This document shows positions 1-62,829 of a stretch of 62,829 bases of DNA, piece by piece. Origin of the DNA: a bacterium (GTDB lineage: Bacteria > Sysuimicrobiota > Sysuimicrobiia > Sysuimicrobiales > Segetimicrobiaceae); assembly GCA_035295165.1 (NCBI GenBank), contig DATGJN010000119.1, positions 1 through 62,829 of the forward strand, in the 5' to 3' direction. Position 1 is the stretch's first letter, and each line of letters opens with the position of its first letter. Both the position numbers and the translations under genes were made by a program. The notes under the pieces are model-generated. The model had not been told where the DNA came from. It searched no databases and saw only the letters and a list, made by a program, of their open reading frames with translations.

Positions 1-112
1 CAGCAGCAGCCGCCCCGCTGGTGTGAGTTTGCCGCGTGCCCGGCCCATAAACGCCTCCCAGAGTGGGGCTTAGCTGCTCTGCCCCACAGGAACGCTGGAA
101 GGCTCTCATGTG

Positions 113-394
113 TCAACAACCTATCTGGGAACTACAACTAGGCTGTCCGATGTGGATGCCACGCGCGGTGTCCAGTGCGATAAGAGTATCCTGGTAGATA
201 AAAGCGGGATCGTCGTCGGGCGTCTGGAGATACCCACCTACGCCCAGCAAGTAGATGGACCATGGCCCCGGGCCGGCGAATGGTTCGCGTTTCACCGTCG
301 CAAAGGCCTGCTCGATCGGCGGGTCGCGAGTCTTACCCACCGCCGCGACGTAACGGGCAAAGAAATGCCTTAGTTTCGCTGACCGATCCAGCAT
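113..394 (-). pseudogene. Truncated protein-L-isoaspartate methyltransferase-like fragment
   Basis: The first 85 or so residues resemble the N-terminus of proteobacterial-style protein-L-isoaspartate O-methyltransferase relatives: a helical start (LRHFFARYVAAVG), then TRDPPIEQAFATVKREPF, GPGPWSIY, the TPDDDPAFIYQD segment and ARGIHIGQPS. In intact homologues GQPS leads into the SAM-binding Rossmann fold. Here similarity stops right after GQPS, and ten unrelated codons lead to a stop. No SAM-binding glycine motif follows in any frame, so the product cannot be an active methyltransferase. The break lies near position 140, and the fragment sits among other gene relics. The family call rests on pattern recognition of the conserved N-terminal segment and is fairly secure. 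The pseudogene status is inferred from the missing catalytic domain. Confidence 0.6.
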
Positions 395-496
395 GATCGG
401 CTGTCTCTATTTGACCATGTCTGACCTGGGCACCTCTCTACCCCTTTCGGGGAATACCGACATACCGGGGCAGGGGTCCGGGCGCACCGCCAGGGC

Positions 497-730
497 CTAT
501 TTTTCAAGAGCCGGCGAGGGGCTATTTTTTCTACCACGAGCTCGCTTCCAAGCCCGCTTCGACCCACGGGTGCTTGCCGCGGCGTGCGCTTCGCAGAACT
601 TTGCGTTGACCGTACGCACGGGCCGATCGCATGCCTCGTCGCCTTCGCGCCAAGCACAGAATCGTGTTGGCAGGCCGAGACCCCGAGATCTCCCTGATGA
701 TCGGTCGGACAGGGCGCCCCAAGGAGCCAT
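497..730 (-). CDS. Possible small cysteine-containing protein
   Basis: A 77-codon frame whose C-terminal half is basic and holds three spaced cysteines (FCAWREGDEACDRP, then KFCEAH) before an Arg/Lys-rich tail. This is reminiscent of short zinc-binding proteins of unknown function. The N-terminal part looks less like protein, so the real start may be internal. I do not recognise a family. It lies in a decayed region between the methyltransferase fragment and a frameshifted gene on the other strand, so it could itself be a remnant or a chance frame. No function is assigned. Confidence 0.25.
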   Translation of the reverse strand: MAPWGALSDRSSGRSRGLGLPTRFCAWREGDEACDRPVRTVNAKFCEAHAAASTRGSKRAWKRARGRKNSPSPALEK

Positions 731-933
731 GAACCGACTAGCGCCTCAGGATCCTTGGTGTCCAGGACCTCGAGCACATGACCCAATGTCATGAACGCGG
801 CGCCGCGGGTATCCTGGAGGTGAAAGAGAAGGGGATAGACCGCCTCAACGGTGTTGCGATGCCCGAGCCAACGTGTTTCTAGCCACCAAGGCGATGCTGC
901 CGCGTCCACAGAGGCACCTGCGAGGATGCTCCA

Positions 934-1274
934 TTGCGGCCACGCTTTCTCGACGGCGTTCCCGAGGAGCAGGAGTCCGAAGCGTTTCTTGGGATCGCGC
1001 TGGTGTATCTTCATGCCGGCGCGCGGATGGAGGCGCAGGCTGCTCTTGAGCGTGGCCTTGAACTTGCACGCAACAGGACGATGAGGCGCTCGAGGCCCGG
1101 ATCGAGTTTGCCCTAGCCGCGCTCGACCACGATCTCGAGCAAAGCGGTCAGGCCCAAAGGAGGATCAACCGCGCCATCCACGTGCTCAGCCACAGGGACG
1201 ACCGGATATCTCGCGTGGCGGCCCGCGATCTCGAGCTTGCGATCGCCGCGGCCGGCGTGGGCGTCCTCGCATAG
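934..1274 (+). pseudogene. Frameshifted helical-repeat (TPR-like) protein remnant
   Basis: The first part reads RFLDGVPEEQESEAF, then LGIALVYLHAGARMEAQ and AALERGLELARNR, which looks like a tetratricopeptide-type helix pair. Around 1073-1080 the frame breaks. The frame beginning at 1077 then continues the same protein style (DDEALEARIEFALAALDHD, then QAQRRINRAIHVLSHRDDR, RVAARDLELAIAAAGVG) to a TAG at 1272-1274. Together they look like one all-helical protein interrupted by a one-base indel. No proper start or ribosome-binding site is visible upstream, where a stop lies at about 880. The strand is chosen because both halves have natural-looking composition, while the opposite strand also has an open frame. 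Function unknown. A sequencing indel is the alternative to true decay. Confidence 0.45.
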
Positions 1275-1440
1275 CCTCGCCGTGCGCTGTCCGCGTCTGC
1301 GTCAGCATCCGCACTCCTCGTTTGCTATCGTGCTGCTATTCCGCCAGGAGAAACTCAGGCAAACTGAGCGGGACGGAACATGGTTGGAACCTGTACTGGG
1401 AAAGGCTGAGCGGGGCTCAGGACAAACAGGTGTGCCCGGT

Positions 1441-1493
1441 GGACGATCGCTTACACCGAGGAGGTCGCGGGTTCGACCCTGCCGCGCCCACCA
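1441..1493 (+). pseudogene. Degenerate tRNA-Val(UAC) 3' fragment
   Basis: The anticodon loop CTTACAC (1450-1456, anticodon TAC) and its 3' stem CGAGG (1457-1461) match the better-preserved copy 150 bp downstream. A T-arm-like segment (GCGGG, loop TTCGAC, CCTGC) and an acceptor 3' strand CGCGCCC with discriminator A and encoded CCA (1483-1493) follow. The 5' anticodon stem (GATCG) does not pair properly. The T-loop is one base short, and no 5' acceptor strand or D-arm is recognisable upstream. It is therefore a relic or a partial copy such as integration events leave at tRNA genes, not a working tRNA. Confidence 0.5.
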
Positions 1494-1579
1494 TTATCAA
1501 CATTACTGAACAACCATTCATCGTCCGGAGTACCCGGATTTCGTTAGCAGCCTCACGCCGAGCCATGAAATACAAGGGC

Positions 1580-1641
1580 TGGCGAGCGGCGCCTCGCTTA
1601 CACCGAGGTGGCCGCAGGTTCGAGTCCTGCCTCGCCCACCA
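1580..1641 (+). tRNA. tRNA-Val(UAC)-like sequence lacking a D-arm
   Basis: The 3' two-thirds is a textbook tRNA. Anticodon stem CCTCG/CGAGG (1592-1596, 1604-1608) encloses loop CTTACAC with anticodon TAC at 1599-1601. A five-base variable region follows, then T-stem GCAGG/CCTGC with loop TTCGAGT (1614-1630), acceptor strand CTCGCCC, discriminator A and CCA to 1641. On the 5' side a candidate acceptor strand GGCGAG (1581-1586) can pair with CTCGCC, but only about five bases separate it from the anticodon stem. The whole D-arm, about 17 bases, is missing. Such tRNAs work in some mitochondria but are not expected in bacteria, so a deletion-bearing pseudogene is likeliest. The amino-acid identity is secure; function is doubtful. 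Confidence 0.45.
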
Positions 1642-1788
1642 TTCGTTCCACATGGCCCGGAACGCCGACGGCCCCCCGCCAAGCCAGGACCAACCACGTC
1701 GCCAGGATAAACAGCGTGGGATTCGTGCTCACCGTTCCAGCGAGCGGGTAATTGGCATTCATGCGTCCTCGGGAGACGGGGGGGAGAT

Positions 1789-2676
1789 TCATGAATGGCT
1801 TGGATCTCCGTTGATCGAGTCGAGACTGGCAAGCAGTTCAAAGGGGATCTGCAGCATCGAAGCCTGGAGGTTTTCCCGAAGATGCCTGAGGGAAGATGTT
1901 CCTGGAATCAGGAGGATGTTGGGCGAGCGTTGGAGGAGCCAGGCCAGCGCGACCTGCATGGGCGTGGCGTGAAGTGCTGTTGCGGCTGCGTCGAGTACCG
2001 ACGACTGCAGTGGAGTGAAGCCTCCTAGCGGGAAAAACGGAACGTAGGCTACGCCGTGTGAAGCGAGATGGTCCATGAAAGCATCGTCTCGTCTGTGTGC
2101 CACGTTGTAGAAATTCTGGACGCAAACGATCTCCGAAATGGTCTGGGCCTCGGCGAACTGCGCGCGGGTAACATTGCTGAGGCCGATGTGGCGGATGAGC
2201 CCTTGACGCTTGAGTTCAAGCAGGGCGGTAAGCGGCGCTTCAATGGAGCCCTCGGCGGGCTCCGATACTCCACCGACCCGAAGGTTGACGACATCGAGAG
2301 CGTCGAGGCCGAGATTTCTAAGGTTGTCATGAACGCCATCGATTAACTCCTGACGGGAAAGGGCATGAATCCACGACTTGTCGGCACCCCGGCGGGCGCC
2401 AACCTTGGTGACGATCACGAGGCCCTCCGGATAAGGATGGAGCGCCTGTCGAATGATTTGATTCGTCACATGCGGACCGTAGAAGTCGCTGGTATCGATA
2501 TGGTTCACGCCCGACTCTACGGCCTTGCGCAGAACCGCGATTGCGGCGTCAATATCGTGAGGAGGTCCCCATACCTGCGGGCCGGCAAGTTGCATTGCAC
2601 CGTAGCCCCCGCGGTTCACTCTCGTTGATGTGCCAGGCAGCACGAAGCTGCCGCCGAGATCAGTGTGTTCAATCAT
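1789..2676 (-). CDS. Aldo/keto reductase
   Basis: A 295-residue aldo/keto reductase that should reduce carbonyl compounds with NADPH in the cytoplasm. The family signature GVNHIDTSDFYG near residue 55 supplies catalytic Asp and Tyr, and VTKVGA supplies the catalytic Lys. The usual active-site His of the fourth motif is replaced in DVVNLRVGG, as in the YdbC-like branch, which includes predicted pyridoxal reductases. The C-terminal IPGTSSLRHLRENL is the standard NADP-binding region. Length is normal. The start is clear: AGGAGG lies just upstream of ATG on the minus strand. It follows an SDR gene in the same direction with about 80 bp between them and probably shares its promoter, opposite a TetR gene. 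The exact substrate cannot be read from the sequence. Confidence 0.88.
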   Translation of the reverse strand: MIEHTDLGGSFVLPGTSTRVNRGGYGAMQLAGPQVWGPPHDIDAAIAVLRKAVESGVNHIDTSDFYGPHVTNQIIRQALHPYPEGLVIVTKVGARRGADKSWIHALSRQELIDGVHDNLRNLGLDALDVVNLRVGGVSEPAEGSIEAPLTALLELKRQGLIRHIGLSNVTRAQFAEAQTISEIVCVQNFYNVAHRRDDAFMDHLASHGVAYVPFFPLGGFTPLQSSVLDAAATALHATPMQVALAWLLQRSPNILLIPGTSSLRHLRENLQASMLQIPFELLASLDSINGDPSHS

Positions 2677-2757
2677 TCCGTTCCTCCTGTTCTGTGCATC
2701 ACGCGTCGTGGGAAGTCAAAAAGACGCTCCCGCCAGTTCATGCATTCGACGGTGAGT

Positions 2758-3672
2758 CTACCGCAACGAACTTGAAAGGCTGGACCCAGCGAAATAGCTT
2801 GGCCGGTCGAGATCGGCAATAAGCCCTGGCTGCTTGGGCTGCCACCCCAGCAGTTCCCGAGTTCGCTGACTCGAGGCCGGGGTGTCCATCGCTGCAAACT
2901 GCGCGAACCAACCAAAGTAGTTGGCCGCTTCCTCGGGAGACTTGCTGACAACCGGCACATTCAGGCGGCGGCCGATTACACGGGCGATTTCTCGGAGGGG
3001 TACGCCTTCGTCGGCGACCGCGTGATATCGGGCTCCCGCCGCGCCCTCCTCCAGCGCGAGCCGGTAGAGATGAGCAGCATCGAGGCGGTGCACGGCGGGC
3101 CAACGGTTGAGCCCGTCGCCCAGGTACGCCGCATCGCCTTTCTCACGCGCGATCCCGATGAGAAGCGGAACGAAGGCGTGGTCACCGTCGCCATGGACTA
3201 GAGGAAGACGCACCATCGACACACGCACGCCACGCTTCAGCAGCGTCTCGGCCGTTGCTTCCGACGCACGGGGATACGAGGCAGAGGCCGGGAGAGGAGC
3301 ATCTTCCTCCGTAGCCATGCGTCCCAGCGCCACCGTCGCCAGCGCGGAGGTGACAAGCAGTGGCCGTTCGGAGCCTTCGAGCGCCGAGCCGAGCGCCTCG
3401 ATGGCGTGCTTGTCGATCTCGCAGTTTTCGGCGACTTTCGAGAAGTCGTGGATGAAGCCCGTGTGAATCACGCCATCCGATATGGCTGCTCCGCGACGCA
3501 GACTCTCAAGGTCTTCGAGCGAAGCGCGATGTACTTCAGCTCCGGCCGCGGCAAGCGACTTGGCTGCCTTCTCCGAACGGGCGAGGCCGAGTACTTGATG
3601 CCCCGCGTCGATCAACTCTCGGACGATTGCGGAGCCGATGAATCCAGTGGCGCCGGTGACGAACACCCGCAT
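2758..3672 (-). CDS. NAD(P)-dependent epimerase/SDR family oxidoreductase
   Basis: A 304-residue atypical extended short-chain dehydrogenase/reductase. The N-terminus [16 protein letters not shown] carries the TGxxGxxG dinucleotide-binding motif. Where classical members have Tyr-xxx-Lys, this one reads [11 protein letters not shown], so the Lys position is Ser. That is typical of the SDR_a5-like subgroup, in which classical catalysis is uncertain. The C-terminal half ([18 protein letters not shown], then [16 protein letters not shown]) matches the NAD-epimerase substrate domain. A strong GGAGG precedes the ATG. It is transcribed away from the TetR gene and towards the aldo/keto reductase. The three genes look like a locally controlled detoxification or redox cassette with lower GC than the rest of the window, which suggests recent transfer. 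Confidence 0.85.
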
Positions 3673-3707
3673 TTCAGATTCCTCCTCGAACAGTGCTTCG
3701 TTCGTGT

Positions 3708-3713
3708 TATAAT
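3708..3713 (+). promoter_or_regulatory. TATAAT -10 element in the TetR/SDR divergent region
   Basis: A perfect TATAAT lies about 24 bp before the TetR start codon, inside the AT-rich 64-bp space between the two divergent genes. No good -35 is visible 17 bp upstream. The surrounding ATAATGATTTTAT is a partial inverted repeat and could be part of a TetR operator controlling both directions. Confidence 0.5.
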
Positions 3714-3736
3714 GATTTTATGAAGGATTCTTCGGT

Positions 3737-4390
3737 TTGGCTATTCGCATTATGGCCACTGACACGCTAACCGCATTTGAGCCAAGAAAGACGCCTGTTC
3801 AGGAGCGGGCCGCGGTCACGGTCGAGGCGATTGCCGAAGCGACTGTTCAGGTTTTGTTGACCCACGGCTCCGACCGATTGACGACAACACGTGTCGCGGA
3901 ACGGGCGGGCGTCTCCGTCGGAACGCTCTACCAGTACTTCCCGAACAAACACTCTCTGCTATTTGCGGTGTTGAAGGAACATCTGAAGGCGGTCTCCGAC
4001 AGGGTCGAGGTCACCTGTGAGCGTGCAAAACATAGGCCGCTCGCCGAAATGATCAAACAGATGGTCGAGGCATACGTGGACGTCAAGATGGAACGCTCGG
4101 ACATTGCCGTGGCCCTCTACCACATCGCGCCGGACCTAGGCGGACCCGCGTTGCTGAAGCGAGTTCTCCAACGCCTACGGAAGGCCATCAAAGCGATGCT
4201 TGAGACGGCGCCGGATATGACGTCGCAGCCCGACAAGTTCGCCGTAGAAATGATGTTGGCTGCGATGTCAGGCGCGATGCGCTCAGTCCTGGAGGCGGGA
4301 GCCTCGCCAGCAATGATGCGGAAGCTGAAAGAGCACCTGGTGCTGCTTTGTCAGTCTTACCTGGCGGCCGCCACGGGAGGTCGTCTTTAA
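3737..4390 (+). CDS. TetR/AcrR family transcriptional regulator
   Basis: A 217-residue one-component repressor. The N-terminal helix-turn-helix reads TTTRVAERAGVSVGTLYQYF followed by PNKHSLL, the TetR signature. The C-terminal two-thirds is an all-helical ligand-binding and dimerisation domain with no conserved ligand motif. It is divergently transcribed from the SDR and aldo/keto reductase genes, with 64 bp between, so it probably represses them and itself until a small carbonyl or drug-like ligand binds. Start choice is uncertain. TTG at 3737 has AAGGA nine bases upstream, while ATG at 3752 would remove five residues and still leave the whole domain. Base composition is lower in GC than neighbouring genes. 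Confidence 0.88.
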   Translation: MAIRIMATDTLTAFEPRKTPVQERAAVTVEAIAEATVQVLLTHGSDRLTTTRVAERAGVSVGTLYQYFPNKHSLLFAVLKEHLKAVSDRVEVTCERAKHRPLAEMIKQMVEAYVDVKMERSDIAVALYHIAPDLGGPALLKRVLQRLRKAIKAMLETAPDMTSQPDKFAVEMMLAAMSGAMRSVLEAGASPAMMRKLKEHLVLLCQSYLAAATGGRL

Positions 4391-5138
4391 TGACTGAGTT
4401 CGAACGTGTTGTTCAGTGCTGCCAGCGCCCTACCGGCGCGACGTGACACGAGAGCGTTTGAAGCACTTCATCTAATCGCACCCTGGGGCATCGGGCAAGT
4501 CCCACTCGATATTCCGTTTGCCACTGAGAATTCTGAGAGTCGGAAGGGTGTAGGGAATCCGGTTTGGAAGCATTCGTGATGCGCGGGTCAGAGGTTCAAT
4601 TCCGATCGTCGGCTTCCCGTTGGCGACCGCAGCAGAGCCTCGAGCCCGTGCTTCACACGTCGTTTGACGGGCATGCGGGCGACCCACGAACCCTGATACT
4701 AGGGTTACAGTGTACTTCCGTCCGCTTCGACCGGGACATTTGTCAATCCCCGTCACCGCCATGGCGGCGTCCGGAACATAGAGCAATGCGAGCTTGAAAG
4801 GCAAATTCATTCCGCGTTCACCGGTTGGCACGCCCTCCTTGGGTGGGGGAGGGGGTGACTTCGTAATGATCGTACGCCAGCGCGCGGGCGGCTCGTAACC
4901 GTCTACACGGAGCGTCACCGGGATCGGAGAGACTGCCGATTTCCCTTCCTCGAGCATCGGACCGGCATGAATGACATCCTCGAGCGACGGCGTCGTGAGG
5001 TGTGGATTCGGGGGAATGGCATACCGCGCACGCTTGTACAGCACGGGCCGGACGTTCCCGTCGCATTTCCCGCACTCCTGCCACGTCGACGTGTTCGTTC
5101 GGCAGGTCGGCCACACCGAACACCGTGAACGTCCCATC
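4391..5138. other. Gene-poor stretch after tetR
   Basis: No protein gene is convincing in these 750 bases. A tRNA-Thr relic lies at about 4569-4618. On the minus strand between 4800 and 5100 there is a frame with some protein-like runs (IPPNPHLTTPSLEDV, LRVDGYEPPARW), but I cannot assign it and it has no good start. It may be another decayed gene. Confidence 0.35.
4569..4618 (+). pseudogene. tRNA-Thr(CGU) relic
   Basis: The sequence GCATTCGTGATGC matches a tRNA-Thr anticodon arm: stem GCA/TGC, loop TTCGTGA, anticodon CGT at 4575-4577. GCGGGTC and a T-loop-like GGTTCAATTCC follow, then CGTCGGC where the acceptor 3' strand would be. The end reads TTCC in place of ACCA, the T-stem pairs poorly, and no complementary 5' acceptor strand and D-arm are clear upstream. 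It is a degenerate copy. Identity as Thr is tentative and based on similarity to the usual bacterial tRNA-Thr arm. Confidence 0.4.
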
Positions 5139-5351
5139 ATGAACCGCAAAGGCTTCCGGAAGGTCAGCCAGGCGCAGGCCCGTCAGCAGACGGTCACCAC
5201 CCTCCAACACCTGCGCGACGAGTCCATCCGCATGGCCAAGGAATCGCTGGCGGAGGGGGCGTGGCGAGTCGCGCTGACCTGTTTGGGAAAGGCCGCCTTG
5301 TACGACGATCGGGCCACGGCGACGGAGGACATGCGCGACACTCCAAAGTGA
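5139..5351 (+). CDS. Small basic helical hypothetical protein
   Basis: A 70-residue protein, MNRKGFRKVSQAQARQQ followed by an amphipathic helical stretch (LQHLRDESIRMAKESLAEG, then WRVALTCLGKAALYDDRA). An open frame runs further upstream to 4971, but that part has an unnatural composition, and the internal ATG at 5139 is preferred. No ribosome-binding site is strong. The family is not recognised. The composition resembles short helical-bundle accessory proteins. It is isolated between the tRNA-Thr relic and a small secreted protein and may be part of a mobile or decayed segment. Confidence 0.4.
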   Translation: MNRKGFRKVSQAQARQQTVTTLQHLRDESIRMAKESLAEGAWRVALTCLGKAALYDDRATATEDMRDTPK

Positions 5352-5627
5352 GCGGCGAACGCACAGTTGAGAGTAGGGGGTCGGTGAGTTCCCGGCTGCC
5401 TCTCTCTTGCTGCGTCGCCCGGTTCCGGCACCGGCTCACCTCTGGTGAACGGGTGGAGTCCCATCTTCGTTGGGCTGCGCCCCATGGTGTTCGGGCACTC
5501 GGCAAAGTTGTACACTGCACTCATCGCGGGACAGCATTGCTTCAGGCAGCGTCTCCGGCCGTCCGGGGAAGGTAGTTGTAGACGACAGGACGGCGCAAGG
5601 TTCGAGACTCTGGTCGAGGGAAGCGTG

Positions 5628-5795
5628 ATGGCGAGGTGGAGATGCCTGTCTTTCGGACTGCTCGTATGGTGGCTTATCGTGACTTCGAAGGGGCTCGCCG
5701 ATGGCCCGTTCCCTACGCTCGGTGCTTGCCAACAGTACGCTCGGCATCACGCCGATGCTGCTTGGATATGCGTCGACGACCATCTCGGGCGTTAG
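5628..5795 (+). CDS. Small secreted hypothetical protein
   Basis: A 55-residue product that begins MARWRCLSFGLLVWWLIV, a basic n-region and hydrophobic core typical of a signal peptide, with likely cleavage near GLADGPF. The short mature part, TLGACQQYARHHADAAWIC, has two cysteines that could form a disulfide. A purine-rich GAGGGAAG precedes the ATG. An open frame extends upstream to 5445, but the internal start gives the natural secretion signal. Family not recognised. Confidence 0.45.
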   Translation: MARWRCLSFGLLVWWLIVTSKGLADGPFPTLGACQQYARHHADAAWICVDDHLGR

Positions 5796-6073
5796 GTGAA
5801 GGCCGATTCGCGGCTCGCGGTGATCCCCCGGGTGCGAGCGCCCGGGCAGAGTTCAACCAGGAGAGGAGGCAGGTCGGCGCGGCAAAGTAGGCGAGTCGTA
5901 TGGGGGCGCCCTCCTGGACAGATCACGGAGTCCGGGGGCACGCCGCGTCGCCTATCGACGCCCGGACGCAGACGGATCGCCACGTGTACCGGGAGTAGAC
6001 CAGGAAACCGCCCAACACCGCAGAGAACCCTCGCGCCAGAAGCGACTGTGCACCCCGAGACCCGGAGGCAGAC

Positions 6074-6733
6074 ATGATCCCGCTTGGGGATGTGTCTCGG
6101 CGTCCTCGACGCTTTGCCGTCATCACGGCCCTCATCATCCTGACGAACGGGTTCGCCTTCGCGCTTGAGCTGATGGGCGGTGTGACGTTTGTGACGACGT
6201 GGTCGGTGATTCCCGCCGACATCGCCGCCGGTCGTCACTGGATCACGATTCTGACGGCGATGTTCCTGCACGGCAGTTGGTTGCACATCGCGGGCAACAT
6301 GGTGTTCCTGTGGGCGTTTGGCCCAGAGATCGAAGACGCGATGAATCCCGCGCGGTATCTAGTCTTCTACCTCGCCGGCGGGGTGGCAGCGGCGTTCGCC
6401 CAGGTCGCGGCCAGCCCGGGTTCCACGGTGCCCACCTTGGGTGCGAGCGGCGCAATCGCTGCGGTGATGGGCGCCTTTCTGGTGACGTACCCACGCGACC
6501 AGATTCGCACCGTGCTGTTCTTCGGCTGGTTTGTCCGCGTCACCGTGATTCCGGCCGCACTCTTGATCGGCCTGTGGTTCTTCCTCCAGGTCCTGAGCGT
6601 CGGCGTGGTCGCAGACGTTCAAACGGGTGGGGTGGCCTACATGGCGCACATCGGTGGAGTCATCTTTGGGGCCGTGACCGCGCGATTGTTTGAGGATCCC
6701 GAGCGCGTCGGCCCGCAACCCTGGAGCGAGTGA
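6074..6733 (+). CDS. Rhomboid family intramembrane serine protease
   Basis: A 219-residue, six-helix membrane protease that cleaves transmembrane segments of other membrane proteins. The L1/TM2 signature is HGSWLHIAGNM (66-76). The catalytic Ser lies in GASGAIAAVMGAF (Ser125) and the catalytic His in AHIGG (His192). Hydrophobic segments fall near 15-35, 70-85, 94-112, 122-140, 155-175 and 188-205, which fits the bacterial rhomboid core without a cytosolic domain. The long loop with IEDAMNPARYLVFYL is typical of GlpG-like and YqgP-like members. It is monocistronic; neighbours give no substrate hint. The ATG at 6074 follows GGAGGCAGAC. Function as a protease is secure; substrate is unknown. Confidence 0.92.
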   Translation: MIPLGDVSRRPRRFAVITALIILTNGFAFALELMGGVTFVTTWSVIPADIAAGRHWITILTAMFLHGSWLHIAGNMVFLWAFGPEIEDAMNPARYLVFYLAGGVAAAFAQVAASPGSTVPTLGASGAIAAVMGAFLVTYPRDQIRTVLFFGWFVRVTVIPAALLIGLWFFLQVLSVGVVADVQTGGVAYMAHIGGVIFGAVTARLFEDPERVGPQPWSE

Positions 6734-7151
6734 GACCGGACGTCTCGGGCATCGAAACGCACGCCCGTGCGCCGGGGTCGACGGCGGTGCCGGCTTCGTT
6801 CACGTTCTCACACGCCCCGAAAATCGGAGAGGCGCCCGCCCAGGCCCGGCTTCTCACCATCTCGTGTCCGCCGCCGTCGTCGCCTACAGCTCGTCAGTCG
6901 TTCTCCGGAGCTCTCCCCGAAGTACGCCTGACCAGTTTCGGTGTCCGCGCGCGAGCGGTCGAGTCGGGTTTTTCGCCGGAGGGATTGCGCCTCCGTCACT
7001 ATATGTAACACAGGCCGAACGGCCTCACAATGCGGAAACTCAGTTCGCGCCATTTCTGGACAATGTGGCTAGTATCATGTGGACAAACCGGTCCATCTCT
7101 GCCCGATGCTGGGCACGTTAGGGGATAGCGCGTGTCGGGAGGCGGACCACG
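6734..7151. other. Intergenic stretch
   Basis: No gene seen. It contains one short inverted repeat, CGGAGG/CCTCCG (6977-6982 and 6990-6995, loop GATTGCG), followed by an AT-richer CACTATATGTAACA. That may mark an end or start of transcription, but no complete promoter or terminator can be defined. Confidence 0.35.
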
Positions 7152-7703
7152 ATGGATACAAAGTGGGCGTTCTGGAGCGGGGTGGCGGCTACCGCGGTCG
7201 TGTTCTTCATGACCGGAGCAACGACTGTGCAACTGGACGCCACCGCCTCGGGCCCGCGCGACCTCCTGGTCACCGGTCACACGGACCAGGGAGTGCTCGG
7301 CGGTCTCCTCTCGGCAGTGCCGGTGCCCCTCGGCACAGTGCGCGTCGTCAAGCGAAGTTGGGGACTCGTGGACACGTACATGGAACGGGTCGACGTCGTC
7401 GCGGCCGCGCTGGCCGACTACGCCGGCACCCCGTTGGCCGTGCAGGTGCGCCTACAACTCCCGGGCACCATCGTGGCCACCAACGCCACCGGACGCGACG
7501 GACAGACGCTCGTGTGGGCGTCACTTCCATCGGACGGTCGGTTGTGGGCGCAGTCCCGCGTCGTTCAGTGGCCCGTCGTGCTCCTTGTGGCCGTTGTCGC
7601 GATCCTGACGTTCGTCCGTTCAAAACCTCGTCGTGCAACCGGTTTCGTGACCGCGCGCGGTCCCGCTGGCGACCGCCCGTTCGGGCCAAGGCAGATCCGG
7701 TAA
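7152..7703 (+). CDS. Bitopic membrane protein, LppM/DUF3153-like
   Basis: A 183-residue protein with an N-terminal hydrophobic segment (WSGVAATAVVFFMTGATTV), an extracytoplasmic domain of about 110 residues, and a C-terminal membrane helix (VVQWPVVLLVAVVAILTFV) followed by a basic stop-transfer RSKPRR. The ATNATGRDGQTLVWASLPSD stretch just before the last helix resembles the end of LppM/DUF3153-type domains. That similarity is weak and from memory. GGAGG precedes the ATG. Genes around it are unrelated. Function unknown; an envelope role is inferred from topology only. Confidence 0.6.
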   Translation: MDTKWAFWSGVAATAVVFFMTGATTVQLDATASGPRDLLVTGHTDQGVLGGLLSAVPVPLGTVRVVKRSWGLVDTYMERVDVVAAALADYAGTPLAVQVRLQLPGTIVATNATGRDGQTLVWASLPSDGRLWAQSRVVQWPVVLLVAVVAILTFVRSKPRRATGFVTARGPAGDRPFGPRQIR

Positions 7704-8043
7704 CGGGTAGCGGCCGCTGGCGCACGACGGTCTTGCTCATTCGCGAGGGAGAACACGCGACGCGGTCTGGCGGCGAGGAAGGGAGGAAAAGTCGACGGCC
7801 GCCGCCCAGAGCGTAGCACCGGACTGGGCCGTCGCAGCCGTCAGACTCCCATCCTAGAGACGTGGCCCGCACTTGCGCCGGAGGGAGGAGCGCCTTCGTG
7901 GCCGTCCGGCGTTGCCGGCCGCACTCGATCGAGACGGTAGGGAGACAGTACACCCACCAGGACTACGGTCGCTACGTTCGGGCGAATACTACCGCCATCT
8001 CAAACGTATTAGCTCGTTCGCGGCCGCCGGCCCGCCCATCGGG
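7704..8043. other. Intergenic stretch
   Basis: No gene is supported on either strand. It contains the 12-mer AGGACTACGGTC (7959-7970), which recurs once in the leader of the glycine-rich gene at 14191-14202. Confidence 0.3.
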
Positions 8044-8298
8044 TCAGGCCGGATGTCCGGGCCCCAGCGCGGCGGTGGGGTTGGCCCGCCTCACCTGCGC
8101 CTCGAGGACCTCACGAACCATCTCGTGAGGGAGCTTACGAGTCGTGCGAGCCAAGGACCCATAGTAGTCGATCGCCTGGACGGACAGGCCCAGCGCGCGC
8201 AGCAGGTCAAGGGAGTCCTCGAACCTCTGGCGCCGCGCTCCGCCCAGCTGGGTGGTGTCCCGCTTATCCCGCGCCAGCCGTCTGGCTGCGTTAGACAT
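8044..8298 (-). CDS. Small helical hypothetical protein
   Basis: An 84-residue soluble protein with an amphipathic pattern (FEDSLDLLRALGLSVQAIDY, then LARTTRKLPHEMVREVLE) and natural composition, unlike the overlapping frames. AGGAGAG lies about 11 bases before its ATG on the minus strand. The family is not recognised. The KLPHEMVREVLEAQVRRAN segment could be a short helix-turn-helix-like or protein-binding element, but no motif proves it. It is divergent from the nitrilase gene, with 218 bp between them, so a regulatory link is possible but unproven. Confidence 0.45.
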   Translation of the reverse strand: MSNAARRLARDKRDTTQLGGARRQRFEDSLDLLRALGLSVQAIDYYGSLARTTRKLPHEMVREVLEAQVRRANPTAALGPGHPA

Positions 8299-8516
8299 TC
8301 AACCGCCGTCTCTCCTCGATATCGCGAGCCGCAAGGGCGCCGGTTGTCGGCTTTCATGCCCTTCTTCGCCGTCGCCTAGACTCACGCACACGCGCAGTCG
8401 ACCGCGGGGACGGGCGGCCGATCGGGGGCAACCACAGGACAACGCGCTTCCGAGCGCCAACCCACTACCACGAAGAGTGGCGCGAGCGCGCCGGACAACG
8501 TCTGTGGGAGGTCGCT

Positions 8517-9548
8517 ATGTGCGCCATGTCTCACGTCGGACCGACGCTTCCCAGGGCCGAGCGGTTGCGCGCCGCAGTGGTGCAGGCCGCTCCGATCGCG
8601 TTCGATCGCGAACGGACGCTCGCCAAGGCGTGTGATCTGGTCGCGCAGGCCGCCGGGCAGGGGGCGCAGCTGCTGGTGTTTCCCGAGGCATTCCTGTCCG
8701 CGTATCCCAGGGGCGCAAGCTTCGGAACGGTCGTCGGACTTCGCGCCCGCGCCGGCTACGATGCCTTTAAACGGTACTGGGAGAGCGCGGTCGATGTTCC
8801 CGGCCCGGTCGTCGACGCGCTCGCGGCCGCCAGCCGCCGGCACGGCGTCTACCTGGCCATCGGGGTCGTGGAACGGGACGGCGGCACGCTATACTGCACG
8901 GTGTTGTTCTTCTCCCCCGACGGCTACCTCGGCAAGCACCGCAAGCTGATGCCTACCGCAGCGGAGCGGCTGGTGTGGGGCTTCGGAGACGGCTCGACCC
9001 TGCCGGTGTTCGACACGCCGTTCGGCAGGCTCGGCGCCGTGATCTGCTGGGAGAACTACATGCCCCTACTGCGGACCGCGATGTACGCGAAGGGCATCCA
9101 ACTCTACTGCGCGCCGACCGCCGACCAACGCGACACGTGGCTCGCGACCATGCGCCACATCGCCGTCGAGGGCCGATGCTTCGTGCTGTCGTGCAACCAG
9201 TTCGCCCGCCGCAGGGACTACCCGGACGACTACGAGACGAGCTACGGCAACGACCCCGAGACCGTCGTGACCCGCGGCGGGAGCTGCATCGTCACCCCGT
9301 TTGGCGAGCTCGTGGCCGGACCGAACTTCGAGGGCGAGACCATCCTGATCGCTGACCTCGACCTCGGCGATCTCATCCGGGGTAAGTACGACTTCGACGT
9401 GACCGGGCACTACGCCCGTCCCGACGTGTTCCAGTTGATCGTGGACGAGCGGCGCAAGACCCCGGTGCACACGGTGGCGGCGCCCACAACAGCGGCTGTT
9501 CCGGAGGCCGCGGGCGACGTCGCGCAGCCGGAGAAGGCCCCAGCCTAG
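8517..9548 (+). CDS. Nitrilase-family carbon-nitrogen hydrolase
   Basis: A 343-residue branch-1 nitrilase-type enzyme, predicted to convert a nitrile to the acid and ammonia. The catalytic triad is visible as Glu57 in FPEAF, Lys143 in HRKLMPT and Cys177 in GAVICWENYMPLLR. The CWENYMP form and the length of about 340 residues are typical of true nitrilases rather than amidases or N-carbamoylases. The conserved DLDLGDLIRGKYDFDVTGHY near the C-terminus follows the family pattern. The start at 8517 follows GGGAGG; a second in-frame ATG three codons later is possible. It converges on an MFS exporter and is not in an operon. Whether the substrate is aliphatic, aromatic or cyanide-like cannot be told. 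Confidence 0.9.
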   Translation: MCAMSHVGPTLPRAERLRAAVVQAAPIAFDRERTLAKACDLVAQAAGQGAQLLVFPEAFLSAYPRGASFGTVVGLRARAGYDAFKRYWESAVDVPGPVVDALAAASRRHGVYLAIGVVERDGGTLYCTVLFFSPDGYLGKHRKLMPTAAERLVWGFGDGSTLPVFDTPFGRLGAVICWENYMPLLRTAMYAKGIQLYCAPTADQRDTWLATMRHIAVEGRCFVLSCNQFARRRDYPDDYETSYGNDPETVVTRGGSCIVTPFGELVAGPNFEGETILIADLDLGDLIRGKYDFDVTGHYARPDVFQLIVDERRKTPVHTVAAPTTAAVPEAAGDVAQPEKAPA

Positions 9549-9588
9549 CCGTGCCGCACGCCGACCCGTCCCGTGGCCGGCACGCCGG

Positions 9589-10827
9589 TTACGCCACCGG
9601 CCGGGCGTTGAAGATGCGCAGGTTGGGCACGAGGCCAAGCGCGCACGCGGGGACGATCGCGCCGGCGATCGCGAGCGCGACCGGCATGCCCAGCACCGAT
9701 GCCACGGCGCCGATCCCGAGCGCCCCGAGCTGGTTCAACCCCCAGGTCGCGTAGTACAGTCCCATGACGCGGCCGTGCATCTCCTCGCTCGTGCTGACCT
9801 GCAACACCGTCGACATCGTCGCATCGTAGAGGCTCCCGAGGTATCCTACGATCGCGATGAGCCCGAGCGAGGCGAGCAACCACGGCGACAGGCTGAACAA
9901 CACGAGGCACACCCCAAACCCGATCGCCGCGGCGATCATCAACGTGCCCTTGCGCCGTACGTCGCCCCCTGCGGCGACCTGCAGCGTGGCCAGGAACTGT
10001 CCGGCGCCGCCCATCGCGGTGAGGTACCCGAGGCCGAGCGCCCCCACCTTGAGCACGTCCCGGGCCATCACCGGGAGCATGTACTGGTACGAGAAACCGA
10101 ACGACTCGATCGCGAGACTGAGCCACAGCAGCCCGCGCACCGCCGGCGTCCGCAGGGCATATCGAAACCCTTGGCCGACCGCGGCTACGAACGGCTCCGC
10201 GTCCCGCCGCACGGACGCGGGGCGGCGAAGCGCCAGCAGGCCGCCGATGCCGACGGCGTAGGCGGCGCAGATGAGCAGATAGTTTTGCCCGACGCCGAGT
10301 CGCGCGATGACCAGCCCGCCGGCCAACGCCCCGAGAATGCGGAGGAGGCTCCCGGCCATGAGCTGAAACGCGTTCGCGTTCAGCAAGCGCTGTGCCCCGA
10401 CCACGTCGTAGATCAACCCGTTGACCATGGGTTTGCTGATCGCGAACGCGCATCCCACGACGACCACGTAAAGCAGCACGTGCCACAGCTGGATCGCATG
10501 CGCGAGCACGAGGGCCGCGATGACCAGGGCCGCCCCGGCTTGGACCGCCTGCATCGCGATGAGGGCTGTGCGCCGGTCGGTGTGGTCGGCCAGCGTGCCG
10601 CCTGCGAAACTGCACAGGGCCTGGCTCGTGCCCCGTAACCCCGCGGCCAGTCCCACCCACAGGGGGGATTGCGTCAAGATCAAGATGAGCCACCCCTGGC
10701 TGATCAGCTCGAGCGTATAGGTCATGGAGGTACACAATGCGTTGAGCCAGAGCCAGCGGTAGCCCGGGGCTTCAAACGCAAGCGAGAAACGCGGCCGCCC
10801 GGCGGACACCGCAGTCGATGTCCCCAC
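9589..10827 (-). CDS. MFS transporter, EntS-like exporter type
   Basis: About 412 residues with twelve predicted helices, resembling MFS_3 members such as enterobactin exporter EntS and macrolide pumps. The N-terminal GYRWLWLNALCTSMTYTLEL starts the first helix, and the loop GGTLADHTDRRTALI is the MFS signature between helices 2 and 3. The frame stays open far upstream into the next gene, but that extension is not protein-like. GTG at 10827 is the best start, with a second GTG at 10809. It lies 50 bp downstream of the 2-hydroxyacid oxidase gene on the same strand and may be co-transcribed. It is probably a drug or metabolite exporter; substrate unknown. Confidence 0.85.
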   Translation of the reverse strand: MGTSTAVSAGRPRFSLAFEAPGYRWLWLNALCTSMTYTLELISQGWLILILTQSPLWVGLAAGLRGTSQALCSFAGGTLADHTDRRTALIAMQAVQAGAALVIAALVLAHAIQLWHVLLYVVVVGCAFAISKPMVNGLIYDVVGAQRLLNANAFQLMAGSLLRILGALAGGLVIARLGVGQNYLLICAAYAVGIGGLLALRRPASVRRDAEPFVAAVGQGFRYALRTPAVRGLLWLSLAIESFGFSYQYMLPVMARDVLKVGALGLGYLTAMGGAGQFLATLQVAAGGDVRRKGTLMIAAAIGFGVCLVLFSLSPWLLASLGLIAIVGYLGSLYDATMSTVLQVSTSEEMHGRVMGLYYATWGLNQLGALGIGAVASVLGMPVALAIAGAIVPACALGLVPNLRIFNARPVA

Positions 10828-10877
10828 GGGGTTACCGGGATGCGTCCCGCGTCGGCGGACCAGGGACCGGTTCGTCG

Positions 10878-12056
10878 TCAGGTGGCCGGCACGTCGACAT
10901 AGGAGCGATCCAGCGCGGCAACGGACGCGCACCCCAGCAGCCTGAGGGTGCGCTCCAAGTCGGTGCGCAAAATGTCGATCGCGCGCGCCACACCGGCCTC
11001 GCCTGCGGCCGCGAGGCCGTATGCGTAGGCGCGCCCCACCAGCACGGCGCAGGCGCCGAGGCAAATAGCTTTGGCGATGTCGCCGCCGCGACGAATGCCG
11101 CCGTCCATCAGCACCTCGGCCCGCCCGTTCACGGCCGCCACGACCTCCGGCAATGCCCGCAACGAGGCGGGCGCGGAATCGAGCTGGCGTCCGCCGTGAT
11201 TCGATACCACCACCGCCACCGCTCCCTCGTCGACGGCCCGGCGGGCGTCGTCGGCCGTGAGCACGCCCTTGATGATAATCGGACCGGGCCAGATTCCTCG
11301 GATCCACCGGAGATCGTCCCACGCGAACATGGTGCGCGAGAGATCCGCGCGGGCGTCCGTCAGCGTCATAGAGCCCCGGTTGGGAATGACGATGTTGGGC
11401 AGCTTCGGCACGCCTCCGTCCAGCAGAAAATGGGCGAGCCATCCGGGGCGGGCGAGCAGCTGCGGGAGAAAGGGAAGCTTGTCCAGCACGGTTCCGTTCA
11501 GGAGTTCCTTCGTGCCGTTGCGCACGTCCCGCTCGCGCATGCCCACCACGGGCGTGTCGATGGTGACGACCAGCGCCGAGAACCCCGCCACCCGGGCTCG
11601 TTCGATCGCGCCTTCGGCGGCGCCGCGGCCGCCTACCAAGTACAGCTGGTACCAGACGGGCCCCGGGGACGCCGCTTTGACGTCTTCCAACCGGTGGCCG
11701 GAGACGGTGGAGAGCGTGTATCCGGTGCGCGCCGCCCCGGCCGCCCGTGCCGCGGCCACCTCTCCGCCGGGGTGCATCAAGCGGCTGTAGCCGACGGGCG
11801 CGAGCAGCGCGGGCAGCGCGAGATCGACGCCCAGCACGCGGACGCGCAGGTCGCACTCAGGGATGGCGACGGCATGCCGCGGCCGGAACGTGACGGCCTC
11901 GAGGGCCCGACGGTTCTCCCTGAGCGTGATTTCCCCGTCCGCGCCGCCGTCGAGATAGTCGAAGACCACCCTCGGCAAGCGACGCCGAGCCAAGACCCTG
12001 AGGTCTTCGATGCTCACGACACGAGGAGCTGCGACCGCGCGGGACGCCCCAGTCAT
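10878..12056 (-). CDS. FMN-dependent alpha-hydroxy-acid oxidase/dehydrogenase
   Basis: A 392-residue TIM-barrel flavoenzyme of the L-lactate dehydrogenase/glycolate oxidase/lactate monooxygenase family. It oxidises an L-2-hydroxy acid to the 2-oxo acid. N-terminal VVFDYLDGGADGEITLRENR is the family's substrate-side loop. Lys263 in IIIKGVLTADDARRA binds FMN. His287 and Arg290 in VSNHGGRQLD are the catalytic base and substrate carboxylate clamp. MDGGIRRGGDIAKA and ACAVLVGRA hold the FMN phosphate. ATG at 12056 gives a normal N-terminus; an upstream ATG at 12110 would add an unlikely Arg-rich stretch. It precedes the MFS gene on the same strand. Lactate, glycolate or mandelate cannot be distinguished. 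Confidence 0.9.
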   Translation of the reverse strand: MTGASRAVAAPRVVSIEDLRVLARRRLPRVVFDYLDGGADGEITLRENRRALEAVTFRPRHAVAIPECDLRVRVLGVDLALPALLAPVGYSRLMHPGGEVAAARAAGAARTGYTLSTVSGHRLEDVKAASPGPVWYQLYLVGGRGAAEGAIERARVAGFSALVVTIDTPVVGMRERDVRNGTKELLNGTVLDKLPFLPQLLARPGWLAHFLLDGGVPKLPNIVIPNRGSMTLTDARADLSRTMFAWDDLRWIRGIWPGPIIIKGVLTADDARRAVDEGAVAVVVSNHGGRQLDSAPASLRALPEVVAAVNGRAEVLMDGGIRRGGDIAKAICLGACAVLVGRAYAYGLAAAGEAGVARAIDILRTDLERTLRLLGCASVAALDRSYVDVPAT

Positions 12057-12331
12057 GCGCACTCTTCCCCCCAATCGCCGCCGCCGTCTCGACGCCAGCT
12101 GCGTGCGCACTGGCGTACGATGGTTGAGGTTCGCCCGGAACGAGGTAGGCCCTTGTTTCTTGCCGGTTGCGGGGGAGGTGCCTAAGGGCGGAGGGGGCCG
12201 ATACGATGTGGGGAGGAACGGCGTAAGGAGGAAATTACGGAAGAGAGCGTAATAGGCAAGAACCCGAGTCGGGCGCGACGCGGCGCCGGGCGTTCGACCG
12301 TGGAGCGGGGACGCACAGGGAGGGCACTCCG

Positions 12332-12544
12332 ATGTCCTGGGTCGTGTCCGGTCTCGCAGGCTTCGGCCTCTTCGTCGGACTCTCGCTGCTCTCCACCGGC
12401 GAGATGCTCACGTGGGGTCTCCTCGCGGGCTTCGTGTTCGTGGTCGGCGGCGTCACGTGGGACCACCCGCGGTGGTGGCGGCACCATCTGTGGTGGGGCG
12501 TTCTCCTCGCGGCGGCCGCGTGCGTCTACGCGTTGGCGCGCTGA
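12332..12544 (+). CDS. Small membrane protein
   Basis: A 70-residue, very hydrophobic protein with two or three membrane helices: VVSGLAGFGLFVGLSLL, MLTWGLLAGFVFVVGGV and HLWWGVLLAAAACVYAL. A charged, Trp-rich loop (TWDHPRWWRHH) separates the last two. It stands alone between the divergent oxidase gene and the convergent NarL-type regulator. The upstream 275 bp hold an AAGGAGG sequence but no start follows it. Family not recognised. The expression signal is weak (GAGGG before ATG). Confidence 0.55.
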   Translation: MSWVVSGLAGFGLFVGLSLLSTGEMLTWGLLAGFVFVVGGVTWDHPRWWRHHLWWGVLLAAAACVYALAR

Positions 12545-12584
12545 CCGACGGCCGGGCGACGAGCGGCGCAGGCGCCGGGCCGCG

Positions 12585-13253
12585 TCACGTTCCGTCGTCT
12601 GGGGTCGGTGGTCCGAGCGATCCGTGCACCAGCCGCGGGTAGCGCTCCATGAGAAACAAGACCGCCTGGGCTCGATTCCGCAACCCGAGTTGTCGATAGA
12701 TCGCCCGCACGTGGCTCTTGACGGTCGACGTCGAGAGATACAGCTTTGCCGCGATTTCCCTGGCGCTTAACCCGCGGGCGATCTCGACCAATACTTCCCA
12801 CTCTCGCTGTGTGAGCCCCCACCGCGACGTGTGCTCGGCGACCGGGGTGCTGACCGAGGCGGATCCGGGGTTGTGAAGTGTGGCGGTCTCGACCGCCCGA
12901 ATTGCGTGCACAGCGTTCGCCAACTCCACGGGGGAGATATCCTTGGACAGCACCCCGGCCGCGCCCGCCTCAGATGCGCGTCGGGCCACGGGGGGATCGG
13001 CGGCGCCGAGCGCCAGCACGCGCACCCCGGGGCAGTGCTGTCGGATCCGTCGCACGGCGTCGAGGCTGTCGCCGTTGGTCGTGCTGAAATCGATGAGGAC
13101 CAAGTCGGGGCCAAGCTTCCGCGCCCACGGCACCACGTCGCGGCCGTCGGAGGTCTCGCCGACCACCTCGACGTCCGGCGCCGCGGTGAGCGCCGCCCGG
13201 ACCCCGAGCCGGATCATGGGGTGGTCGGCGAGGATCAACACGCGAATGTTCAT
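12585..13253 (-). CDS. NarL/FixJ-family response regulator
   Basis: A 222-residue two-component regulator. The receiver domain starts MNIRVLILADHP, with phospho-acceptor Asp55 in LVLIDFSTTNGDS and the conserved Lys in GVLSKDISP. The C-terminal LuxR-type helix-turn-helix reads LTQREWEVLVEIARGLSARE, then IAAKLYLSTSTVKSHVRAIY. An upstream ATG extends the frame by 47 unlikely codons. The internal ATG at 13253, preceded by GAGGAGCG, gives the standard start. No histidine kinase is adjacent, so it is an orphan here. It lies 137 bp downstream of the secreted BamE-like protein gene on the same strand. A 12-mer found at 7959 and 14191 could be its site, but that is speculation. Confidence 0.9.
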   Translation of the reverse strand: MNIRVLILADHPMIRLGVRAALTAAPDVEVVGETSDGRDVVPWARKLGPDLVLIDFSTTNGDSLDAVRRIRQHCPGVRVLALGAADPPVARRASEAGAAGVLSKDISPVELANAVHAIRAVETATLHNPGSASVSTPVAEHTSRWGLTQREWEVLVEIARGLSAREIAAKLYLSTSTVKSHVRAIYRQLGLRNRAQAVLFLMERYPRLVHGSLGPPTPDDGT

Positions 13254-13390
13254 GGAGCGCTCCTCACCCGGTCGTCCCTGATCTGGAGGAATCTCGTGCG
13301 CCGCCGTGGCGCGGGGAACGTCTCCGCGGGCGCGCTGAGAGGCCGCTTCCTTGGCCATCGTGATCGCCTTCGTCGGGCGGTCGCTGATGT

Positions 13391-13975
13391 TCACCGTCGC
13401 GCCAGCGAGTTCGCGGGGGGAATGACGCCGATCTCAAACACCTGATTGTAGAAGCCGTATCGCTGGTCTAGCTGAATGCTGAACCACAGCCCCAGCTGCC
13501 CGTAGACGAGCTTCCGCAAGTGCAGTTGCGCGTCAAACATCGACTGCGTCGGGTTGCCGATCATTCCCATGATTTGCGCTTCGGTGCTGCCGACGTGCAG
13601 TCCGGTCGACGTCGTGTACCGCGCATCGTTGAGCACCCAGATGCGGTCCACCGCGCCCGTCACGTCCACACCGACCCCGACCCCGCTGTTGTTCGGCGGC
13701 TGAAACCACCGATACACGCGGCGGCCGTCGAGGAAGGTCCACGTGCTGTGCGGTGCGCCGAGGACCGCGGTCACGTCTTGCGCACGCATGCCGAGCCGCA
13801 GCGGCCCGACGCTCTGGCCCGGCGCGACGAGGAACTGTCCCGATGGGACTGCGGATTTGTCGGCGGGCGCAACGGGCGGTGTCTGGGCGGAGGCCGGTAC
13901 CGTCGCGACCGTCGTGGGCAGCGCACTCAGGAGCGCCGCACACAGGAACGTACTGCACAGGAGCGATGTACGCAT
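13391..13975 (-). CDS. Secreted protein with two SmpA/BamE-like segments
   Basis: A 194-residue exported protein. The N-terminus MRTSLLCSTFLCAALLSAL ends in a likely cleavage site near PASAQT. The mature part has two similar motifs, GPLRLGMRAQDVTAVLGAP and GLHVGSTEAQIMGMIGNP, each in the style of the SmpA/OmlA/BamE fold, where a glycine turn, a short helix and GxP recur. It lacks a lipobox cysteine at the cleavage site, so it is probably soluble or wall-associated. Only a general structural resemblance is claimed; it is not BamE itself. The gene is upstream of and co-directional with the NarL-type regulator, and divergent from the glycine-rich genes. Confidence 0.6.
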   Translation of the reverse strand: MRTSLLCSTFLCAALLSALPTTVATVPASAQTPPVAPADKSAVPSGQFLVAPGQSVGPLRLGMRAQDVTAVLGAPHSTWTFLDGRRVYRWFQPPNNSGVGVGVDVTGAVDRIWVLNDARYTTSTGLHVGSTEAQIMGMIGNPTQSMFDAQLHLRKLVYGQLGLWFSIQLDQRYGFYNQVFEIGVIPPANSLARR

Positions 13976-14392
13976 GTCCGTCTCTCTTGGCGCGACGTCG
14001 TCGGGACAGTGCCGCGATCACTACGGACACTCCGCCACGTGCAGGTCGAGCACGACGGACGTCCGTCCGCGTCGCGCGTGTCCTCTCACGTACTTACCCA
14101 TCCACGCTCGGGTCCTCACACTCTCACGCGTCGCCAGCGGACGCGCGCGGCGCCTCGGCGGTGTTCCGGTTCGCGTGGGCCTAGTGCGAAAGGACTACGG
14201 TCTTCGGTTGATTTTTCCCCAATTCCGGCAACGACGAGTTATCAATTCACGGCGCACGGTGATAGTCAGATGGGAGGCGCAATGATACCTCCGCCCGCGG
14301 GATTTGTGTGGCCCGCGCAGGTGCGAGGTGACTCGGTCCGAGCCGGTGATGTGAATTGGTCATGTGGATGATGTGGATGTGGGAGGGCAGCG
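13976..14392 (+). promoter_or_regulatory. Leader region of the glycine-rich genes
   Basis: This 417-bp divergent space has an AT-richer core around 14190-14260 with the imperfect inverted sequence AAGGACTACGGTCTT (14190-14204), TTGATTTTT and GAGTTATCAATTC. No standard -35/-10 pair with correct spacing is clear. Shortly before the first glycine-rich gene there is a strong GGGAGGG. A 30-codon frame at 14282-14371 (MIPPPAGFVWPAQV...) is probably chance. The length suggests a long regulated leader. Confidence 0.3.
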
Positions 14393-15079
14393 ATGCAACA
14401 GCGTCAATCTCGCTTGACCGGTTTCGCGTGGATCGCCGCAGGTAGCGTGGTCGCAGGATTGTTCTTGGGACCGGGGCTCGGTGGGGCGATGTCGCCGACG
14501 CGCCCGGGATCGAACGGTGCCGTGCGGCGGTCCGCAGCGGTCGAGAGCATGGTGGTGTCAGATCCGGCCGCGACCAGTCAAACCGGTACGGGTTCTGGCA
14601 CGCCGGGTACGGCGGGTAGCAACGGGATCGCCGGAACCAACAATACCGGGAGCTCAGGAACTGGCGGTGGTGGAGCGTCGGGCGCGGCCGGGACCAGCGG
14701 CAGTGCGGGGACCAATAGCCCGACTCTGACGACGGGAACGCCCAGGGCCAACGGAACCGGCGGCATCAACGACGACGCGAGCAGCGGAAACGGCGGCGCG
14801 GGCGGATCCAACGGGACGACTGGGACCGGCAACGCGTCAGGCTCCGGTAGCCCCGGCAACGGTGGGGCGGCCGGGCCCGGCGGCGACGGCAACACCGGAA
14901 ATTCCGGCAACGGCGGATCGGGTGGCGCCGGCGGCAACGGAGGGAGCAACAACGTCAACGGATCAGGCGCGGGCGGGTCGGGCGGGCCCGGCGGCGGGGG
15001 CGGCAGCAACAACAGCAACGGGTCCGGCAACGGCGGCGCCGGCGGTGCAGGCGGCGCCGGCGGCAGCGGCAACAACTAG
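14393..15079 (+). CDS. Secreted glycine-rich protein (shorter paralogue)
   Basis: A 228-residue protein. It starts with a basic segment and hydrophobic core (LTGFAWIAAGSVVAGLFLG), which should act as a signal peptide or anchor. An Ala/Ser/Thr-rich linker follows, then from about residue 60 Gly/Asn/Ser/Thr-rich sequence in GG-X triplets (NGGSGGAGGNGGS, GNGGAGGAGGAGG) to the end. It resembles the larger gene 62 bp downstream in composition and style, so the two are paralogues from a tandem duplication. There is no LPxTG motif, catalytic domain or C-terminal sorting domain. Polyglycine-II type packing is plausible from the GGX periodicity. An extracellular structural or adhesive role is inference. 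Confidence 0.7.
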   Translation: MQQRQSRLTGFAWIAAGSVVAGLFLGPGLGGAMSPTRPGSNGAVRRSAAVESMVVSDPAATSQTGTGSGTPGTAGSNGIAGTNNTGSSGTGGGGASGAAGTSGSAGTNSPTLTTGTPRANGTGGINDDASSGNGGAGGSNGTTGTGNASGSGSPGNGGAAGPGGDGNTGNSGNGGSGGAGGNGGSNNVNGSGAGGSGGPGGGGGSNNSNGSGNGGAGGAGGAGGSGNN

Positions 15080-15141
15080 CCGTCGATCGGGAGCGCGCGC
15101 CTGCCGCGTCTTCACACAGCAGCAACGGAGGAGGAACACGC

Positions 15142-17244
15142 ATGGGCAGCAAGACGCACCGCAGGATCTTGGTGTTGAGTGTGACGTGCATTCTCGCGAT
15201 CGCCGTCCCCGCATGGTTCGCTGCGGTCGGTGTCCCGGCGGCGCAGGCTCAGACGGTGGTTCCCGGGCCGGGTACGGGCGGCAACGGCGGGAGTGGTGGC
15301 GCAGGCGGCACCAACAACACGAACGGTCAGGGGAACGGCGGCGCGGGCGGCGGCGGGGGGAACGGCGGTAGCACCGGCGGCGGCAACGGGGGCAACGGGG
15401 GCAACGGCGGTGGCGGTGGAAGCTTCCAGGGCGGGAACGGCGGAGCCGGCGGGAGTGCCGGGAACGGCGGCAACGGTGCCGGCAGCTTCGGATTTGGCGG
15501 CAACGGCGGGAACGGCGGCAACGGCGGCAACGGTGCGAACACCAACGGTGGCGGCGGCGGGACCGGCGGGAACGGCGGCGCCGGCGGGAACGGCGCATCC
15601 GCAGGCGGCCAAGGCGGGGCGGGCGGCGCCGGTGGGAACGGCGGGAACGGCGGAGCCACCGTTGGCGGGAATGGGACGGGCGGTGCCAATGGGACCAACG
15701 GCGGGAACGCGAGTGGAACGGAGAACGGCGCGAACGGGCAGAACGGCGCGAACGGGCAGAACGGCGCGAACGGACAGAACGCGCCGAACGGCGGGACCCA
15801 ACCCGCCCGCGGAGGCGACGGCAGCGGCGGCCCGGGTGGGAACGGAGGGATCGGCGGCAGCTTCGACTTCACGAATTCCGGCAGCGGCGGCGCGGGTGGC
15901 GCGGGCGGTGCCGGCGGCAGCTCCAACAGCGGCGGGCATTCCACCGGCTCCGGCGGCGTCGGGGGTCAGGGTGGGAACGGTGGGAACGGCAACAGCACGA
16001 GTTCCGGTAACGGCGGCGGCGGTGGCGCTGGCGGCGCCGGGAGCAGCAACAACACCGGCGCCGGTTCCGGTATGGGCGGTAACGGTGGCCAGGGCGGGGA
16101 CGGCGGCAATGCGAACGTCGACGGGTCCGGCAATGGTGGTGCTGGCGGGAACGGCGGTGCGGGCGGCGGGACCAACAGTGGCGCCGGAAGCGGCAATGGA
16201 GGCTCCGGGGCGCAAGGTGGTAACGGCGGCAGTTCGAACACCGGTGCGAGCGCCACAGCCGGCTCAGGGAACGGTGGTGCCGGAGGAAACGGCGGCGCGG
16301 GCGGTGGGACCAATAGCGGTGCCGGGAGCGGGAACGGCGGCAACGGCGGTCAAGGCGGGGACGGTGGGCAGGGCAACACCGGTACGTCCGGCAACGGCGG
16401 CGCGGGAGGTAACGGTGGTGCGGGCGGCAGCTTGAACGCCGGGAACGCCGGCTCGGGCAACGGTGGCGCCGGCGGGCAGGGTGGAAACGGCGGCAACAGC
16501 AACGCCCGAAGCGCCGGCAGCGGTGGCGCTGGCGGCACGGGCGGTGCCGGTGGCAGCTTGAACGGCGGGAACGGATCCGGCACAGGCGGTGCGGGCGGGC
16601 AGGGCGGGAACGGCGGCAGCGGGAACGCCGACAGTGCCGGGAGCGGCGGCACGGGCGGTGCCGGTGGCGCCGGCGGCGGCGCAAACAGCGGGAACAACTC
16701 GGGCGACGGTGGTGCCGGTGGCCAGGGCGGGAACGGCGGCAATCTGAACACCGGTACTGCGGGCAGTGGCGGCGCAGGTGGCAATGGCGGCGCGGGCGGG
16801 GCAGCAAACGGGGGGCACAACTCAGCGAACGGCGGCGCGGGCGGCCAGGGCGGGAACGGCGGCGGCGGCAACGCGGGCGCTTCGGGAAGCGGCGGCGCGG
16901 GCGGGAACGGTGGCGCTGGCGGCGGCGCAAACAGCGGGAACAACTCAGGGAACGGCGGCGCGGGCGGCCAGGGTGGTAACGGCGGCAACAGCAATACCGC
17001 GAGCGCCGGCACGGGCGGCGCCGGTGGCAGTGGTGGGAGTGGCGGCAGTTCGAACACTGGGGCCAACTCGGGCAACGGCGGCGCGGGCGGTCAGGGCGGC
17101 AACGGCGGCAGCAACAACACCAACAACTCCGGAGGCGGTGGCACCGGTGGCACGGGTGGCGCCGGCGGCAGCAACAACGCCAACGGTTCAGGCAATGGTG
17201 GTGCCGGTGGTCACGGCGGCAACGGCGGCAGCAGCAATCAGTAG
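15142..17244 (+). CDS. Large secreted Gly/Asn-rich repeat protein (PE_PGRS-like composition)
   Basis: A 700-residue protein. The signal peptide runs to about residue 36 (ILVLSVTCILAIAVPAW, then VPAAQAQT with an AQA cleavage site). Everything after it is Gly/Asn/Ser/Ala/Thr in GG-X triplets. From about residue 329 the sequence settles into nine tandem units of about 41 residues. Each unit has a four-triplet block (GGAGGNGGAGG), an Asn/Ser turn of about ten residues (ANSGNNSGN), a second block (GGAGGQGGNGG) and a second turn. It is unrelated in domain structure to mycobacterial PE_PGRS proteins (no PE domain) but shares their repeat chemistry. There is no anchor motif. The opposite-strand frames across it are composition shadows. 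A surface or matrix role is inferred. Confidence 0.75.
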   Translation: MGSKTHRRILVLSVTCILAIAVPAWFAAVGVPAAQAQTVVPGPGTGGNGGSGGAGGTNNTNGQGNGGAGGGGGNGGSTGGGNGGNGGNGGGGGSFQGGNGGAGGSAGNGGNGAGSFGFGGNGGNGGNGGNGANTNGGGGGTGGNGGAGGNGASAGGQGGAGGAGGNGGNGGATVGGNGTGGANGTNGGNASGTENGANGQNGANGQNGANGQNAPNGGTQPARGGDGSGGPGGNGGIGGSFDFTNSGSGGAGGAGGAGGSSNSGGHSTGSGGVGGQGGNGGNGNSTSSGNGGGGGAGGAGSSNNTGAGSGMGGNGGQGGDGGNANVDGSGNGGAGGNGGAGGGTNSGAGSGNGGSGAQGGNGGSSNTGASATAGSGNGGAGGNGGAGGGTNSGAGSGNGGNGGQGGDGGQGNTGTSGNGGAGGNGGAGGSLNAGNAGSGNGGAGGQGGNGGNSNARSAGSGGAGGTGGAGGSLNGGNGSGTGGAGGQGGNGGSGNADSAGSGGTGGAGGAGGGANSGNNSGDGGAGGQGGNGGNLNTGTAGSGGAGGNGGAGGAANGGHNSANGGAGGQGGNGGGGNAGASGSGGAGGNGGAGGGANSGNNSGNGGAGGQGGNGGNSNTASAGTGGAGGSGGSGGSSNTGANSGNGGAGGQGGNGGSNNTNNSGGGGTGGTGGAGGSNNANGSGNGGAGGHGGNGGSSNQ
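16126..17241 (+). repeat. Nine tandem protein-coding repeats of about 123 bp
   Basis: The 3' half of the large glycine-rich gene is built from about nine degenerate 123-bp units, each encoding two GGX4 blocks joined by Asn/Ser-rich turns. The GGCGGCGCGGGCGG-type blocks are nearly identical between units, while the turn sequences vary. This region is prone to slippage, recombination and assembly error. Confidence 0.75.
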
Positions 17245-17260
17245 ATAGCGGCGTGCATCG

Positions 17261-17299
17261 CGCGGCGCCCGGGGACACAACTCGTCCTCGGGCGCCGCG
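17261..17299 (+). terminator. Hairpin after the glycine-rich gene
   Basis: Arms CGCGGCGCCCGGGGA (17261-17275) and TCCTCGGGCGCCGCG (17285-17299) form a 15-bp stem with one G-U pair around a nine-base loop, 17 bp after the stop codon. No T-run follows, so it may act as a bidirectional or factor-assisted terminator between converging genes. Confidence 0.6.
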
Positions 17300-17433
17300 A
17301 TACCCGTCGGCCGCCCGACGTGCGAGCGGCTAACCGGGAACGCGCTGTTCTCCGAGGAACGCGACCGGACCGCCAACCGTGGGCGGGTTCCGCGGTTCGT
17401 TCGGGTGCGGTCAGGATACGATCGATCGACGAT

Positions 17434-18204
17434 CTACCGGCAGGGCGGTTGGAGCACCTGGTTCGACTGCGCGGTCCCGGCGCTGTTGTCTGTGTTGGAG
17501 TGCCACGTCCACACCCCGATCACGTGGTGCTGGTCGTTCAGCACGGGCGAGCCGCTATTCCCCGCTTGTGGTCTGCCGTCGAACTGCATGTCGAACACCT
17601 GCGTCCCATCCTGGGCGGTGTGGAAGCCGCTCACGTGCCCGTCCGCCTTCCATTCCTCTGGAATCGGCGAGATGTGCCCGAACCCAAGCACCTGCACGTG
17701 CTGGCCGGTTGCAGCGCCGTCTGCGACCACCAGGGCACGAAACGTCGGCATCGCCCCGTCGCGCGCGGTGGCCAGGGTGATGCGTTGTCCATCGTGCAGC
17801 TTATCGACTAGCTCGCGGAACGGGAGCGAAGGAGGCTCCACTGCGATCTCCGCGATGTCCCGGCTCAAGAGCACGGACCTGGTGCCGTCCGTGAGGGGGT
17901 TATAGGAGAGTCTGGTTGCGCAGATGATCCGCGCGTCATAAAACGTGTGGCCGACAACCGCCACCAACTTGTACCGATCCGGTCGCGAGAAGCTTGGGAA
18001 GACCACGTGGCTATTCGTGATCGCGGTGCCGTCCGGCTTGATGAAGAAACCCGTTCCCGACACCCCCAAGGCCCAATTGGCGTTCCCGTCGAGGTTGATG
18101 ACCTGGAGCACCGCGTCGGCCGGGTCGGGCGCGTCTGCGCCGGCGAGCGACGCCGCGCCGAGCAACAGGAGCGCGCCGAGCGCGGCGGCGAGACGGTGCG
18201 GCAT
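17434..18204 (-). CDS. Secreted trypsin-like serine protease
   Basis: A 256-residue S1/HtrA-core-like protease. The signal peptide is MPHRLAAALGALLLLGAASL with likely cleavage at AGADA. The triad is His66 in TNSHVVF, Asp116 in LSRDIAEI and Ser217 in AGNSGSPVL. The upstream GVSGTGFFIKPDGTAITNSH is the typical first-strand context. There is no PDZ or C-terminal membrane domain, so it is a bare exported protease. ATG at 18204 follows GGAGGA, and the longer open frame upstream lacks a natural N-terminus. It converges on the glycine-rich protein genes. Processing of those proteins is possible but only suggested by proximity. Confidence 0.85.
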   Translation of the reverse strand: MPHRLAAALGALLLLGAASLAGADAPDPADAVLQVINLDGNANWALGVSGTGFFIKPDGTAITNSHVVFPSFSRPDRYKLVAVVGHTFYDARIICATRLSYNPLTDGTRSVLLSRDIAEIAVEPPSLPFRELVDKLHDGQRITLATARDGAMPTFRALVVADGAATGQHVQVLGFGHISPIPEEWKADGHVSGFHTAQDGTQVFDMQFDGRPQAGNSGSPVLNDQHHVIGVWTWHSNTDNSAGTAQSNQVLQPPCR

Positions 18205-18486
18205 CGCGTTTCCTCCGGCGTACGACGTACCGGACTCTTCACCGCCCCGGGGACCTGTCCCTGGCGAGCGAGCCCGTGGAGATGGGTGTCCTCTGCACCC
18301 GCGACCTGGGCATATCTCCAATGACGAACACTGGCTCGGAGCTCGATTATCTTCTCCTCACCGTGGTGACGCATCGTCACGCTCGTCCGCGAGTGGCTAC
18401 GAGGGTACAGGGCGCCCAACGGATCGGCCGGCCTCCCGGGGGCGGTCCTGCTTCGCCATTCCCTCGTCGTCGGTGCGGGCGCCACG

Positions 18487-19308
18487 GTGCTCGTGGGGGT
18501 CGGGGTGGGGGCGATCGCCGCCGGGATCGGTGAGAAGTATCTTGTGATCTGGCGGGACCACCCCGCCGTACTCGGCGAGTCGATCTGGGCGGCGGTGGCG
18601 GTGGGCGCGCTCAGCCTGTACGCGACCTTCGCGGCCGTGCTCCTGGGCGCGGCGAGGGACCTCGAACGGCGTCACGTGGCGCTGCAGCAGGTCTTTACCG
18701 ACATCGTGCAGTCACTGTCCCACGTGCTCGAGACCCGGTACACTAGGGCCGGAGACCATTCTGATCGGGTCGCCGAATTGGCCGCCGCGATCGCGGCGGC
18801 CATGGGCATGTCGCCGGAGGAGGTTCGCGATGTGCGCATCGCGGCCTATCTGCACGATGTCGGGAAGATCGGCGTCCACGACGACGTTTTGGTGAAACGC
18901 GGCCCGCTGACGAACGAGGAGCGGGCGGCCATGCAACGGCACGCCGTCTTGGGGTACGAGATCCTGGGGCAGGGACTGCTCCCGGAACGGATCAAGCTGG
19001 CGGTTCGCCATCATCACGAGTGGTGGGATGGGAACGGATATCCGGACGGGCTCGCGGGCGTCGCCATCCCACTGGCCGCGCGCGTCATCGCCGTTGCGGA
19101 CGTCTACACGGCGCTGACAGCGGATCGTCCGTACCGGTCGGCGCTCGCCCCGAGCGATGCGGTGGACGACATTCGCCGCTGGGCTGGCTCGCAGCTCGAT
19201 CCGCAGGTGGTTGCGGCATTCCTCAGGTTGGGGCAGGAGGAGCCGGCGCCGGTGGGTGCGGAGGATTCCGCCTCGGGTCGGCAGGTGTCGTTCCAGCCCG
19301 GATTCTAG
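18487..19308 (+). CDS. HD-GYP domain c-di-GMP phosphodiesterase, membrane-anchored
   Basis: The 273 residues from the GTG start include the C-terminal end of a first membrane helix (VLVGVGVGAIAAGIG), a second helix (SIWAAVAVGALSLYATFAAVL), a short linker helix, and a full HD-GYP domain with H123-D124 in YLHDVGKIGV, the HHH at 175-177 and GYP at 184-186 (GNGYPDGL). It should hydrolyse c-di-GMP. Between the stop at 18367 and 18487 the same frame reads as plausible protein (LVREWLRGYRAPNGSAG, then PGAVLLRHSLVVGAGAT) that would complete the first helix, but it has no ATG, GTG or TTG. Either a rare start is used or a base is wrong. A GAF-GGDEF gene follows 21 bp later, so synthesis and breakdown are paired. 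Confidence 0.88.
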   Translation: MLVGVGVGAIAAGIGEKYLVIWRDHPAVLGESIWAAVAVGALSLYATFAAVLLGAARDLERRHVALQQVFTDIVQSLSHVLETRYTRAGDHSDRVAELAAAIAAAMGMSPEEVRDVRIAAYLHDVGKIGVHDDVLVKRGPLTNEERAAMQRHAVLGYEILGQGLLPERIKLAVRHHHEWWDGNGYPDGLAGVAIPLAARVIAVADVYTALTADRPYRSALAPSDAVDDIRRWAGSQLDPQVVAAFLRLGQEEPAPVGAEDSASGRQVSFQPGF

Positions 19309-19329
19309 GACGAGGGAGACTTACTCAGC

Positions 19330-20373
19330 GTGAGTGGTTCGTCGGGGCAGGCCGAAGAGTACCTAAGCGTTGCAGAGCTGGATCGCTTCGCCACATTGAT
19401 GGAGCGCATGGTCCACGCGGACGGCGACAATCCGGAGGCGGTGCTCCTCCGGCTCCTCGATCATTGTATCGTACTGATGGGGGCCGAGGGCGGATCGATC
19501 ATGGTGCTCGCCGAGCCGAAGGTGCTCGCGCTGCGTGTCGCCCGAGGCCGGCTCGACGACGTGAAGTCGCATGCGCCGGTTCCGTTCGGACAGAGTATCG
19601 CGGGGCGCGTGGCGGAAACCGGCGTCGGCATGCTGGTGCAGGATGTGCCCGAGGGGTTGACCGGCTACATCTCCAAGACGCACCCTCCGCGGTCTGCCGT
19701 GTGTGTGCCCATCCGGTGCGAGGACCGAGTCGCCGGGATCCTGAACCTGAACCTGTGGACGGCCGACCGCCGGTTCGGCCCCACCGATCTTCGGATCGCC
19801 CGCCTGCTCGCGATTCAAGTCGCCTGGGTCCTCACGCTGAACCAGCGGCTCGCCGAGATCTGGCGCATCGCCAAGGTGGACGGGCTGACCGGGCTCTCGA
19901 CGCGGTGGCACTTTAGGATGCGGCTGGAAGCCGAGATCGCCCGATCCGCGCGTCAGGATCTGCAGTTTTGCGCGGTCATGACCGATCTGGACGAGTTCAA
20001 GCATCTCAACACCCGGTACGGGCACCTCGCGGCCGACGCCGTGCTGCGAGAGCTCGGTACCGTGATCCAGGCCCACGTGCGGACCATGGATCTCGTGGCC
20101 CGGTTCGGCGGGGACGAGTTCGTCCTGCTCCTGCCGGAGGCGGACATCCGAACGGCACTGCAGATCATCGGGCGTCTGCAGGCCGCCGTGGCCGCGCATC
20201 GGTTTCTGGGGCCTCAGGGAGAGGCGATCGGGCTGTCGCTGTGCGCCGGTATCGCGCAGTATCCGCTCGACGGCAGGGATCCCGATGACCTGCTCGAGGC
20301 AGCCGATCTTGCCTTGATGGACGCGAAGCGCCGGGGCGCCGGCGCCGTGTCGATCGAGGCGCCGATCGGGTAG
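19330..20373 (+). CDS. GAF-GGDEF diguanylate cyclase
   Basis: A 347-residue soluble enzyme that makes c-di-GMP from two GTP. A GAF sensor domain covers about residues 15-170 (GAEGGSIMVL, PFGQSIAGRVAETG, SAVCVPIRCEDRVAGILNL). The GGDEF domain begins at DGLTGLSTRWHF, with Asp220/Asp221 in MTDLDEFKHLN and an intact active loop GGDEF at 260-264. The inhibitory site RTMD (251-254) lies exactly five residues before GGDEF, so product inhibition is expected. It starts with GTG. It follows the HD-GYP gene and probably shares its transcript, a typical opposing pair that sets local c-di-GMP. Its 3' end overlaps the convergent mgsA frame by 160 bp. Confidence 0.93.
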   Translation: MSGSSGQAEEYLSVAELDRFATLMERMVHADGDNPEAVLLRLLDHCIVLMGAEGGSIMVLAEPKVLALRVARGRLDDVKSHAPVPFGQSIAGRVAETGVGMLVQDVPEGLTGYISKTHPPRSAVCVPIRCEDRVAGILNLNLWTADRRFGPTDLRIARLLAIQVAWVLTLNQRLAEIWRIAKVDGLTGLSTRWHFRMRLEAEIARSARQDLQFCAVMTDLDEFKHLNTRYGHLAADAVLRELGTVIQAHVRTMDLVARFGGDEFVLLLPEADIRTALQIIGRLQAAVAAHRFLGPQGEAIGLSLCAGIAQYPLDGRDPDDLLEAADLALMDAKRRGAGAVSIEAPIG

Positions 20374-20924
20374 ACTCCGCTCCGCGTCTGGCGGGTTTCC
20401 TGAATCGCCGTGCCGCCGCGGTTTACGTCCCGCGCGGCGGCCACTGCAACCGGGGCGCTCGGCGCCGTCGGCGGGCGCGTCCTGTCAGCGCCGCAGGGGG
20501 GGACGAGGCGGTCGTACGGCTCCCGCATCAGCGGGGAGGAGACCATGACGTCCGCCGACGCGCGGGTGCACGCGACCGGGACGTTCCAGCCGGCCGCGAC
20601 CCGAAGCAGCGCCCGCACGTCCGGATCGTGCGGCAGCGGTTCGAGCGGATCCCAGAAGACGATCAGAAACTCGATCGCGCCGCGCGCAATCCTCGCGCCG
20701 ATCTCGAGGTCGCCGCCGAGCGGCCCGCTGTGGGACGTGGTGACCGGGAGCCCCCACTCCTCTGCGATGATCCGTCCCGTGGTGCGCGTCGCGTACAGGC
20801 AATGGCGCTCCAGCGACCCACGGTTGAACCGCATCCAATCGACCAGTTCGGCCTTCTTGTTGTCGTGCGCAATGCACGCAATCCGCTTCTCGCGTTCGAT
20901 GCGAATCCGGTGGTACGTCTCCAC
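20214..20924 (-). CDS. mgsA: Methylglyoxal synthase
   Basis: The first 150 of 236 codons are a clear methylglyoxal synthase, which converts dihydroxyacetone phosphate to methylglyoxal and phosphate. Conserved stretches are RIACIAHDNKK, LYATRTTGRIIAEE, TSHSGPLGGDLEIGARIA (catalytic Asp72), FLIVFWDPLEPLPHDPDV and NVPVACTRASADVMVSSP. The enzyme relieves phosphorylated-sugar stress. The start is GTG at 20924. After about residue 145 the frame runs on for 90 low-complexity residues unlike any known member, antisense to the end of the GGDEF gene for 160 bp. The extension may be real or the result of a lost stop codon. Confidence 0.88.
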   Translation of the reverse strand: METYHRIRIEREKRIACIAHDNKKAELVDWMRFNRGSLERHCLYATRTTGRIIAEEWGLPVTTSHSGPLGGDLEIGARIARGAIEFLIVFWDPLEPLPHDPDVRALLRVAAGWNVPVACTRASADVMVSSPLMREPYDRLVPPCGADRTRPPTAPSAPVAVAAARDVNRGGTAIQETRQTRSGVYPIGASIDTAPAPRRFASIKARSAASSRSSGSLPSSGYCAIPAHSDSPIASP

Positions 20925-21036
20925 GCCATCACCTCTCGAACGGGCCCGCGTGCGCCCGCGGGGGGACTGTTTCCTTCGAGAGTAGCGCGGCGGTTCTCTA
21001 GCGAAGGTGAGGAGGCGTTCAAGGCTGTGTGAAGCG

Positions 21037-21978
21037 TCAGTGCTCGTCCAGGCGGTACCCGATGCCCCGGACGGCGACGATGCGAATGCCGCCGGGGGCC
21101 TCGATCTTCTTGCGGAGCCAGGCGATGTGCGTGTCCAACGTTCGCGTGTCGCCGAAGTAGTCTTCACCCCACACGTCCCGCAGGAGCCGCTCCCGGCGCA
21201 CGATCTTGCCTTGATGTCGCAGCAGCAGGTGCAGCAGGCCAAACTCCTTGGCCGAGAGCGGCACCGGCACGCCGCTCGCCGTCACCTCGTGGTGTTCGAC
21301 GTCCATCACAAGGCCGTGGATCGAGAGCTTGCGCTCCACGCCGGCCTGGATGACGAGTGTCTCGAGGACGTTCGCGATGTCTTCACACCGGTCCGTGGCG
21401 TCCTCCAGCATCTCGCAGATGTCTTTCCACTTGAGGATTTCCTTCGCGCTCGCGCGGCTCGCGAACAGCCGCCCGATCGCATCCCGTAGCACGTCGTCGC
21501 CGCGGTTCTCCAGCAGATGCAGGGTCCGGGTGTGCGGGAAGACGTCATGCATGTGAGGGACGCGGCGCACCGCCTCCCGCAGTTCTCGGGCGGACTCCAG
21601 CACAATCTTCCCTAGGTCGAGCGCAGGTGGGAACACCCGCCGGATGCGATGGATCGCCAGGCGCGCCGCGGCGGCCTCGATCCCGTCGAGCACGTCGTCC
21701 AAGTTGCCGGTGAGCGCCTGGACCGCCTCCGACAGCGTCGCATCGCCCCGGCCTGACGCCAAGGTTTCGAAGAGGTCGCGCGCGATCGCGTCGCCTTTGT
21801 GCTCCAGATCGCGGATCGGGGGCCACGCATCGCTAAAGGACGCTTTGCCCTCCAACCCCGTCACCAACGCACGCGCGGCGTTGAGGATCGTTTCCGTCAT
21901 GTCCTGCAGGAGGGCAAACTCCTGCGGGCTTGGGGCGGCCCCCGGCTCAGGCGCGGGACGATCGCGATCGACGTCCAT
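21037..21978 (-). CDS. DUF47/PhoU-like domain fused to PhoB-type winged-helix DNA-binding domain
   Basis: A 313-residue two-domain protein. Residues about 20-212 are a DUF47 (Pit-accessory, PhoU-like) helical domain with its twofold repeated metal-binding acidic helices: DLEHKGDAIARDLFETL, NLDDVLDGIEAAA, LLENRGDDVLRDAIGRLF and WKDICEMLEDATDRCEDIAN. Residues about 215-313 are an OmpR/PhoB winged helix: VPLSAKEFGLLHLLL, KIVRRERLLRDVWG, RTLDTHIAWLRKKIE and VRGIGYRLDEH. There is no receiver domain and no Asp phosphorylation site. DUF47 proteins normally act with Pit-type transporters, and none is in the window. The fusion suggests a one-component regulator whose phosphate- or metal-sensing module drives DNA binding directly. 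It follows the amidohydrolase gene by 41 bp but has its own -10. Confidence 0.88.
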   Translation of the reverse strand: MDVDRDRPAPEPGAAPSPQEFALLQDMTETILNAARALVTGLEGKASFSDAWPPIRDLEHKGDAIARDLFETLASGRGDATLSEAVQALTGNLDDVLDGIEAAAARLAIHRIRRVFPPALDLGKIVLESARELREAVRRVPHMHDVFPHTRTLHLLENRGDDVLRDAIGRLFASRASAKEILKWKDICEMLEDATDRCEDIANVLETLVIQAGVERKLSIHGLVMDVEHHEVTASGVPVPLSAKEFGLLHLLLRHQGKIVRRERLLRDVWGEDYFGDTRTLDTHIAWLRKKIEAPGGIRIVAVRGIGYRLDEH

Positions 21979-21986
21979 ACACAGGC

Positions 21987-21992
21987 ATTATA
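21987..21992 (-). promoter_or_regulatory. TATAAT -10 element, nearly leaderless
   Basis: On the minus strand CGCTATAATGCC gives a perfect -10 hexamer eight bases before the ATG of the DUF47-winged-helix gene. The expected transcription start falls within one to three bases of the start codon, so the mRNA would be leaderless or nearly so. The -35 region is poor. Confidence 0.5.
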
Positions 21993-22019
21993 GCGTACGG
22001 CGCCGACGTCGGTCCGCCG

Positions 22020-22937
22020 CTATGGCGGGTCGGGGAGCCCGAACAGCCGCCGCGCGTTGCCGCCGAAGATCAGCGCGAGATCTTCCGCCGACAGATCGAG
22101 CCGGCCGAACGTCTCCCGCTGGTCCTCGAGGATGGGCACCCGATAGTCCTCCGGCGCGCCGGAATCGGTGCCGAACATGATCCGGCGGACCCCGTACGTG
22201 CGGAGCAGGTCCCGGAACACCGCCTCGAGCGGCGGACAGCCCGGCGTAAACTCGCGCCAGTTGTTCGTGCCGGATGTGTCCACCCAGATGTTCTCCGTGT
22301 GATAGGCGAGGAAGAGCGCTTCCCGCAGAAACCCGGCTCCGCAGTGAGCGATCGTGAACGTGAGCTCGGGAAAGTCTCGCGCCGCCGCAGAGAGGTGCAG
22401 CGGGTTCGCATACAGGAGGTCGTAGATCGGCGCGATGGTGATCCCGAAGTGGAAGAGGACCGCGAGGCCTTGTTCAGCGGCCGCCTCGTAGACGGGATAC
22501 ACGCCGCGGTCGCTCGCGCTGAATCGCTGGATCGGGGGATAGAGCTTGAGGCCGCGGAGCCCCCGCGCGCGGAACCGGCGCACCGTCGCCGCCGCATCGG
22601 CCGCGGTGGGATCAACGACGCTTCCCCAGGCCTGGAACCGCTCGGGATTGAACCGCATGAACTCGGCCAGCTCCTCGTTGCCTTCGCCGACGGCGATGAA
22701 GAACCCAGTCTCGACGCCGGCCCGATCGAACGCAGCGGTCCAGCGCACGGCCTGGTCGCGGAGGGAGACGCCTTCGAGTGCTTGAATCCGTTGCGCCAAG
22801 CGGCTTCCCTGCCCGGCGAACGCCTCCATGGCCTTCGGGCGGATCGACCAGGGGCGGTCCCGCATGCGATGGAACATCGAGGCGGTGATGAGGTGCAGGT
22901 GGCTGTCCACGGTGTGGGGCACGGAGAGAGGCATCAT
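22020..22937 (-). CDS. Amidohydrolase family (PF04909-type) metal-dependent hydrolase
   Basis: A 305-residue TIM-barrel hydrolase. The HxH metal site is DSHLHL near residue 13. The barrel continues with GLRGLKLYPPIQRF, a metal-binding His in VLFHFGITIAP, another in FTIAHCGAGF, and the catalytic Asp in RIMFGTDSGAP. This set fits the amidohydrolase-2 group, which includes decarboxylases such as ACMSD and o-pyrocatechuate decarboxylase as well as hydrolases of lactones and amides. Two adjacent ATGs are possible starts. It precedes the DUF47-winged-helix gene on the same strand with 41 bp between. The substrate is unknown, and a link with phosphate sensing is not obvious. Confidence 0.85.
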   Translation of the reverse strand: MMPLSVPHTVDSHLHLITASMFHRMRDRPWSIRPKAMEAFAGQGSRLAQRIQALEGVSLRDQAVRWTAAFDRAGVETGFFIAVGEGNEELAEFMRFNPERFQAWGSVVDPTAADAAATVRRFRARGLRGLKLYPPIQRFSASDRGVYPVYEAAAEQGLAVLFHFGITIAPIYDLLYANPLHLSAAARDFPELTFTIAHCGAGFLREALFLAYHTENIWVDTSGTNNWREFTPGCPPLEAVFRDLLRTYGVRRIMFGTDSGAPEDYRVPILEDQRETFGRLDLSAEDLALIFGGNARRLFGLPDPP

Positions 22938-23109
22938 CGTCTCCTTTCAAGGGAGAATTCGCGTTCGCGGCGGCGCCGCCTGCGTGCGGGACCGCGCCGG
23001 CGCATCCCGGCGTGACGGCCCCGTTCAGGCTGCTTGGGTGCGCGGCAGGGCGACCGACGGCGACACCGGGCTTGGCAACCGCGCGGTGGGGCACTAGGAT
23101 GGAGGGCAG

Positions 23110-24300
23110 ATGACCCGTCTGATTCGGCTGGTGCTGTTGTGGGCGGTCGCTGTCGCGGTGACGACAGGCGGCATCGTTGCCGTGCGGCCTGCATCGGCTG
23201 CGCCGGGGATCCGGATCCTCTTCCGGACCGGTGAATCGGCTCCGGACGGAGGCACCTACGCCGAGTTCTCCGACCCGGTGATCAACAACCGCGGGGACAT
23301 CCTGTTCGGGGCCGTGCTGGCGGGTGCGCGGCCCCGCGAGACGATCTACGTGCGGACCGGCAGTGGGCTTCGACCGCTCGCCTCCACGGGCACGTCGGTC
23401 CCCACCGGCGGCGTGTTCCGCGCGTTCAGCGACCTGCTCCTCAACGATCGCGGTACCGTCGGGTTTCTCGCGCGCACGACCGATGCGCGGGCGCCGGAGG
23501 GGATCTACCTGGTGCGGGGCTCGCGCGTCGTGCCCGTCGTGACCGTCGGTCAGGCCGCGCCGACGGGCGGCGCCTTTGCCGATTTTGCGAATCCGGCAAT
23601 CAACAACCGTGACTTGATCGCCTTCGTCGGCCGCACCGTAGGGCAGGAGGGCATCTACACGAACAGCGAGGGGACGACGACCCCGGTGTTGATGGCGGGG
23701 CAACCCTCGCCGACCGGCGGCGCGTTCGAGTTCTTTCTCGACGGAACCCCCGCGCTGAATGATCGTGGGCAGATGGCGCTCGTCGCATCGACGACCGAGC
23801 ACCACGCCCAGGGAGTATTCGTGCTGGTCGACGGGCGGCCCGTGCCCGTCGTGACGACGGAGGACGACGCGCCGGTCGGGGGGCGCTTTACGGAGTTCGG
23901 ATCCGTGGTCCTGACGAACGCGGGCACCGTCGGGTTCATCGGACGGACCGGACGAAGTCAGGTCGCGGAGGCGTTGTACGTGACGGGCCGCGCGGCGCTC
24001 CTCCCCCTCGCCGTCGCCGGGCAGGACGTGGCCGGGGGTGCACTCACGAAGTTCGGCACCGCCGCGATCAATGAACGCGAGGAGATGGTGTTCGAGTTGA
24101 GCCTTCCGATCATCCCCCAAGCCGTCTATGTTGCGACGCGCGCGGGCGTGCGCCCGATCGTGCAAACGGGGGACCGCGCCCCCGGCGGCGGCCTGTTCGC
24201 CGCCTTTAGCACGCCGGTGTTGAACGACGCCGGGCAGGTGGCGTTTGTCGCGGAGACCGACGACGGCCGCCACGGCATTTACCTCCTGGCGCTGCGATGA
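23110..24300 (+). CDS. Secreted seven-repeat propeller-like protein
   Basis: A 396-residue exported protein. The signal peptide is LIRLVLLWAVAVAVTTGGIV with likely cleavage after ASA. The mature part consists of seven repeats of about 50 residues, each with a turn such as APTGGAFADF, then PAINNRDLIAFVGRT or VLNDAGQVAFVAET, and a strand such as GIYLVRGSRVVPVV. Seven regular four-strand-like repeats suggest a seven-bladed beta-propeller. The motif resembles the repeat family often annotated DUF7453 or choice-of-anchor in Planctomycetes and Chloroflexota. GGAGGG precedes the ATG. Its stop overlaps the start of the zinc-ribbon gene (ATGA). It has no catalytic motif; a binding role is inferred. 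Confidence 0.75.
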   Translation: MTRLIRLVLLWAVAVAVTTGGIVAVRPASAAPGIRILFRTGESAPDGGTYAEFSDPVINNRGDILFGAVLAGARPRETIYVRTGSGLRPLASTGTSVPTGGVFRAFSDLLLNDRGTVGFLARTTDARAPEGIYLVRGSRVVPVVTVGQAAPTGGAFADFANPAINNRDLIAFVGRTVGQEGIYTNSEGTTTPVLMAGQPSPTGGAFEFFLDGTPALNDRGQMALVASTTEHHAQGVFVLVDGRPVPVVTTEDDAPVGGRFTEFGSVVLTNAGTVGFIGRTGRSQVAEALYVTGRAALLPLAVAGQDVAGGALTKFGTAAINEREEMVFELSLPIIPQAVYVATRAGVRPIVQTGDRAPGGGLFAAFSTPVLNDAGQVAFVAETDDGRHGIYLLALR

Positions 24301-25025
24301 GTGCGGAGCCGAACGCGGGCGCGGCGCTCGACGGATTGTGGGCCGTCCAACAGGTGGACGCGAGGTTGCTGGACGCCCGCGGGCGCCTGGCGGGGCTCGA
24401 CGACGGGACGGCCCTGCGTGCGGAGACGGACGCGGCTCGTGCCGCGGCCGTCTCCACGGCGGCGCGCCTCCATCAGGCACAGGCGACCCTGCGCGACCAC
24501 GAGCTGCAATTGCAGACGACGGAAGCCAAACAGCGGAAGGCGCACGGCGACCTGTACGGCGGACGGATCTCCAACCCCAAGGAGCTCGCGGGGCTCGAGG
24601 AGGAGAGCGGCGCCCTCGCCCGTACGCGCGACCACCTCGAGGATCAGATTCTGAGTCTGCTCGATCAAGTCGAAGCGCTGAAGCGGGAGGACGCCGAGGC
24701 GCGAGCGTCGTTGGGGGCGCTCGAGCAACGCCTGGCCGCGCACCTCGCGGCGTTCGAAGTAGCCCGCAGCGGGATCGATGCGGAAATCGAGACGCTGCTG
24801 GCGCAGCGCGCGGAGCACGCGGCGACCGTGGAGCCGCGCTTGCTGCGCAAGTACGACGGGATCGCGGCGCAGGAGGGCGGGGTCGGCATGGTCGCGATCC
24901 TCGGCGGGTTCTGCGGCGGATGCCGGAACGACGTGCCGTCGCACTTCGTGTCGCGGATCCGGACCGGGCAGGTCGTGACCTGCGAGCGCTGCCACCGCAT
25001 CCTGTACCTCGACGGCGCGTCGTGA
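24297..25025 (+). CDS. Coiled-coil C4-type zinc-ribbon protein (CT398-like)
   Basis: A 242-residue protein. Residues about 10-180 form a long antiparallel coiled coil with the signature RKAHGDLYGGRISNPKELAG between its arms. The C-terminus is a C4 zinc ribbon with FCGGC and CERCHRILY. It matches CT398/YbgI-linked proteins of unknown exact function found across bacteria, thought to bind nucleic acid or act as adaptors. It is translationally coupled to the upstream propeller gene (ATGA) and overlaps the RNase HI gene downstream (GTGA). The pairing with RNase HI is conserved in many high-GC bacteria and suggests a role in RNA-DNA metabolism. Confidence 0.85.
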   Translation: MSAEPNAGAALDGLWAVQQVDARLLDARGRLAGLDDGTALRAETDAARAAAVSTAARLHQAQATLRDHELQLQTTEAKQRKAHGDLYGGRISNPKELAGLEEESGALARTRDHLEDQILSLLDQVEALKREDAEARASLGALEQRLAAHLAAFEVARSGIDAEIETLLAQRAEHAATVEPRLLRKYDGIAAQEGGVGMVAILGGFCGGCRNDVPSHFVSRIRTGQVVTCERCHRILYLDGAS

Positions 25026-25468
25026 CGCGACCGGCTTCCTCGGAGGTCACGGTGTGCATCGACGGGGCCTCCCGCGGGAACCCCGGGCGGGCCGCCATCG
25101 GCGTCGTCGTGCTGCGTAGCGGCCGTGCGGTCCGCGAGATCGCCGAACCGATCGGGGTCACGACGAACAACGTGGCGGAGTACCGCGCGTTGCTGCGGGC
25201 GCTCGAAGAGGCCGCGGCGCTCGGTGCGCGCCGCCTGCGGGTGCAGAGCGACAGCGAGCTGCTCGTGCGCCAGCTGCTGGGCCAGTACAAAGTCCGCAGC
25301 GAACAGCTTGTCCCGCTCCATCGGACCGCGCGCGCGCGGTTGCGCGCGTTCGACGATGTCGCGATCGTGCGCGTGCCGCGCGAGCAGAATCGCGCGGCAG
25401 ACGCCCTCGCGAACCGCGCGCTGGACGAGGAAGATCCGGCGCCGCGCGCGTCCGCCGGGCGCGCCTGA
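25022..25468 (+). CDS. Ribonuclease HI-family protein
   Basis: A 148-residue RNase H fold enzyme that should cut the RNA strand of RNA-DNA hybrids. All four catalytic acids are present: Asp14 in CIDGASRGNPG, Glu53 in NVAEYRALL, Asp77 in VQSDSELLVRQ and Asp127 in NRAADALANRA. It belongs to the short bacterial/archaeal RnhA-like branch that lacks the basic protrusion of E. coli RNase HI. The start is GTG, overlapping the TGA of the zinc-ribbon gene. Upstream codons in the same frame cover the zinc-ribbon gene and are not coding in this frame. Possible secondary functions such as phosphoglycerate mutase fusion partners are absent. Confidence 0.9.
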   Translation: MTRPASSEVTVCIDGASRGNPGRAAIGVVVLRSGRAVREIAEPIGVTTNNVAEYRALLRALEEAAALGARRLRVQSDSELLVRQLLGQYKVRSEQLVPLHRTARARLRAFDDVAIVRVPREQNRAADALANRALDEEDPAPRASAGRA

Positions 25469-25490
25469 CCGGCGGCGCACGCGGCGCGCA

Positions 25491-25546
25491 TCTCCACAAT
25501 GTCTCCATTTTGAATCCACACTCCCTCCATCCCGTCGCGGCATACT
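25491..25546 (+). promoter_or_regulatory. Four 11-bp direct repeats plus -10: likely response-regulator operator
   Basis: Four consecutive 11-mers carry a TCTCCAC-type core: TCTCCACAATG (25491), TCTCCATTTTG (25502), AATCCACACTC (25513) and CCTCCATCCCG (25524). Six bases later stands CATACT (25541-25546), a 4/6 match to -10. One-turn direct repeats overlapping a missing -35 are how OmpR-family regulators activate promoters. The array sits just ahead of the membrane-protein, regulator and kinase operon, so autoregulation is likely. An array with the same geometry lies at 27941-27996. Confidence 0.7.
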
Positions 25547-25578
25547 GGGGCCGAGCAGAGATACAAGGAGGGGTGTGT

Positions 25579-25947
25579 ATGAGAGTCGTGCTTGCGATCT
25601 TGGTCGCGCTGGCGCTCGCCGCCGCGGGCGCCGGGGTCGCGTCGTACTCGTACTCGCTCGGGGTCGCGCAGGGACTCGCGCAGAGCGGCAAGCTGCCGGC
25701 GCCGGGGCCGTATCCTGGGTACGCGTATCCGTACCCGTACTGGTACGGAGGGCCGTTCCACGGGCCCTTCGGGTTCTTCGGCATCTTCTGGGCGGTGCTG
25801 CTGGTGTTTCTCGTGATCACGCTGCTGCGAGGGATGTTCTGGCGGGGCCGTTCGTGGCGTGGAGGCGGGAGCAGAGGGGTCCCGCCGTGGTTCGAAGAAT
25901 GGCACCGCCGCGCCCATGAGCCGCAGAGCGGCACCGGGACGTCGTAG
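25579..25947 (+). CDS. Small membrane protein ahead of the two-component genes
   Basis: A 122-residue protein with an N-terminal signal-like helix (VVLAILVALALAAAGAGV), a Pro/Tyr/Gly-rich extracytoplasmic stretch (PGYAYPYPYWYGGPF) and a second helix (FGIFWAVLLVFLVITLL) followed by a basic, Gly-rich cytoplasmic tail. ATG at 25579 follows AAGGAGGGG. The frame is open further upstream, through the repeat array, and that part is not used. Proteins of this design often precede OmpR-type regulator/kinase pairs in Chloroflexota and Actinobacteria and may modulate the kinase. That role is inference from position. Confidence 0.7.
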   Translation: MRVVLAILVALALAAAGAGVASYSYSLGVAQGLAQSGKLPAPGPYPGYAYPYPYWYGGPFHGPFGFFGIFWAVLLVFLVITLLRGMFWRGRSWRGGGSRGVPPWFEEWHRRAHEPQSGTGTS

Positions 25948-26097
25948 ATGCGTGTCCGCGTACCGCGCCGTGTGATGGCCCCGGAGCGCCGCGCGTTTGC
26001 TGCGAGCCGGCGCGCCCTCGGGACGGGTAGACGGTGAAGCGGCCGCGGGAAGCCGGCGCAGCAATGGCGCGCTTCCCGCGGCTCGATCTCCTCAACC

Positions 26098-26778
26098 ATG
26101 CGAACGATTCTCGTCGTTGACGATGAGCCCAAGATCGTGCAGGTGGCCCGGGACTACCTGGCGCGGGCCGGGTTCCGCGTGCTGACCGCGGGTGACGGCA
26201 ATGCCGTGCTGACGATGGTGCGGACGGCGCGGCCCGACCTCCTTGTGTTGGACCTGGCCCTGCCCGGGATGGACGGACTCGACATCACCAGGGCGCTGCG
26301 CAGAGAGTCGCAGGTTCCCGTGATCATGCTGACGGCCCGTGCGGACGAATCGGACCGATTGATCGGATTGGAGCTGGGGGCGGACGACTACATCGTCAAG
26401 CCGTTCAGCCCGAAGGAACTGGTGGCCCGTGTCCGAGCCGTCCTGAGGCGGTGGGACGCGGCGCGCGCGGGGACGGATCTCGTCCGCGCCGGCGATCTCG
26501 CGCTCGACGTGCCCCGGATGCGGGCGCGCCTCGGCGACCGCGCGCTTGCGCTCACGCCCACGGAGTTTCAGCTCCTCGCCGTAATCGCCCGCGAGCCGGG
26601 GCGCATCTTCACGCGCGGTCAGCTCCTCGAGGCGGTGCACGGCATTGCCGTAGAGTCCTACGAGCGCGCGATCGACTCGCACATCAAGAACATCCGGCGC
26701 AAGGTCGAGCCGGATCCGCACCACCCGCGGTACGTGCTGTCCGTTCACGGCATCGGCTACAAGTTCGCGGACGAATGA
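26098..26778 (+). CDS. OmpR/PhoB-family response regulator
   Basis: A 226-residue regulator. The receiver domain has the acidic pair in ILVVDDEPK, phospho-acceptor Asp52 in LLVLDLALPGMDG, the switch Thr in VIMLTAR and Lys100 in YIVKPFSP. The winged-helix effector domain reads LTPTEFQLLAVIA, RIFTRGQLLEAVHG, ESYERAIDSHIKNIRRKVE and RYVLSVHGIGYKF. Its ATG lies 150 bp after the membrane-protein gene, and its stop overlaps the kinase start (ATGA). It is the natural candidate to bind the 11-bp direct repeats at 25491 and 27941, since winged-helix regulators of this family bind head-to-tail repeats with that period. Confidence 0.95.
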   Translation: MRTILVVDDEPKIVQVARDYLARAGFRVLTAGDGNAVLTMVRTARPDLLVLDLALPGMDGLDITRALRRESQVPVIMLTARADESDRLIGLELGADDYIVKPFSPKELVARVRAVLRRWDAARAGTDLVRAGDLALDVPRMRARLGDRALALTPTEFQLLAVIAREPGRIFTRGQLLEAVHGIAVESYERAIDSHIKNIRRKVEPDPHHPRYVLSVHGIGYKFADE

Positions 26779-27914
26779 CGCGGGCCCGGTGCGCGTCGCC
26801 GCGCTGGGGCCCCCGCCGCGGGCGTCCGCCGTGGTGGCCCGACGACGAAGCGTGGCCGCCCGCCGGCCGGGGCGAGGTGTGGCGGCACGTCAAGCGACGG
26901 TTTCTGCTCCGCGTGCTCGCGCGTGTGTCGGCGGTGGTCGTCGCGGTGGCAGCTCTGTCGGTCCTCCTCCACTGGGCCGTCATGCACGTGTTCGGGATCA
27001 TGGCGCCCGCGGGGAGGACGGGCGTCGGTGCGGCGACCGTCGCCCTGGCGGCGGTGCTGTGTGGGATGGTTCTTGCCGGCGTCACGGTCCGCGTGATGGT
27101 GAGACGGGTGGGCGATCTCATCGTGGCCCTCGGCAGGATCGCCGACGGTGACTTTGGAACGCGCGTCCGCGAAGCGGGCCCGCCCGAGGCGCGGATCCTC
27201 GGCCGCGCGTTCAATAGAATGGCGGAGCGGTTGGAACGTCAGGACGCGAAGCGCCGCGGGCTGCTGACGGACATTTCCCACGAACTTCGAACGCCGTTGA
27301 CTGTCCTGCAGGGGAATCTGGAGGGGATGCTCGACGGCGTGTACCCCCGCGATGCGGAGCACCTGTCGCTGGTGCTCGAGGAGACGCAGGTGCTCGCTCG
27401 CTTGATCGAGGATCTGCGGACCCTCACGTTGAGCGAGAGCCTCGAACTGGCGCTGGCTCGGGCGCCGACGGATCTCGCCGCGGTGGCCCGCGACGCGGTC
27501 GCCTCGTTCGAAACCCAGGCGGCGGAGGCCGGGGTCTCCTTGCGATTGGACGCCACGCCGGACCTGCCGCTGGCCGAGGTGGACCCGGAGCGCATTCGCC
27601 AAGTGATCAACAATCTGCTGTCCAACGCGCTGCGATATACAGCTGCGGGCGGGACCGTGTTCATGCGTTGTGCGGCGGGTTCCCCGGGGCAGCTCGTCGT
27701 GACCGTCGAGGACACTGGCGCCGGGATCCCGGCGGAGGACCTGGCCCACATCTTCGAACGCTTCTACAAATCGCCCGATTCGCGCGGTACGGGTCTGGGC
27801 CTCGCCATCGCAAAGAGCCTGGTCGAGGCCCACGGCGGCGGGATCATCGCCGAGAGCGTTGTCGGGAAGGGGACGACGATGCGCGTGACGCTGCCCGTCC
27901 AGCCGCCGTCCTAG
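26775..27914 (+). CDS. Sensor histidine kinase
   Basis: A 379-residue membrane kinase partnered with the preceding regulator. Two membrane helices (LARVSAVVVAVAALSVLLHW and VALAAVLCGMVLAGVTV) enclose only a short external loop of about 20 residues. A HAMP segment follows (LGRIADGDFGTRV), then the phospho-acceptor His169 in DISHELRTPL. The ATPase has N box VINNLLSNALRY, G1 DTGAGIP, F box FERFYK and G2 GTGLGLAI. The small external loop suggests sensing within the membrane or via a partner, possibly the small membrane protein encoded upstream. The ATG overlaps the regulator's TGA. The N-terminal 40 residues are Arg/Trp/Pro-rich and cytoplasmic. Confidence 0.93.
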   Translation: MTRARCASPRWGPRRGRPPWWPDDEAWPPAGRGEVWRHVKRRFLLRVLARVSAVVVAVAALSVLLHWAVMHVFGIMAPAGRTGVGAATVALAAVLCGMVLAGVTVRVMVRRVGDLIVALGRIADGDFGTRVREAGPPEARILGRAFNRMAERLERQDAKRRGLLTDISHELRTPLTVLQGNLEGMLDGVYPRDAEHLSLVLEETQVLARLIEDLRTLTLSESLELALARAPTDLAAVARDAVASFETQAAEAGVSLRLDATPDLPLAEVDPERIRQVINNLLSNALRYTAAGGTVFMRCAAGSPGQLVVTVEDTGAGIPAEDLAHIFERFYKSPDSRGTGLGLAIAKSLVEAHGGGIIAESVVGKGTTMRVTLPVQPPS

Positions 27915-27940
27915 CGCCGGCGAGGAGGCCCCGGGCGCGT

Positions 27941-27996
27941 TCTCCACGGCATCTCCACGATTCCCTCACATTGGATCCACGTGCGTGCCGCATACT
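27941..27996 (+). promoter_or_regulatory. Second four-repeat 11-bp array with CATACT
   Basis: The units are TCTCCACGGCA (27941), TCTCCACGATT (27952), CCCTCACATTG (27963) and GATCCACGTGC (27974), then six bases, then CATACT (27991-27996). Unit number, unit length, gap to the -10 and the -10 itself are the same as at 25491-25546, though the bases between cores differ. It lies between the kinase gene and the SDR gene and should place that SDR under the same response regulator. Confidence 0.7.
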
Positions 27997-28082
27997 GAGG
28001 GCAGGTTGCCCGAGCGGATGTCGGTCGTCCTCTGGCGGGCTCGGGTTGGTGCGGCATCGGTCGTGCCGAAGGAGGAAGCCGC

Positions 28083-28904
28083 ATGCACGAGTCTCGTTCC
28101 CTCACGTCCTTCGACGGCGGCGCGTTTGCGGCGCGCCCCATCCCGACCTACCCGGATCTGGCAGGTAAGGTCGCCGTTGTGACGGGGGGGGCCCGCGGCA
28201 TTGGGGCGGCGACGTGCCGGCTCCTGGGCGCAAACGGCGCTCGCGTAGTGGTGAACGGGCGCGATCGCGCGGCGATCGCGGAGGTGGCGGACGCGATTCG
28301 GTGCGACGGGGCGGAGGTGCTCGGCATCGCCGCCGATGTGACCGACGTCGCAGCGATTGAGGGGATGCGCGACCGGACCGAGCGCGACTTGGGCCCCGTC
28401 GACATCCTCGTGGCGTTCGCCGGCGGCAGCACCGTGCACCCCGGTCCGGTTCATCAGATCACGGAGGCGGAGTGGCGTGCGGTCGTGGACGGCAACCTCA
28501 CCGCGGCGTTCCTGACCGCAAAGGCGTTCCTCCCGGCCATGATCCACCGGCGGCGCGGTGCGATCGTGACGATGGCGTCGACCGCGGCGCGTCTCCCGCT
28601 GGGCGCACCAGCGCCGTACGCTGCGGCAAAGGCCGGCGTGGCGACGCTGTCCCGGTGTCTGGCGGCCGAGGTCGGCCGGCACGGCATCCGCGTCAACTGC
28701 ATCGCCCCGTCCGCGATTCGGACGGAGCGCACCGCGCGCGCCATGCCGGAAGAGGTCCAACGGCAGGTGGCCGCGCTCCACCCGCTCGGCAGGCTGGGGG
28801 AGCCGGACGACGTGGCGCTCGCGACGCTGTATTTGGTGTCCGACAGCGCGGCGTGGCTGACGGGTGTCACACTCGACGTCGCGGGCGGTCGGATCATGGT
28901 GTGA
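28083..28904 (+). CDS. Short-chain dehydrogenase/reductase
   Basis: A 273-residue classical SDR, NAD(P)-dependent. The cofactor motif TGGARGIGAATCRLL lies near residues 35-50. FAGGSTVHPGP covers the NNAG-like position. The catalytic Ser is in VTMASTAARLP, and Tyr and Lys are in APYAAAKAGVATL. RVNCIAPSAIRT and GVTLDVAGGRIMV complete the family pattern. A 30-residue N-terminal extension precedes the fold. AAGGAGGAAG lies before the ATG. The promoter carries the second copy of the 11-bp repeat array, so it is the likely target of the adjacent two-component system. Substrate unknown; FabG-like and sugar dehydrogenase roles are both possible. Confidence 0.9.
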   Translation: MHESRSLTSFDGGAFAARPIPTYPDLAGKVAVVTGGARGIGAATCRLLGANGARVVVNGRDRAAIAEVADAIRCDGAEVLGIAADVTDVAAIEGMRDRTERDLGPVDILVAFAGGSTVHPGPVHQITEAEWRAVVDGNLTAAFLTAKAFLPAMIHRRRGAIVTMASTAARLPLGAPAPYAAAKAGVATLSRCLAAEVGRHGIRVNCIAPSAIRTERTARAMPEEVQRQVAALHPLGRLGEPDDVALATLYLVSDSAAWLTGVTLDVAGGRIMV

Positions 28905-28915
28905 GCGCCGGCCCA

Positions 28916-28944
28916 TTGAACCCCTGCGGCGCCCATGCTAGCAT
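28916..28944 (+). promoter_or_regulatory. rnpB promoter
   Basis: TTGAAC (28916-28921), a 17-bp spacer and TAGCAT (28939-28944) form a sigma-70-type promoter whose predicted start is at or near 28951, the 5' base of the RNase P RNA. The -10 lies inside the perfect 16-bp palindrome CCCATGCTAGCATGGG (28932-28947), which may also serve as a binding site. Confidence 0.65.
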
Positions 28945-28950
28945 GGGTGT

Positions 28951-29292
28951 GGGAGCAGGCCGGGCGGCCGCGGGCGCTACGCGCTCGAGGAAAGTCCGGG
29001 CTCCGTAGGGCAGGGTGCTGGGTAACGCCCAGTGGGGGCGACCCCGAGGACAGTGCCACAGAAAGATACCGCCTTCGCACGCAAGCGCGGAGGTAAGGGT
29101 GCAACGGTGCGGTAAGAGCGCACCAGCGGCCGGGCGACCGGCCGGCTCGGCAAACCCCACCCGGAGCAAGGTCACGTAGGGGGAGATGAGGCGGCCCGCC
29201 GATCCCCGGGTAGACTGCTAGAGGCGCCGGGCAACCGGCGTCCCCAGAGAGATGGCCGCACTCGACAGAACCCGGCTTATAGGCCTGCTCCC
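28951..29292 (+). ncRNA. rnpB: RNase P RNA, bacterial type A
   Basis: The catalytic RNA that matures tRNA 5' ends. P1 is closed by GGGAGCAGGC at the 5' end and GCCTGCTCCC at the 3' end, a perfect ten-pair helix that sets the boundaries. The universal core follows: GAGGAAAGTCCGGGCTCC, GACAGTGCCACAGAAA, GGTAAGGGTGCAACGGTGCGG, and the 3' CR-V element CAGAACCCGGCTTATAGGC. Length is 342 nt and the layout is that of ancestral type A. Overlapping reading frames on either strand are spurious. It lies alone between the SDR and DUF1116 genes with its own promoter. Confidence 0.97.
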
Positions 29293-29400
29293 GCTTCCCA
29301 CCGACGCGATGCTTCCCACGGCCGCGCCGTTCGAGCCGGCGCCGCCGCGGCGTGCGGATCCAGCCGTCCTCGCGGCGCGAGTCCGCCGGTCGACCCCGTG

Positions 29401-30645
29401 ATGGCCACCACGACAGACGAGATCAACCGAGCGGTGTTGGAGCGGCTGCACGCGGCCGAGCCGGTGCTCGAGGACGTCCTGTCGGCAGGCGAGGTGGTGC
29501 CCGGGTTCGGGCCGAGGACCGCGCTGCACGCGGGCCCCGCCGTCGCGTGGGACGAGATGTGCGGGCCGCTCCGCGGGGCGGTCGTCGGAGCGCTCCGGCT
29601 CGAGGGCTGGGCCGAGACGGAGACCGACGCGGTCCGCCTGATCCAGTCGGGCGACGTGACGTGTGGATCGGCCCACGACCACGGCGCGGTGGGGCCGATG
29701 GCCGGGGTGATCACGCCGAGCATGCCGGTGTTCGTCGTCCGCAACCGCGCGTTCGGCAACATCGCCTGCTGCACCATCAACGAGGGCATCGGGAGCGCGC
29801 TGCGGTTCGGCGCGAACGATGCGAGCGTGTTGGATCGGCTTCGATGGTTCGCCGCAACGCTGGGTCCTGGACTCGGCGAGGCGGTGCGCGGAGCGGGCGG
29901 GATGGATCTCCGAACGATCATGGCCCGGGCGCTGACGATGGGCGACGAGCTCCACCAGCGGAACGTCGCCGCGACATCGCTGTTCGTTCGGGCGCTCGCG
30001 CCCCATCTCGAGCGTGTGGGCATGTCCGCCGACGCCCGCGGCCGCATCTTCGAGTTCCTGTCGTCCAACGACCAATTCTTCTTGAACCTGGCGATGGCGG
30101 CCGCCAAGGCGTCGGCGGATCCGATGCGGAACGTGCCTGGGTGCACGCTGGTGACGGCGATGGCGCGCAACGGAACCGTGTTCGGGATCCGGGTCAGCGG
30201 GACCGCCGACCGCTGGTTCACCGCGCCGTCGCCCGTGCCTCAGGGGCTTCTGTTCCCGGGGTTCACCGAGGCGGACTGCAACCCTGATCTCGGCGACAGT
30301 GCGATCACGGAGACGATCGGACTCGGCGGCGTGGCGATGGCCGCATCACCGGCGGTCGTCCGATTCGTCGGCGGCGCGTCGGTCCGCGAGGCGCTTGCGG
30401 TGACCCGTGAGATGGGGGAGATCTGCGCCGGGACCAGCCCGTACTACCGCGTTCCCGCGCTCGAGTTCGCCGGCGTGCCCACGGGGATCGACGTCCGACG
30501 CGTCGTCGCGACCGGGATCGCGCCGGTGATCAACACCGGGATCGCTCACCGCCGCGCCGGTGTTGGACAAGTGGGCGCGGGCACGGTGCGGGCGCCGCTC
30601 GGCGCGTTCCGCGACGCCGTCGCTGCGCTCGCCGCCGCGCGATGA
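29401..30645 (+). CDS. DUF1116 domain protein (YahG/YlbE-like)
   Basis: About 414 residues. It matches the DUF1116 family by its ordered motifs: WDEMCGPLRGAVVGAL, HDHGAVGPMAGVITPSMPV, INEGIGSALRFGAN, SNDQFFLNLAMAAAKASAD, TAMARNGTVFGIRVSG and PAPINTG-like APVINTGIAHRRAGVGQVGAG near the end. Family members sit next to FdrA-type acyl-CoA synthetases and carbamate kinases in allantoin/oxamate-type pathways and are now linked to carbamoyl-transferase reactions. No fdrA or kinase of that kind is here. Instead it heads a region of sugar and inositol catabolism. GTG at 29398 directly before ATG at 29401 makes the start ambiguous by one codon. Its role in this setting is unknown. Confidence 0.85.
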   Translation: MATTTDEINRAVLERLHAAEPVLEDVLSAGEVVPGFGPRTALHAGPAVAWDEMCGPLRGAVVGALRLEGWAETETDAVRLIQSGDVTCGSAHDHGAVGPMAGVITPSMPVFVVRNRAFGNIACCTINEGIGSALRFGANDASVLDRLRWFAATLGPGLGEAVRGAGGMDLRTIMARALTMGDELHQRNVAATSLFVRALAPHLERVGMSADARGRIFEFLSSNDQFFLNLAMAAAKASADPMRNVPGCTLVTAMARNGTVFGIRVSGTADRWFTAPSPVPQGLLFPGFTEADCNPDLGDSAITETIGLGGVAMAASPAVVRFVGGASVREALAVTREMGEICAGTSPYYRVPALEFAGVPTGIDVRRVVATGIAPVINTGIAHRRAGVGQVGAGTVRAPLGAFRDAVAALAAAR

Positions 30646-30732
30646 CGGACGGTGATGCCGCCGCCGAAGACACAGGGAACGTCAGGTGGTTCAGAGAAAG
30701 TCGACTTAGACTATTCCCGTCGGAGGTCGCCG

Positions 30733-31842
30733 ATGAGCCAGCAAACATCAACCGGACCTCGATCGTATCCGACTGACCCGTTGTTCGAAGACAACGCCGT
30801 GGGGCGGATGAAGCAAGAGGTGTGGGACGCGAGCGACGCGCAGATCGACGCGATCCTCGCGGAGTACGGGTTGCCCGCCCCCTGCGAGTGGGCCAAGCCC
30901 GGGTCGTACATTCAAACGACGGTCCGTCACCGACTAGAGGCCAACCGGCGAAAGAACGACATCGTGCTGATCCCGCTGGGGTGCACGGAGAACCACGGGA
31001 AGCACATGGTGAGCGCGACCGACACCCTGTACGTCAGCATGATCTGCGAAGGGGTGCGGCGCTACACTGAAAAGCGAGGCGCGCCGGTCAACCTGGCGCT
31101 GCCCCCGCTGAACTACGGCGGCCATCCCTATCACCACTTGGGCATGCCCGGCAGCGTGATCGTGCGAGAGGAGGTGGTGCGGGAACTGCTGATCGACGTG
31201 ATGCTCGGGCTGTGGAACGACGGCTTTCGCAAGCAGATCATGCTCAACAATCACGGACAGTTGTGGATCTTGGAGTCGGCGGTCCAGGAGTTCTGCAAGC
31301 GCTACCAACTGCCGGGTGTGTTCCGCGTCATGGACTGGCACCGGGCGGTGCGCGAGTTCTTCCGGACGAAGGCGCAAGGGGGGACGTTCGACAGTCCGTT
31401 TGTCCACGCCGACGAGTCGGAAACGTCGCTGTCCCTGTACCTGACCCCGGAGATGGTGGACATGACCTACGCCGTGGACACGAAGTCGGTCGAGTTCCTG
31501 CCGGGCGGGCACTTCGACACCTCGGTCGACGCGTATCGCCGGCCGCACCGGTGGAGCGAAGGGGAGGGGCACGCCGCGATCGAGATCAAGGGCACGCCTG
31601 AAGGGGTCGTGGGGCTTGCCACCCACGGGCAGGCGCGGAAGGCCAAACGGCCGCTGGCCGCGATCCTGCGTTACCTCACGCTGGTGCAGGACGAGATCCT
31701 CGCGAAGTTCCCGGCCGGCACCGTCCCGCCGCCTGAGCTGATGAGCTTCCGCGATCCCAAGGAGTTGGAACCGTTCCTGAAAGAGCCGCTGAGCCCTGGA
31801 TGGAAGCCCGTGTACGCCTTGCCCATGATCGGCCAGCGATAG
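30733..31842 (+). CDS. iolN: Creatininase-family 3-dehydro-scyllo-inosose hydrolase
   Basis: A 369-residue creatininase-fold metal hydrolase. It shows LIPLGCTENHGKHM (metal-binding Glu and His), PPLNYGGHPYHHLGMPGSV, the central MLNNHGQLWI and VHADESETSLSLYL, which supply the remaining metal ligands of this family. Its length and the genes after it match IolN of the Thermotoga inositol route, which opens the ring of 3-dehydro-scyllo-inosose to 5-keto-L-gluconate. GGAGG precedes the ATG. It is followed 74 bp later by the scyllo-inosose 3-dehydrogenase, so consecutive steps are adjacent. A creatininase acting on another cyclic amide is the alternative, but the neighbourhood argues against it. 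Confidence 0.78.
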   Translation: MSQQTSTGPRSYPTDPLFEDNAVGRMKQEVWDASDAQIDAILAEYGLPAPCEWAKPGSYIQTTVRHRLEANRRKNDIVLIPLGCTENHGKHMVSATDTLYVSMICEGVRRYTEKRGAPVNLALPPLNYGGHPYHHLGMPGSVIVREEVVRELLIDVMLGLWNDGFRKQIMLNNHGQLWILESAVQEFCKRYQLPGVFRVMDWHRAVREFFRTKAQGGTFDSPFVHADESETSLSLYLTPEMVDMTYAVDTKSVEFLPGGHFDTSVDAYRRPHRWSEGEGHAAIEIKGTPEGVVGLATHGQARKAKRPLAAILRYLTLVQDEILAKFPAGTVPPPELMSFRDPKELEPFLKEPLSPGWKPVYALPMIGQR

Positions 31843-31916
31843 CGCACCGATTGGGGGAGGCGGGGCCGCGGGACTCAGCACGGTCAGTTCGAGGTCGGGA
31901 GAGGGCGGTGTGATCG

Positions 31917-33089
31917 ATGCGCGGGTTGCAGGTACAGGCGGAATGGGAGCCGCGGGCAGGGTACCGCGTCTCGGAGTTCGAGCGCCGGACGGGCAAAGCG
32001 GTGACGGGGGCGAGCGTTTGGCGCCACCCGAAGCTGCGGATCGTTGACGTGGCGGAGCCGCCGCTCGGTCCGAAGGATGTGCGGCTGCGACCGCGGGCGT
32101 GCGGGGTGTGCGGATCGGACGTCCACTTCTACGAAACCGACAAGGACGGGTACATGCTGTATCCCGGGCTCACGAAGTTTCCGACCGTAATCGGGCACGA
32201 GTTCAGCGGCGAGATCGTCGAGATCGGCAACGAGGTGCGGGGGCTACGCGTCGGCGATCCCGTGACCGTCGAGGAGATGATCTGGTGCGGCGAGTGCGTG
32301 CCGTGTCGGAACGGCTGGCCGAACCAGTGCGAGAACCTCGAGGAGATCGGATTCACCATTCCCGGTGCGATGGCCGACCAGCTCGTCGTGGGCGCGAAAT
32401 ACTGCTGGCCGATCACGGCGCTCGCGGAGGCGTACGGGAGCGCAGAGGCCGGGTTCGAGGCCGGGGCGCTGTGCGAACCGACGAGCGTGGCGTACAACGG
32501 GATGTTTGTCCGCGCGGAAGGCTTCCGGCCCGGTGGAATCGTGGCCGTCTACGGGACCGGCCCGATCGGCTTCGCGGCGATCGCCCTGGCGCGCGCCGCG
32601 GGCGCGAGCCGGGTCATCGCCTTTGAGGTGAGCCCGTTCCGGCAGGAGTTGGCCAAGAAGGTCGGGGCGGACGAGGTCCACAGCCCCGTGGACCTCCAGA
32701 AGGCAGGGACGAGCCCGCACGAGGTCGTGATGCGGGCGAGCAAAGGGACGGGCGCCGACCTGCAGGTCGAGGCGGCGGGCGCGATGACGGCGACGATCCC
32801 GGAGATGGAGCAAGCGCTGGCGATCGGCGGCAAGATCGTGATCATTGGTCGGGCCGCGGAACGGGCGCCGATGTACCTGGAACACTTCCAGACCCACGCG
32901 GCGCAGGTGTTCGGGGCACAGGGGCACTCCGGCTACGGAACGTTCCAGAACGTGATCCGGCTGATGGCCTCCGGCCGGGTCGACATGCGGCCGGTCATCA
33001 CAAGCCGGTTTCAGCTCGCGCAGGCGGATGCGGCGGTGGAGAAGGCGAGCAAACGGCAGGACGGCAAGGTCATGATCAAGATGGCATGA
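31917..33089 (+). CDS. iolM: Zinc-dependent scyllo-inosose 3-dehydrogenase
   Basis: A 390-residue medium-chain zinc dehydrogenase. The catalytic zinc site is visible in RACGVCGSDVHFYE and VIGHEFSGEIVEIG; the structural zinc cysteines appear reduced (WCGECVPCRNGWPNQC). The NAD site is AVYGTGPIGFAAIALA. The N-terminal region (WEPRAGYRVSEFERRTGKA) and the lengthy segment before the NAD domain resemble TM0412, the Thermotoga scyllo-inosose 3-dehydrogenase, rather than sorbitol or threonine dehydrogenases. It would oxidise scyllo-inosose to the diketone used by IolN. It lies directly between iolN and the sugar-binding protein gene in one operon. The specific role is inferred from similarity and context. 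Confidence 0.78.
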   Translation: MRGLQVQAEWEPRAGYRVSEFERRTGKAVTGASVWRHPKLRIVDVAEPPLGPKDVRLRPRACGVCGSDVHFYETDKDGYMLYPGLTKFPTVIGHEFSGEIVEIGNEVRGLRVGDPVTVEEMIWCGECVPCRNGWPNQCENLEEIGFTIPGAMADQLVVGAKYCWPITALAEAYGSAEAGFEAGALCEPTSVAYNGMFVRAEGFRPGGIVAVYGTGPIGFAAIALARAAGASRVIAFEVSPFRQELAKKVGADEVHSPVDLQKAGTSPHEVVMRASKGTGADLQVEAAGAMTATIPEMEQALAIGGKIVIIGRAAERAPMYLEHFQTHAAQVFGAQGHSGYGTFQNVIRLMASGRVDMRPVITSRFQLAQADAAVEKASKRQDGKVMIKMA

Positions 33090-33135
33090 GGCTCTCGGCA
33101 CGGACCAAAACGTCTGTGGATGGAGGGGAGCGCAC

Positions 33136-34506
33136 ATGAGCACCTCACGATCTGGCACGCGCAGGAGCAAGGCTCGACCCGTCCTGACGCGCCGGGACCT
33201 CCTCAAGACGGGGGCGGCGGGTCTTGCCGGCGCCGCGCTCGGGGCGGGCACGTTCGGCCGCATCGCGGCGTCCATCGCGGTGGCCGCGGCCAAACCGGCG
33301 CAGCTCAACCTGGGAGTGGTCGCGGGCGTCGAGGCCAGCGGCCTTAAAGCGATCGCGCCGGCCTGGGAGAAGGCGACGGGCGTGCGCCTGAACTTCATCG
33401 CGTATCCGTACCCCAGCCTCTACGAGAAGAACGTCACGGCCTTCCAGGCCGGCACGTCCCTGTTCGATGTCGTCATGATGGACGACCCGTGGATGCCGAA
33501 ATTCGGGTCCGAGGGATGGCTGACCCCGCTCGACGCGCCGCCCTTCAACCTGAAACGGGACCCCGACGTGTTTCCGATCGTCTACGACCTGGGCTCCTGG
33601 CCGCCGCCGAGCGGTCCGATTCCGCCCGGCGAGGCGTCGAAGCCCCGGCACATCTACTCGATCACGATCGTGGGCAACGTGGAGATCTACATGTACCGGC
33701 GCGATCTGATTCCCGCAGCGCCGCAGACGTGGGACGCGGCGCTCGCGGCAGCAAAGAAGCTCAACAAATCCGGTTTCTACGGGTACGCGATCCGGGGGGC
33801 GAAGGGGAACCCCGTGATCTCCGATTGGTCGCCGATCCTGCGGGCGTTCGGAGGCCAGGTCTTCGACGACAACTGGAACGTCGTGCTGAACTCACCCCAG
33901 AGCCTGGCGGCGCTGACCTTTCTCGTGACCTCGCTCAAGCCGGTCGCAGAGCCGGGGGCTGACGTGGTGGACGCCGCCGACCGCAGCCGGCTCGTCGCCA
34001 CCGGGCACGCGGCGCAATCGACGGTGTGGCCCGCGGAGGCGTCGGACATCACCGAGAACCCCAAGGTGAGCACGGTCCGCGGCAAGCTCGGCTACACGGT
34101 CGTGCCCGCCGGACCCGCCGGGGTGCACTATCCGCTGATGGGCAACTGGCTCCTCGGGATTCCCGCGGCCGCGAAGGAGAAGGCGTGGGCGTACCAGTTC
34201 ATCACCTGGGCCACCAGCGCCTCGGTGCAGAAGACGTATGCGAGCGACGGCGGGATCCCGTTCCGGAAATCCGTGCTGACGGATCCCGCCCTCAACAAGC
34301 GGTTCCCGTACTTCCAGGCGATGGCGGCCTCGATGGCGGCACCACCGTTCTGGCGTCCGCGGACGCCCGAATGGTCGGCCGTGGAGACCATCCTCGGGAC
34401 CCACGTGAATGCGGCGCTGGCCGGCACCGAATCCGCACAGCAGGCGATCGGCAAGGCGACGACCGAAATCACGCAGCACATGAAGGAGGCGGGCTACATC
34501 AAGTAG
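33136..34506 (+). CDS. ABC sugar transporter substrate-binding protein, Tat-exported
   Basis: A 456-residue family-1 extracellular binding protein. The twin-arginine signal LTRRDLLKTGAAGLAGAA near residue 18 indicates export in folded form. The mature protein has the usual bilobal pattern: FIAYPYPSLYEKNVTAFQ, FDVVMMDDPWMPKFG, a hinge region and the C-terminal lobe ending GIPAAAKEKAWAYQFITWA. GGAGGGG precedes the ATG. The two permease genes follow, and inositol catabolic genes flank the set, so the ligand is probably myo-inositol or a related polyol, as for InoE of Thermotoga. A strong hairpin lies 24 bp after the stop. Confidence 0.88.
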   Translation: MSTSRSGTRRSKARPVLTRRDLLKTGAAGLAGAALGAGTFGRIAASIAVAAAKPAQLNLGVVAGVEASGLKAIAPAWEKATGVRLNFIAYPYPSLYEKNVTAFQAGTSLFDVVMMDDPWMPKFGSEGWLTPLDAPPFNLKRDPDVFPIVYDLGSWPPPSGPIPPGEASKPRHIYSITIVGNVEIYMYRRDLIPAAPQTWDAALAAAKKLNKSGFYGYAIRGAKGNPVISDWSPILRAFGGQVFDDNWNVVLNSPQSLAALTFLVTSLKPVAEPGADVVDAADRSRLVATGHAAQSTVWPAEASDITENPKVSTVRGKLGYTVVPAGPAGVHYPLMGNWLLGIPAAAKEKAWAYQFITWATSASVQKTYASDGGIPFRKSVLTDPALNKRFPYFQAMAASMAAPPFWRPRTPEWSAVETILGTHVNAALAGTESAQQAIGKATTEITQHMKEAGYIK

Positions 34507-34530
34507 CCTCGCCGGGAGATCTTAGGCGGC

Positions 34531-34558
34531 GGGACGCCGCCCGGCCGGGCGGCGTCCC
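34531..34558 (+). repeat. Perfect 28-bp inverted repeat between binding-protein and permease genes
   Basis: GGGACGCCGCCCGG is followed immediately by its exact complement (34545-34558). It forms a very stable hairpin in the transcript. There is no T-run, so it is more likely a partial terminator or a 3' end protector that gives more binding protein than permease than a full stop. Confidence 0.7.
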
Positions 34559-34623
34559 GTTCTGCGAGGGGGCTTCCTACGACGACGTCGCGGCGCCATC
34601 TCGCCCCGTACCTGCTCGTCGCG

Positions 34624-35451
34624 GTGCCCGTGCTGTTTTTGTTGACGGTCGTCGTGTATCCGCTCTTCTATGCGATCGCGCTGAGTCTCCAGTACTATCG
34701 CATCGGTGGCTTTGCCGGGTTGCACAACTTCGCGTTCGCGTTTCAGGACGCACTCCTCGGCGATTCGCTGCGGGCGACGGCGATCTACGTGGGGCTCGCG
34801 ATGAGCGTCGAATGTCTCCTCGGGCTCGTGCTCGCGGTGGCGGTGCAGCGCACGGTCAAGAGCGTGCTTGGGCGCACGCTTGCGTACCTGTTGTTCATCG
34901 TGCCGATGGTGACGCCGCCCGTCGCAGCCGGCGTGATCTTCCGGCTGATGTTGATTCCCGACTACGGCATCGTGAACGTGCTCCTGCGCGACGTGGGATA
35001 CCGCGGCCAGCCGATCCTCTGGATGTCGTCGCCGGCGATGGCGATGCTCTCGGTCGTGACCGTGGACGTCTGGCAGTGGATGCCGTTTGTGTTTCTCGTG
35101 CTGTACGCCGGGCTGCAGGCGGTGCCCCTCGATGTCGTGGAGGCGGCGGAGGTGGACGGTGCCGGCGCCTGGGCGCGTTTCCGCCACATCGAGTTGCCAT
35201 ACCTCAAACCGCTGCTGCTGCTCGTCCTGGTCTTCCGGTTCACGGACACGCTGCGCGTATTCGACCATGTGCAGGTCCTGACGATGGGAGGCCCGGGGGC
35301 GTCCACGGAGTTCCTCAGCCTGTATCTCTACAGCATCGCGTTCAAGTTCAGCAACCTCAACTACGCGTCGGCGATCGCACTGTACGTCGTGATCGTCATC
35401 TCCATCGTGTTTGCGCTGACGAGCCGCTATCTGACGGAGGAGATCGCGTGA
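34624..35451 (+). CDS. ABC sugar transporter permease (MalF-type)
   Basis: A six-helix inner-membrane permease; 275 residues from GTG 34624. The EAA loop is EAAEVDGAGAWARFRHIELP, which contacts the ATPase. The first helix is VPVLFLLTVVVYPLFYAIAL. The same frame reads plausibly upstream from about 34579 (TSRRHLAPYLLVA), as expected for this family, and GAGGGGG lies at 34566-34572, but no ATG, GTG or TTG exists there. A non-standard start or a sequence error is likely, and the true protein is about 15 residues longer. It overlaps the next permease gene (GTGA). Confidence 0.85.
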   Translation: MPVLFLLTVVVYPLFYAIALSLQYYRIGGFAGLHNFAFAFQDALLGDSLRATAIYVGLAMSVECLLGLVLAVAVQRTVKSVLGRTLAYLLFIVPMVTPPVAAGVIFRLMLIPDYGIVNVLLRDVGYRGQPILWMSSPAMAMLSVVTVDVWQWMPFVFLVLYAGLQAVPLDVVEAAEVDGAGAWARFRHIELPYLKPLLLLVLVFRFTDTLRVFDHVQVLTMGGPGASTEFLSLYLYSIAFKFSNLNYASAIALYVVIVISIVFALTSRYLTEEIA

Positions 35452-36371
35452 CGAACGAGGTCCACGCCGCTAGGCCCGCCGCGCCGGCATCGCCCGCGCA
35501 ACCGTCCGTGGTGCGGCGCGTTCGCACGAGGCGGCGCCGCAACGCCGTTCGCGGGCTCGTTCTCGCGGCCCTGGGCGCGCTTGCGATCGCCTACCTGTTC
35601 CCATTCGTGTGGATGATCTCGACCTCGCTCAAGCCGACGAGCGAGTTGTATACGCAGCCGCCCACGTTTTTCCCGGTGCAGCCGACGCTCGATGCGTACC
35701 AGGCCGCCCTGATCGGAGCGGGAAACTGGGTGCTCCTCCGAAACAGCGTGATCGTGTGCCTCTCCGCGGTCGCCCTCACGCTCGCGCTGGCCTTGCTCAT
35801 TGCGTACCCGCTGACCCGCCTCCGGGTCGCCCCGCGGTTTCGGCGTGGACTGCTGTCATGGCTGCTGAGCCTGCGGTTCCTGCCGTCGATGGTCGTGGTG
35901 ATCCCGATCTTCGCGACGGTCAGGACAGTCGGCCTGTACGACCGTCTGATCGCACTCATCCTCATCTACGCCGCATTCTCCTTGCCGTTCGCGGTGTGGA
36001 TGCTGAAGGGGTTCCTCCAGGAGGTGCCCCAGGAAATCGAGGATGCCGCGTTCGTGGACGGCGCCGGGCGGTGGCGCGCGTTCTTTCGGATCCTGCTGCC
36101 GATGGTGTCGCCCGGCGTGCTCGCGGCCGGGGTGATCACGTTCGCGCTCGCGTGGAGCGAGTTCCTCTACGCGCTGATCCTGACCGCGACGCCCCGGTCC
36201 CAAACGTTCTCGATCGGTGTGTGGAGTTTCGTGACGGAGTTCGAGATCATCTGGAACCAGATGGCGGCGCTCGGCGTCGTGTCGGCGCTCGTGCCGATCT
36301 GCCTGCTGCTTTTCTCGCGCCGGTACGTGATCTCGGCGCTCACGTTTGGCGCGGTGCGCGATCAGTCGTGA
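35448..36371 (+). CDS. ABC sugar transporter permease (MalG-type)
   Basis: A 307-residue second permease. An N-terminal cytoplasmic tail rich in Arg (VRRVRTRRRRNAVRG) precedes the first helix LVLAALGALAIAYLFPFVW, followed by the family's ISTSLKPTSELYTQPPTFFP loop. The EAA motif is EDAAFVDGAGRWRAFFRI. The start is GTG, overlapping the TGA of the MalF-type gene. It overlaps the HAD gene downstream in the same way. No ATP-binding gene is in this operon, so a shared MsmX/MalK-like ATPase elsewhere must power it. Confidence 0.9.
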   Translation: MTNEVHAARPAAPASPAQPSVVRRVRTRRRRNAVRGLVLAALGALAIAYLFPFVWMISTSLKPTSELYTQPPTFFPVQPTLDAYQAALIGAGNWVLLRNSVIVCLSAVALTLALALLIAYPLTRLRVAPRFRRGLLSWLLSLRFLPSMVVVIPIFATVRTVGLYDRLIALILIYAAFSLPFAVWMLKGFLQEVPQEIEDAAFVDGAGRWRAFFRILLPMVSPGVLAAGVITFALAWSEFLYALILTATPRSQTFSIGVWSFVTEFEIIWNQMAALGVVSALVPICLLLFSRRYVISALTFGAVRDQS

Positions 36372-37198
36372 ACTACGGGTTGGTGGTGGCCGATATCGAT
36401 GGCACGCTCGTCGGCGAGGACAAGGTGGTGCCGCCGGGCGTCGCGGTCGCGGTGCGCGCCGCCCGCGACCGGGGCGTGCGCGTCTGCCTGGCCACCGGGA
36501 GGATGTGGGACGCCGCGCGCCGGTTCGCCGAGGCGATCGAGGCGGACCCGCCAGCGATCCTCTACAACGGCGCGTTGGTCTACGACTTCGCCGCCGACCG
36601 GGCGCTGTGGGCCCACCGCCTGCCGCTCGACGTCGCGGTGCGGCTCCTGCCGGTGCTGCGGCAGTTCCCGCAGACCTCGCCGCTGATGTTTGTCCACGGC
36701 AGGGTGTACGCGGAGCGTCAGACGGCGTTCGTGGACGTGTACGCACGGCGGGACCTGGTGACAGTCGGGATCGCCTCGGCCTTCGAGCGGGTGATGGACG
36801 AGGACCCGGTGAAGCTGCTCATCGTCGGCCGTCACGCGGACCTCGTCGAGCTCCGCCGCGCGATCGACGCGTCCGCGGGCCCGGAGGTGTCGCAGGTGTT
36901 CTCGCAGTCCGACTATCTGGAGGTGCTGCCGCCCGGCGTCAGCAAGGGGGCCGCCCTCCCGGTACTGGCGCAGGCTGTCGGCGTGCCGCTCTCGCGAACC
37001 ATCGCGGTCGGGGACAACCACAACGACCTGACGATGCTCCAGGCGGCCGGCCTCGGCATCGCGGTGGACGGCGCGCCGCCCGAGGTGTTGGCCGCGGCCA
37101 AGGCGACGTGTCCACCCCCGGAACAGGAGGGGGTGCGGGTGGTCATCGAACGATACGTTCTCGACTCAGGCCGCGGGCGCGCGGGGGGGACGACATGA
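36368..37198 (+). CDS. HAD-superfamily (Cof-type, IIB) phosphatase
   Basis: A 276-residue haloacid-dehalogenase phosphatase. Motif I is VVADIDGTLVG (nucleophile and acid/base Asp), motif II VCLATGR, motif III a Lys in GVSKGAAL, and motif IV AVGDNHNDLTML. The cap between motifs II and III is of the IIB alpha/beta type. Cof-type enzymes act on sugar phosphates and other small phosphates. The start is GTG, overlapping the permease stop, and its own stop overlaps the IolO start. The coupling suggests removal of phosphate from an accumulating sugar-acid phosphate in this pathway. The specific substrate is unknown. Confidence 0.88.
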   Translation: MNYGLVVADIDGTLVGEDKVVPPGVAVAVRAARDRGVRVCLATGRMWDAARRFAEAIEADPPAILYNGALVYDFAADRALWAHRLPLDVAVRLLPVLRQFPQTSPLMFVHGRVYAERQTAFVDVYARRDLVTVGIASAFERVMDEDPVKLLIVGRHADLVELRRAIDASAGPEVSQVFSQSDYLEVLPPGVSKGAALPVLAQAVGVPLSRTIAVGDNHNDLTMLQAAGLGIAVDGAPPEVLAAAKATCPPPEQEGVRVVIERYVLDSGRGRAGGTT

Positions 37199-38016
37199 AG
37201 CTCGGCTACACCATCTCCGCGTCGACGACGCGCTTCGCGGCCGTCGGCCAGACCGGCGATCTCGCGGGGGCGCTCCGGTTTCTCGCAGGGTTGGGCTTCG
37301 ACGGGGTGGAGCTGGCGATACGGGATCCGTCGCTCGTGTCGGTCGACGCGATCGCGGAGACCGCGCGGACGCTCGGCGTGGCGATCCCGGCGATCGGCAC
37401 CGGTCAGGCGTATCTCGAGGAAGGGCTCGCGCTGACCGCGCCGCAGGAGGCGGTGCGCGAGCGCGCGGTCGAACGACTCCTCGCGCAGGTCCCGGTCGCG
37501 GCGCGCCTCGGCGCCTTCGTGATCATCGGCCTGATTCACGGGCCGATTCCACCGGACGAGCCGCGCGCGCGGGCCGAGGAGTGGTTCCTGTCCGGGCTCG
37601 GCCGCGTCGCGCAGGCCGCGCGCCAGCGCGGTGTGCGATTCGTCGTCGAACCGATCAACCGGTACGAGAGCAACTGGCTCAACACAGTGGGCGAGGTCGT
37701 GGACCTGCTGGCACGCCTGGGCGAGGACAACGTCGGCGTGCTGCCCGACACGTTTCACATGAACATCGAGGAGCCGGATCCTGCGGCCGCGCTGCGCACC
37801 CTGGGTCCGCGTCTGTGGCACGTGCACGTCGCGGACAGCAACCGGCGCGCCCCCGGCCTCGGGCACCTCGACTTCAAACGGGTCATCAACATCCTGGGCG
37901 GCCTCGGCTACACGGGCTTCGTCTCCGCGGAAATCCTCCAACACCCCACGTTCGAGGAGGCCGCGCGGCAGACGATCGCCGCGATGCGTCCGCTGGTGCA
38001 CCCCGCCGCCCGATAG
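37195..38016 (+). CDS. iolO: TIM-barrel 5-keto-L-gluconate epimerase
   Basis: A 273-residue xylose-isomerase-like TIM-barrel epimerase. It shows strong similarity in pattern to TM0416, which epimerises 5-keto-L-gluconate to D-tagaturonate in the Thermotoga inositol pathway: AIGTGQAYLEEGLALTAP, FVIIGLIHGP, RFVVEPINRYESNWLNT, GVLPDTFHMNIEEPD and WHVHVADSNRRAPGLGHLDF. The metal ligands are expected to be the Glu in VEP, Asp in PDTFHMN, His in HVHVADSN and the late Glu in SAEIL. It is coupled to the HAD gene (ATGA). With iolN and iolM it gives three of the steps that convert scyllo-inosose to a hexuronate. Confidence 0.82.
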   Translation: MKLGYTISASTTRFAAVGQTGDLAGALRFLAGLGFDGVELAIRDPSLVSVDAIAETARTLGVAIPAIGTGQAYLEEGLALTAPQEAVRERAVERLLAQVPVAARLGAFVIIGLIHGPIPPDEPRARAEEWFLSGLGRVAQAARQRGVRFVVEPINRYESNWLNTVGEVVDLLARLGEDNVGVLPDTFHMNIEEPDPAAALRTLGPRLWHVHVADSNRRAPGLGHLDFKRVINILGGLGYTGFVSAEILQHPTFEEAARQTIAAMRPLVHPAAR

Positions 38017-38373
38017 CGCGTGCACGGCCGGGAGCGCCGCCCGCCGTCGTGAGGGTGGTGCCGAGCCAGGGACCCGAGCCCGTCCGTTTGCAGGCCCATG
38101 GGTGCGCCGGCGCATCGTCGCCGCGGTTCCGGGGACTGCCCCTCGCGTCCCGCGCGCCCATCCCGGCGGGCCTTCGCCGGCTGGCGATCGTCCGTCCACG
38201 CGGCCCGGCGGTGATTCGTCGCGCGCTGCGTCGCCCGGTCGCACCCGCGGTGCGGGGGCGGGGCCGCCGGGTCGTGCGTGTCCTCGAAGGGATGTTTCCG
38301 CACCTCCGAGAAGTGTCACGCAGTCCCTCGCGTTGCTCGCGGTGTCACCCCATTGCATGGGCGGAGGTGGAAG
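38017..38373. other. Intergenic stretch between two catabolic modules
   Basis: No gene is supported. Frames on both strands have unnatural composition. It ends in a strong GGAGGTGG ribosome-binding site for the next gene. It probably holds the promoter of the second module, but no standard -35/-10 pair is clear. Confidence 0.4.
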
Positions 38374-39288
38374 ATGCAGGAGTCTTGGCACCGGTATCTC
38401 CGGTTGGGAATCGTGCACTTCATGGCGTTTCCCGCGGTGATGAAGGGTGAGGGGCCGTACGCCGACACGATCCGCCAGATCGCGGGAGACGAGTTCTTCT
38501 CTGCGATCGAGGTCGGGTGGGCGCACGACGCCGCCGAGCGGCTGGCGGCGGCCGCGGTGCTTCGGGAGAGCCACCTCAGCGTCGGGTTCGGGGCGCAGTC
38601 GGCGATCTTGACGACGAAGTCCGATCTGAACGCGCTCGACGAGACGGCGCGGCGCAAGGCGGTGACCGTCGTCGAGGGGTGCATCGACCAGGCCGTCGAG
38701 CTGGGCGCCCGCCGCGTGGCGGTGTTGAGCGGCGCGTACCCGGGCGCGTCGGCCGAGGCGAAAGCCAAGGAGCGGCTCGTGGCGTCGCTCCTGGAACTGT
38801 CCGCGTACGGCCGGGAGCGCCACGTCGCGATCACGCTCGAGACGTTCGACCGCACCGTCGAGAAGAAGGCGCTGGCCGGCCCGACGAAGCTGTGCGTCGA
38901 GATCTCCGAGGCCGTGCGGCGGAGCTATCCCGAGTTCGGGCTGATGTTGGACCTGAGCCACATGCCGCTGCTCGGCGAGGGGGTCCGCGAGTCGTTGACG
39001 ACCGGGCGCGAGCACCTGGTCCACGCTCACATCGGGAACTGCGTCATGGGGGACCCGCAACACCCGGCCTACGGCGACCAGCACCCCCGGTTCGGCATCG
39101 CCGGCGGCGAGAACGACACCCCGGAAGTCTTGGAGTACTTGCGCGTGTTGTTCGAGATCGGCTTCCTCGGCAGTATGGCGCACCGGCCGTTCTTGAGTTT
39201 CGAGGTGAAGCCGCTGCCAGGCGAGGATCCCGCGGCGGTGATCGCTGGCACGAAGCGCGTTTTCGCCGACGCGTGGGCGCAGCTCTAG
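38374..39288 (+). CDS. Sugar isomerase/epimerase-like TIM-barrel protein
   Basis: A 304-residue xylose-isomerase-like barrel, only distantly related to iolO. It shows FSAIEVGWAHD, ARRVAVLSGAYPG, ITLETFDRT (metal Glu), GLMLDLSHMPLL (Asp, His), HAHIGNCVMGDPQHPAYG (His) and a late Glu in SFEVKPLPG. The conserved GDPQHPAYGDQHPRFGI loop is characteristic of a subgroup seen beside D-2-hydroxyacid dehydrogenases and PdxA2-type genes in sugar-acid operons. Some members of this superfamily act as 3-oxo-acid decarboxylases, so isomerase is not certain. GGAGGTGG precedes the ATG. It heads a four-gene module that ends with the PdxA-like gene. Confidence 0.75.
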   Translation: MQESWHRYLRLGIVHFMAFPAVMKGEGPYADTIRQIAGDEFFSAIEVGWAHDAAERLAAAAVLRESHLSVGFGAQSAILTTKSDLNALDETARRKAVTVVEGCIDQAVELGARRVAVLSGAYPGASAEAKAKERLVASLLELSAYGRERHVAITLETFDRTVEKKALAGPTKLCVEISEAVRRSYPEFGLMLDLSHMPLLGEGVRESLTTGREHLVHAHIGNCVMGDPQHPAYGDQHPRFGIAGGENDTPEVLEYLRVLFEIGFLGSMAHRPFLSFEVKPLPGEDPAAVIAGTKRVFADAWAQL

Positions 39289-39333
39289 TGGCGCGCGTGG
39301 GTGCAGCGGATCGCTGATACGGGAGGCGGTGCT

Positions 39334-40320
39334 ATGGCAACACCGCGGATTTACATCACCCGTCCTTTACCGGCCGAGGCGATGACGCGTCTCGAGGGCG
39401 TGGCGGAGTACCGGATGTGGGACCGGGAGAGCGAGCCGGTGCCCCGCGACACGCTGCTGCGTGAGATCGTGGACGTGGACGGCATCGTCTGCTTGATCAC
39501 CGAGAAGATGGACGCGGAGGTGATCGAACGGGCGCGCCGCTGCCGGGTGATCGCGCAGGTCGCCGTCGGTCACGACAACATCGATGTCGCTGCGGCGACG
39601 AAACGCGGCATTCTCGTCACCAACACGCCGGGCGTGCTGACGGAGACGAGCGCCGACATGGCGTGGGCGATTTTGCTGGCGACCGCACGCCGGGTCGTCG
39701 AGGGCGACAAGTTCACGCGCTCGGGCCGGTGGAAGACCTGGGAGCTCATGGGCTTCACCGGGCAGGACGTGCACGGCGCGACGCTCGGCATCGTCGGAAT
39801 GGGGCGCATCGGCGCGGCGATCGCGCGCCGCAGCCGCGGGTTCGGGATGCCGCTGTTGTACCACAACCGCCGGCGCAATGAGGCGCTCGAGCAGGAACTC
39901 GGCGCGACCTACGCGCCCCTCGACGACCTGCTCCGGCAGAGCGACTTCGTCATGCTCTCCACCGCGCTGACCCCGGAGACGCGGCATCTGATCGGCGAAC
40001 GAGAGCTCGGGTTGATGAAGCCGACGGCGACCATCGTGAACATCTCGCGCGGCCCGGTCCTCGATCAGCGAGCCCTGTACCGCGCGCTCGTGGACAAGAA
40101 GATCTGGGCCGCCGGCCTGGATGTCTTCGAGGTGGAGCCGGTCCCGATGGACGACCCCTTGCTCCGGCTCGACAATGTGGTGATCCCGCCGCACTTGGGC
40201 AGCGCGAGCATCGCGACACGCATCAAGATGGCCACGATGGCGGTGGACAACTGCCTCGCCAGCGTCACCGGGAAGATCCCGCCCAACCTCGTGAATCCCG
40301 AGGCGCTGGAACGGCGCTAG
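39334..40320 (+). CDS. D-isomer-specific 2-hydroxyacid dehydrogenase (GHRB/glyoxylate reductase-like)
   Basis: A 328-residue NAD(P)H-dependent dehydrogenase. The nucleotide site is GIVGMGRIGAAIARRSRG. The catalytic Arg is in VNISRGPVLDQ, Glu in DVFEVEPVP and His in IPPHLGSAS. The NRRR sequence after the second strand of the Rossmann fold suggests NADP preference. It resembles 2-ketogluconate/hydroxypyruvate/glyoxylate reductases. GGGAGGCGG lies before the ATG; the open frame extends 11 codons upstream. In this operon it may reduce a 2-oxo-aldonate or glyoxylate/hydroxypyruvate formed from sugar acids. Confidence 0.9.
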   Translation: MATPRIYITRPLPAEAMTRLEGVAEYRMWDRESEPVPRDTLLREIVDVDGIVCLITEKMDAEVIERARRCRVIAQVAVGHDNIDVAAATKRGILVTNTPGVLTETSADMAWAILLATARRVVEGDKFTRSGRWKTWELMGFTGQDVHGATLGIVGMGRIGAAIARRSRGFGMPLLYHNRRRNEALEQELGATYAPLDDLLRQSDFVMLSTALTPETRHLIGERELGLMKPTATIVNISRGPVLDQRALYRALVDKKIWAAGLDVFEVEPVPMDDPLLRLDNVVIPPHLGSASIATRIKMATMAVDNCLASVTGKIPPNLVNPEALERR

Positions 40321-40345
40321 CGCCGGCAGCGCGTCGGCGACCCCG

Positions 40346-41854
40346 ATGCCCGTACCCGAGCACATCCTGACGCTCGATCTGGGCACGTCGGCGTGCAAAG
40401 CGTCGCTGTTTGCGCCGGACGGTCGCGTCGTCGCCCAGGTCGGCGTCGAGTACCCCACGCTGCAGCCCGCGCCGGGGTGGGCGGAGCAGGACCCGCATGC
40501 GTGGTGGGATGCCGCCCGCGCCGGGTGCGCGCAGCTGCCGGCGGAGGCCCGCGCCGGCGTCGTCGCGGTGGGCCTGAGCAGCCACCGCGGCGGGGTCGTG
40601 CCCGTCGACGGGGCCGGCCGACCGCTCGCGTCGTGCATGATCTGGATGGACCGGCGCGCGACCGAGGAGGTGGGCGCGTTCGTCCGCGCGTTCGGCCGGG
40701 AGCGGGTCCACGAGGTCACCGGGCTCGTCCCGGACACCGAATTCAGCGCCGGCAAGATCCTGTGGCTGCGGGCGCACCGGCCGGATGTGTTCCGCGCGGC
40801 GCGGCTTTACCTCCAGCCCCGCGACTATCTCTATCTCCGGCTGACGGGCGCGCCGGCGACCGACTACACGCTTGCCTCCCGGACGCTGCTGCTGGACGTC
40901 CGATCCCGCACCTGGTGGACGGACGCGTGCGCCTACGTCGGGATCACGCCCGACGCGTTCCCTCCCGTGTACGCGTCGTCGGCCGCGCCGCACGCCGTGA
41001 CGGCCGAGGCCGCGGCGGCGCTCGGGATTCCGGTGGGTGCCCCGGTGGCGCTCGGGGCCGGCGACCGGCCGTGTGAGGTGCTCGGGGCCGGCGCGACCGG
41101 GGACCGCGTCATGGTGTCCACCGGCACCACCACCAACGTCTCGGTGCCGTCCCCGGCGCCGCCGGCGGTGACCGACCCGCGGGTGATGTGCTCGTTGCAC
41201 GCCGTAGACGGCATGGTGCTGTTCGAGCAGGGGATGAGCGCGTCGGGCTCGATTCTTCGCTGGCTCCGCGACACGCTGCTCGGCGGCACCGTGGACTACC
41301 GGCGCTTCGATGCGCTGGCCGCCGCGGTGCCCGCGGGCGCGGACGGGCTCGTGTTCCTGCCGTTTATGGCGGGCGCGCGGGCCACGCGCTGGGATCCCGA
41401 CGCCCGAGGCGTCTGGTTCGGGTTGAGCGAAGCGCACGGCGTCGGGGCGCTTGCGCGCAGCGTGATGGAAGGCGTCGCGTACGAGATCCGCGCGTGCCTC
41501 GCGCTCCTGGACGGGATCGGCGTGCACCCGAGCGAGGTCGTGGCGGTGGGCGGCGGGGCGCGGAGCGCGCTCTGGGACCAGATTCTCGCGGACGCGCTCG
41601 GCCGCTCGGTCGGCGTGCCGCACCAGGCCGACGCCGCGTCGCTTGGCGCGATGTTGCTCGCGGCGGCCGCGATCGGGCGCGTGCGCTCCATCGAGCACGC
41701 GGCGCGCGAGATCAACCCGATCGTGCGGGCGTACCGACCTGACGCCGCGGCGGGCGATCGGTACCGCGGGGTCTACGACGTGTACACGCAGCTCTACGAT
41801 GCATTGCGGCCGGCGTTTCACGACCTCGCGTCGCCGCAGGCACGAGAGGGGTGA
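40346..41854 (+). CDS. FGGY-family carbohydrate kinase
   Basis: A 502-residue sugar kinase with two actin-like domains. The N-terminal phosphate-1 motif is TLDLGTSACKASLF, the substrate loop CMIWMDRRATEEV, and the C-terminal FGGY regions MVSTGTTTNVSV, LVFLPFMAGARATRWDP and VVAVGGGARSALWDQILAD. It is xylulokinase-like in layout but not clearly xylulokinase. Its stop overlaps the start of the PdxA-like gene (GTGA). A PdxA2-type dehydrogenase needs a 4-phosphorylated acid, usually made by a DUF1537 kinase. Here the FGGY kinase is the only candidate for that step, which would be unusual. Confidence 0.88.
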   Translation: MPVPEHILTLDLGTSACKASLFAPDGRVVAQVGVEYPTLQPAPGWAEQDPHAWWDAARAGCAQLPAEARAGVVAVGLSSHRGGVVPVDGAGRPLASCMIWMDRRATEEVGAFVRAFGRERVHEVTGLVPDTEFSAGKILWLRAHRPDVFRAARLYLQPRDYLYLRLTGAPATDYTLASRTLLLDVRSRTWWTDACAYVGITPDAFPPVYASSAAPHAVTAEAAAALGIPVGAPVALGAGDRPCEVLGAGATGDRVMVSTGTTTNVSVPSPAPPAVTDPRVMCSLHAVDGMVLFEQGMSASGSILRWLRDTLLGGTVDYRRFDALAAAVPAGADGLVFLPFMAGARATRWDPDARGVWFGLSEAHGVGALARSVMEGVAYEIRACLALLDGIGVHPSEVVAVGGGARSALWDQILADALGRSVGVPHQADAASLGAMLLAAAAIGRVRSIEHAAREINPIVRAYRPDAAAGDRYRGVYDVYTQLYDALRPAFHDLASPQAREG

Positions 41855-42900
41855 GCGACATGGCGGTGACGGGTGACCGACTCCCGCTGGTGGCGGTGAC
41901 GATGGGGGATCCGGCCGGGATCGGACCGGAGATCATCATGAAGGCGCTAGCCGCGCCGGGGTTGTACGCCGTGTGCCGGCCGCTCGTGGTCGGCGATCTC
42001 GGCACGCTGGCGAAGACCGCGCGCGATCTCGCACTCCCGGTGACGCCCGCGGCCGTCGCGGCTCCCCGCGACGGCCGTTACGCGCACGGCGCCGTGGACG
42101 TGCTCGACCTCGGCAACGTGGATCTGTCGTCGCTGCGAATGGGCGTGATCCAGGCGGACGCCGGTCGCGCCGCCGGCCAGGCGGTGGAGCGGGCGATCCG
42201 CTTGGCTCAGGCCGGTGAGGTCGACGCCATCGCCACCGCGCCGCTCAACAAGGAGGCGCTGTGGGCGGCCGGTTACCCGTACCCGGGGCATACCGAGATG
42301 CTCGCCGAACTGACCGGCAGCCGCGAGTCCCTCACGATGTTCGTGATCGGGTCCCTCCGCATCTTCTTCCTCACGCGCCATCTGTCGCTGCGCGACGCGA
42401 TCGCGCAGATGACGCGCGCGCGGGTCCGCGAGACGCTCGCGATCATGACCCAGGTCTTGGATGACCTCGGCCTCGCGTCGCCGCGCGTGGCCGTCGCCGC
42501 GCTGAATCCGCACGCGGGCGAAGGCGGCAAGATGGGGGGCGAGGAGATCCGCGAGATCGGCCCCGGCATCGAGGACGCTCGCGCGGCCGGGCTGAACGTG
42601 TCTGGTCCGATCCCCGCCGACTCGGTGTTCCATCTCGCGGCGGAGGGGCGGTTCGACGCGGTGCTGTCGTTGTACCACGATCAAGGTCACATCGCGGCGA
42701 AGATGTCGGACTTCTACAAGACCGTGAGCGTGACGACCGGGCTCCCGTTCGTCCGCACGTCCGTCGACCATGGGACCGCGTTCGACATCGCCGGCACCGG
42801 GCGGGCGAGCGCCGTCAGCATGATCGAAGCGATCCGCGTTGCCGCAGACCTCACCGCGAGCCGCCGGGCCAAGGCCGCCGCGCGCGGTGCGGTGCTATAA
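41851..42900 (+). CDS. PdxA-family 4-phospho acid dehydrogenase
   Basis: A 349-residue metal- and NAD-dependent dehydrogenase of the PdxA family. MGDPAGIGPEIIMKAL, TAPLNKEALWAAGYPYPGHTEML, NPHAGEGGKMGGEE, LYHDQGHIAAKM and VDHGTAFDIAGTGRAS give the three metal His residues and the phosphate site. PdxA itself oxidises 4-phosphohydroxy-L-threonine in vitamin B6 synthesis. PdxA2 enzymes act on 4-phospho-D-threonate or -erythronate. No B6 genes are near and the operon is catabolic, so a PdxA2 role is more likely. The start is GTG at 41851 (or ATG at 41860). Its stop codon contains part of the next promoter. Confidence 0.85.
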   Translation: MSDMAVTGDRLPLVAVTMGDPAGIGPEIIMKALAAPGLYAVCRPLVVGDLGTLAKTARDLALPVTPAAVAAPRDGRYAHGAVDVLDLGNVDLSSLRMGVIQADAGRAAGQAVERAIRLAQAGEVDAIATAPLNKEALWAAGYPYPGHTEMLAELTGSRESLTMFVIGSLRIFFLTRHLSLRDAIAQMTRARVRETLAIMTQVLDDLGLASPRVAVAALNPHAGEGGKMGGEEIREIGPGIEDARAAGLNVSGPIPADSVFHLAAEGRFDAVLSLYHDQGHIAAKMSDFYKTVSVTTGLPFVRTSVDHGTAFDIAGTGRASAVSMIEAIRVAADLTASRRAKAAARGAVL

Positions 42901-42901
42901 T
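42893..42901 (+). promoter_or_regulatory. Extended -10 promoter, TGCTATAAT
   Basis: A perfect extended -10 (TGC plus TATAAT at 42896-42901) overlaps the TAA stop of the PdxA-like gene. It would start transcription near 42908, just ahead of the zinc-ribbon and DUF5317 genes. No -35 is needed for this class. Confidence 0.65.
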
Positions 42902-42930
42902 ACCGGTACGGCTTGAGCCGGGAGCGCTCG

Positions 42931-43197
42931 ATGCGGTGTCCGCGGTGCGGCAGACAGGCGATCGTCGGCCACGTCACGATCCGGTGGCTGCAGGTGAAGG
43001 GCGCGCTGCTCCCGGAGCGCGGCTACTACTGCACCGCGTGCGGGCACGCGTTCGACGAGGTCGCGCCCCGGCCGGGTGACTTCGCGTTCCGGTCCGTGCG
43101 TGTCGACGCGATGAGCGACGCGCTCCGCCGCCTGCAGGAGAACGCAGACGTCGTCGTCGTTCGGCACAAGACGGGGACTCGCGAGGTTCTGTACTGA
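42931..43197 (+). CDS. Small zinc-ribbon protein
   Basis: An 88-residue protein with two CxxC pairs (MRCPRCGRQ and YYCTACGHAFD) that form an N-terminal zinc ribbon, followed by a short alpha/beta tail (VDAMSDALRRLQENADVVVV). ATG 42931 follows GGGAGCG; a TTG at 42913 would add six residues. It is probably a small regulatory or RNA-binding protein; family not firmly recognised. It shares a transcript with the DUF5317 gene, which starts at its stop codon. Confidence 0.65.
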   Translation: MRCPRCGRQAIVGHVTIRWLQVKGALLPERGYYCTACGHAFDEVAPRPGDFAFRSVRVDAMSDALRRLQENADVVVVRHKTGTREVLY

Positions 43198-43730
43198 CCC
43201 TGCTGCTGGCGGCGCTTCTGGGCCTCGCGATCGGATGGGCGCGGGGTGGACGGCTCGGCGGACTCGCCCGCGTTTCGCTTCGTTGGCTCCCCGCGTTGGC
43301 GCTCGGCGTGCTGCTGCTCCTCGCCGCGCAACTCCCCTGGCTGCCCGCGCCCGTCGGACGGGCCGCGGTCGCGGTAGGGTACGTGACCGCGATCGCGATG
43401 CTCGCAACCAACCGAGACCAACGCTGGCTGCTCCCCGTGCTCGCGGGTGCCGTCCTCAACGCCGCCGTGATCGTGGCAAACGGGGGGCGCATGCCTGTGT
43501 CCGCGCGCGCGCTGGAGTCCGTCGGGCGCCCGGCCGGCGCCGCACTTGTCGGCGGGACGGACCCACGACATCTGCTCGCCGCTCCGGGAAGTCCGCTCGG
43601 GCCGTTCGATGACTGGCTGGCGTTTCACATCGCCGGACTCGCCGGTATCGCCAGCCCGGGGGATGTCCTGATGGCGCTCGGCGTGGCGGGGTTCGTCCAG
43701 GCCGCGATGGTGGGGCGCCGACCCAACTGA
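43194..43730 (+). CDS. DUF5317 membrane protein
   Basis: A polytopic protein of about 178 residues. The N-terminal pattern LLLAALLGLAIGWARGGRLGG, then RWLPALALGVLLLLAAQL is the DUF5317 hallmark. NAAVIVANGGRMPVSA and PFDDWLAFHIAGLAGIASPGDV follow, the latter being the typical late motif. No ATG or GTG opens the frame at the right place. CTG at 43194, overlapping the previous TGA as CTGA, or CTG at 43200 is the most natural start; TTG at 43296 would cut the first helix. Function unknown. The family occurs mostly in Firmicutes, Chloroflexota and Actinobacteria. A terminator follows. Confidence 0.7.
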   Translation: MTLLLAALLGLAIGWARGGRLGGLARVSLRWLPALALGVLLLLAAQLPWLPAPVGRAAVAVGYVTAIAMLATNRDQRWLLPVLAGAVLNAAVIVANGGRMPVSARALESVGRPAGAALVGGTDPRHLLAAPGSPLGPFDDWLAFHIAGLAGIASPGDVLMALGVAGFVQAAMVGRRPN

Positions 43731-43759
43731 CCGGAATACGAACGTGTGTGCGGATCCCA

Positions 43760-43785
43760 GGGCCGCTCCGGCCCTTATTTTATTT
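43760..43785 (+). terminator. Rho-independent terminator after DUF5317
   Basis: Arms GGGCCG and CGGCCC (43760-43774, loop CTC) are followed by TTATTTTATTT. This is the clearest intrinsic terminator in the window and separates the DUF5317 transcript from the dcw cluster. Confidence 0.8.
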
Positions 43786-43813
43786 GTGCTAGCGGTGATG
43801 TGAGGCAGGAGAT

Positions 43814-43859
43814 TGGGGATGGGTGGAGAAACGTGGTGATCCGTAGGGACAGGTGGGGA
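43814..43859 (+). promoter_or_regulatory. MraZ operator: five direct repeats with 10-bp period
   Basis: TGGGGA (43814), TGGAGA (43824), TGGTGA (43834), TAGGGA (43844) and TGGGGA (43854) recur at exactly 10-bp steps just upstream of mraZ. MraZ binds TGGGN repeats separated by five bases in other bacteria, usually three or four copies, so this five-copy array should be its autoregulatory site for the division cluster. Confidence 0.8.
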
Positions 43860-43881
43860 GACGGGAGCGGCGTGAGGGTGA

Positions 43882-44304
43882 ATGCTCAGGGGCGAGGCGC
43901 AGTATGCGCTCGACGACAAGGGGCGGGTGGTGATTCCTCCCAAGTTCCGGGCGGAGATGGGGGATCGCATCACCGTGACCCGCTGGATCGAGCCGTGCCT
44001 TGCGGCGTTCTCCCCCCTCGAGTGGCACTCCCTCGAAGAGAAGCTCCGCATGCTGCCGCTCGGCAACGCCGACTTCGTGCGTCTCTTGCTCTCGGCGGCC
44101 GAGGACTGCGATCTGGACCGGCAGGGGCGGATCACGCTCCCGCCGCACCTGCGGGAGCACGCGGCCATCACCCGAGGCGTGACGATCATCGGCGTGGGGT
44201 CCCGTCTCGAGGTCTGGAGCACGCCGAATTGGCGGCGGAAGCTCCAGTCCGTTCGGAAGCGGCAAGACGAGTTGGTGGGACAACTCCAGGCGCTGATCCT
44301 GTAG
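43882..44304 (+). CDS. mraZ: Transcriptional regulator MraZ
   Basis: A 140-residue protein that binds the repeats just upstream and represses or tunes the dcw cluster. Two AbrB/SpoVT-like swapped-hairpin domains are seen, each with the DxxGR motif: DDKGRVVIPPKFR (11-23) and DRQGRITLPPHLR (79-91). It is the standard first gene of the cluster, 25 bp ahead of rsmH. ATG 43882 gives the universal MLRGEAQYALDDKGR start. Length is normal. The long purine-rich leader between terminator and gene carries the operator. Confidence 0.96.
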   Translation: MLRGEAQYALDDKGRVVIPPKFRAEMGDRITVTRWIEPCLAAFSPLEWHSLEEKLRMLPLGNADFVRLLLSAAEDCDLDRQGRITLPPHLREHAAITRGVTIIGVGSRLEVWSTPNWRRKLQSVRKRQDELVGQLQALIL

Positions 44305-44328
44305 TGATGATCGAGAGGCGAGGCGCGG

Positions 44329-45348
44329 GTGGCGTTTGGACGAACCAGCGGCGGGTCGACGTCTCCTCAGCAACCGGTGCATGTTCCGGTTTTGGTGGAT
44401 GAGGTGTTGACATATCTGGCACCCCGCGCCGGGGCCTTGATCGTGGACGCCACCATCGGCGATGGGGGACACGCCGAAGCCGTGCTCCGCCGCATTGCGC
44501 CGGCGGGCCGGTTGATCGGGCTCGACCGGGACGGCGACGCGATCGCCCAGGCGGAAGAGCGGTTGCGCCCGTTCGGGCGCAACGTGATGCTGCGACAGGC
44601 GAGTTTCGGCGAACTCGACGAGGCGCTCGACGCGCTGGGGGTCGGAGTGGTCGACGGCGTGCTCTTCGACATCGGGGTCTCGACCCGGCAGTTGCTCGAG
44701 CCGGGCCGGGGCTTCAGCTTCGACCGCGCCGGGCCGCTGGACATGCGCATGGACCGGACGCAGGAGCTGACCGCGGCGCAGATCGTCAACACCTTTCCCG
44801 AGCGCGCGCTCGCCGACCTGATCTACCGCTACGGCGAGGAGCGTGCCTCGCGCAAGATCGCGAAGCAGATCGTCGCTCGGCGTCCGCTCAAGACTACGCG
44901 CGACTTGGCCCAGGCGGTCGAAGCCGCGATCGGCGGCGCCCGGGGGCGGCTGCATCCGGCGACGCGGACGTTTCAAGCGATCCGCATCGTCACGAACGGC
45001 GAACTGGACGCGCTTGAGCGCGGGCTGCCGCAGGCGGTCCGCCGCCTGCGTCCCGGCGGGCGACTGTGCGTGATCGCGTTCCATTCGCTTGAGGATCGGA
45101 TCGTGAAGCAAGTGCTGACACGCTTGTCGCGCGGGTGCACGTGTCCACCAGACCTGCCCGTCTGTCGATGCGAGGGCGAACGGTTGCTGCGCGTGCTCAC
45201 CAAGAAGCCGGTGACGGCGTCGCCGGCCGAGGTCCGGAGCAATCCGCGGGCGCGCAGCGCACGGTTGCGCGCGGCGGAGCGGCTCGGCGAGACCGCGGCG
45301 CGCGATGCACGCGGCACCCGGCAGGGCAGCGGAAGCGGGGTCCACTGA
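44329..45348 (+). CDS. rsmH: 16S rRNA (cytosine(1402)-N(4))-methyltransferase
   Basis: A 339-residue SAM-dependent methyltransferase (formerly MraW) that modifies C1402 in the 16S decoding centre. HVPVLVDEVLTYL and VDATIGDGGHAEAVL form the SAM site, VDGVLFDIGVST the DxxxS motif, and FHSLEDRIVK and the late TKKPVTAS are conserved. A four-Cys knuckle (CTCPPDLPVCRC) is present. The start is GTG; ATG is absent nearby. It follows mraZ by 24 bp and precedes ftsL by two bases. The C-terminal 30 residues are basic, low-complexity and probably bind rRNA. Confidence 0.96.
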   Translation: MAFGRTSGGSTSPQQPVHVPVLVDEVLTYLAPRAGALIVDATIGDGGHAEAVLRRIAPAGRLIGLDRDGDAIAQAEERLRPFGRNVMLRQASFGELDEALDALGVGVVDGVLFDIGVSTRQLLEPGRGFSFDRAGPLDMRMDRTQELTAAQIVNTFPERALADLIYRYGEERASRKIAKQIVARRPLKTTRDLAQAVEAAIGGARGRLHPATRTFQAIRIVTNGELDALERGLPQAVRRLRPGGRLCVIAFHSLEDRIVKQVLTRLSRGCTCPPDLPVCRCEGERLLRVLTKKPVTASPAEVRSNPRARSARLRAAERLGETAARDARGTRQGSGSGVH

Positions 45349-45350
45349 CG

Positions 45351-45815
45351 ATGGCGCTTCGACAGGCACAGATGGCAGCTCCCGTGCTGATTCCCGAGCA
45401 TTGGGGCCTGAGGGGGAGGGAGGCGACCCGGCGTCGGCGGAGACGGTATCCCATGATCGTGACACTCACACTGGCAGCACTTGCGGTAGTGCCATTCGTC
45501 GCACACGTCGCAGCTGTATCAAACGCAGCACACATCGGCTACCACATACTCCAGGACACCCAGGAAATTGCCGCCCTCGAGACCGAGCACGAACGTCTCC
45601 AAGCCATCGCTTCCTCCCTCAGGGCCCCAGAACGGATCGAACACCTTGCCGTGACTCGCCTCGGGCTGCAGGCTCCAGGCGCCGGTCAGATCGCGTCCTT
45701 GTCGCTGCCAGCGCCCGACTCGCGCGAAGAAGCCCGAGGCGGACCGGGGTTCTGGCAGCGGTTCGGCGCATACTTCCACCGAAATGAGGCGGTAGCGGCA
45801 CCGCTCTCCCGATGA
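45351..45815 (+). CDS. ftsL: FtsL-like cell division protein
   Basis: A 154-residue bitopic protein. A basic cytoplasmic start (ATRRRRRRYP) precedes one helix (IVTLTLAALAVVPFVAHVAAV), followed by a coiled-coil periplasmic part (LQDTQEIAALETEHERLQAI) and then RIEHLAVTRLGLQAP, the usual FtsL ending. FtsL has little sequence conservation, so the call rests on position between rsmH and ftsI and on topology. It binds FtsQ and FtsB-type proteins at the divisome and activates FtsWI. The C-terminal tail after residue 110 is longer than usual. Its stop overlaps the ftsI start (ATGA). Confidence 0.85.
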   Translation: MALRQAQMAAPVLIPEHWGLRGREATRRRRRRYPMIVTLTLAALAVVPFVAHVAAVSNAAHIGYHILQDTQEIAALETEHERLQAIASSLRAPERIEHLAVTRLGLQAPGAGQIASLSLPAPDSREEARGGPGFWQRFGAYFHRNEAVAAPLSR

Positions 45816-47629
45816 CGCCCCGGAGCGGCCGGCCACGGCCGGCCGCCCGCGACGGCGTGAGTGCCTGGCGCGTGACGGCCGTGTTCGTGGTCTGGGCGTT
45901 CGCGTGCCTCTGCCTGCTCGGTCGCATGGTTGATGTTCAGGTCATCCGCGGCGGCGCGCTCCAGCGCCTGGCGCTTCGTCAGCAGCTGGAGTCGGTGCAG
46001 ATCCCGGGCCGCCGGGGCCTCATCGTCGACCGCGTGGGACGCCCCCTGGCCATGAACGTCGAGGTCGACTCCGTGTACGCGGTGCCGCGCGCGATCGACG
46101 ACCCGGAGGCGTTTGCGGCGCGGGTGGCGCCGGTGCTCGGCCTGCCCCCGACGGCGGTGGTCCGCCGCCTCAAGAGCGGCGGCCCGTTCTTCGCGTGGCT
46201 CGCGCGGCGTCGGCCGATGGCGGTGGCGCACGCGCTGACCGCGCTCGGCCTCGGCCGCGCCGTCGGCATCGTGCCGGAGGCTCGGCGCGACTACCCCAAC
46301 GGGCCGCTCGCCGGCAGCGTGATCGGCTTCACCGGCACGGACGACGCCGGGCTTGCCGGACTTGAGCTCGCGGACGACCGATTCCTTCGTGGGGCCAGCG
46401 GACTCGGCACGGCGGATCGCGACGCGATCGGCCGGGAGCTCGTCCAAACGCTGCGGATCGTGACGCCGCCGCGCGACGGGGCCACGGTGGTGCTCACGCT
46501 CGACGAGGTGATCCAGCACATCGCCGAACGCGAGCTGCAGCAAGCGATCGACCAGACCACTGCCGACGGCGGCGTGGCGATCGTGATGAATCCCCAGACG
46601 GGAGCGATCCTGGCGCTCGCGGCGTTGCCGTCGTTTGATCCGGGTCAGTACCAGAAGGCGCCTGCGGCCTTGTGGAAGAACCGCGCGGTGGCCGATCTGT
46701 ACGAGCCCGGGTCCACGTTCAAACTGATCCTCGCCGCCGCCGCCATTGCGAGCCACACGATCACGCCGGACGACCGGTTTCGGGATCCGGGGCAGATTCG
46801 CATCAACGGCGCCACGATCCACGACGCGGAGAAATCGGAGCACTTCGACGCGCTCAGCCTGACCGACATCATCAAGTACTCAAGCAACGTCGGCGCGGCG
46901 CAGGTCGCGACGCGGCTCGGCAAATCGACGTACGACGCCTACATCCGTCGGTTCGGATTCGGGTCCCCCACCGGGATCGATCTGCCCGGCGAGGCCTCGG
47001 GCATTATCCGCCCGATCAGGCAGTGGCTTGGGCCGACCCTCCAGAACATCGCGTTTGGCCAGGGAATCTCGGTCACCCCGATCCAGCTCCTGGTGGCGGC
47101 GTCTTCGCTGGCGACGGACGGGATGGAAGTGCGCCCGCATCTCGTCGCCGTCGTCCGCGACGCCACGGGCCACGTCGTCGCCACCCCGGACGATGTGGCG
47201 CCCCACCGCGTGATCTCCGCCGGAGTGGCCGGCCAGGTGCTGGCGATGATGCGGCAGGTGGTGGCGGGCGGGACGGGCGTCAAGGCGCAGATTCCCGGAT
47301 ACAGCGTGGCCGGGAAGACGGGCACCGCGCAGAAGCCCAGCCCGACCGGCGGCTACGAGTCGGGCGGATACGTGGCGTCGTTTGTCGGCGTCGTCCCCGC
47401 GAGCAACCCGGTCCTCGCGATCCTCGTGGTGGTGGATCGTCCGCACGGCGTCTACTACGGCGGCGACGTGGCGGCGCCGGTGTTCCGGGAGATTGCGCGC
47501 CAGGCGCTGTGGTACATGCGGGTGCCGCCGACGGCGCCGATCGCCGTGTCGGAAACCGCGCAGGCGCCCGCTGCGGGCGGGCAGGTCGCCGGGAGCGCCG
47601 CCGGCGCCGGGCCAGCGCGCGCGCACTGA
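45812..47629 (+). CDS. ftsI: Peptidoglycan D,D-transpeptidase FtsI (PBP3-like)
   Basis: A 605-residue class-B penicillin-binding protein that cross-links septal peptidoglycan. One membrane anchor lies at VTAVFVVWAFACLCLLGRM (21-39). The dimerisation domain follows, beginning with RGLIVDRVGRPLA. The transpeptidase has Ser301 in EPGSTFKL (SxxK), SSN at 357-359 and KTGT at 502-505. No PASTA repeats follow, unlike Firmicutes SpoVD; the tail is Ala/Gly-rich. It overlaps ftsL by four bases. A 104-bp gap with its own promoter separates it from murE. Confidence 0.95.
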   Translation: MTPRSGRPRPAARDGVSAWRVTAVFVVWAFACLCLLGRMVDVQVIRGGALQRLALRQQLESVQIPGRRGLIVDRVGRPLAMNVEVDSVYAVPRAIDDPEAFAARVAPVLGLPPTAVVRRLKSGGPFFAWLARRRPMAVAHALTALGLGRAVGIVPEARRDYPNGPLAGSVIGFTGTDDAGLAGLELADDRFLRGASGLGTADRDAIGRELVQTLRIVTPPRDGATVVLTLDEVIQHIAERELQQAIDQTTADGGVAIVMNPQTGAILALAALPSFDPGQYQKAPAALWKNRAVADLYEPGSTFKLILAAAAIASHTITPDDRFRDPGQIRINGATIHDAEKSEHFDALSLTDIIKYSSNVGAAQVATRLGKSTYDAYIRRFGFGSPTGIDLPGEASGIIRPIRQWLGPTLQNIAFGQGISVTPIQLLVAASSLATDGMEVRPHLVAVVRDATGHVVATPDDVAPHRVISAGVAGQVLAMMRQVVAGGTGVKAQIPGYSVAGKTGTAQKPSPTGGYESGGYVASFVGVVPASNPVLAILVVVDRPHGVYYGGDVAAPVFREIARQALWYMRVPPTAPIAVSETAQAPAAGGQVAGSAAGAGPARAH

Positions 47630-47664
47630 TCACCGGCGCGCGCCTATCGGCGGGCGCGCGATCT

Positions 47665-47673
47665 TGCTATAGT
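47665..47673 (+). promoter_or_regulatory. Extended -10 promoter before murE, TGCTATAGT
   Basis: TGC plus TATAGT (47668-47673) makes a good extended -10 about 60 bp ahead of murE, in the only sizeable gap of the mur region. It should give an internal transcript for murE onward. It lacks a clear -35. Confidence 0.6.
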
Positions 47674-47733
47674 GGAACTCGGGCAGCCGGAGCCGGGACA
47701 TGCCGGACCGGCCCCGGGCTCGGAGGAGCGAGG

Positions 47734-49230
47734 ATGCGGTTAGCAAACCTCCTGGCGGCGCTCCCGGTGTCGCCTCCGGGAGACGGCCCGGTGGTGCTCG
47801 GGTCCCGGGACCGTGAGGTCACGGGATTGGCCTATCACTCGGCGCACGTGCGGGCCGGCGACCTCTTCGCCGCGATCCGCGGGCTCTCCCAGGACGGGCA
47901 CCGGTACGCCCAGGACGCGGCCCGGCGCGGCGCGGTCGCGGTGCTCGTCGACCACGCGGTGCCGGACGTCGGGGCGACTCAGGTGGTCGTTCCCGACACG
48001 CGGCAGGCTTTGGCGTTTGTCGCCGCAGCCTTCCATGGGACGCCGTCGGAGCACCTGTGGGTGTGCGGCGTGACGGGAACCAACGGCAAGACCACGACCA
48101 CGTACCTGCTGGAGGCGATCCTCGCGCGGGCCGGCCGTCGCGTCGGGCTCGTCGGCACGCTTGGCGCGCGGCTGGGCGGGGCACCCGTGGAATTCCACGC
48201 CACGACGCCCACGACCCCGGAAGCACCGGACGTCCAACGCCTGCTCGCGGAGATGCGGGCCGCGGGCGCCGGCGACGTGATCATGGAGGTGACCTCCCAT
48301 GCGCTGGCGCTCCATCGCGTCGACGCGTGTCGTTTCGGCGCGGCCGTGTTCACCAACCTTACGCAGGACCATCTGGACTTCCACGGGGACCTCGCGGGCT
48401 ATCGGGACGCCAAGGCGCGGCTGTTCGAGATGGTCGCACCTGACGGGCTCAGCGTGGTGAACGCCGACGACGAGGCCAGCGCCGCGATGGCCTCGCGCAG
48501 CCGGGCCCGCGTCTGGACCTACGGGATCGAGCAGCGCGCGGATGTGTGCGCGGAGCGGCTCACGCTCGGCCCGCGGGGAACGCGCGGTTCCGTCGTGTGG
48601 CCGGGCGGACGCATGCCACTGGTGTTGCCGCTTCCGGGCCGGTTCAACGTCGCCAACGCGCTCGCGGCGGCGGCGGTGGCGCTCGCGCGCGGGATCCCGC
48701 CGGAGGTTGTGAGCGGCGCGCTCGAGACCGTGCCCGGCGTGCCCGGCCGTTGCGAGCTCGTGAACGAGGGGCAGCCGTTTACGGTCATCGTGGACTACGC
48801 GCACACGCCGGACGGACTCGAGAAGGTGTTGCGCCTCGCCCGCGAGGTCGCAACGGGCCGCTGCGTGACGGTGTTCGGCTGCGGCGGCGACCGCGACCGG
48901 ACGAAGCGGCCGATCATGGGACGCATCGGGACGGCGCTTGCCGACTACGCCGTGTTCACCTCCGACAATCCGCGCAGCGAGGACCCGGGGGCGATCATCC
49001 GCGAGATCGAGGCCGGTGCCGCGGGGCGGAACTTTGAGAGCGAGCCGGACCGGCGTCTCGCGATTGGGCGCGCGCTGGCGCTGGCCCGGGCGGGCGACGT
49101 CGTGGTGATCGCCGGCAAGGGCCACGAGCCGTACCAGATTCTTCGGGACCGCACGATTGCGTTCGATGACCGCGAGGTCGCGCGGGACCTGCTCCGCGCC
49201 GGCCGCACGGAACTCGGAGCGCACCCGTGA
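47734..49230 (+). CDS. murE: UDP-MurNAc-L-Ala-D-Glu--meso-DAP ligase
   Basis: A 498-residue ATP-dependent ligase adding the third residue of the stem peptide. The ATP site is GTNGKTTTTYLL (115-126). EVTSHALALHR and FTNLTQDHLDFHG are the Mur-ligase centre, VDYAHTPDGLEK holds the catalytic His, and the specificity motif DNPR is at 411-414 (TSDNPRSEDP), which selects meso-diaminopimelate over lysine. VIAGKGHEPYQ lies near the end. ATG 47734 follows GGAGGAGCGAGG. It has its own promoter. The next gene, murF, starts 85 bp later. Confidence 0.96.
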   Translation: MRLANLLAALPVSPPGDGPVVLGSRDREVTGLAYHSAHVRAGDLFAAIRGLSQDGHRYAQDAARRGAVAVLVDHAVPDVGATQVVVPDTRQALAFVAAAFHGTPSEHLWVCGVTGTNGKTTTTYLLEAILARAGRRVGLVGTLGARLGGAPVEFHATTPTTPEAPDVQRLLAEMRAAGAGDVIMEVTSHALALHRVDACRFGAAVFTNLTQDHLDFHGDLAGYRDAKARLFEMVAPDGLSVVNADDEASAAMASRSRARVWTYGIEQRADVCAERLTLGPRGTRGSVVWPGGRMPLVLPLPGRFNVANALAAAAVALARGIPPEVVSGALETVPGVPGRCELVNEGQPFTVIVDYAHTPDGLEKVLRLAREVATGRCVTVFGCGGDRDRTKRPIMGRIGTALADYAVFTSDNPRSEDPGAIIREIEAGAAGRNFESEPDRRLAIGRALALARAGDVVVIAGKGHEPYQILRDRTIAFDDREVARDLLRAGRTELGAHP

Positions 49231-49315
49231 GATCCGTGAGACAGCCGATCCGGAGCCCAGGCGCATACGCGTCGTCGCAGCGGAGTTGCGCGGTGGGCCG
49301 AGGTCTCGCGTGACG

Positions 49316-50764
49316 ATGGCGAACGGGCGGGAGCATCCTGCGTCGCCTCCGTCCGAGATGGCCGTTCGAGAGCTCGCCGCTGTCTGCGGCGGCGTCGTCG
49401 TGCGGGGCGATCCGGCGGCGTCCGTCCGCGGCGTGACCGTCGATAGCCGCGCCGTTTCGCCGGGCATGGTGTTCGTGGCGCTGCGGGGCGAACGGACCGA
49501 CGGGCATCGGTTCGCGGCCGAGGCGTGCCGTCGGGGCGCCGCGGCGGTGCTGGGGACGCTGGATGTGCCGGACGTGCCGCCGGAGGTCGCGATGATCGTT
49601 GTCCCGGACACGCTGCACGCGTTGCACGTGCTCGCGCGGAACGTCCGGGACCGCCAGGCGCTGCGGGTGATCGGCATCACCGGGAGCGTCGGGAAGACCT
49701 CGACCAAAGAGCTGACCGCGGCGGTGACCGGCCGAATGTTCCGCACCGTCCGGTCACCGCGCAACTGGAACACCGAGATCGGGATCCCGCTCGTCCTCGC
49801 GAATGTTCCGAGCGACGCGGAGATCGCGGTGGTCGAGCTGGCGATGCGGGGGCCGGGGCAGATTCGCGAGCTCGTGGCGGTGTCGCGCCCCGAGATCGGC
49901 GTCGTCACGAACGTGGGGGAGTCCCACTTGGATTTCTTCGACGGCCGTGAGGCCCTCGCCGCGGAGAAGACGGCCCTCGTCGAAGGGCTGCCGGCGGATG
50001 GGGTCGCGATTCTGAACGCCGAGGATGCGCTGGTGCTGGCGATGCGCCGGCGGACGCCGGCGCGAGTTGTGACGTTTGGGCTGCGCGCGGGCGACGTCAC
50101 CGCAAGTGCGATCCGCATGCTGCCGGGCGAGGGGAGCGCGTTTCGCCTCCACACGCCCGCGGGCGATAGCGAGGTCCTGCTCCACCTGCCCGGCCGCCAT
50201 GCGGTCCTGAACGCGCTTGCGGCCGCGGCGGCCGGGGGGGCGCTCGGCGTGCCGGTGGAGGAGATCGCGTTGGGACTCGGAGGGGCGTCGATGCTGCCGA
50301 TGCGGCTGGCCGTGCGCCGGGTCGGCGAGGTTACCCTCATCGACGACACCTACAACAGCAGCCCCCAGTCGATCGAAGCCGCGCTGGATGTCGTCGACGA
50401 GCTGCCCGGCGCACCAAGGATCGCCGTGCTCGGCGACATGCGAGAGCTCGGGGCGGCGTCGGACGACGCGCACCGCCGTGTCGGGCGGCTCGTCGCGGGC
50501 AGACGGTTCGACCTCGTGATCGCGTTCGGCCCGCTCGCCGCTGAGCTCGCCGGGTCGGCCATCGACGCGGGCGGCGCCCGGGTGACCCATACGCTGGACC
50601 CGGCCGAGGTGCTGCGAGTGCTCCGGCGCGAACTGCGACCCGGCGCGGTGGTGTTGATCAAGGGTTCGCGGGCGCTGGAGATGGAACGGATCGTGGCGGC
50701 CCTCGAGGGCGGGACCGGCGTCGGCGATGCGGCCCCACGCGGGCGGGGGCTCGCGTGGGCGTGA
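49316..50764 (+). CDS. murF: UDP-MurNAc-tripeptide--D-Ala-D-Ala ligase
   Basis: A 482-residue ligase that completes the UDP-MurNAc-pentapeptide. The N-terminal domain shows VTVDSRAVSPGMVFVAL, the ATP site GITGSVGKTSTKEL, then NWNTEIGIPLVLAN (substrate loop), ELAMRGPGQIRELV and the C-terminal LIDDTYNSSPQSIEAALD and VLGDMRELG. All are hallmark MurF segments. ATG 49316 is preferred; GTG two codons upstream is possible, and further upstream codons are not natural. The end overlaps mraY by ten bases. Confidence 0.95.
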   Translation: MANGREHPASPPSEMAVRELAAVCGGVVVRGDPAASVRGVTVDSRAVSPGMVFVALRGERTDGHRFAAEACRRGAAAVLGTLDVPDVPPEVAMIVVPDTLHALHVLARNVRDRQALRVIGITGSVGKTSTKELTAAVTGRMFRTVRSPRNWNTEIGIPLVLANVPSDAEIAVVELAMRGPGQIRELVAVSRPEIGVVTNVGESHLDFFDGREALAAEKTALVEGLPADGVAILNAEDALVLAMRRRTPARVVTFGLRAGDVTASAIRMLPGEGSAFRLHTPAGDSEVLLHLPGRHAVLNALAAAAAGGALGVPVEEIALGLGGASMLPMRLAVRRVGEVTLIDDTYNSSPQSIEAALDVVDELPGAPRIAVLGDMRELGAASDDAHRRVGRLVAGRRFDLVIAFGPLAAELAGSAIDAGGARVTHTLDPAEVLRVLRRELRPGAVVLIKGSRALEMERIVAALEGGTGVGDAAPRGRGLAWA

Positions 50765-51729
50765 CCCCGGCCCTCTCGGCGTGGGGGCTCGCGGTCGCGC
50801 TGACCCTCGCCGCGGGCGCCCCGGTCGTGACGTGGCTCCGGCGGACCGGCGTGGTGCAGATTGTGCGCGACGACGCGCCCCGTCGTCACGCGGACAAGGC
50901 CGGGACCCCGACGATGGGGGGCGTGCTGATTATTGGAGCGGGGCTCGTCGCGGCGCTGGTCGTCGCGGCCGCTGCCGGCCGGATCTCGCGCGACCTCGCC
51001 GTCGGACTCGTCGTGATCGCGATCTTCGCCGCGGTCGGCGGGGTGGACGATGCACTGGGAATCGCACGGGGGCGGAACCTCGGGCTGCGTGCGCGGGACA
51101 AACTGGCGCTGCAGATCCCCGTCGCCCTGCTGGTCGGCCTGTACGTGGCGCGGACGCCCCGCCTGGGCAGCGCCGTGGCGCTGCCCGGCACGCCGTGGCA
51201 TCCGGACCTGGGCTGGGTGTATCCGTTGTTGTGCGTGCTGCTGGTGGTGGGGATGGCGAACGCGGTGAACCTGACGGACGGTCTCGACGGCCTGGCGGCC
51301 GGCAGTGTCGCAATCGCGGCGGCGGCGCTCGTGGTGCTGATCGGCCGCGCCGGCGCCGCCCCGGTGGCCGTGATCGCGGCGGCCGTCGCCGGCGCGGCGC
51401 TCGGTTTTCTGTGGTTCAACGCCCACCCCGCGCGCGTGTTCATGGGTGACGTGGGCTCGCAGGGACTCGGGGCGGCGCTCGCCGTCACCGGGGTGCTGGC
51501 CAAGTTGGAGGTCGCGATGTTGATCATCGGCGGCGTGTTCGTCGTCGAGGCGCTGTCCGTGGTCCTCCAGGTCGCGTACTTCCGGTTCACCGGAGGGCGG
51601 CGATTGTTCCGGATGAGCCCGTTGCACCACCACTGCGAGTTGAGCGGGTGGACGGAGACCCAGACCGTCGTCCGGTTCTGGGTGTGCGGCGCCCTCTTGG
51701 CGGCGCTCGGGATGGCGCTCGTATCGTGA
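50755..51729 (+). CDS. mraY: Phospho-N-acetylmuramoyl-pentapeptide transferase
   Basis: A 324-residue polytopic enzyme that transfers phospho-MurNAc-pentapeptide to undecaprenyl phosphate to make lipid I. It shows KAGTPTMGGVLII, the Mg-binding DD in VGGVDDALGIA, NAVNLTDGLDGLAAGS, FNAHPARVFMGDVGSQGLG and the HHH signature in MSPLHHHCELSGW. About ten helices. The start is GTG at 50755 or 50761, overlapping murF. The stop overlaps the murD start (GTGA). Confidence 0.96.
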   Translation: MGVTPALSAWGLAVALTLAAGAPVVTWLRRTGVVQIVRDDAPRRHADKAGTPTMGGVLIIGAGLVAALVVAAAAGRISRDLAVGLVVIAIFAAVGGVDDALGIARGRNLGLRARDKLALQIPVALLVGLYVARTPRLGSAVALPGTPWHPDLGWVYPLLCVLLVVGMANAVNLTDGLDGLAAGSVAIAAAALVVLIGRAGAAPVAVIAAAVAGAALGFLWFNAHPARVFMGDVGSQGLGAALAVTGVLAKLEVAMLIIGGVFVVEALSVVLQVAYFRFTGGRRLFRMSPLHHHCELSGWTETQTVVRFWVCGALLAALGMALVS

Positions 51730-53249
51730 TCGCCGACGTGCTGCGCCGGTTGCGGGGCCAATCGATCCACGTCGTGGGCCTGTCCGGCACCGAGGGGTCC
51801 ACGGTCGTGGAGTTTCTGTTGCGCCACGGGCTCACCGGCATCACGGCGCACGACCTGCAGACCCCGGAGACGTTCGCGGACGCGTTCCGCCGGGCGCACG
51901 CGTGGCTGGAACCGGCCGAGCAGGAGGCGGCGGTCGCGCGCCTCCTGGCCGCGCCGATCACCGTCAGGTTTCGCGACCGGTACCTGGAAGGGATCGCGGA
52001 CGCGGGCATCATCTACACGACGCAGGCGTGGTTCCGGTACCCGGAGAACGCGCCGGTCCGGCGGGCCCGGGATGCGGGCGTGCCGCTCAGCAGCATGACC
52101 GCGCTGTTTTTCGAGACCGTGCCGTGCCCGATCCTCGGCGTGACCGGGACGAACGGGAAGTTCACGGTCGCGCACCTCGCGGCGATGATGCTCGAGGAGA
52201 GCGGATCCCGGGTGTTTTCGAGCGGCAACGATCGGACGCACGTGCCGATCCTGTATCGGCTGGACGAGGTGACGCCCGACGCGGTCCTCGTGCTGGAGAT
52301 CAGCAACCGCCAGCTCGTGGGGTTGCCGTACAGCCCGCACATCGCGGTGATCACGAACTTGGCCAGGCACCACCTGGACGACCACGGGTCCTTCGAGGCG
52401 TACGTGGAGACAAAGCGGGGGATTCTGGCGCACCAGGGCGCGGGCGACCGCGCCGTCCTCAACGGCGATGATCCGACGACGCGGGCGCTCGCGGCGGGCG
52501 CGCCGGCCCCAACGCTGCTGTGGAGCCAGTACCGGACGCTCGACGAGGGCGCCTGCGTCGTGGACGGGCAGATCGTGCTCCGGCTCGACGGCCGCGAGGA
52601 GCGGGTCGGCCCGGCGGCGCTTCCGGTGCCCGGCGCGCACGCGCTCGAGAACGCGCTGGCGGCGGCGCTGGCGGCGCGCGTCGCGGGCGCTGCTCCCGGG
52701 GCGATCGAGGCCGTGCTGCGGCGGTTCCGGGGCCTTCCGTACCGGTTGCGCTTTGTCGCGGAGATCGCGGGGGTGCGCTACTACGAAGACTCCCTCGCCA
52801 CGAACCCGGCCGCGACCGTCGCGGCCGTGCTCGCGCTCGATCGGCCGCTCGTGCTCCTCGCGGGCGGACAGCGGCCGGGCGCCACCGCGGGTGATTTCCG
52901 GCCGGTCGCTGAGGCCCTGCGGACCCGCCCGCCGCGCGCCGTGGTGGTGTTCGGCGCGATGGCGTCTCGGATCGCAGACGCGATCGGCGAGGCTGGCGGG
53001 GGCGTCCGCGTCGTGCGATGCGAGACCCTGGACGAGGCGGTGGCGGCCGCACGCGCGCTCGCGCGGCCCGGGGACGCCGTCAGCCTGTCGCCGGCGTGTG
53101 AAAGCTTCGACCAGTTTCGCGACTACCGCCACCGTGCCGAGCGTTTCTGCGAGTTGGTCGCAGGGCTCGGGCGGGACGCGGCGGTCGAGGAGTCGGAGCC
53201 CACAGACGCGCTGCCGCGGGGAGCGAGGAGCGTAGACCCGTGGAACTGA
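51726..53249 (+). CDS. murD: MurD-type Mur ligase with divergent active-site motifs
   Basis: A 507-residue Mur ligase in the murD position, expected to add D-Glu to UDP-MurNAc-L-Ala. The P-loop reads GVTGTNGKFTVAH (141-147), with Phe where Ser/Thr normally binds Mg. The next motifs are EISNRQLVGL (normally ExSSFQL) and NLARHHLDDHGSFEAYVETK (normally N-DHxDRH), while the later YYEDSLATNPAATVAAVLAL and SLSPACESFDQFRDYRHR fit MurD well. The N-terminal domain (VVGLSGTEGSTVVEFLLRHG) replaces the usual GxGxSG strand-loop and is followed by an insert. The start is GTG. It overlaps both mraY and ftsW. Identity as MurD rests on position and C-terminal motifs. Confidence 0.88.
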   Translation: MIADVLRRLRGQSIHVVGLSGTEGSTVVEFLLRHGLTGITAHDLQTPETFADAFRRAHAWLEPAEQEAAVARLLAAPITVRFRDRYLEGIADAGIIYTTQAWFRYPENAPVRRARDAGVPLSSMTALFFETVPCPILGVTGTNGKFTVAHLAAMMLEESGSRVFSSGNDRTHVPILYRLDEVTPDAVLVLEISNRQLVGLPYSPHIAVITNLARHHLDDHGSFEAYVETKRGILAHQGAGDRAVLNGDDPTTRALAAGAPAPTLLWSQYRTLDEGACVVDGQIVLRLDGREERVGPAALPVPGAHALENALAAALAARVAGAAPGAIEAVLRRFRGLPYRLRFVAEIAGVRYYEDSLATNPAATVAAVLALDRPLVLLAGGQRPGATAGDFRPVAEALRTRPPRAVVVFGAMASRIADAIGEAGGGVRVVRCETLDEAVAAARALARPGDAVSLSPACESFDQFRDYRHRAERFCELVAGLGRDAAVEESEPTDALPRGARSVDPWN

Positions 53250-54418
53250 TCCACAAGCGCGGGGCGGCGTGGGGGCTGTTCTTGACCGTGCTGGCGCTCA
53301 GCATGATCGGCGTCGTCATGGTGTACAGCGCGAGCGCGGTCGTGGCGCAGGCACAGTACCACGACAGCGCATGGTTTCTCAAGCGCCAACTCCTGTACAC
53401 GGTGATCGGGCTCATCGGCATGTCGGTCGCGTGGCGGCTGCACTACGCGAGGCTCCGGCAGATCACCCTGCCGCTGTTGGCGATCACGTTCGTGTCGCTC
53501 CTGCTGGTGCTCATGCCGCACATCGGCCGCGAGGCGGGCGGTGCGCGCCGATGGCTGACATTCGGCGGACCGCTCAACTTCCAACCGGCCGAGCTCGCCA
53601 AGCTGGCGATCATCCTGTACCTTGCCAACTTCCTCGCCAACCGCGGGGAACGCGCGCGGGAGTTCGGCGCGGGCATGATCCCGCCCGTGATCGTGTTGCT
53701 GGCGCTCGCCCTGCCGATCGTGAAGCAGCCCGATCTGGGCTCCGCGCTGATCGTGGCGCTCATCGCGTTCGTGCTGTTGTTCGTCGGTGGCGCCCGCCTC
53801 GACCATCTCACCCTGGTTGCGGGCGCGGCGGTGGCCGCGGTGCTGGCCGCGATCCTGCGGGGCGGGTACCGGACCCACCGGCTGTTCGCGTTCCTCGACC
53901 CGTGGAAGGACCCGCGGGGAACCGGGTTTCACATCATCCAGTCGCTCCTCGCCCTCGGGTCGGGAGGCGTGGTCGGCCTAGGCTTGGGGCACAGCCGGCA
54001 GAAATTCTTCTACCTACCGGAACGCCACACCGATTTCATCTTCTCGATCATCGGCGAGGAGCTCGGCCTGATCGGGACCGCCGCGGTGATCATCCTGTTC
54101 CTGTGCCTCGCGGTGTGGGGCTACCGGATCGCGTCGCGCGCCCCCGACCGGTACGGGGCGTTGCTGACGTCGGGGCTGACGACCATGATCGTGGGGCAGG
54201 CGGTCCTGAACATCGGCGTCGTCTCGGGATCGCTGCCGATCACGGGCGTGCCGCTGCCGTTCATCAGCTTCGGCGGATCGTCGCTGGTGCTGAGCTACAT
54301 CGCGATCGGCATCCTGTTGAACGTCTCCCAGTACGCGCACGAGGAAGAGCCGGTCGTGGCCCGCCGCCCGGCGCGGCCGGCGCATGCCCGGCGCCGGTCG
54401 GCGTGGGCCCGCGGATGA
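53240..54418 (+). CDS. ftsW: Peptidoglycan glycosyltransferase FtsW
   Basis: A 392-residue SEDS-family protein with about ten helices. It polymerises septal glycan strands from lipid II together with FtsI. Conserved parts are MVYSASAVVAQ, ARRWLTFGGPLNFQPAELAKLA, VKQPDLGSALIV, LPERHTDFIFSIIGEELGLIG and PLPFISFGGSSLV. GTG at 53240 overlaps murD by ten bases. The last 40 residues are a basic cytoplasmic tail (RRPARPAHARRRSAW). The stop overlaps the murG start (ATGA). Confidence 0.95.
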   Translation: MELIHKRGAAWGLFLTVLALSMIGVVMVYSASAVVAQAQYHDSAWFLKRQLLYTVIGLIGMSVAWRLHYARLRQITLPLLAITFVSLLLVLMPHIGREAGGARRWLTFGGPLNFQPAELAKLAIILYLANFLANRGERAREFGAGMIPPVIVLLALALPIVKQPDLGSALIVALIAFVLLFVGGARLDHLTLVAGAAVAAVLAAILRGGYRTHRLFAFLDPWKDPRGTGFHIIQSLLALGSGGVVGLGLGHSRQKFFYLPERHTDFIFSIIGEELGLIGTAAVIILFLCLAVWGYRIASRAPDRYGALLTSGLTTMIVGQAVLNIGVVSGSLPITGVPLPFISFGGSSLVLSYIAIGILLNVSQYAHEEEPVVARRPARPAHARRRSAWARG

Positions 54419-55536
54419 ACCTGCTGCTCACCGGCGGAGGGACCGGCGGCCATGTGTATCCGGCGCTCGCGCTGGCGGAAGCGCTCCGCCGCCGCGACCC
54501 GTCGGCGCGCGTGGCGTTTGCCGGCAGCCGGGGCGGGATGGAAGCGACGCTGGTCCCGGCCTCGGGCGTCCCGTTTGTCGGGTTGCGCGTGCGCCCGCCC
54601 CGGGCGCGATCGCTGCCGCGCACCGCCATGTCGCTGGCCACGGGGGTGCTGAGCCTCTGGGAGGCGGTGCGGCTCGTGCGGCGGTTCCGTCCGGACGCGA
54701 TCGTCGCGACCGGCGGGATCGCGGCGGCCCCTGTGGTCGTCGCCGGCGCGGCGCTGCGGGTGCCGGTCGTCATCGTGGAGGGGAACGTGCTGCCCGGCCG
54801 CATCAACCGCGTGCTCGCGCGATGGTGCCGCGCGGCCGCGGTCGCGTGGGACGACGCCGTCCCGCTCATGCCGGCGCGCCGGATCATCGTCACCGGGTTG
54901 CCGATCCGCCGCGAGGTGTGCGAGACGCGCAGAGCGGACGGCCTGCGCGAGTTCGGTCTGGCGTCGGACCGGCACACCGTTCTCGTGCTCGGAGGGAGCC
55001 AGGGCGCGTCGCGCCTGAACGCCGTGGTCGAGGACGCTGTCACGTACCTCCGGGATCGTCGCGACCTTCAGGTGCTGCACCAGGTCGGCGGCGGCTGGGC
55101 CGGCGGCTCGGGCGCGCGAGAGGACCGTACCGTCGGCGGGGTGCGGTACGTGCGCGTGCCGTACGTCGAGCACATCGGTGCCGCCTACGCGTCCGCAGAC
55201 CTCGTCGTGAGCCGATGCGGCGCGACCGCGCTCGCCGAGATCACCGCGGCGGGGCTGCCGGCAATCCTCACCCCGTATCGCTACGCGGCGGACGATCACC
55301 AAGCCCGGAACGCCGAGCCGCTGACGCGCGCCGGCGCGGCGTCGGTGATCCCGGACGCCTCGCTCGACGGGGAGACGCTCGCCCGAGAGATCGCCTCGGT
55401 GTTCGACTTTCCCGGCCGGTTCGCGCGCATGGCCGCTAGCGCGCGGGGGCTCGGCCGCCCGGAGGCGTCGGAGCGCGTGCTCGCGCTGGTCATGAGCCTG
55501 GTGCGCCGGCCGGCCATCCAGAGGGCCGTCGGGTGA
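54415..55536 (+). CDS. murG: UDP-GlcNAc--lipid I N-acetylglucosamine transferase
   Basis: A 373-residue GT28 glycosyltransferase that turns lipid I into lipid II at the inner face of the membrane. LTGGGTGGHVYPALALAEAL is the first glycine loop. The usual EQN of the lipid-binding region is EGN here (VIVEGNVLPGRINRVL). LVLGGSQGASRLN is the second glycine loop. DLVVSRCGATALAEITAAGLPAI binds the UDP moiety, and YRYAADDHQARNAEPL is the standard acceptor motif. It overlaps ftsW and murC by four bases each. Confidence 0.95.
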   Translation: MNLLLTGGGTGGHVYPALALAEALRRRDPSARVAFAGSRGGMEATLVPASGVPFVGLRVRPPRARSLPRTAMSLATGVLSLWEAVRLVRRFRPDAIVATGGIAAAPVVVAGAALRVPVVIVEGNVLPGRINRVLARWCRAAAVAWDDAVPLMPARRIIVTGLPIRREVCETRRADGLREFGLASDRHTVLVLGGSQGASRLNAVVEDAVTYLRDRRDLQVLHQVGGGWAGGSGAREDRTVGGVRYVRVPYVEHIGAAYASADLVVSRCGATALAEITAAGLPAILTPYRYAADDHQARNAEPLTRAGAASVIPDASLDGETLAREIASVFDFPGRFARMAASARGLGRPEASERVLALVMSLVRRPAIQRAVG

Positions 55537-56945
55537 TCGCGCCCGGCACCCGGGTCCACTTCATCGGGATCGGCGGCGCCGGTATGAGCGCGATCGCGTC
55601 GGTGCTCTTGGCGCGCGGCTATCCCGTGTCCGGCTCCGACCTTCGGGAGAGCGAGGTGACGCGGCGGCTGCGCGCGGCCGGCGCGCGGATCCAGATCGGG
55701 CACGCCCCGGAGCACGTGACGGCCGGGCAGGTGGTCGTGATCAGCCGCGCCGTGCCCGACGAGAACGTGGAGATTCAGCAGGCGCTCGCGCAGGGGCTGC
55801 CGATCATGCACCGCGCTCAGATGCTCGCGGCGCTGATGGAAGGGGCGCGGGGCATCGCGGTGGTGGGCACGCACGGCAAGACCACCACGACCTCGATGAC
55901 CGCCCTCGTGCTCGAACGGGCCGGCCGCGATCCGACGGTGCTGATCGGTGGAGAGGTGGAAGACTTCGGCGGCAACGCGCGCGCCGGGATCGGGACGGAC
56001 CTCATCGCGGAGGTGGACGAGAGCGACGGCTCGCTCCTGTGGATCACCCCGAAGATCGCGGTCGTGACGAGCCTCGACGCCACCGACCACCTCGATTTCT
56101 ACGGGTCCGAGGCGCGACTGGTCGAGACGTTCCGGATGTTCCTCGGCGCGCTTCCGCACGACGGGTTCGCCGCGATCTGCTCCGACGCCCCGGTGGGCCG
56201 GGAGCTGGCGGCCCATGCGCGCCCGCGTGTCGTGACCTACGGGCTTGACGCGGGCGCGGGCTACGCCGCGCGCATCCTCGAGATGGCCGGGCGCCGCACG
56301 GTGTTCGAGGCGCGCCGCGCCGGCCTCATGCTCGGCCGGGTTACGCTGGACGTGCCCGGCCGGTACAACGTTCAGAACGCCCTCGGCGCGCTCGCCGTCG
56401 GGACCGAGATGGACGTTCCGTTCCAGGTGTGCGCCGACGCGCTCGCCTCGTTTCACGGCGTGCAGCGGCGGTTCACGATGCGGGGCGAGGTGGCCGGGGT
56501 GCTCGTGGTCGACGACTACGCCCACAACCCGACCAAGGTGGGTGCCCTGCTGCAGGGCGCGCGCGAGTGCTGGCCGGGCGCCCGCATCATCGCGGTGTTC
56601 CAGCCGCATCGGTACACGCGCACGCGGACGGTCGGCGAGCAGTTCGGGGCGGCGTTCGACTGCGCCGACGAGGTGATCCTCACCGACATCTATCCAGCGG
56701 ACGAAGCGCCGATTCCGGGGGTGGACGCCGGTATCGTGGCGCGGGCGATCGGCGGGCGGCGTCCCGTACGGTTCATCGCCGATGCCGGCGACGTCGCGGC
56801 GGTGCTCGAGGAGGAGGTCCGGCCGGGCGACTTGGTGCTGACGATCGGGGCGGGGGACGTCTCGAAGGTGGCCGACGAGTTGGTCGTCCGCCTGAAGCGC
56901 CGCGCGGCCGAACGGCCGCGCGCGTCCGGGAACGCGGGTGGGTAG
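55533..56945 (+). CDS. murC: UDP-N-acetylmuramate--L-alanine ligase
   Basis: A 470-residue ligase that starts the stem peptide. FIGIGGAGMSAIASVL and VSGSDLRESEVTRRL form the UDP-binding domain, VVGTHGKTTTTSMTALVLE the ATP site, EVDESDGSLLWITPKIAVVT the centre, and VVDDYAHNPTKVGALL holds the catalytic His; FQPHRYTRTRTVGEQFG follows. All are canonical. The start is GTG, overlapping murG, and it overlaps murB by eight bases. No murB or ddl fusion. Confidence 0.96.
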   Translation: MIAPGTRVHFIGIGGAGMSAIASVLLARGYPVSGSDLRESEVTRRLRAAGARIQIGHAPEHVTAGQVVVISRAVPDENVEIQQALAQGLPIMHRAQMLAALMEGARGIAVVGTHGKTTTTSMTALVLERAGRDPTVLIGGEVEDFGGNARAGIGTDLIAEVDESDGSLLWITPKIAVVTSLDATDHLDFYGSEARLVETFRMFLGALPHDGFAAICSDAPVGRELAAHARPRVVTYGLDAGAGYAARILEMAGRRTVFEARRAGLMLGRVTLDVPGRYNVQNALGALAVGTEMDVPFQVCADALASFHGVQRRFTMRGEVAGVLVVDDYAHNPTKVGALLQGARECWPGARIIAVFQPHRYTRTRTVGEQFGAAFDCADEVILTDIYPADEAPIPGVDAGIVARAIGGRRPVRFIADAGDVAAVLEEEVRPGDLVLTIGAGDVSKVADELVVRLKRRAAERPRASGNAGG

Positions 56946-57858
56946 CCCGGAGACCCTCGCCGCAGCGCTGGAGCGTCTGTGTCCCGGCGCGATCCGCCGG
57001 GAGGAGCCGCTGTCCCGCCACGTCTCGTTTCGCATCGGCGGGCCTGCGGATGTGCTGGCGCTGCCGGGCACGCTCGACGAACTCGCCCGGGTCGTCGCGT
57101 GGCTCTACCAGGAGCGCGAGCCGTTCGTGGTGCTCGGCCGCGGCAGCAACGTGCTCATCGCCGACCGCGGCGTCCGTGGGGTGGTCGTCAAGACCGGCCG
57201 CGGTCAGGAGGGCCTTCGCTTCGACGGAACCCGGGTCGACGCCGAGTGCGGCGTGAGCGTCCCGTACCTCGCCCGCCAGGCGTCGCTGCGCGGCCTCTCA
57301 GGCCTGGAGTTCGCCGGGGGCGTGCCCGGCTCGGTCGGCGGCGCCCTGGCGATGAACGCCGGGGCGCACGGGCACTGCATGGCCGAGGTCGTGACGCGCG
57401 TCCGGGTCGTGACGCCCGATGGCGAACGGACGTGGCGCGCGGACGAGTTGGCCTATGCGTACCGTGAGAGTCGTCTGCAGCATGAGCCCGCGGTCGTGCT
57501 CGACGCGACGCTGGAACTCGCGCAGGAGAGCCCGGAGGTGACGACGGCCCGACTCGACGAGTGGCTGCGGCACCGCAGCGACACGCAGCCGCTCGGCCCG
57601 CCGAGCTCCGGGTGCATCTTCCGGAATCCTGCCGGGGATCACGCGGGGCGGCTGATCGACACCGCCGGGGGCAAGGGGCTTCGGGTCGGGGGGGCGGTCG
57701 TGAGCGACCGCCACGCCAACTACATCCTCAACACGGAACACGCGACCGCGGCGGACGTACTCGGCCTGATCGCCCTCGTGCACCGGCGCGTACGCGAGCG
57801 GTTCGGCGTCGAGCTCGAGACCGAGGTCAAGCTGCTTGGGGAGTTCGACGCACGATGA
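56938..57858 (+). CDS. murB: UDP-N-acetylenolpyruvoylglucosamine reductase
   Basis: A 306-residue FAD enzyme that reduces UDP-GlcNAc-enolpyruvate to UDP-MurNAc. It shows HVSFRIGGPADVLALP, VLGRGSNVLIAD, FAGGVPGSVGGALAMNAGAHG (FAD pyrophosphate and catalytic Arg region), YRESRLQ and PPSSGCIFRNPAGDHAGRLID. The proton donor that is Ser in E. coli is Cys226 here, as in some type-II enzymes. The C-terminal NTEHATAADVLGLIALVHRRV is typical of type II. GTG start, overlapping murC. ftsQ follows directly (ATGA); ddl, often found here, is absent. Confidence 0.94.
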   Translation: MGSPETLAAALERLCPGAIRREEPLSRHVSFRIGGPADVLALPGTLDELARVVAWLYQEREPFVVLGRGSNVLIADRGVRGVVVKTGRGQEGLRFDGTRVDAECGVSVPYLARQASLRGLSGLEFAGGVPGSVGGALAMNAGAHGHCMAEVVTRVRVVTPDGERTWRADELAYAYRESRLQHEPAVVLDATLELAQESPEVTTARLDEWLRHRSDTQPLGPPSSGCIFRNPAGDHAGRLIDTAGGKGLRVGGAVVSDRHANYILNTEHATAADVLGLIALVHRRVRERFGVELETEVKLLGEFDAR

Positions 57859-58871
57859 TCCTGGGGCGCGGGCGACCCGCCGGACAGGACCGCGCTGCCG
57901 AGTCGGAGGCGCCGTCGCGTCGGCCCGCGGTGCCGCCGGTACGCCCGGCGCGGCCGGGCGACGGGACGGTGACGCCAGCCGGGTCTCCGGCGGCGCCGCG
58001 GTTCCTGCGCCTGGTCCGATTCCTGGCGGCGACGTGCGTCCTGTGCGCCGTCGCCGCCTTCCCGGGGTCCTCGCTGTTCAACCTGGATACGGTCGTGGTC
58101 CGGGGCAACGCGCACATCGCAGGTGCGGAGATCCTCCGCCGGGTCGGCATCGGCCCCGGGGACAACGCGTTCCGCGTCGACGCGGTGGCGATCCGGGAAC
58201 GTCTGCGCGAGGACCCGCGCATCGCCGACGCGTCCATCGCTCTCGCGTTTCCTCGGAACCTTATGGTGTCCGTGCGCGAGCGAGACCCGGTCGCCGCACT
58301 CGCATTCGGGGAGGGGTACGTGCTGCTGGGGGCCGACGGCGTGGCGATCGCGCGCGTGTCCGGACCCGGCGCCGCGATGCCGCTCGTGGTGGACCGTCTC
58401 GATCTGCCGTGGGTGCAGGCCGGGACAGCCGTACCGTCGCCGAGCGTCCGATTTGGAGTGACGGTGGCGGCGACCCTGCCCCCGCGCCTGCGTCCGGACG
58501 TCATCGGGTTGCGCGTGGACGCAAGCGGCGAAGTCGTGCTCCAAGCGCGTGACGGCATGTGGGTCAAGGTCGGAACTGCGGACGGTCTCACCGACCGACT
58601 GGCCATGGTACCGGGCGTGCTCGCCGCGGTTCGCGCGCGCGGCCTCCACGCGCAGTACGTGGACCTCCGCGTGCCGGGGAGCATCGTGGTGATGCCGGCC
58701 GGCGCCGCGCCGCAGGACGGTGCCACACCGGCACGCCCGGGCGCGCCGGCAACGGTCTCCACGCCCCCAACGCCGTCGATGCCCGACGCAACGCCGCGAG
58801 GCGGGGGCGGGCAGGAGAACACTTCGCATCGTGGAATACAGCCAGGACCACCACATCCAGTGCCCCCGTAA
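57855..58871 (+). CDS. ftsQ: FtsQ-type cell division protein with POTRA domain
   Basis: A 338-residue bitopic protein. A Pro/Arg-rich cytoplasmic start of about 50 residues, a helix (LVRFLAATCVLCAVAAF), then a POTRA domain (LFNLDTVVVRGNAHIAGAEI, IADASIALAFPRNLMVSVRE) and the FtsQ/DivIB beta domain (LGADGVAIARV, GLHAQYVDLRVPGSIVV). It scaffolds FtsL/FtsB-type partners. A Pro/Thr/Gly-rich tail of about 60 residues ends the protein. It overlaps murB by four bases. ftsA begins 23 bp later. Confidence 0.9.
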   Translation: MILGRGRPAGQDRAAESEAPSRRPAVPPVRPARPGDGTVTPAGSPAAPRFLRLVRFLAATCVLCAVAAFPGSSLFNLDTVVVRGNAHIAGAEILRRVGIGPGDNAFRVDAVAIRERLREDPRIADASIALAFPRNLMVSVRERDPVAALAFGEGYVLLGADGVAIARVSGPGAAMPLVVDRLDLPWVQAGTAVPSPSVRFGVTVAATLPPRLRPDVIGLRVDASGEVVLQARDGMWVKVGTADGLTDRLAMVPGVLAAVRARGLHAQYVDLRVPGSIVVMPAGAAPQDGATPARPGAPATVSTPPTPSMPDATPRGGGGQENTSHRGIQPGPPHPVPP

Positions 58872-58894
58872 CGAGCGGCCGGAGGAGGGATCAC

Positions 58895-60136
58895 GTGGCC
58901 AGACGGGGACCGCTGGTGGGACTCGACGTCGGGACCACCAAGGTCTGTGTGATCATCGCAGAACAAGACGAGGAAGCGGAGGTCCACATCAAGGGGATGG
59001 GGACCTCCCCTTCTACCGGCGTCCGGAAGGGCGTCGTCGTCGATCTGGACGGGACGACGCGGGCGATCGAAGAAGCGGTGGATCGAGCGGAACGGATGGC
59101 CGGCGTGAAGATCGCCGCCGCGCTCGTGTCGGTCTCCGGGGAGCACGTCGCGTCTCAGAACAGCCGTGGGGTCGTCGCGGTGTCGCGGGCCGATCACGAG
59201 ATCGGCGAGCAGGACATCTCGCGGGTGGTGGAGGCGGCGCGGATGACCGCGATTCCCGCGAGCGACCGCGAGATCGTTCACCTCATTCCGCGCGACTTCG
59301 TCGTGGACGGGCAGGACGGCGTCAAGAACCCGGTGGGGATGTACGGCTCTCGGCTTGAGGTGGAGGCACATATCGTCACGGGCGCGGGGACGCTGCTGGC
59401 CAACCTCCTGAAGTGTGTGCAGCGGGCCGGCCTCGAGATCGAGGAACTCGTGCTCGAACCACTGGCGTCCGGGCAGGCGGTGCTGGCCCAGGCGGAACGG
59501 GACCTGGGCGTGGCTGTCGTGGACATCGGCGGCGGCACCACCAGCGTCGGCATCTTCACGAACGGCGGGCTGTGCCATACCGGGATTCTGCCGGTGGGCG
59601 GGAGCCACATCACCAATGACATCGCGGTCGGCCTCCGCACGCCCATCGCGGAGGCCGAGCGGCTCAAGGTCGCCTACGGGAGCGCATCGGCGGCGACGGT
59701 GGGCGCCGAGGACACGATCGAGGTGCCCCGCATCGGGTCGCACGAGCTGGTCGTGCGACCGCGGCGGGCACTCGTCGAGATCATCGAGCCGCGGCTCACG
59801 GAGATCCTCGGCATGGTGAAATCGCAGATCAAGCGGTCCGGCTACGCGAACCTGATTCCTGCGGGGGTCGTGGTGACCGGCGGCACCGCGCTGTTGGCCG
59901 GTCTCGCCGACGCGGCATCTGCGTTGCTCGAGCTGCCGTCGCGCGTCGGCGTGCCAGACATTCGGGGGACGATGGCGCATATGGTGGACAGTCCCGCGTA
60001 CGCCACCGGTGTCGGTCTCGTGCTGCACGGGGCGCGCCAGCGCGCGCCCGGGCGGCTGGTGCGGACGGTCGACGGCACCGGGTCGGTGTTCGGCCGGGTG
60101 CGGCAGTGGTTGCGCGAGTTCACGCAGGGCGCATGA
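58895..60136 (+). CDS. ftsA: Cell division protein FtsA
   Basis: A 413-residue actin-like protein that tethers FtsZ to the membrane. It shows [18 protein letters not shown] (phosphate 1), the 1C domain with [50 protein letters not shown] (phosphate 2) and [19 protein letters not shown]. The C-terminal amphipathic helix is [12 protein letters not shown], the membrane-targeting sequence. GTG 58895 has a strong GGAGGAGGGA. Upstream codons in the frame cover ftsQ and are not used. Confidence 0.95.
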
Positions 60137-60428
60137 GCAGGGGAGGGCGAGGAGCGCGGGAAGAGAGCCCCAACGCATAGACCGGTCGCGTACCGTCAAC
60201 GGCATACGAGATGGCAGCAGTAGTGGCAGCAGCGTGATTTCGCAGCATACGTCTTGGAGCGAACGGAGCGGGCACATGACGGAGAAACGGTGGCATCACC
60301 CGGTCCAGCGATTGCTCTCGGAACGGCGGAGCCAGACGGCAGTCATGACACGCCACACAGCAGTGACGACACGCCCGGGGGACGGGGACAAGGCGGTGGT
60401 CCCCCCAGAGGGTGCGGGAGGGGTGCGG

Positions 60429-61499
60429 ATGGCGAACGTCGAGCGGGATCTCCGGCGCTACGCGGCGATCAAAGTGATCGGGGTCGGGGGCGGCGGCAGC
60501 AACGCGGTGAATCGCATGATCACCGCCGGCCTTCGAGGCGTGGAGTTCATCGCGATCAACACCGACGCGCAGGCCCTGGCGCTGTCGAACGCCGACAAGA
60601 AGATCCACATCGGCGGGAAGCTCACACGCGGACTTGGTGCCGGCGGCGACCCGGAGGTCGGGCGGCAGGCGGCCGAGGAGACTCGCGAGGAGCTCACCGA
60701 GGTGGTCGAGGGCGCCGACATGGTGTTCGTGACCGCTGGCATGGGCGGCGGCACGGGGACGGGCGGCGCGCCGATCATCGCGCAGGTCGCCCGCGAGCTC
60801 GGCGCGCTGACGATCGGGGTGGTCACCCGGCCGTTCAGCTTCGAGGGCCGCCGCCGCGCGGCCGCGGCCGAGGAGGGGATCCGGAACCTCAGGCAACGGG
60901 TCAACACGGTGATCACGATCCCGAACGACCGGCTGCTCCAAGTCGTGGATAAGAGCGCGACGGTGGTCGAGGCGTTCCGGGTCGCGGACGATGTCCTGCG
61001 CCAGGGCGTGCAGGGGATCGCCGACCTGATCACGGTGCCCGGGCTGATCAACCTCGACTTCGCCGACGTCCGCACGATCATGACCGAGGCCGGCTCCGCG
61101 CTCATCGGCATCGGGATCGCGAGCGGGGAGGGCCGGGCGGCCCAGGCGGCCCAGGCGGCGATCGCGAGCCCGCTGCTCGAGACCTCGATGGAAGGTGCCC
61201 GCGGCGTGCTCATCAACATCACGGGCGGCATGGACCTCGGGATGCTCGAGATCAACGAGGCCGCGCAGGTCGTCCAACAGGCCGCCGACCCCGAAGCGAA
61301 CATCATCTTCGGGGCCGTGCTGGACGAGCATCTGGACGGGAAGATCCAGATCACGGTGATCGCGACCGGATTTGAGGGACCGCGCCGGACGGCCGACCTC
61401 GCGGAGGGCATGGCGGAAGCGGCCGATGCGCCGCCGCGCGAGACGACCCGGGTCGGGCTGGAGGACCTGGACATCCCCGCGTTCTTGAGGAAGCGCTAG
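60429..61499 (+). CDS. ftsZ: Cell division protein FtsZ
   Basis: A 356-residue tubulin-like GTPase that forms the division ring. [33 protein letters not shown] at 106-112 (tubulin signature), [10 protein letters not shown] and [12 protein letters not shown] are all present. The C-terminal linker is short (about 25 residues), and the tail peptide [11 protein letters not shown] binds FtsA. ATG 60429 follows GGGAGGGG and gives a standard N-terminus. ATG 60276 in frame would add 51 basic residues ([14 protein letters not shown]...). The 292 bp after ftsA probably contain a separate ftsZ promoter. Confidence 0.95.
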
Positions 61500-61515
61500 G
61501 ATTCGCTCCGTTCGA

Positions 61516-61544
61516 GGCGGCGCCGCGCATGTGGCGGCGCCGCC
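61516..61544 (+). terminator. Hairpin after ftsZ
   Basis: GGCGGCGCCGC (61516-61526) and its exact complement (61534-61544) flank a seven-base loop, 17 bp after the ftsZ stop. A weak CCGCTTTGG follows instead of a T-run. It likely ends the dcw transcript. Confidence 0.65.
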
Positions 61545-61559
61545 CGCTTTGGCACGTCG

Positions 61560-61588
61560 TTTCCAATCCCGGGGCGGCGTGGTACGCT
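61560..61588 (+). promoter_or_regulatory. Promoter of the site-2-type protease gene
   Basis: TTTCCA (61560-61565), 17 bp, TACGCT (61583-61588) with TGG before it. The start codon lies only seven bases after the -10, so the transcript would be leaderless or the true promoter lies higher up. Confidence 0.4.
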
Positions 61589-61595
61589 TAGGGTC

Positions 61596-62672
61596 ATGGT
61601 GAGTTCTCCGGAGGACCATTTTGCCGCCGTCCGGGCGGCGGTCGAAGCGTGCTTTCCGGTACAGGAGCTCTGGTTTCAGGACGGTCGGCCGGCGTTCGCG
61701 ATCAGGCCGGGGCCGGACGACAAGGCGCGATTCCTTCGCCTCCGGGAGAGACTCGACGGGCTCGGCGTCCTCCCGTTGCTCCGCCGCCACGACGGAGAGA
61801 CGATCGTGCTGCTGGTGCCGAAGCCGCCGCCGACACGAACGCGCTGGGTGTGGCCGATCGGGTTGTTCGCGGCGACACTCGTCACGACGTTCATCGCAGG
61901 CTATCTGAACGCGCAGGGCGGGTGCGTGCCGGGGTTGCTGTCCCCCGTCGCCGGCGGGGTCGCGTTTTCGCTGTCGCTTATGGCGATCCTGTTCTGCCAC
62001 GAGATGGGACACAAGCTCGTCTCGATCTGGCGCAAGATCGACGCCAGCCCGCCGATGTTCATCCCGATGCCGCCGCTGCCGGGGTTGGCGATCGGCACGA
62101 TGGGCGCCGTGATCTTGACACGCACGCCGTCGCCGAACCGCGATGCCCTCGTCGAGCTCGGGGCGAGCGGGCCGATCGCGGGGTTCATCGTGGCGGTCCC
62201 GATTCTCGTGTACGGTATCGCGCACTCGCTCGTGATCTCGCATGCCGCGATCGTCGCGAACGGCTGCCAGCTGACGGCGATCCCCACCCCGATGCTGGTG
62301 GACCTGCTCGTGCGCTGGCTGCTGCACCCGAGTCCGAGCGCCGACGTGCTGATCCACCCGATGGCGTTCGCCGGCTGGGTGGGGTTGCTGGTGACCGCGC
62401 TCAACCTGCTCCCCGCGAGCATGCTGGACGGCGGGCACGTGATGCGGGCCGTGTTCGGGCCGCGTGCACATCTGATCCTGTCGTACGTGGCGGTAGGCGT
62501 GGGAATTCTGTTCGGATATTGGGTAATGAGTCTATTGATCTTGTTGATGATTCGCCGGGGGCACCCGGGACCGTTGGACGACTGTTCCCCCGTGACCCCG
62601 GTCCACAAAGCGATGGCGGCGGTGCTCATCCCGATCTTCGTGCTGAGCGCAGTACCGCTCGCCACACTATAG
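61596..62672 (+). CDS. Site-2 protease family (M50) membrane metalloprotease
   Basis: A 358-residue intramembrane zinc protease. A soluble N-terminal domain of about 80 residues (FPVQELWFQDGRPAFAI) precedes helices. The zinc motif HEMGH lies at 135-139 in ILFCHEMGHK, and the third ligand is in NLLPASMLDGGHVMRA. PPMFIPMPPLPGLAIGTMGAV and GASGPIAGFIVAVP are shared with the EcfE/SREBP-like group with N-terminal Pfam M50 domains of Chloroflexota and plant EGY-type proteins. It releases membrane-held regulators or trims signal peptides. It follows ftsZ with its own promoter and precedes an ABC ATPase gene. Confidence 0.9.
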   Translation: MVSSPEDHFAAVRAAVEACFPVQELWFQDGRPAFAIRPGPDDKARFLRLRERLDGLGVLPLLRRHDGETIVLLVPKPPPTRTRWVWPIGLFAATLVTTFIAGYLNAQGGCVPGLLSPVAGGVAFSLSLMAILFCHEMGHKLVSIWRKIDASPPMFIPMPPLPGLAIGTMGAVILTRTPSPNRDALVELGASGPIAGFIVAVPILVYGIAHSLVISHAAIVANGCQLTAIPTPMLVDLLVRWLLHPSPSADVLIHPMAFAGWVGLLVTALNLLPASMLDGGHVMRAVFGPRAHLILSYVAVGVGILFGYWVMSLLILLMIRRGHPGPLDDCSPVTPVHKAMAAVLIPIFVLSAVPLATL

Positions 62673-62683
62673 GAGTGCGTCCC

Positions 62684-62829
62684 ATGGCCGGCCCCGAAGT
62701 CCTAGTTGAGGCCGAGAACCTCGAGAAGCGGTTTCCGCGGTACCACGCCGTCCGCGGGGTGTCGTTCCAGTGCTACGCCGGTGAAGTGTTCGGGTTGCTC
62801 GGTCCGAACGGCGCCGGCAAGACGACCAC
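62684..62829 (+). CDS. ABC transporter ATP-binding protein (5' part only)
   Basis: The first 48 codons of an ABC ATPase, cut by the window end. VEAENLEKRFPRYHAVRGV is the A-loop region, and VFGLLGPNGAGKTT the Walker A motif. The style (DrrA/CcmA-like) suggests an export-type or antibiotic/ABC-2 transporter. AGGAGTG precedes the ATG, 11 bp after the protease stop, so the two are co-transcribed. Substrate unknown. Confidence 0.9.
   Translation, partial: MAGPEVLVEAENLEKRFPRYHAVRGVSFQCYAGEVFGLLGPNGAGKTT

Follow-up and report, generated by a model that had tools for sequence, protein, structure and literature searches.

Joined domains in a single open reading frame may point either to a new protein architecture or to an annotation accident. 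This question is raised by a gene in a bacterium of the Candidatus Sysuimicrobiota (GenBank assembly GCA_035295165.1, contig DATGJN010000119.1, 62,829 nt, hereafter the window), whose product combines a DUF47 (PhoU-like) domain with a PhoB-type DNA-binding domain. If the fusion is genuine, which promoters would it serve, and would it do so without the sensor kinase that usually accompanies PhoB? We addressed these points by domain and fold comparison, a survey of relatives and analysis of the adjoining promoters; the features located in the window are collected in Table 1.

Table 1. Features of the fusion locus in the window, with the evidence for each.
Feature	Position	Strand	Evidence and remarks
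mgsA, methylglyoxal synthase	20214..20924	-	TIGR00160, 149.1 bits (cut-off 146.9); PF02142; GTG start at 20924
Probable -10 of the mgsA promoter, TACTCT	20979..20984	-	16 nt past a unit position
Pho-box-like array, three 11-bp units: GCTTCACACAG CCTTGAACGCC TCCTCACCTTC	21003..21035	-	Matrix hit 24.6; shares its register with the -10; fusion-pst loci carry homologous arrays
DUF47-winged-helix fusion gene	21037..21978	-	Single ORF, 313 aa; Pfam domains; 19 intact orthologues; AlphaFold pLDDT 85.9
OmpR/PhoB-type winged-helix DNA-binding domain (Trans_reg_C)	21049..21267	-	PF00486, 91 bits; PhoB TIGR02154 over residues 213-311
DUF47/PhoU_div half	21349..21918	-	PF01865 match; residue comparison; 3l39 fold match
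-10-like TATAAT	21987..21992	-	8 nt before the ATG of the fusion; the start may be leaderless

A DUF47 domain and a PhoB-type winged helix on one chain

Profile search detected both domains that the original prediction had read from the letters: PF01865 (DUF47/PhoU_div) matches residues 21-210 at 43.8 bits (curated cut-off 24.4) and PF00486 matches the winged helix, residues 238-310, at 91 bits (curated cut-off 26.2). No receiver domain was found in the Pfam search of the 313-aa protein, and the PhoB model TIGR02154 matches over the DNA-binding part only (profile positions 127-226, 74 bits against a cut-off of 296). By sequence, the closest PDB entries are 3l39 (PhoU-like) for the N-terminal half, residues 17-211, and the effector domains of RegX3, WalR and PhoB for the C-terminal half. 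The AlphaFold model, computed with 12 homologues (mean pLDDT 85.9, pTM 0.76), has six helices at residues 18-211 followed by a winged helix at residues 217-312, and Foldseek matched the former to 3l39 (TM 0.86 on target) and the latter to PhoP/PhoB DNA-binding domains. With both Pfam matches above cut-off and the fold matches in agreement, the predicted order, DUF47 and then an OmpR/PhoB winged helix without a receiver, holds, as do the coordinates 21037-21978, to which we add the strand (minus) that the prediction had not given. The layout is that of a one-component system, with a putative input domain and a DNA-binding domain on one chain.

Residue comparison shows that the acidic, ExxxD-type pairs E59/D63, D94/D98, E157/D161 and E192/D196 are invariant in all 19 intact fusions, and stand-alone DUF47 proteins share these motifs. 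The TPxDREDI loop, conserved in Pit-linked stand-alone DUF47 proteins, is lost in the fusions. Upstream of the gene, several fusion orthologues have a TAnnnT 8-11 nt before the start; along with the TATAAT 8 nt before the ATG in the window, this suggests a leaderless fusion transcript.

Distribution and origin of the fusion

Intact copies, 60-80% identical, are found in 19 of 43 Candidatus Sysuimicrobiota genomes (mostly metagenome assemblies, with genes in relatives called by a script trained on these same loci) and span four of the seven families. Two additional copies are incomplete, one interrupted by a contig end (G017) and the other masked by N (G018). Another genome, G007, harbors a broken fusion remnant adjoining phoU (locus L044, around 1036-1251) and returned no PstB hit over cut-off.

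Nineteen intact single-frame copies in separate, independent assemblies, each half of which falls into one clade, leave hardly any room for the explanation that a frame error or a chance join of two genes near residue 213 produced the window's protein, and we set it aside as exceedingly improbable; the true fusion that had been predicted is borne out. In the trees all winged-helix halves form one clade (SH-aLRT 99) and so do all DUF47 halves (SH-aLRT 100), hence a single fusion event, early in the phylum, is the most likely origin. The fusion winged helix forms its own clade, about equally distant from the pst-linked PhoB (44%) and from the phylum-wide paralogue (43%). Outside the phylum, no fusion was found at E <= 1e-40 in a sample of about 343 genomes, and in a pattern-based contig scan of limited sensitivity all full-length matches were assigned to phylum genomes.

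The fusion and PhoB-PhoR alternate at pst

The fusion lies at pst or phoU in 16 of the 19 genomes with an intact copy. It is upstream of pst and on the same strand in 13, following the order fusion-(mgsA)-pstS-pstC-pstA-pstB-phoU, which contig ends truncate in some cases. In G014 pst is found about 2.3 kb downstream of the fusion on the same strand, in G001 it comes immediately after pstB of pstSCAB (the genome has no PhoU hit) and in G002 it is followed by phoU. PhoU, PstB, PstA, PstC, PstS and methylglyoxal synthase of the G032 operon all pass NCBIfam equivalog cut-offs. None of the 19 loci has a histidine kinase gene adjacent to the fusion. Most fusion genomes also retain phoU, so inputs other than the DUF47 half may exist.

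The exceptions belong to the window's own genus, g1, where pst is on another contig and the fusion stands apart. There, PhoB-PhoR is directly upstream of pst in two loci (L099 and L100), and a third (L101) shows PhoB fragments and no called kinase. PhoB-PhoR also precedes pst in genera g2 and g3, which have no fusion and in which a stand-alone DUF47 gene lies nearby in the G023, G024 and G028 loci. Family f5, in which no DUF47 match was found, possesses a PhoB-PhoR pair of its own, which adjoins pst in G035 and G036 and is located elsewhere in others. The orthologue of the pst-linked PhoR (601-976 bits) was found in genera g1-g3 only, being absent from fusion genomes outside g1; these keep only a PhoR paralogue (about 230-305 bits) that is phylum-wide and also occurs in PhoB-PhoR genomes; in most loci read, its neighbor is a branched-chain-type ABC transporter. 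Gene orders across genera and families therefore show that, in the loci seen, pst has one companion or the other, fusion or PhoB-PhoR, and not the two together, and that a pst operon headed by PhoB-PhoR occurs only in genomes that lack the fusion or have it at another site.

The neighborhood anticipated for the fusion was thus found in part: linkage to pst and the boxes described below are present, and linkage to Pit, expected of a DUF47 protein, is not. In many of these genomes it is the stand-alone DUF47 genes that are paired with Pit, and a search of the window's genome for PF01384 (Pit) gave no match.

This linkage to pst and not to pit allows one to consider a tethered regulator, in which the DUF47 half docks on Pst (PstB), PhoU or another protein during phosphate flow and is freed to reach DNA when transport stalls, with no phosphate or metal signal involved. 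PhoU has been reported to contact PstB and PhoR (PMC4913102), and loss of the TPxDREDI loop would fit a change of partner. The ExxxD-type acidic motifs, however, are fully retained, which suggests that a metal site still matters, and the fusion of the window's genome has lost its place next to pst. For the input step we consider tethering a strong rival, a credible explanation if not the one to bet on.

Elsewhere in the window, a two-component pair at 26098-27914 (+), about 4 kb from the fusion and present in G027 too, was considered as PhoB-PhoR and rejected: its best matches are BaeS (kinase) and BaeR (regulator), with 46%/39% identity to the pst-linked pair. On sequence alone, the frames at 43882-60136 (+) resemble the mraZ-to-mur/fts genes of a cell-wall/division cluster.

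Pho-box-like repeats and promoter geometry

The 110 bases past the fusion stop in 13 loci are self-similar at lag 11 (z = 9.6) and lag 22 (z = 7.6), with z of 1.6 or less at the other lags from 6 to 21. Between the fusion and pstS are tandem 11-bp units carrying TTCAC or TTGAC. A weight-matrix scan of all fetched loci returned its best hits before pstS, mgsA and phoU, and before the fusion itself in G033, G003 and G001, a ranking that is partly circular as the matrix was trained on pst-locus arrays. The lag test is independent of the matrix, and the search for a -10 takes only anchor positions from it. In that search TAnnnT, which plays no part in the matrix, starts 15 or 16 bases past a unit position, and so in one or the other of two neighboring phases of the 11-bp register, in 26 cases out of 30 (main phase alone, P = 1.8e-14).

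PhoB-activated promoters have their box array at -35, in fixed register with the -10. The distance and fixed register of the -10 elements seen here put the array at the -35 position, the geometry of a Pho-box activator. Boxes that adjoin a -10 might also bring to mind a repressor that blocks the pst and mgsA promoters at ample phosphate and leaves DNA when phosphate is scarce, as a ligand-released repressor would be the simplest kind of kinase-free regulator. We regard repression as unlikely: in nearly all promoters studied the array is at -35 in fixed register with the -10, a PhoB-type activated layout, and those PhoB-headed loci of the same phylum that yielded a -10 (in g1, in G025 and at one f5 locus) have the same spacing as the fusion loci.

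The letters of the boxes tend to follow the regulator. Units at the PhoB-PhoR loci of g1 to g3 are mostly TTAAC or TTAAT, against TTCAC or TTGAC at most fusion loci; this appears to be a tendency and not a rule, as the pstS promoter of genus g4 contains units of both the TTAAC and the TTCAC kind. Tandem sites of 11 bp are common to the OmpR family, and the boxes could thus serve some other regulator, for example the PhoB/PhoR-like pair of nearly all genomes, with the fusion as an auxiliary factor only. Such a pair is indeed present in most fusion genomes, and 11-bp repeats of the TTCAC type are found close to unrelated two-component operons as well. Yet the pair adjoins the branched-chain-type ABC transporter and not pst, it is shared with PhoB-PhoR genomes, and the change of letters between PhoB-headed pst and most fusion loci indicates that box letters tend to vary with the regulator at hand. 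A foreign owner of the boxes is thus quite improbable in our judgment. The preferred reading, in which the fusion itself would act on the boxes as an activator, is the one we retain.

A wider search for TTSAC triples gave 94 hits in total against 8 in a reversed control. We discounted the extra triples as evidence, several of them preceding unrelated two-component genes. Exact or near TTCAC triples with 11-bp spacing at L137, L147, L148, L156 and L159 precede genes for small exported proteins and for two-component systems that have no relation to pst, and are probably sites of another OmpR-family regulator. In G041 (L162, 1501-2935) a box lies 77 nt before a solute-binding protein gene resembling the glycerol-phosphate UgpB; only the general solute-binding family was matched and the gene was dropped as a regulon member.

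Methylglyoxal synthase as a neighbor

In the window, with no pst nearby, the box array precedes mgsA. Fusion and mgsA are neighbors in four genomes from two genera (G000, G031, G032 and G033, the last with a 91-aa frame called between the two), although mgsA is present in only 10 of the 43 phylum genomes. The enzyme, methylglyoxal synthase, frees phosphate from dihydroxyacetone phosphate, and phosphate inhibits it. Methylglyoxal production has been described as important during phosphate limitation (PMC11850910). We take the position of mgsA next to the fusion as an independent pointer to phosphate. G026 and G027 have no box after the fusion; together with a PhoB-PhoR-pst operon located elsewhere, this indicates that the role of the fusion in g1 may be reduced, and in the window's lineage it may now govern mgsA alone.

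Homology of the window's MgsA is confined to 20496-20891, leaving a C-terminal tail of about 95 aa without homology. The gene lacks its usual stop, and the extension overlaps the 3′ end of a GGDEF gene on the opposite strand; stop loss or a frame slip is possible.

Proposed function and relation to known systems

Taken as a whole, these observations make it likely that the fusion is a soluble, kinase-independent, one-component activator of a Pho regulon, controlled by its DUF47 half. The domains, their conservation, the gene order, the boxes in register with a -10 and the exchange with PhoB-PhoR at pst are observed; DNA binding, activation as the direction of its effect, the signal and independence from a kinase are what we infer for it. 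The PhoB-type winged helix would bind the tandem 11-bp TTCAC/TTGAC boxes that stand in for the -35 element and would activate pstSCAB-phoU and mgsA as well as, in some species, the gene of the fusion itself. The DUF47 half would provide the input in place of a receiver domain and the PhoR kinase: with ample phosphate it would stop the protein from binding DNA or lock it in an unproductive dimer, either via its acidic metal sites or via contact with Pst or PhoU, and with scarce phosphate this hold would be released. As to the input itself, contact with Pst, PhoU or another partner and binding of a ligand (metal or phosphate) are equally plausible. In the window's lineage, pst is under a PhoB-PhoR pair, and the boxed mgsA promoter persists next to the fusion. 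The suggestion that the protein is a one-component counterpart of the PhoU-PhoR-PhoB circuit gains support from the survey, given the pst or phoU location in 16 of 19 genomes and the Pho-box-like repeats at pst promoters.

Like the response regulators PhoB, PhoP and PnpR, the fusion has a winged helix, pst as its predicted target and 11-bp direct-repeat boxes that stand in for the -35 at a fixed distance from the -10. Unlike them, it has no receiver and so no phosphorylatable aspartate, DUF47 being there instead, and no adjacent kinase gene. DUF47 proteins have been named PitR and tied to Pit in an analysis of single-domain members only (PMC13170248). With PitR/DUF47 (PhoU_div) the fusion shares the six-helix PhoU-like fold, ExxxD-type motifs and 3l39 as closest solved structure, but it differs in being linked to Pst and not Pit, in carrying a DNA-binding domain and in having lost the TPxDREDI loop. 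PhoU proper (TIGR02135) resembles it in its related fold and pst-operon setting; the fusion, however, belongs to family PF01865 and not PF01895, and PhoU lacks a DNA-binding domain, its described route of action being via PhoR and PstB.

An AbrB-PhoU fusion may also exist. Archaeal PhoU-family proteins are listed among DNA-binding transcription factors as a PhoU-like class (PMC6316755), tying a PhoU-like domain to transcription as in the fusion, although those proteins are archaeal. By this analogy, the general idea of a PhoU-type domain in a DNA-binding regulator seems not wholly without precedent, and our searches of the open-access literature found no described DUF47/PhoU-winged-helix regulator.

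It has long been asked how PhoU-type proteins pass on the status of phosphate uptake to transcription, a hard question, as PhoU, Pst, PhoR and PhoB need to be studied jointly in the membrane. Our comparison of loci leads us to favor, with some reserve, a kinase-free Pho circuit in the Sysuimicrobiota, in which the fusion would replace PhoR-PhoB at pst and a PhoU-type protein would itself signal to DNA, box geometry being common to both and letters differing (TTAAC for PhoB-PhoR, TTCAC/TTGAC for the fusion). If true, one soluble chain with predicted operators would make the signal, be it phosphate, metal or Pst contact, directly readable as DNA binding, and relatives within the phylum would offer a natural case of a one-component regulator and a two-component system in the same place. 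The genomes of this uncultured phylum thus suggest, by inference, that a textbook circuit of two proteins may here be condensed into one.
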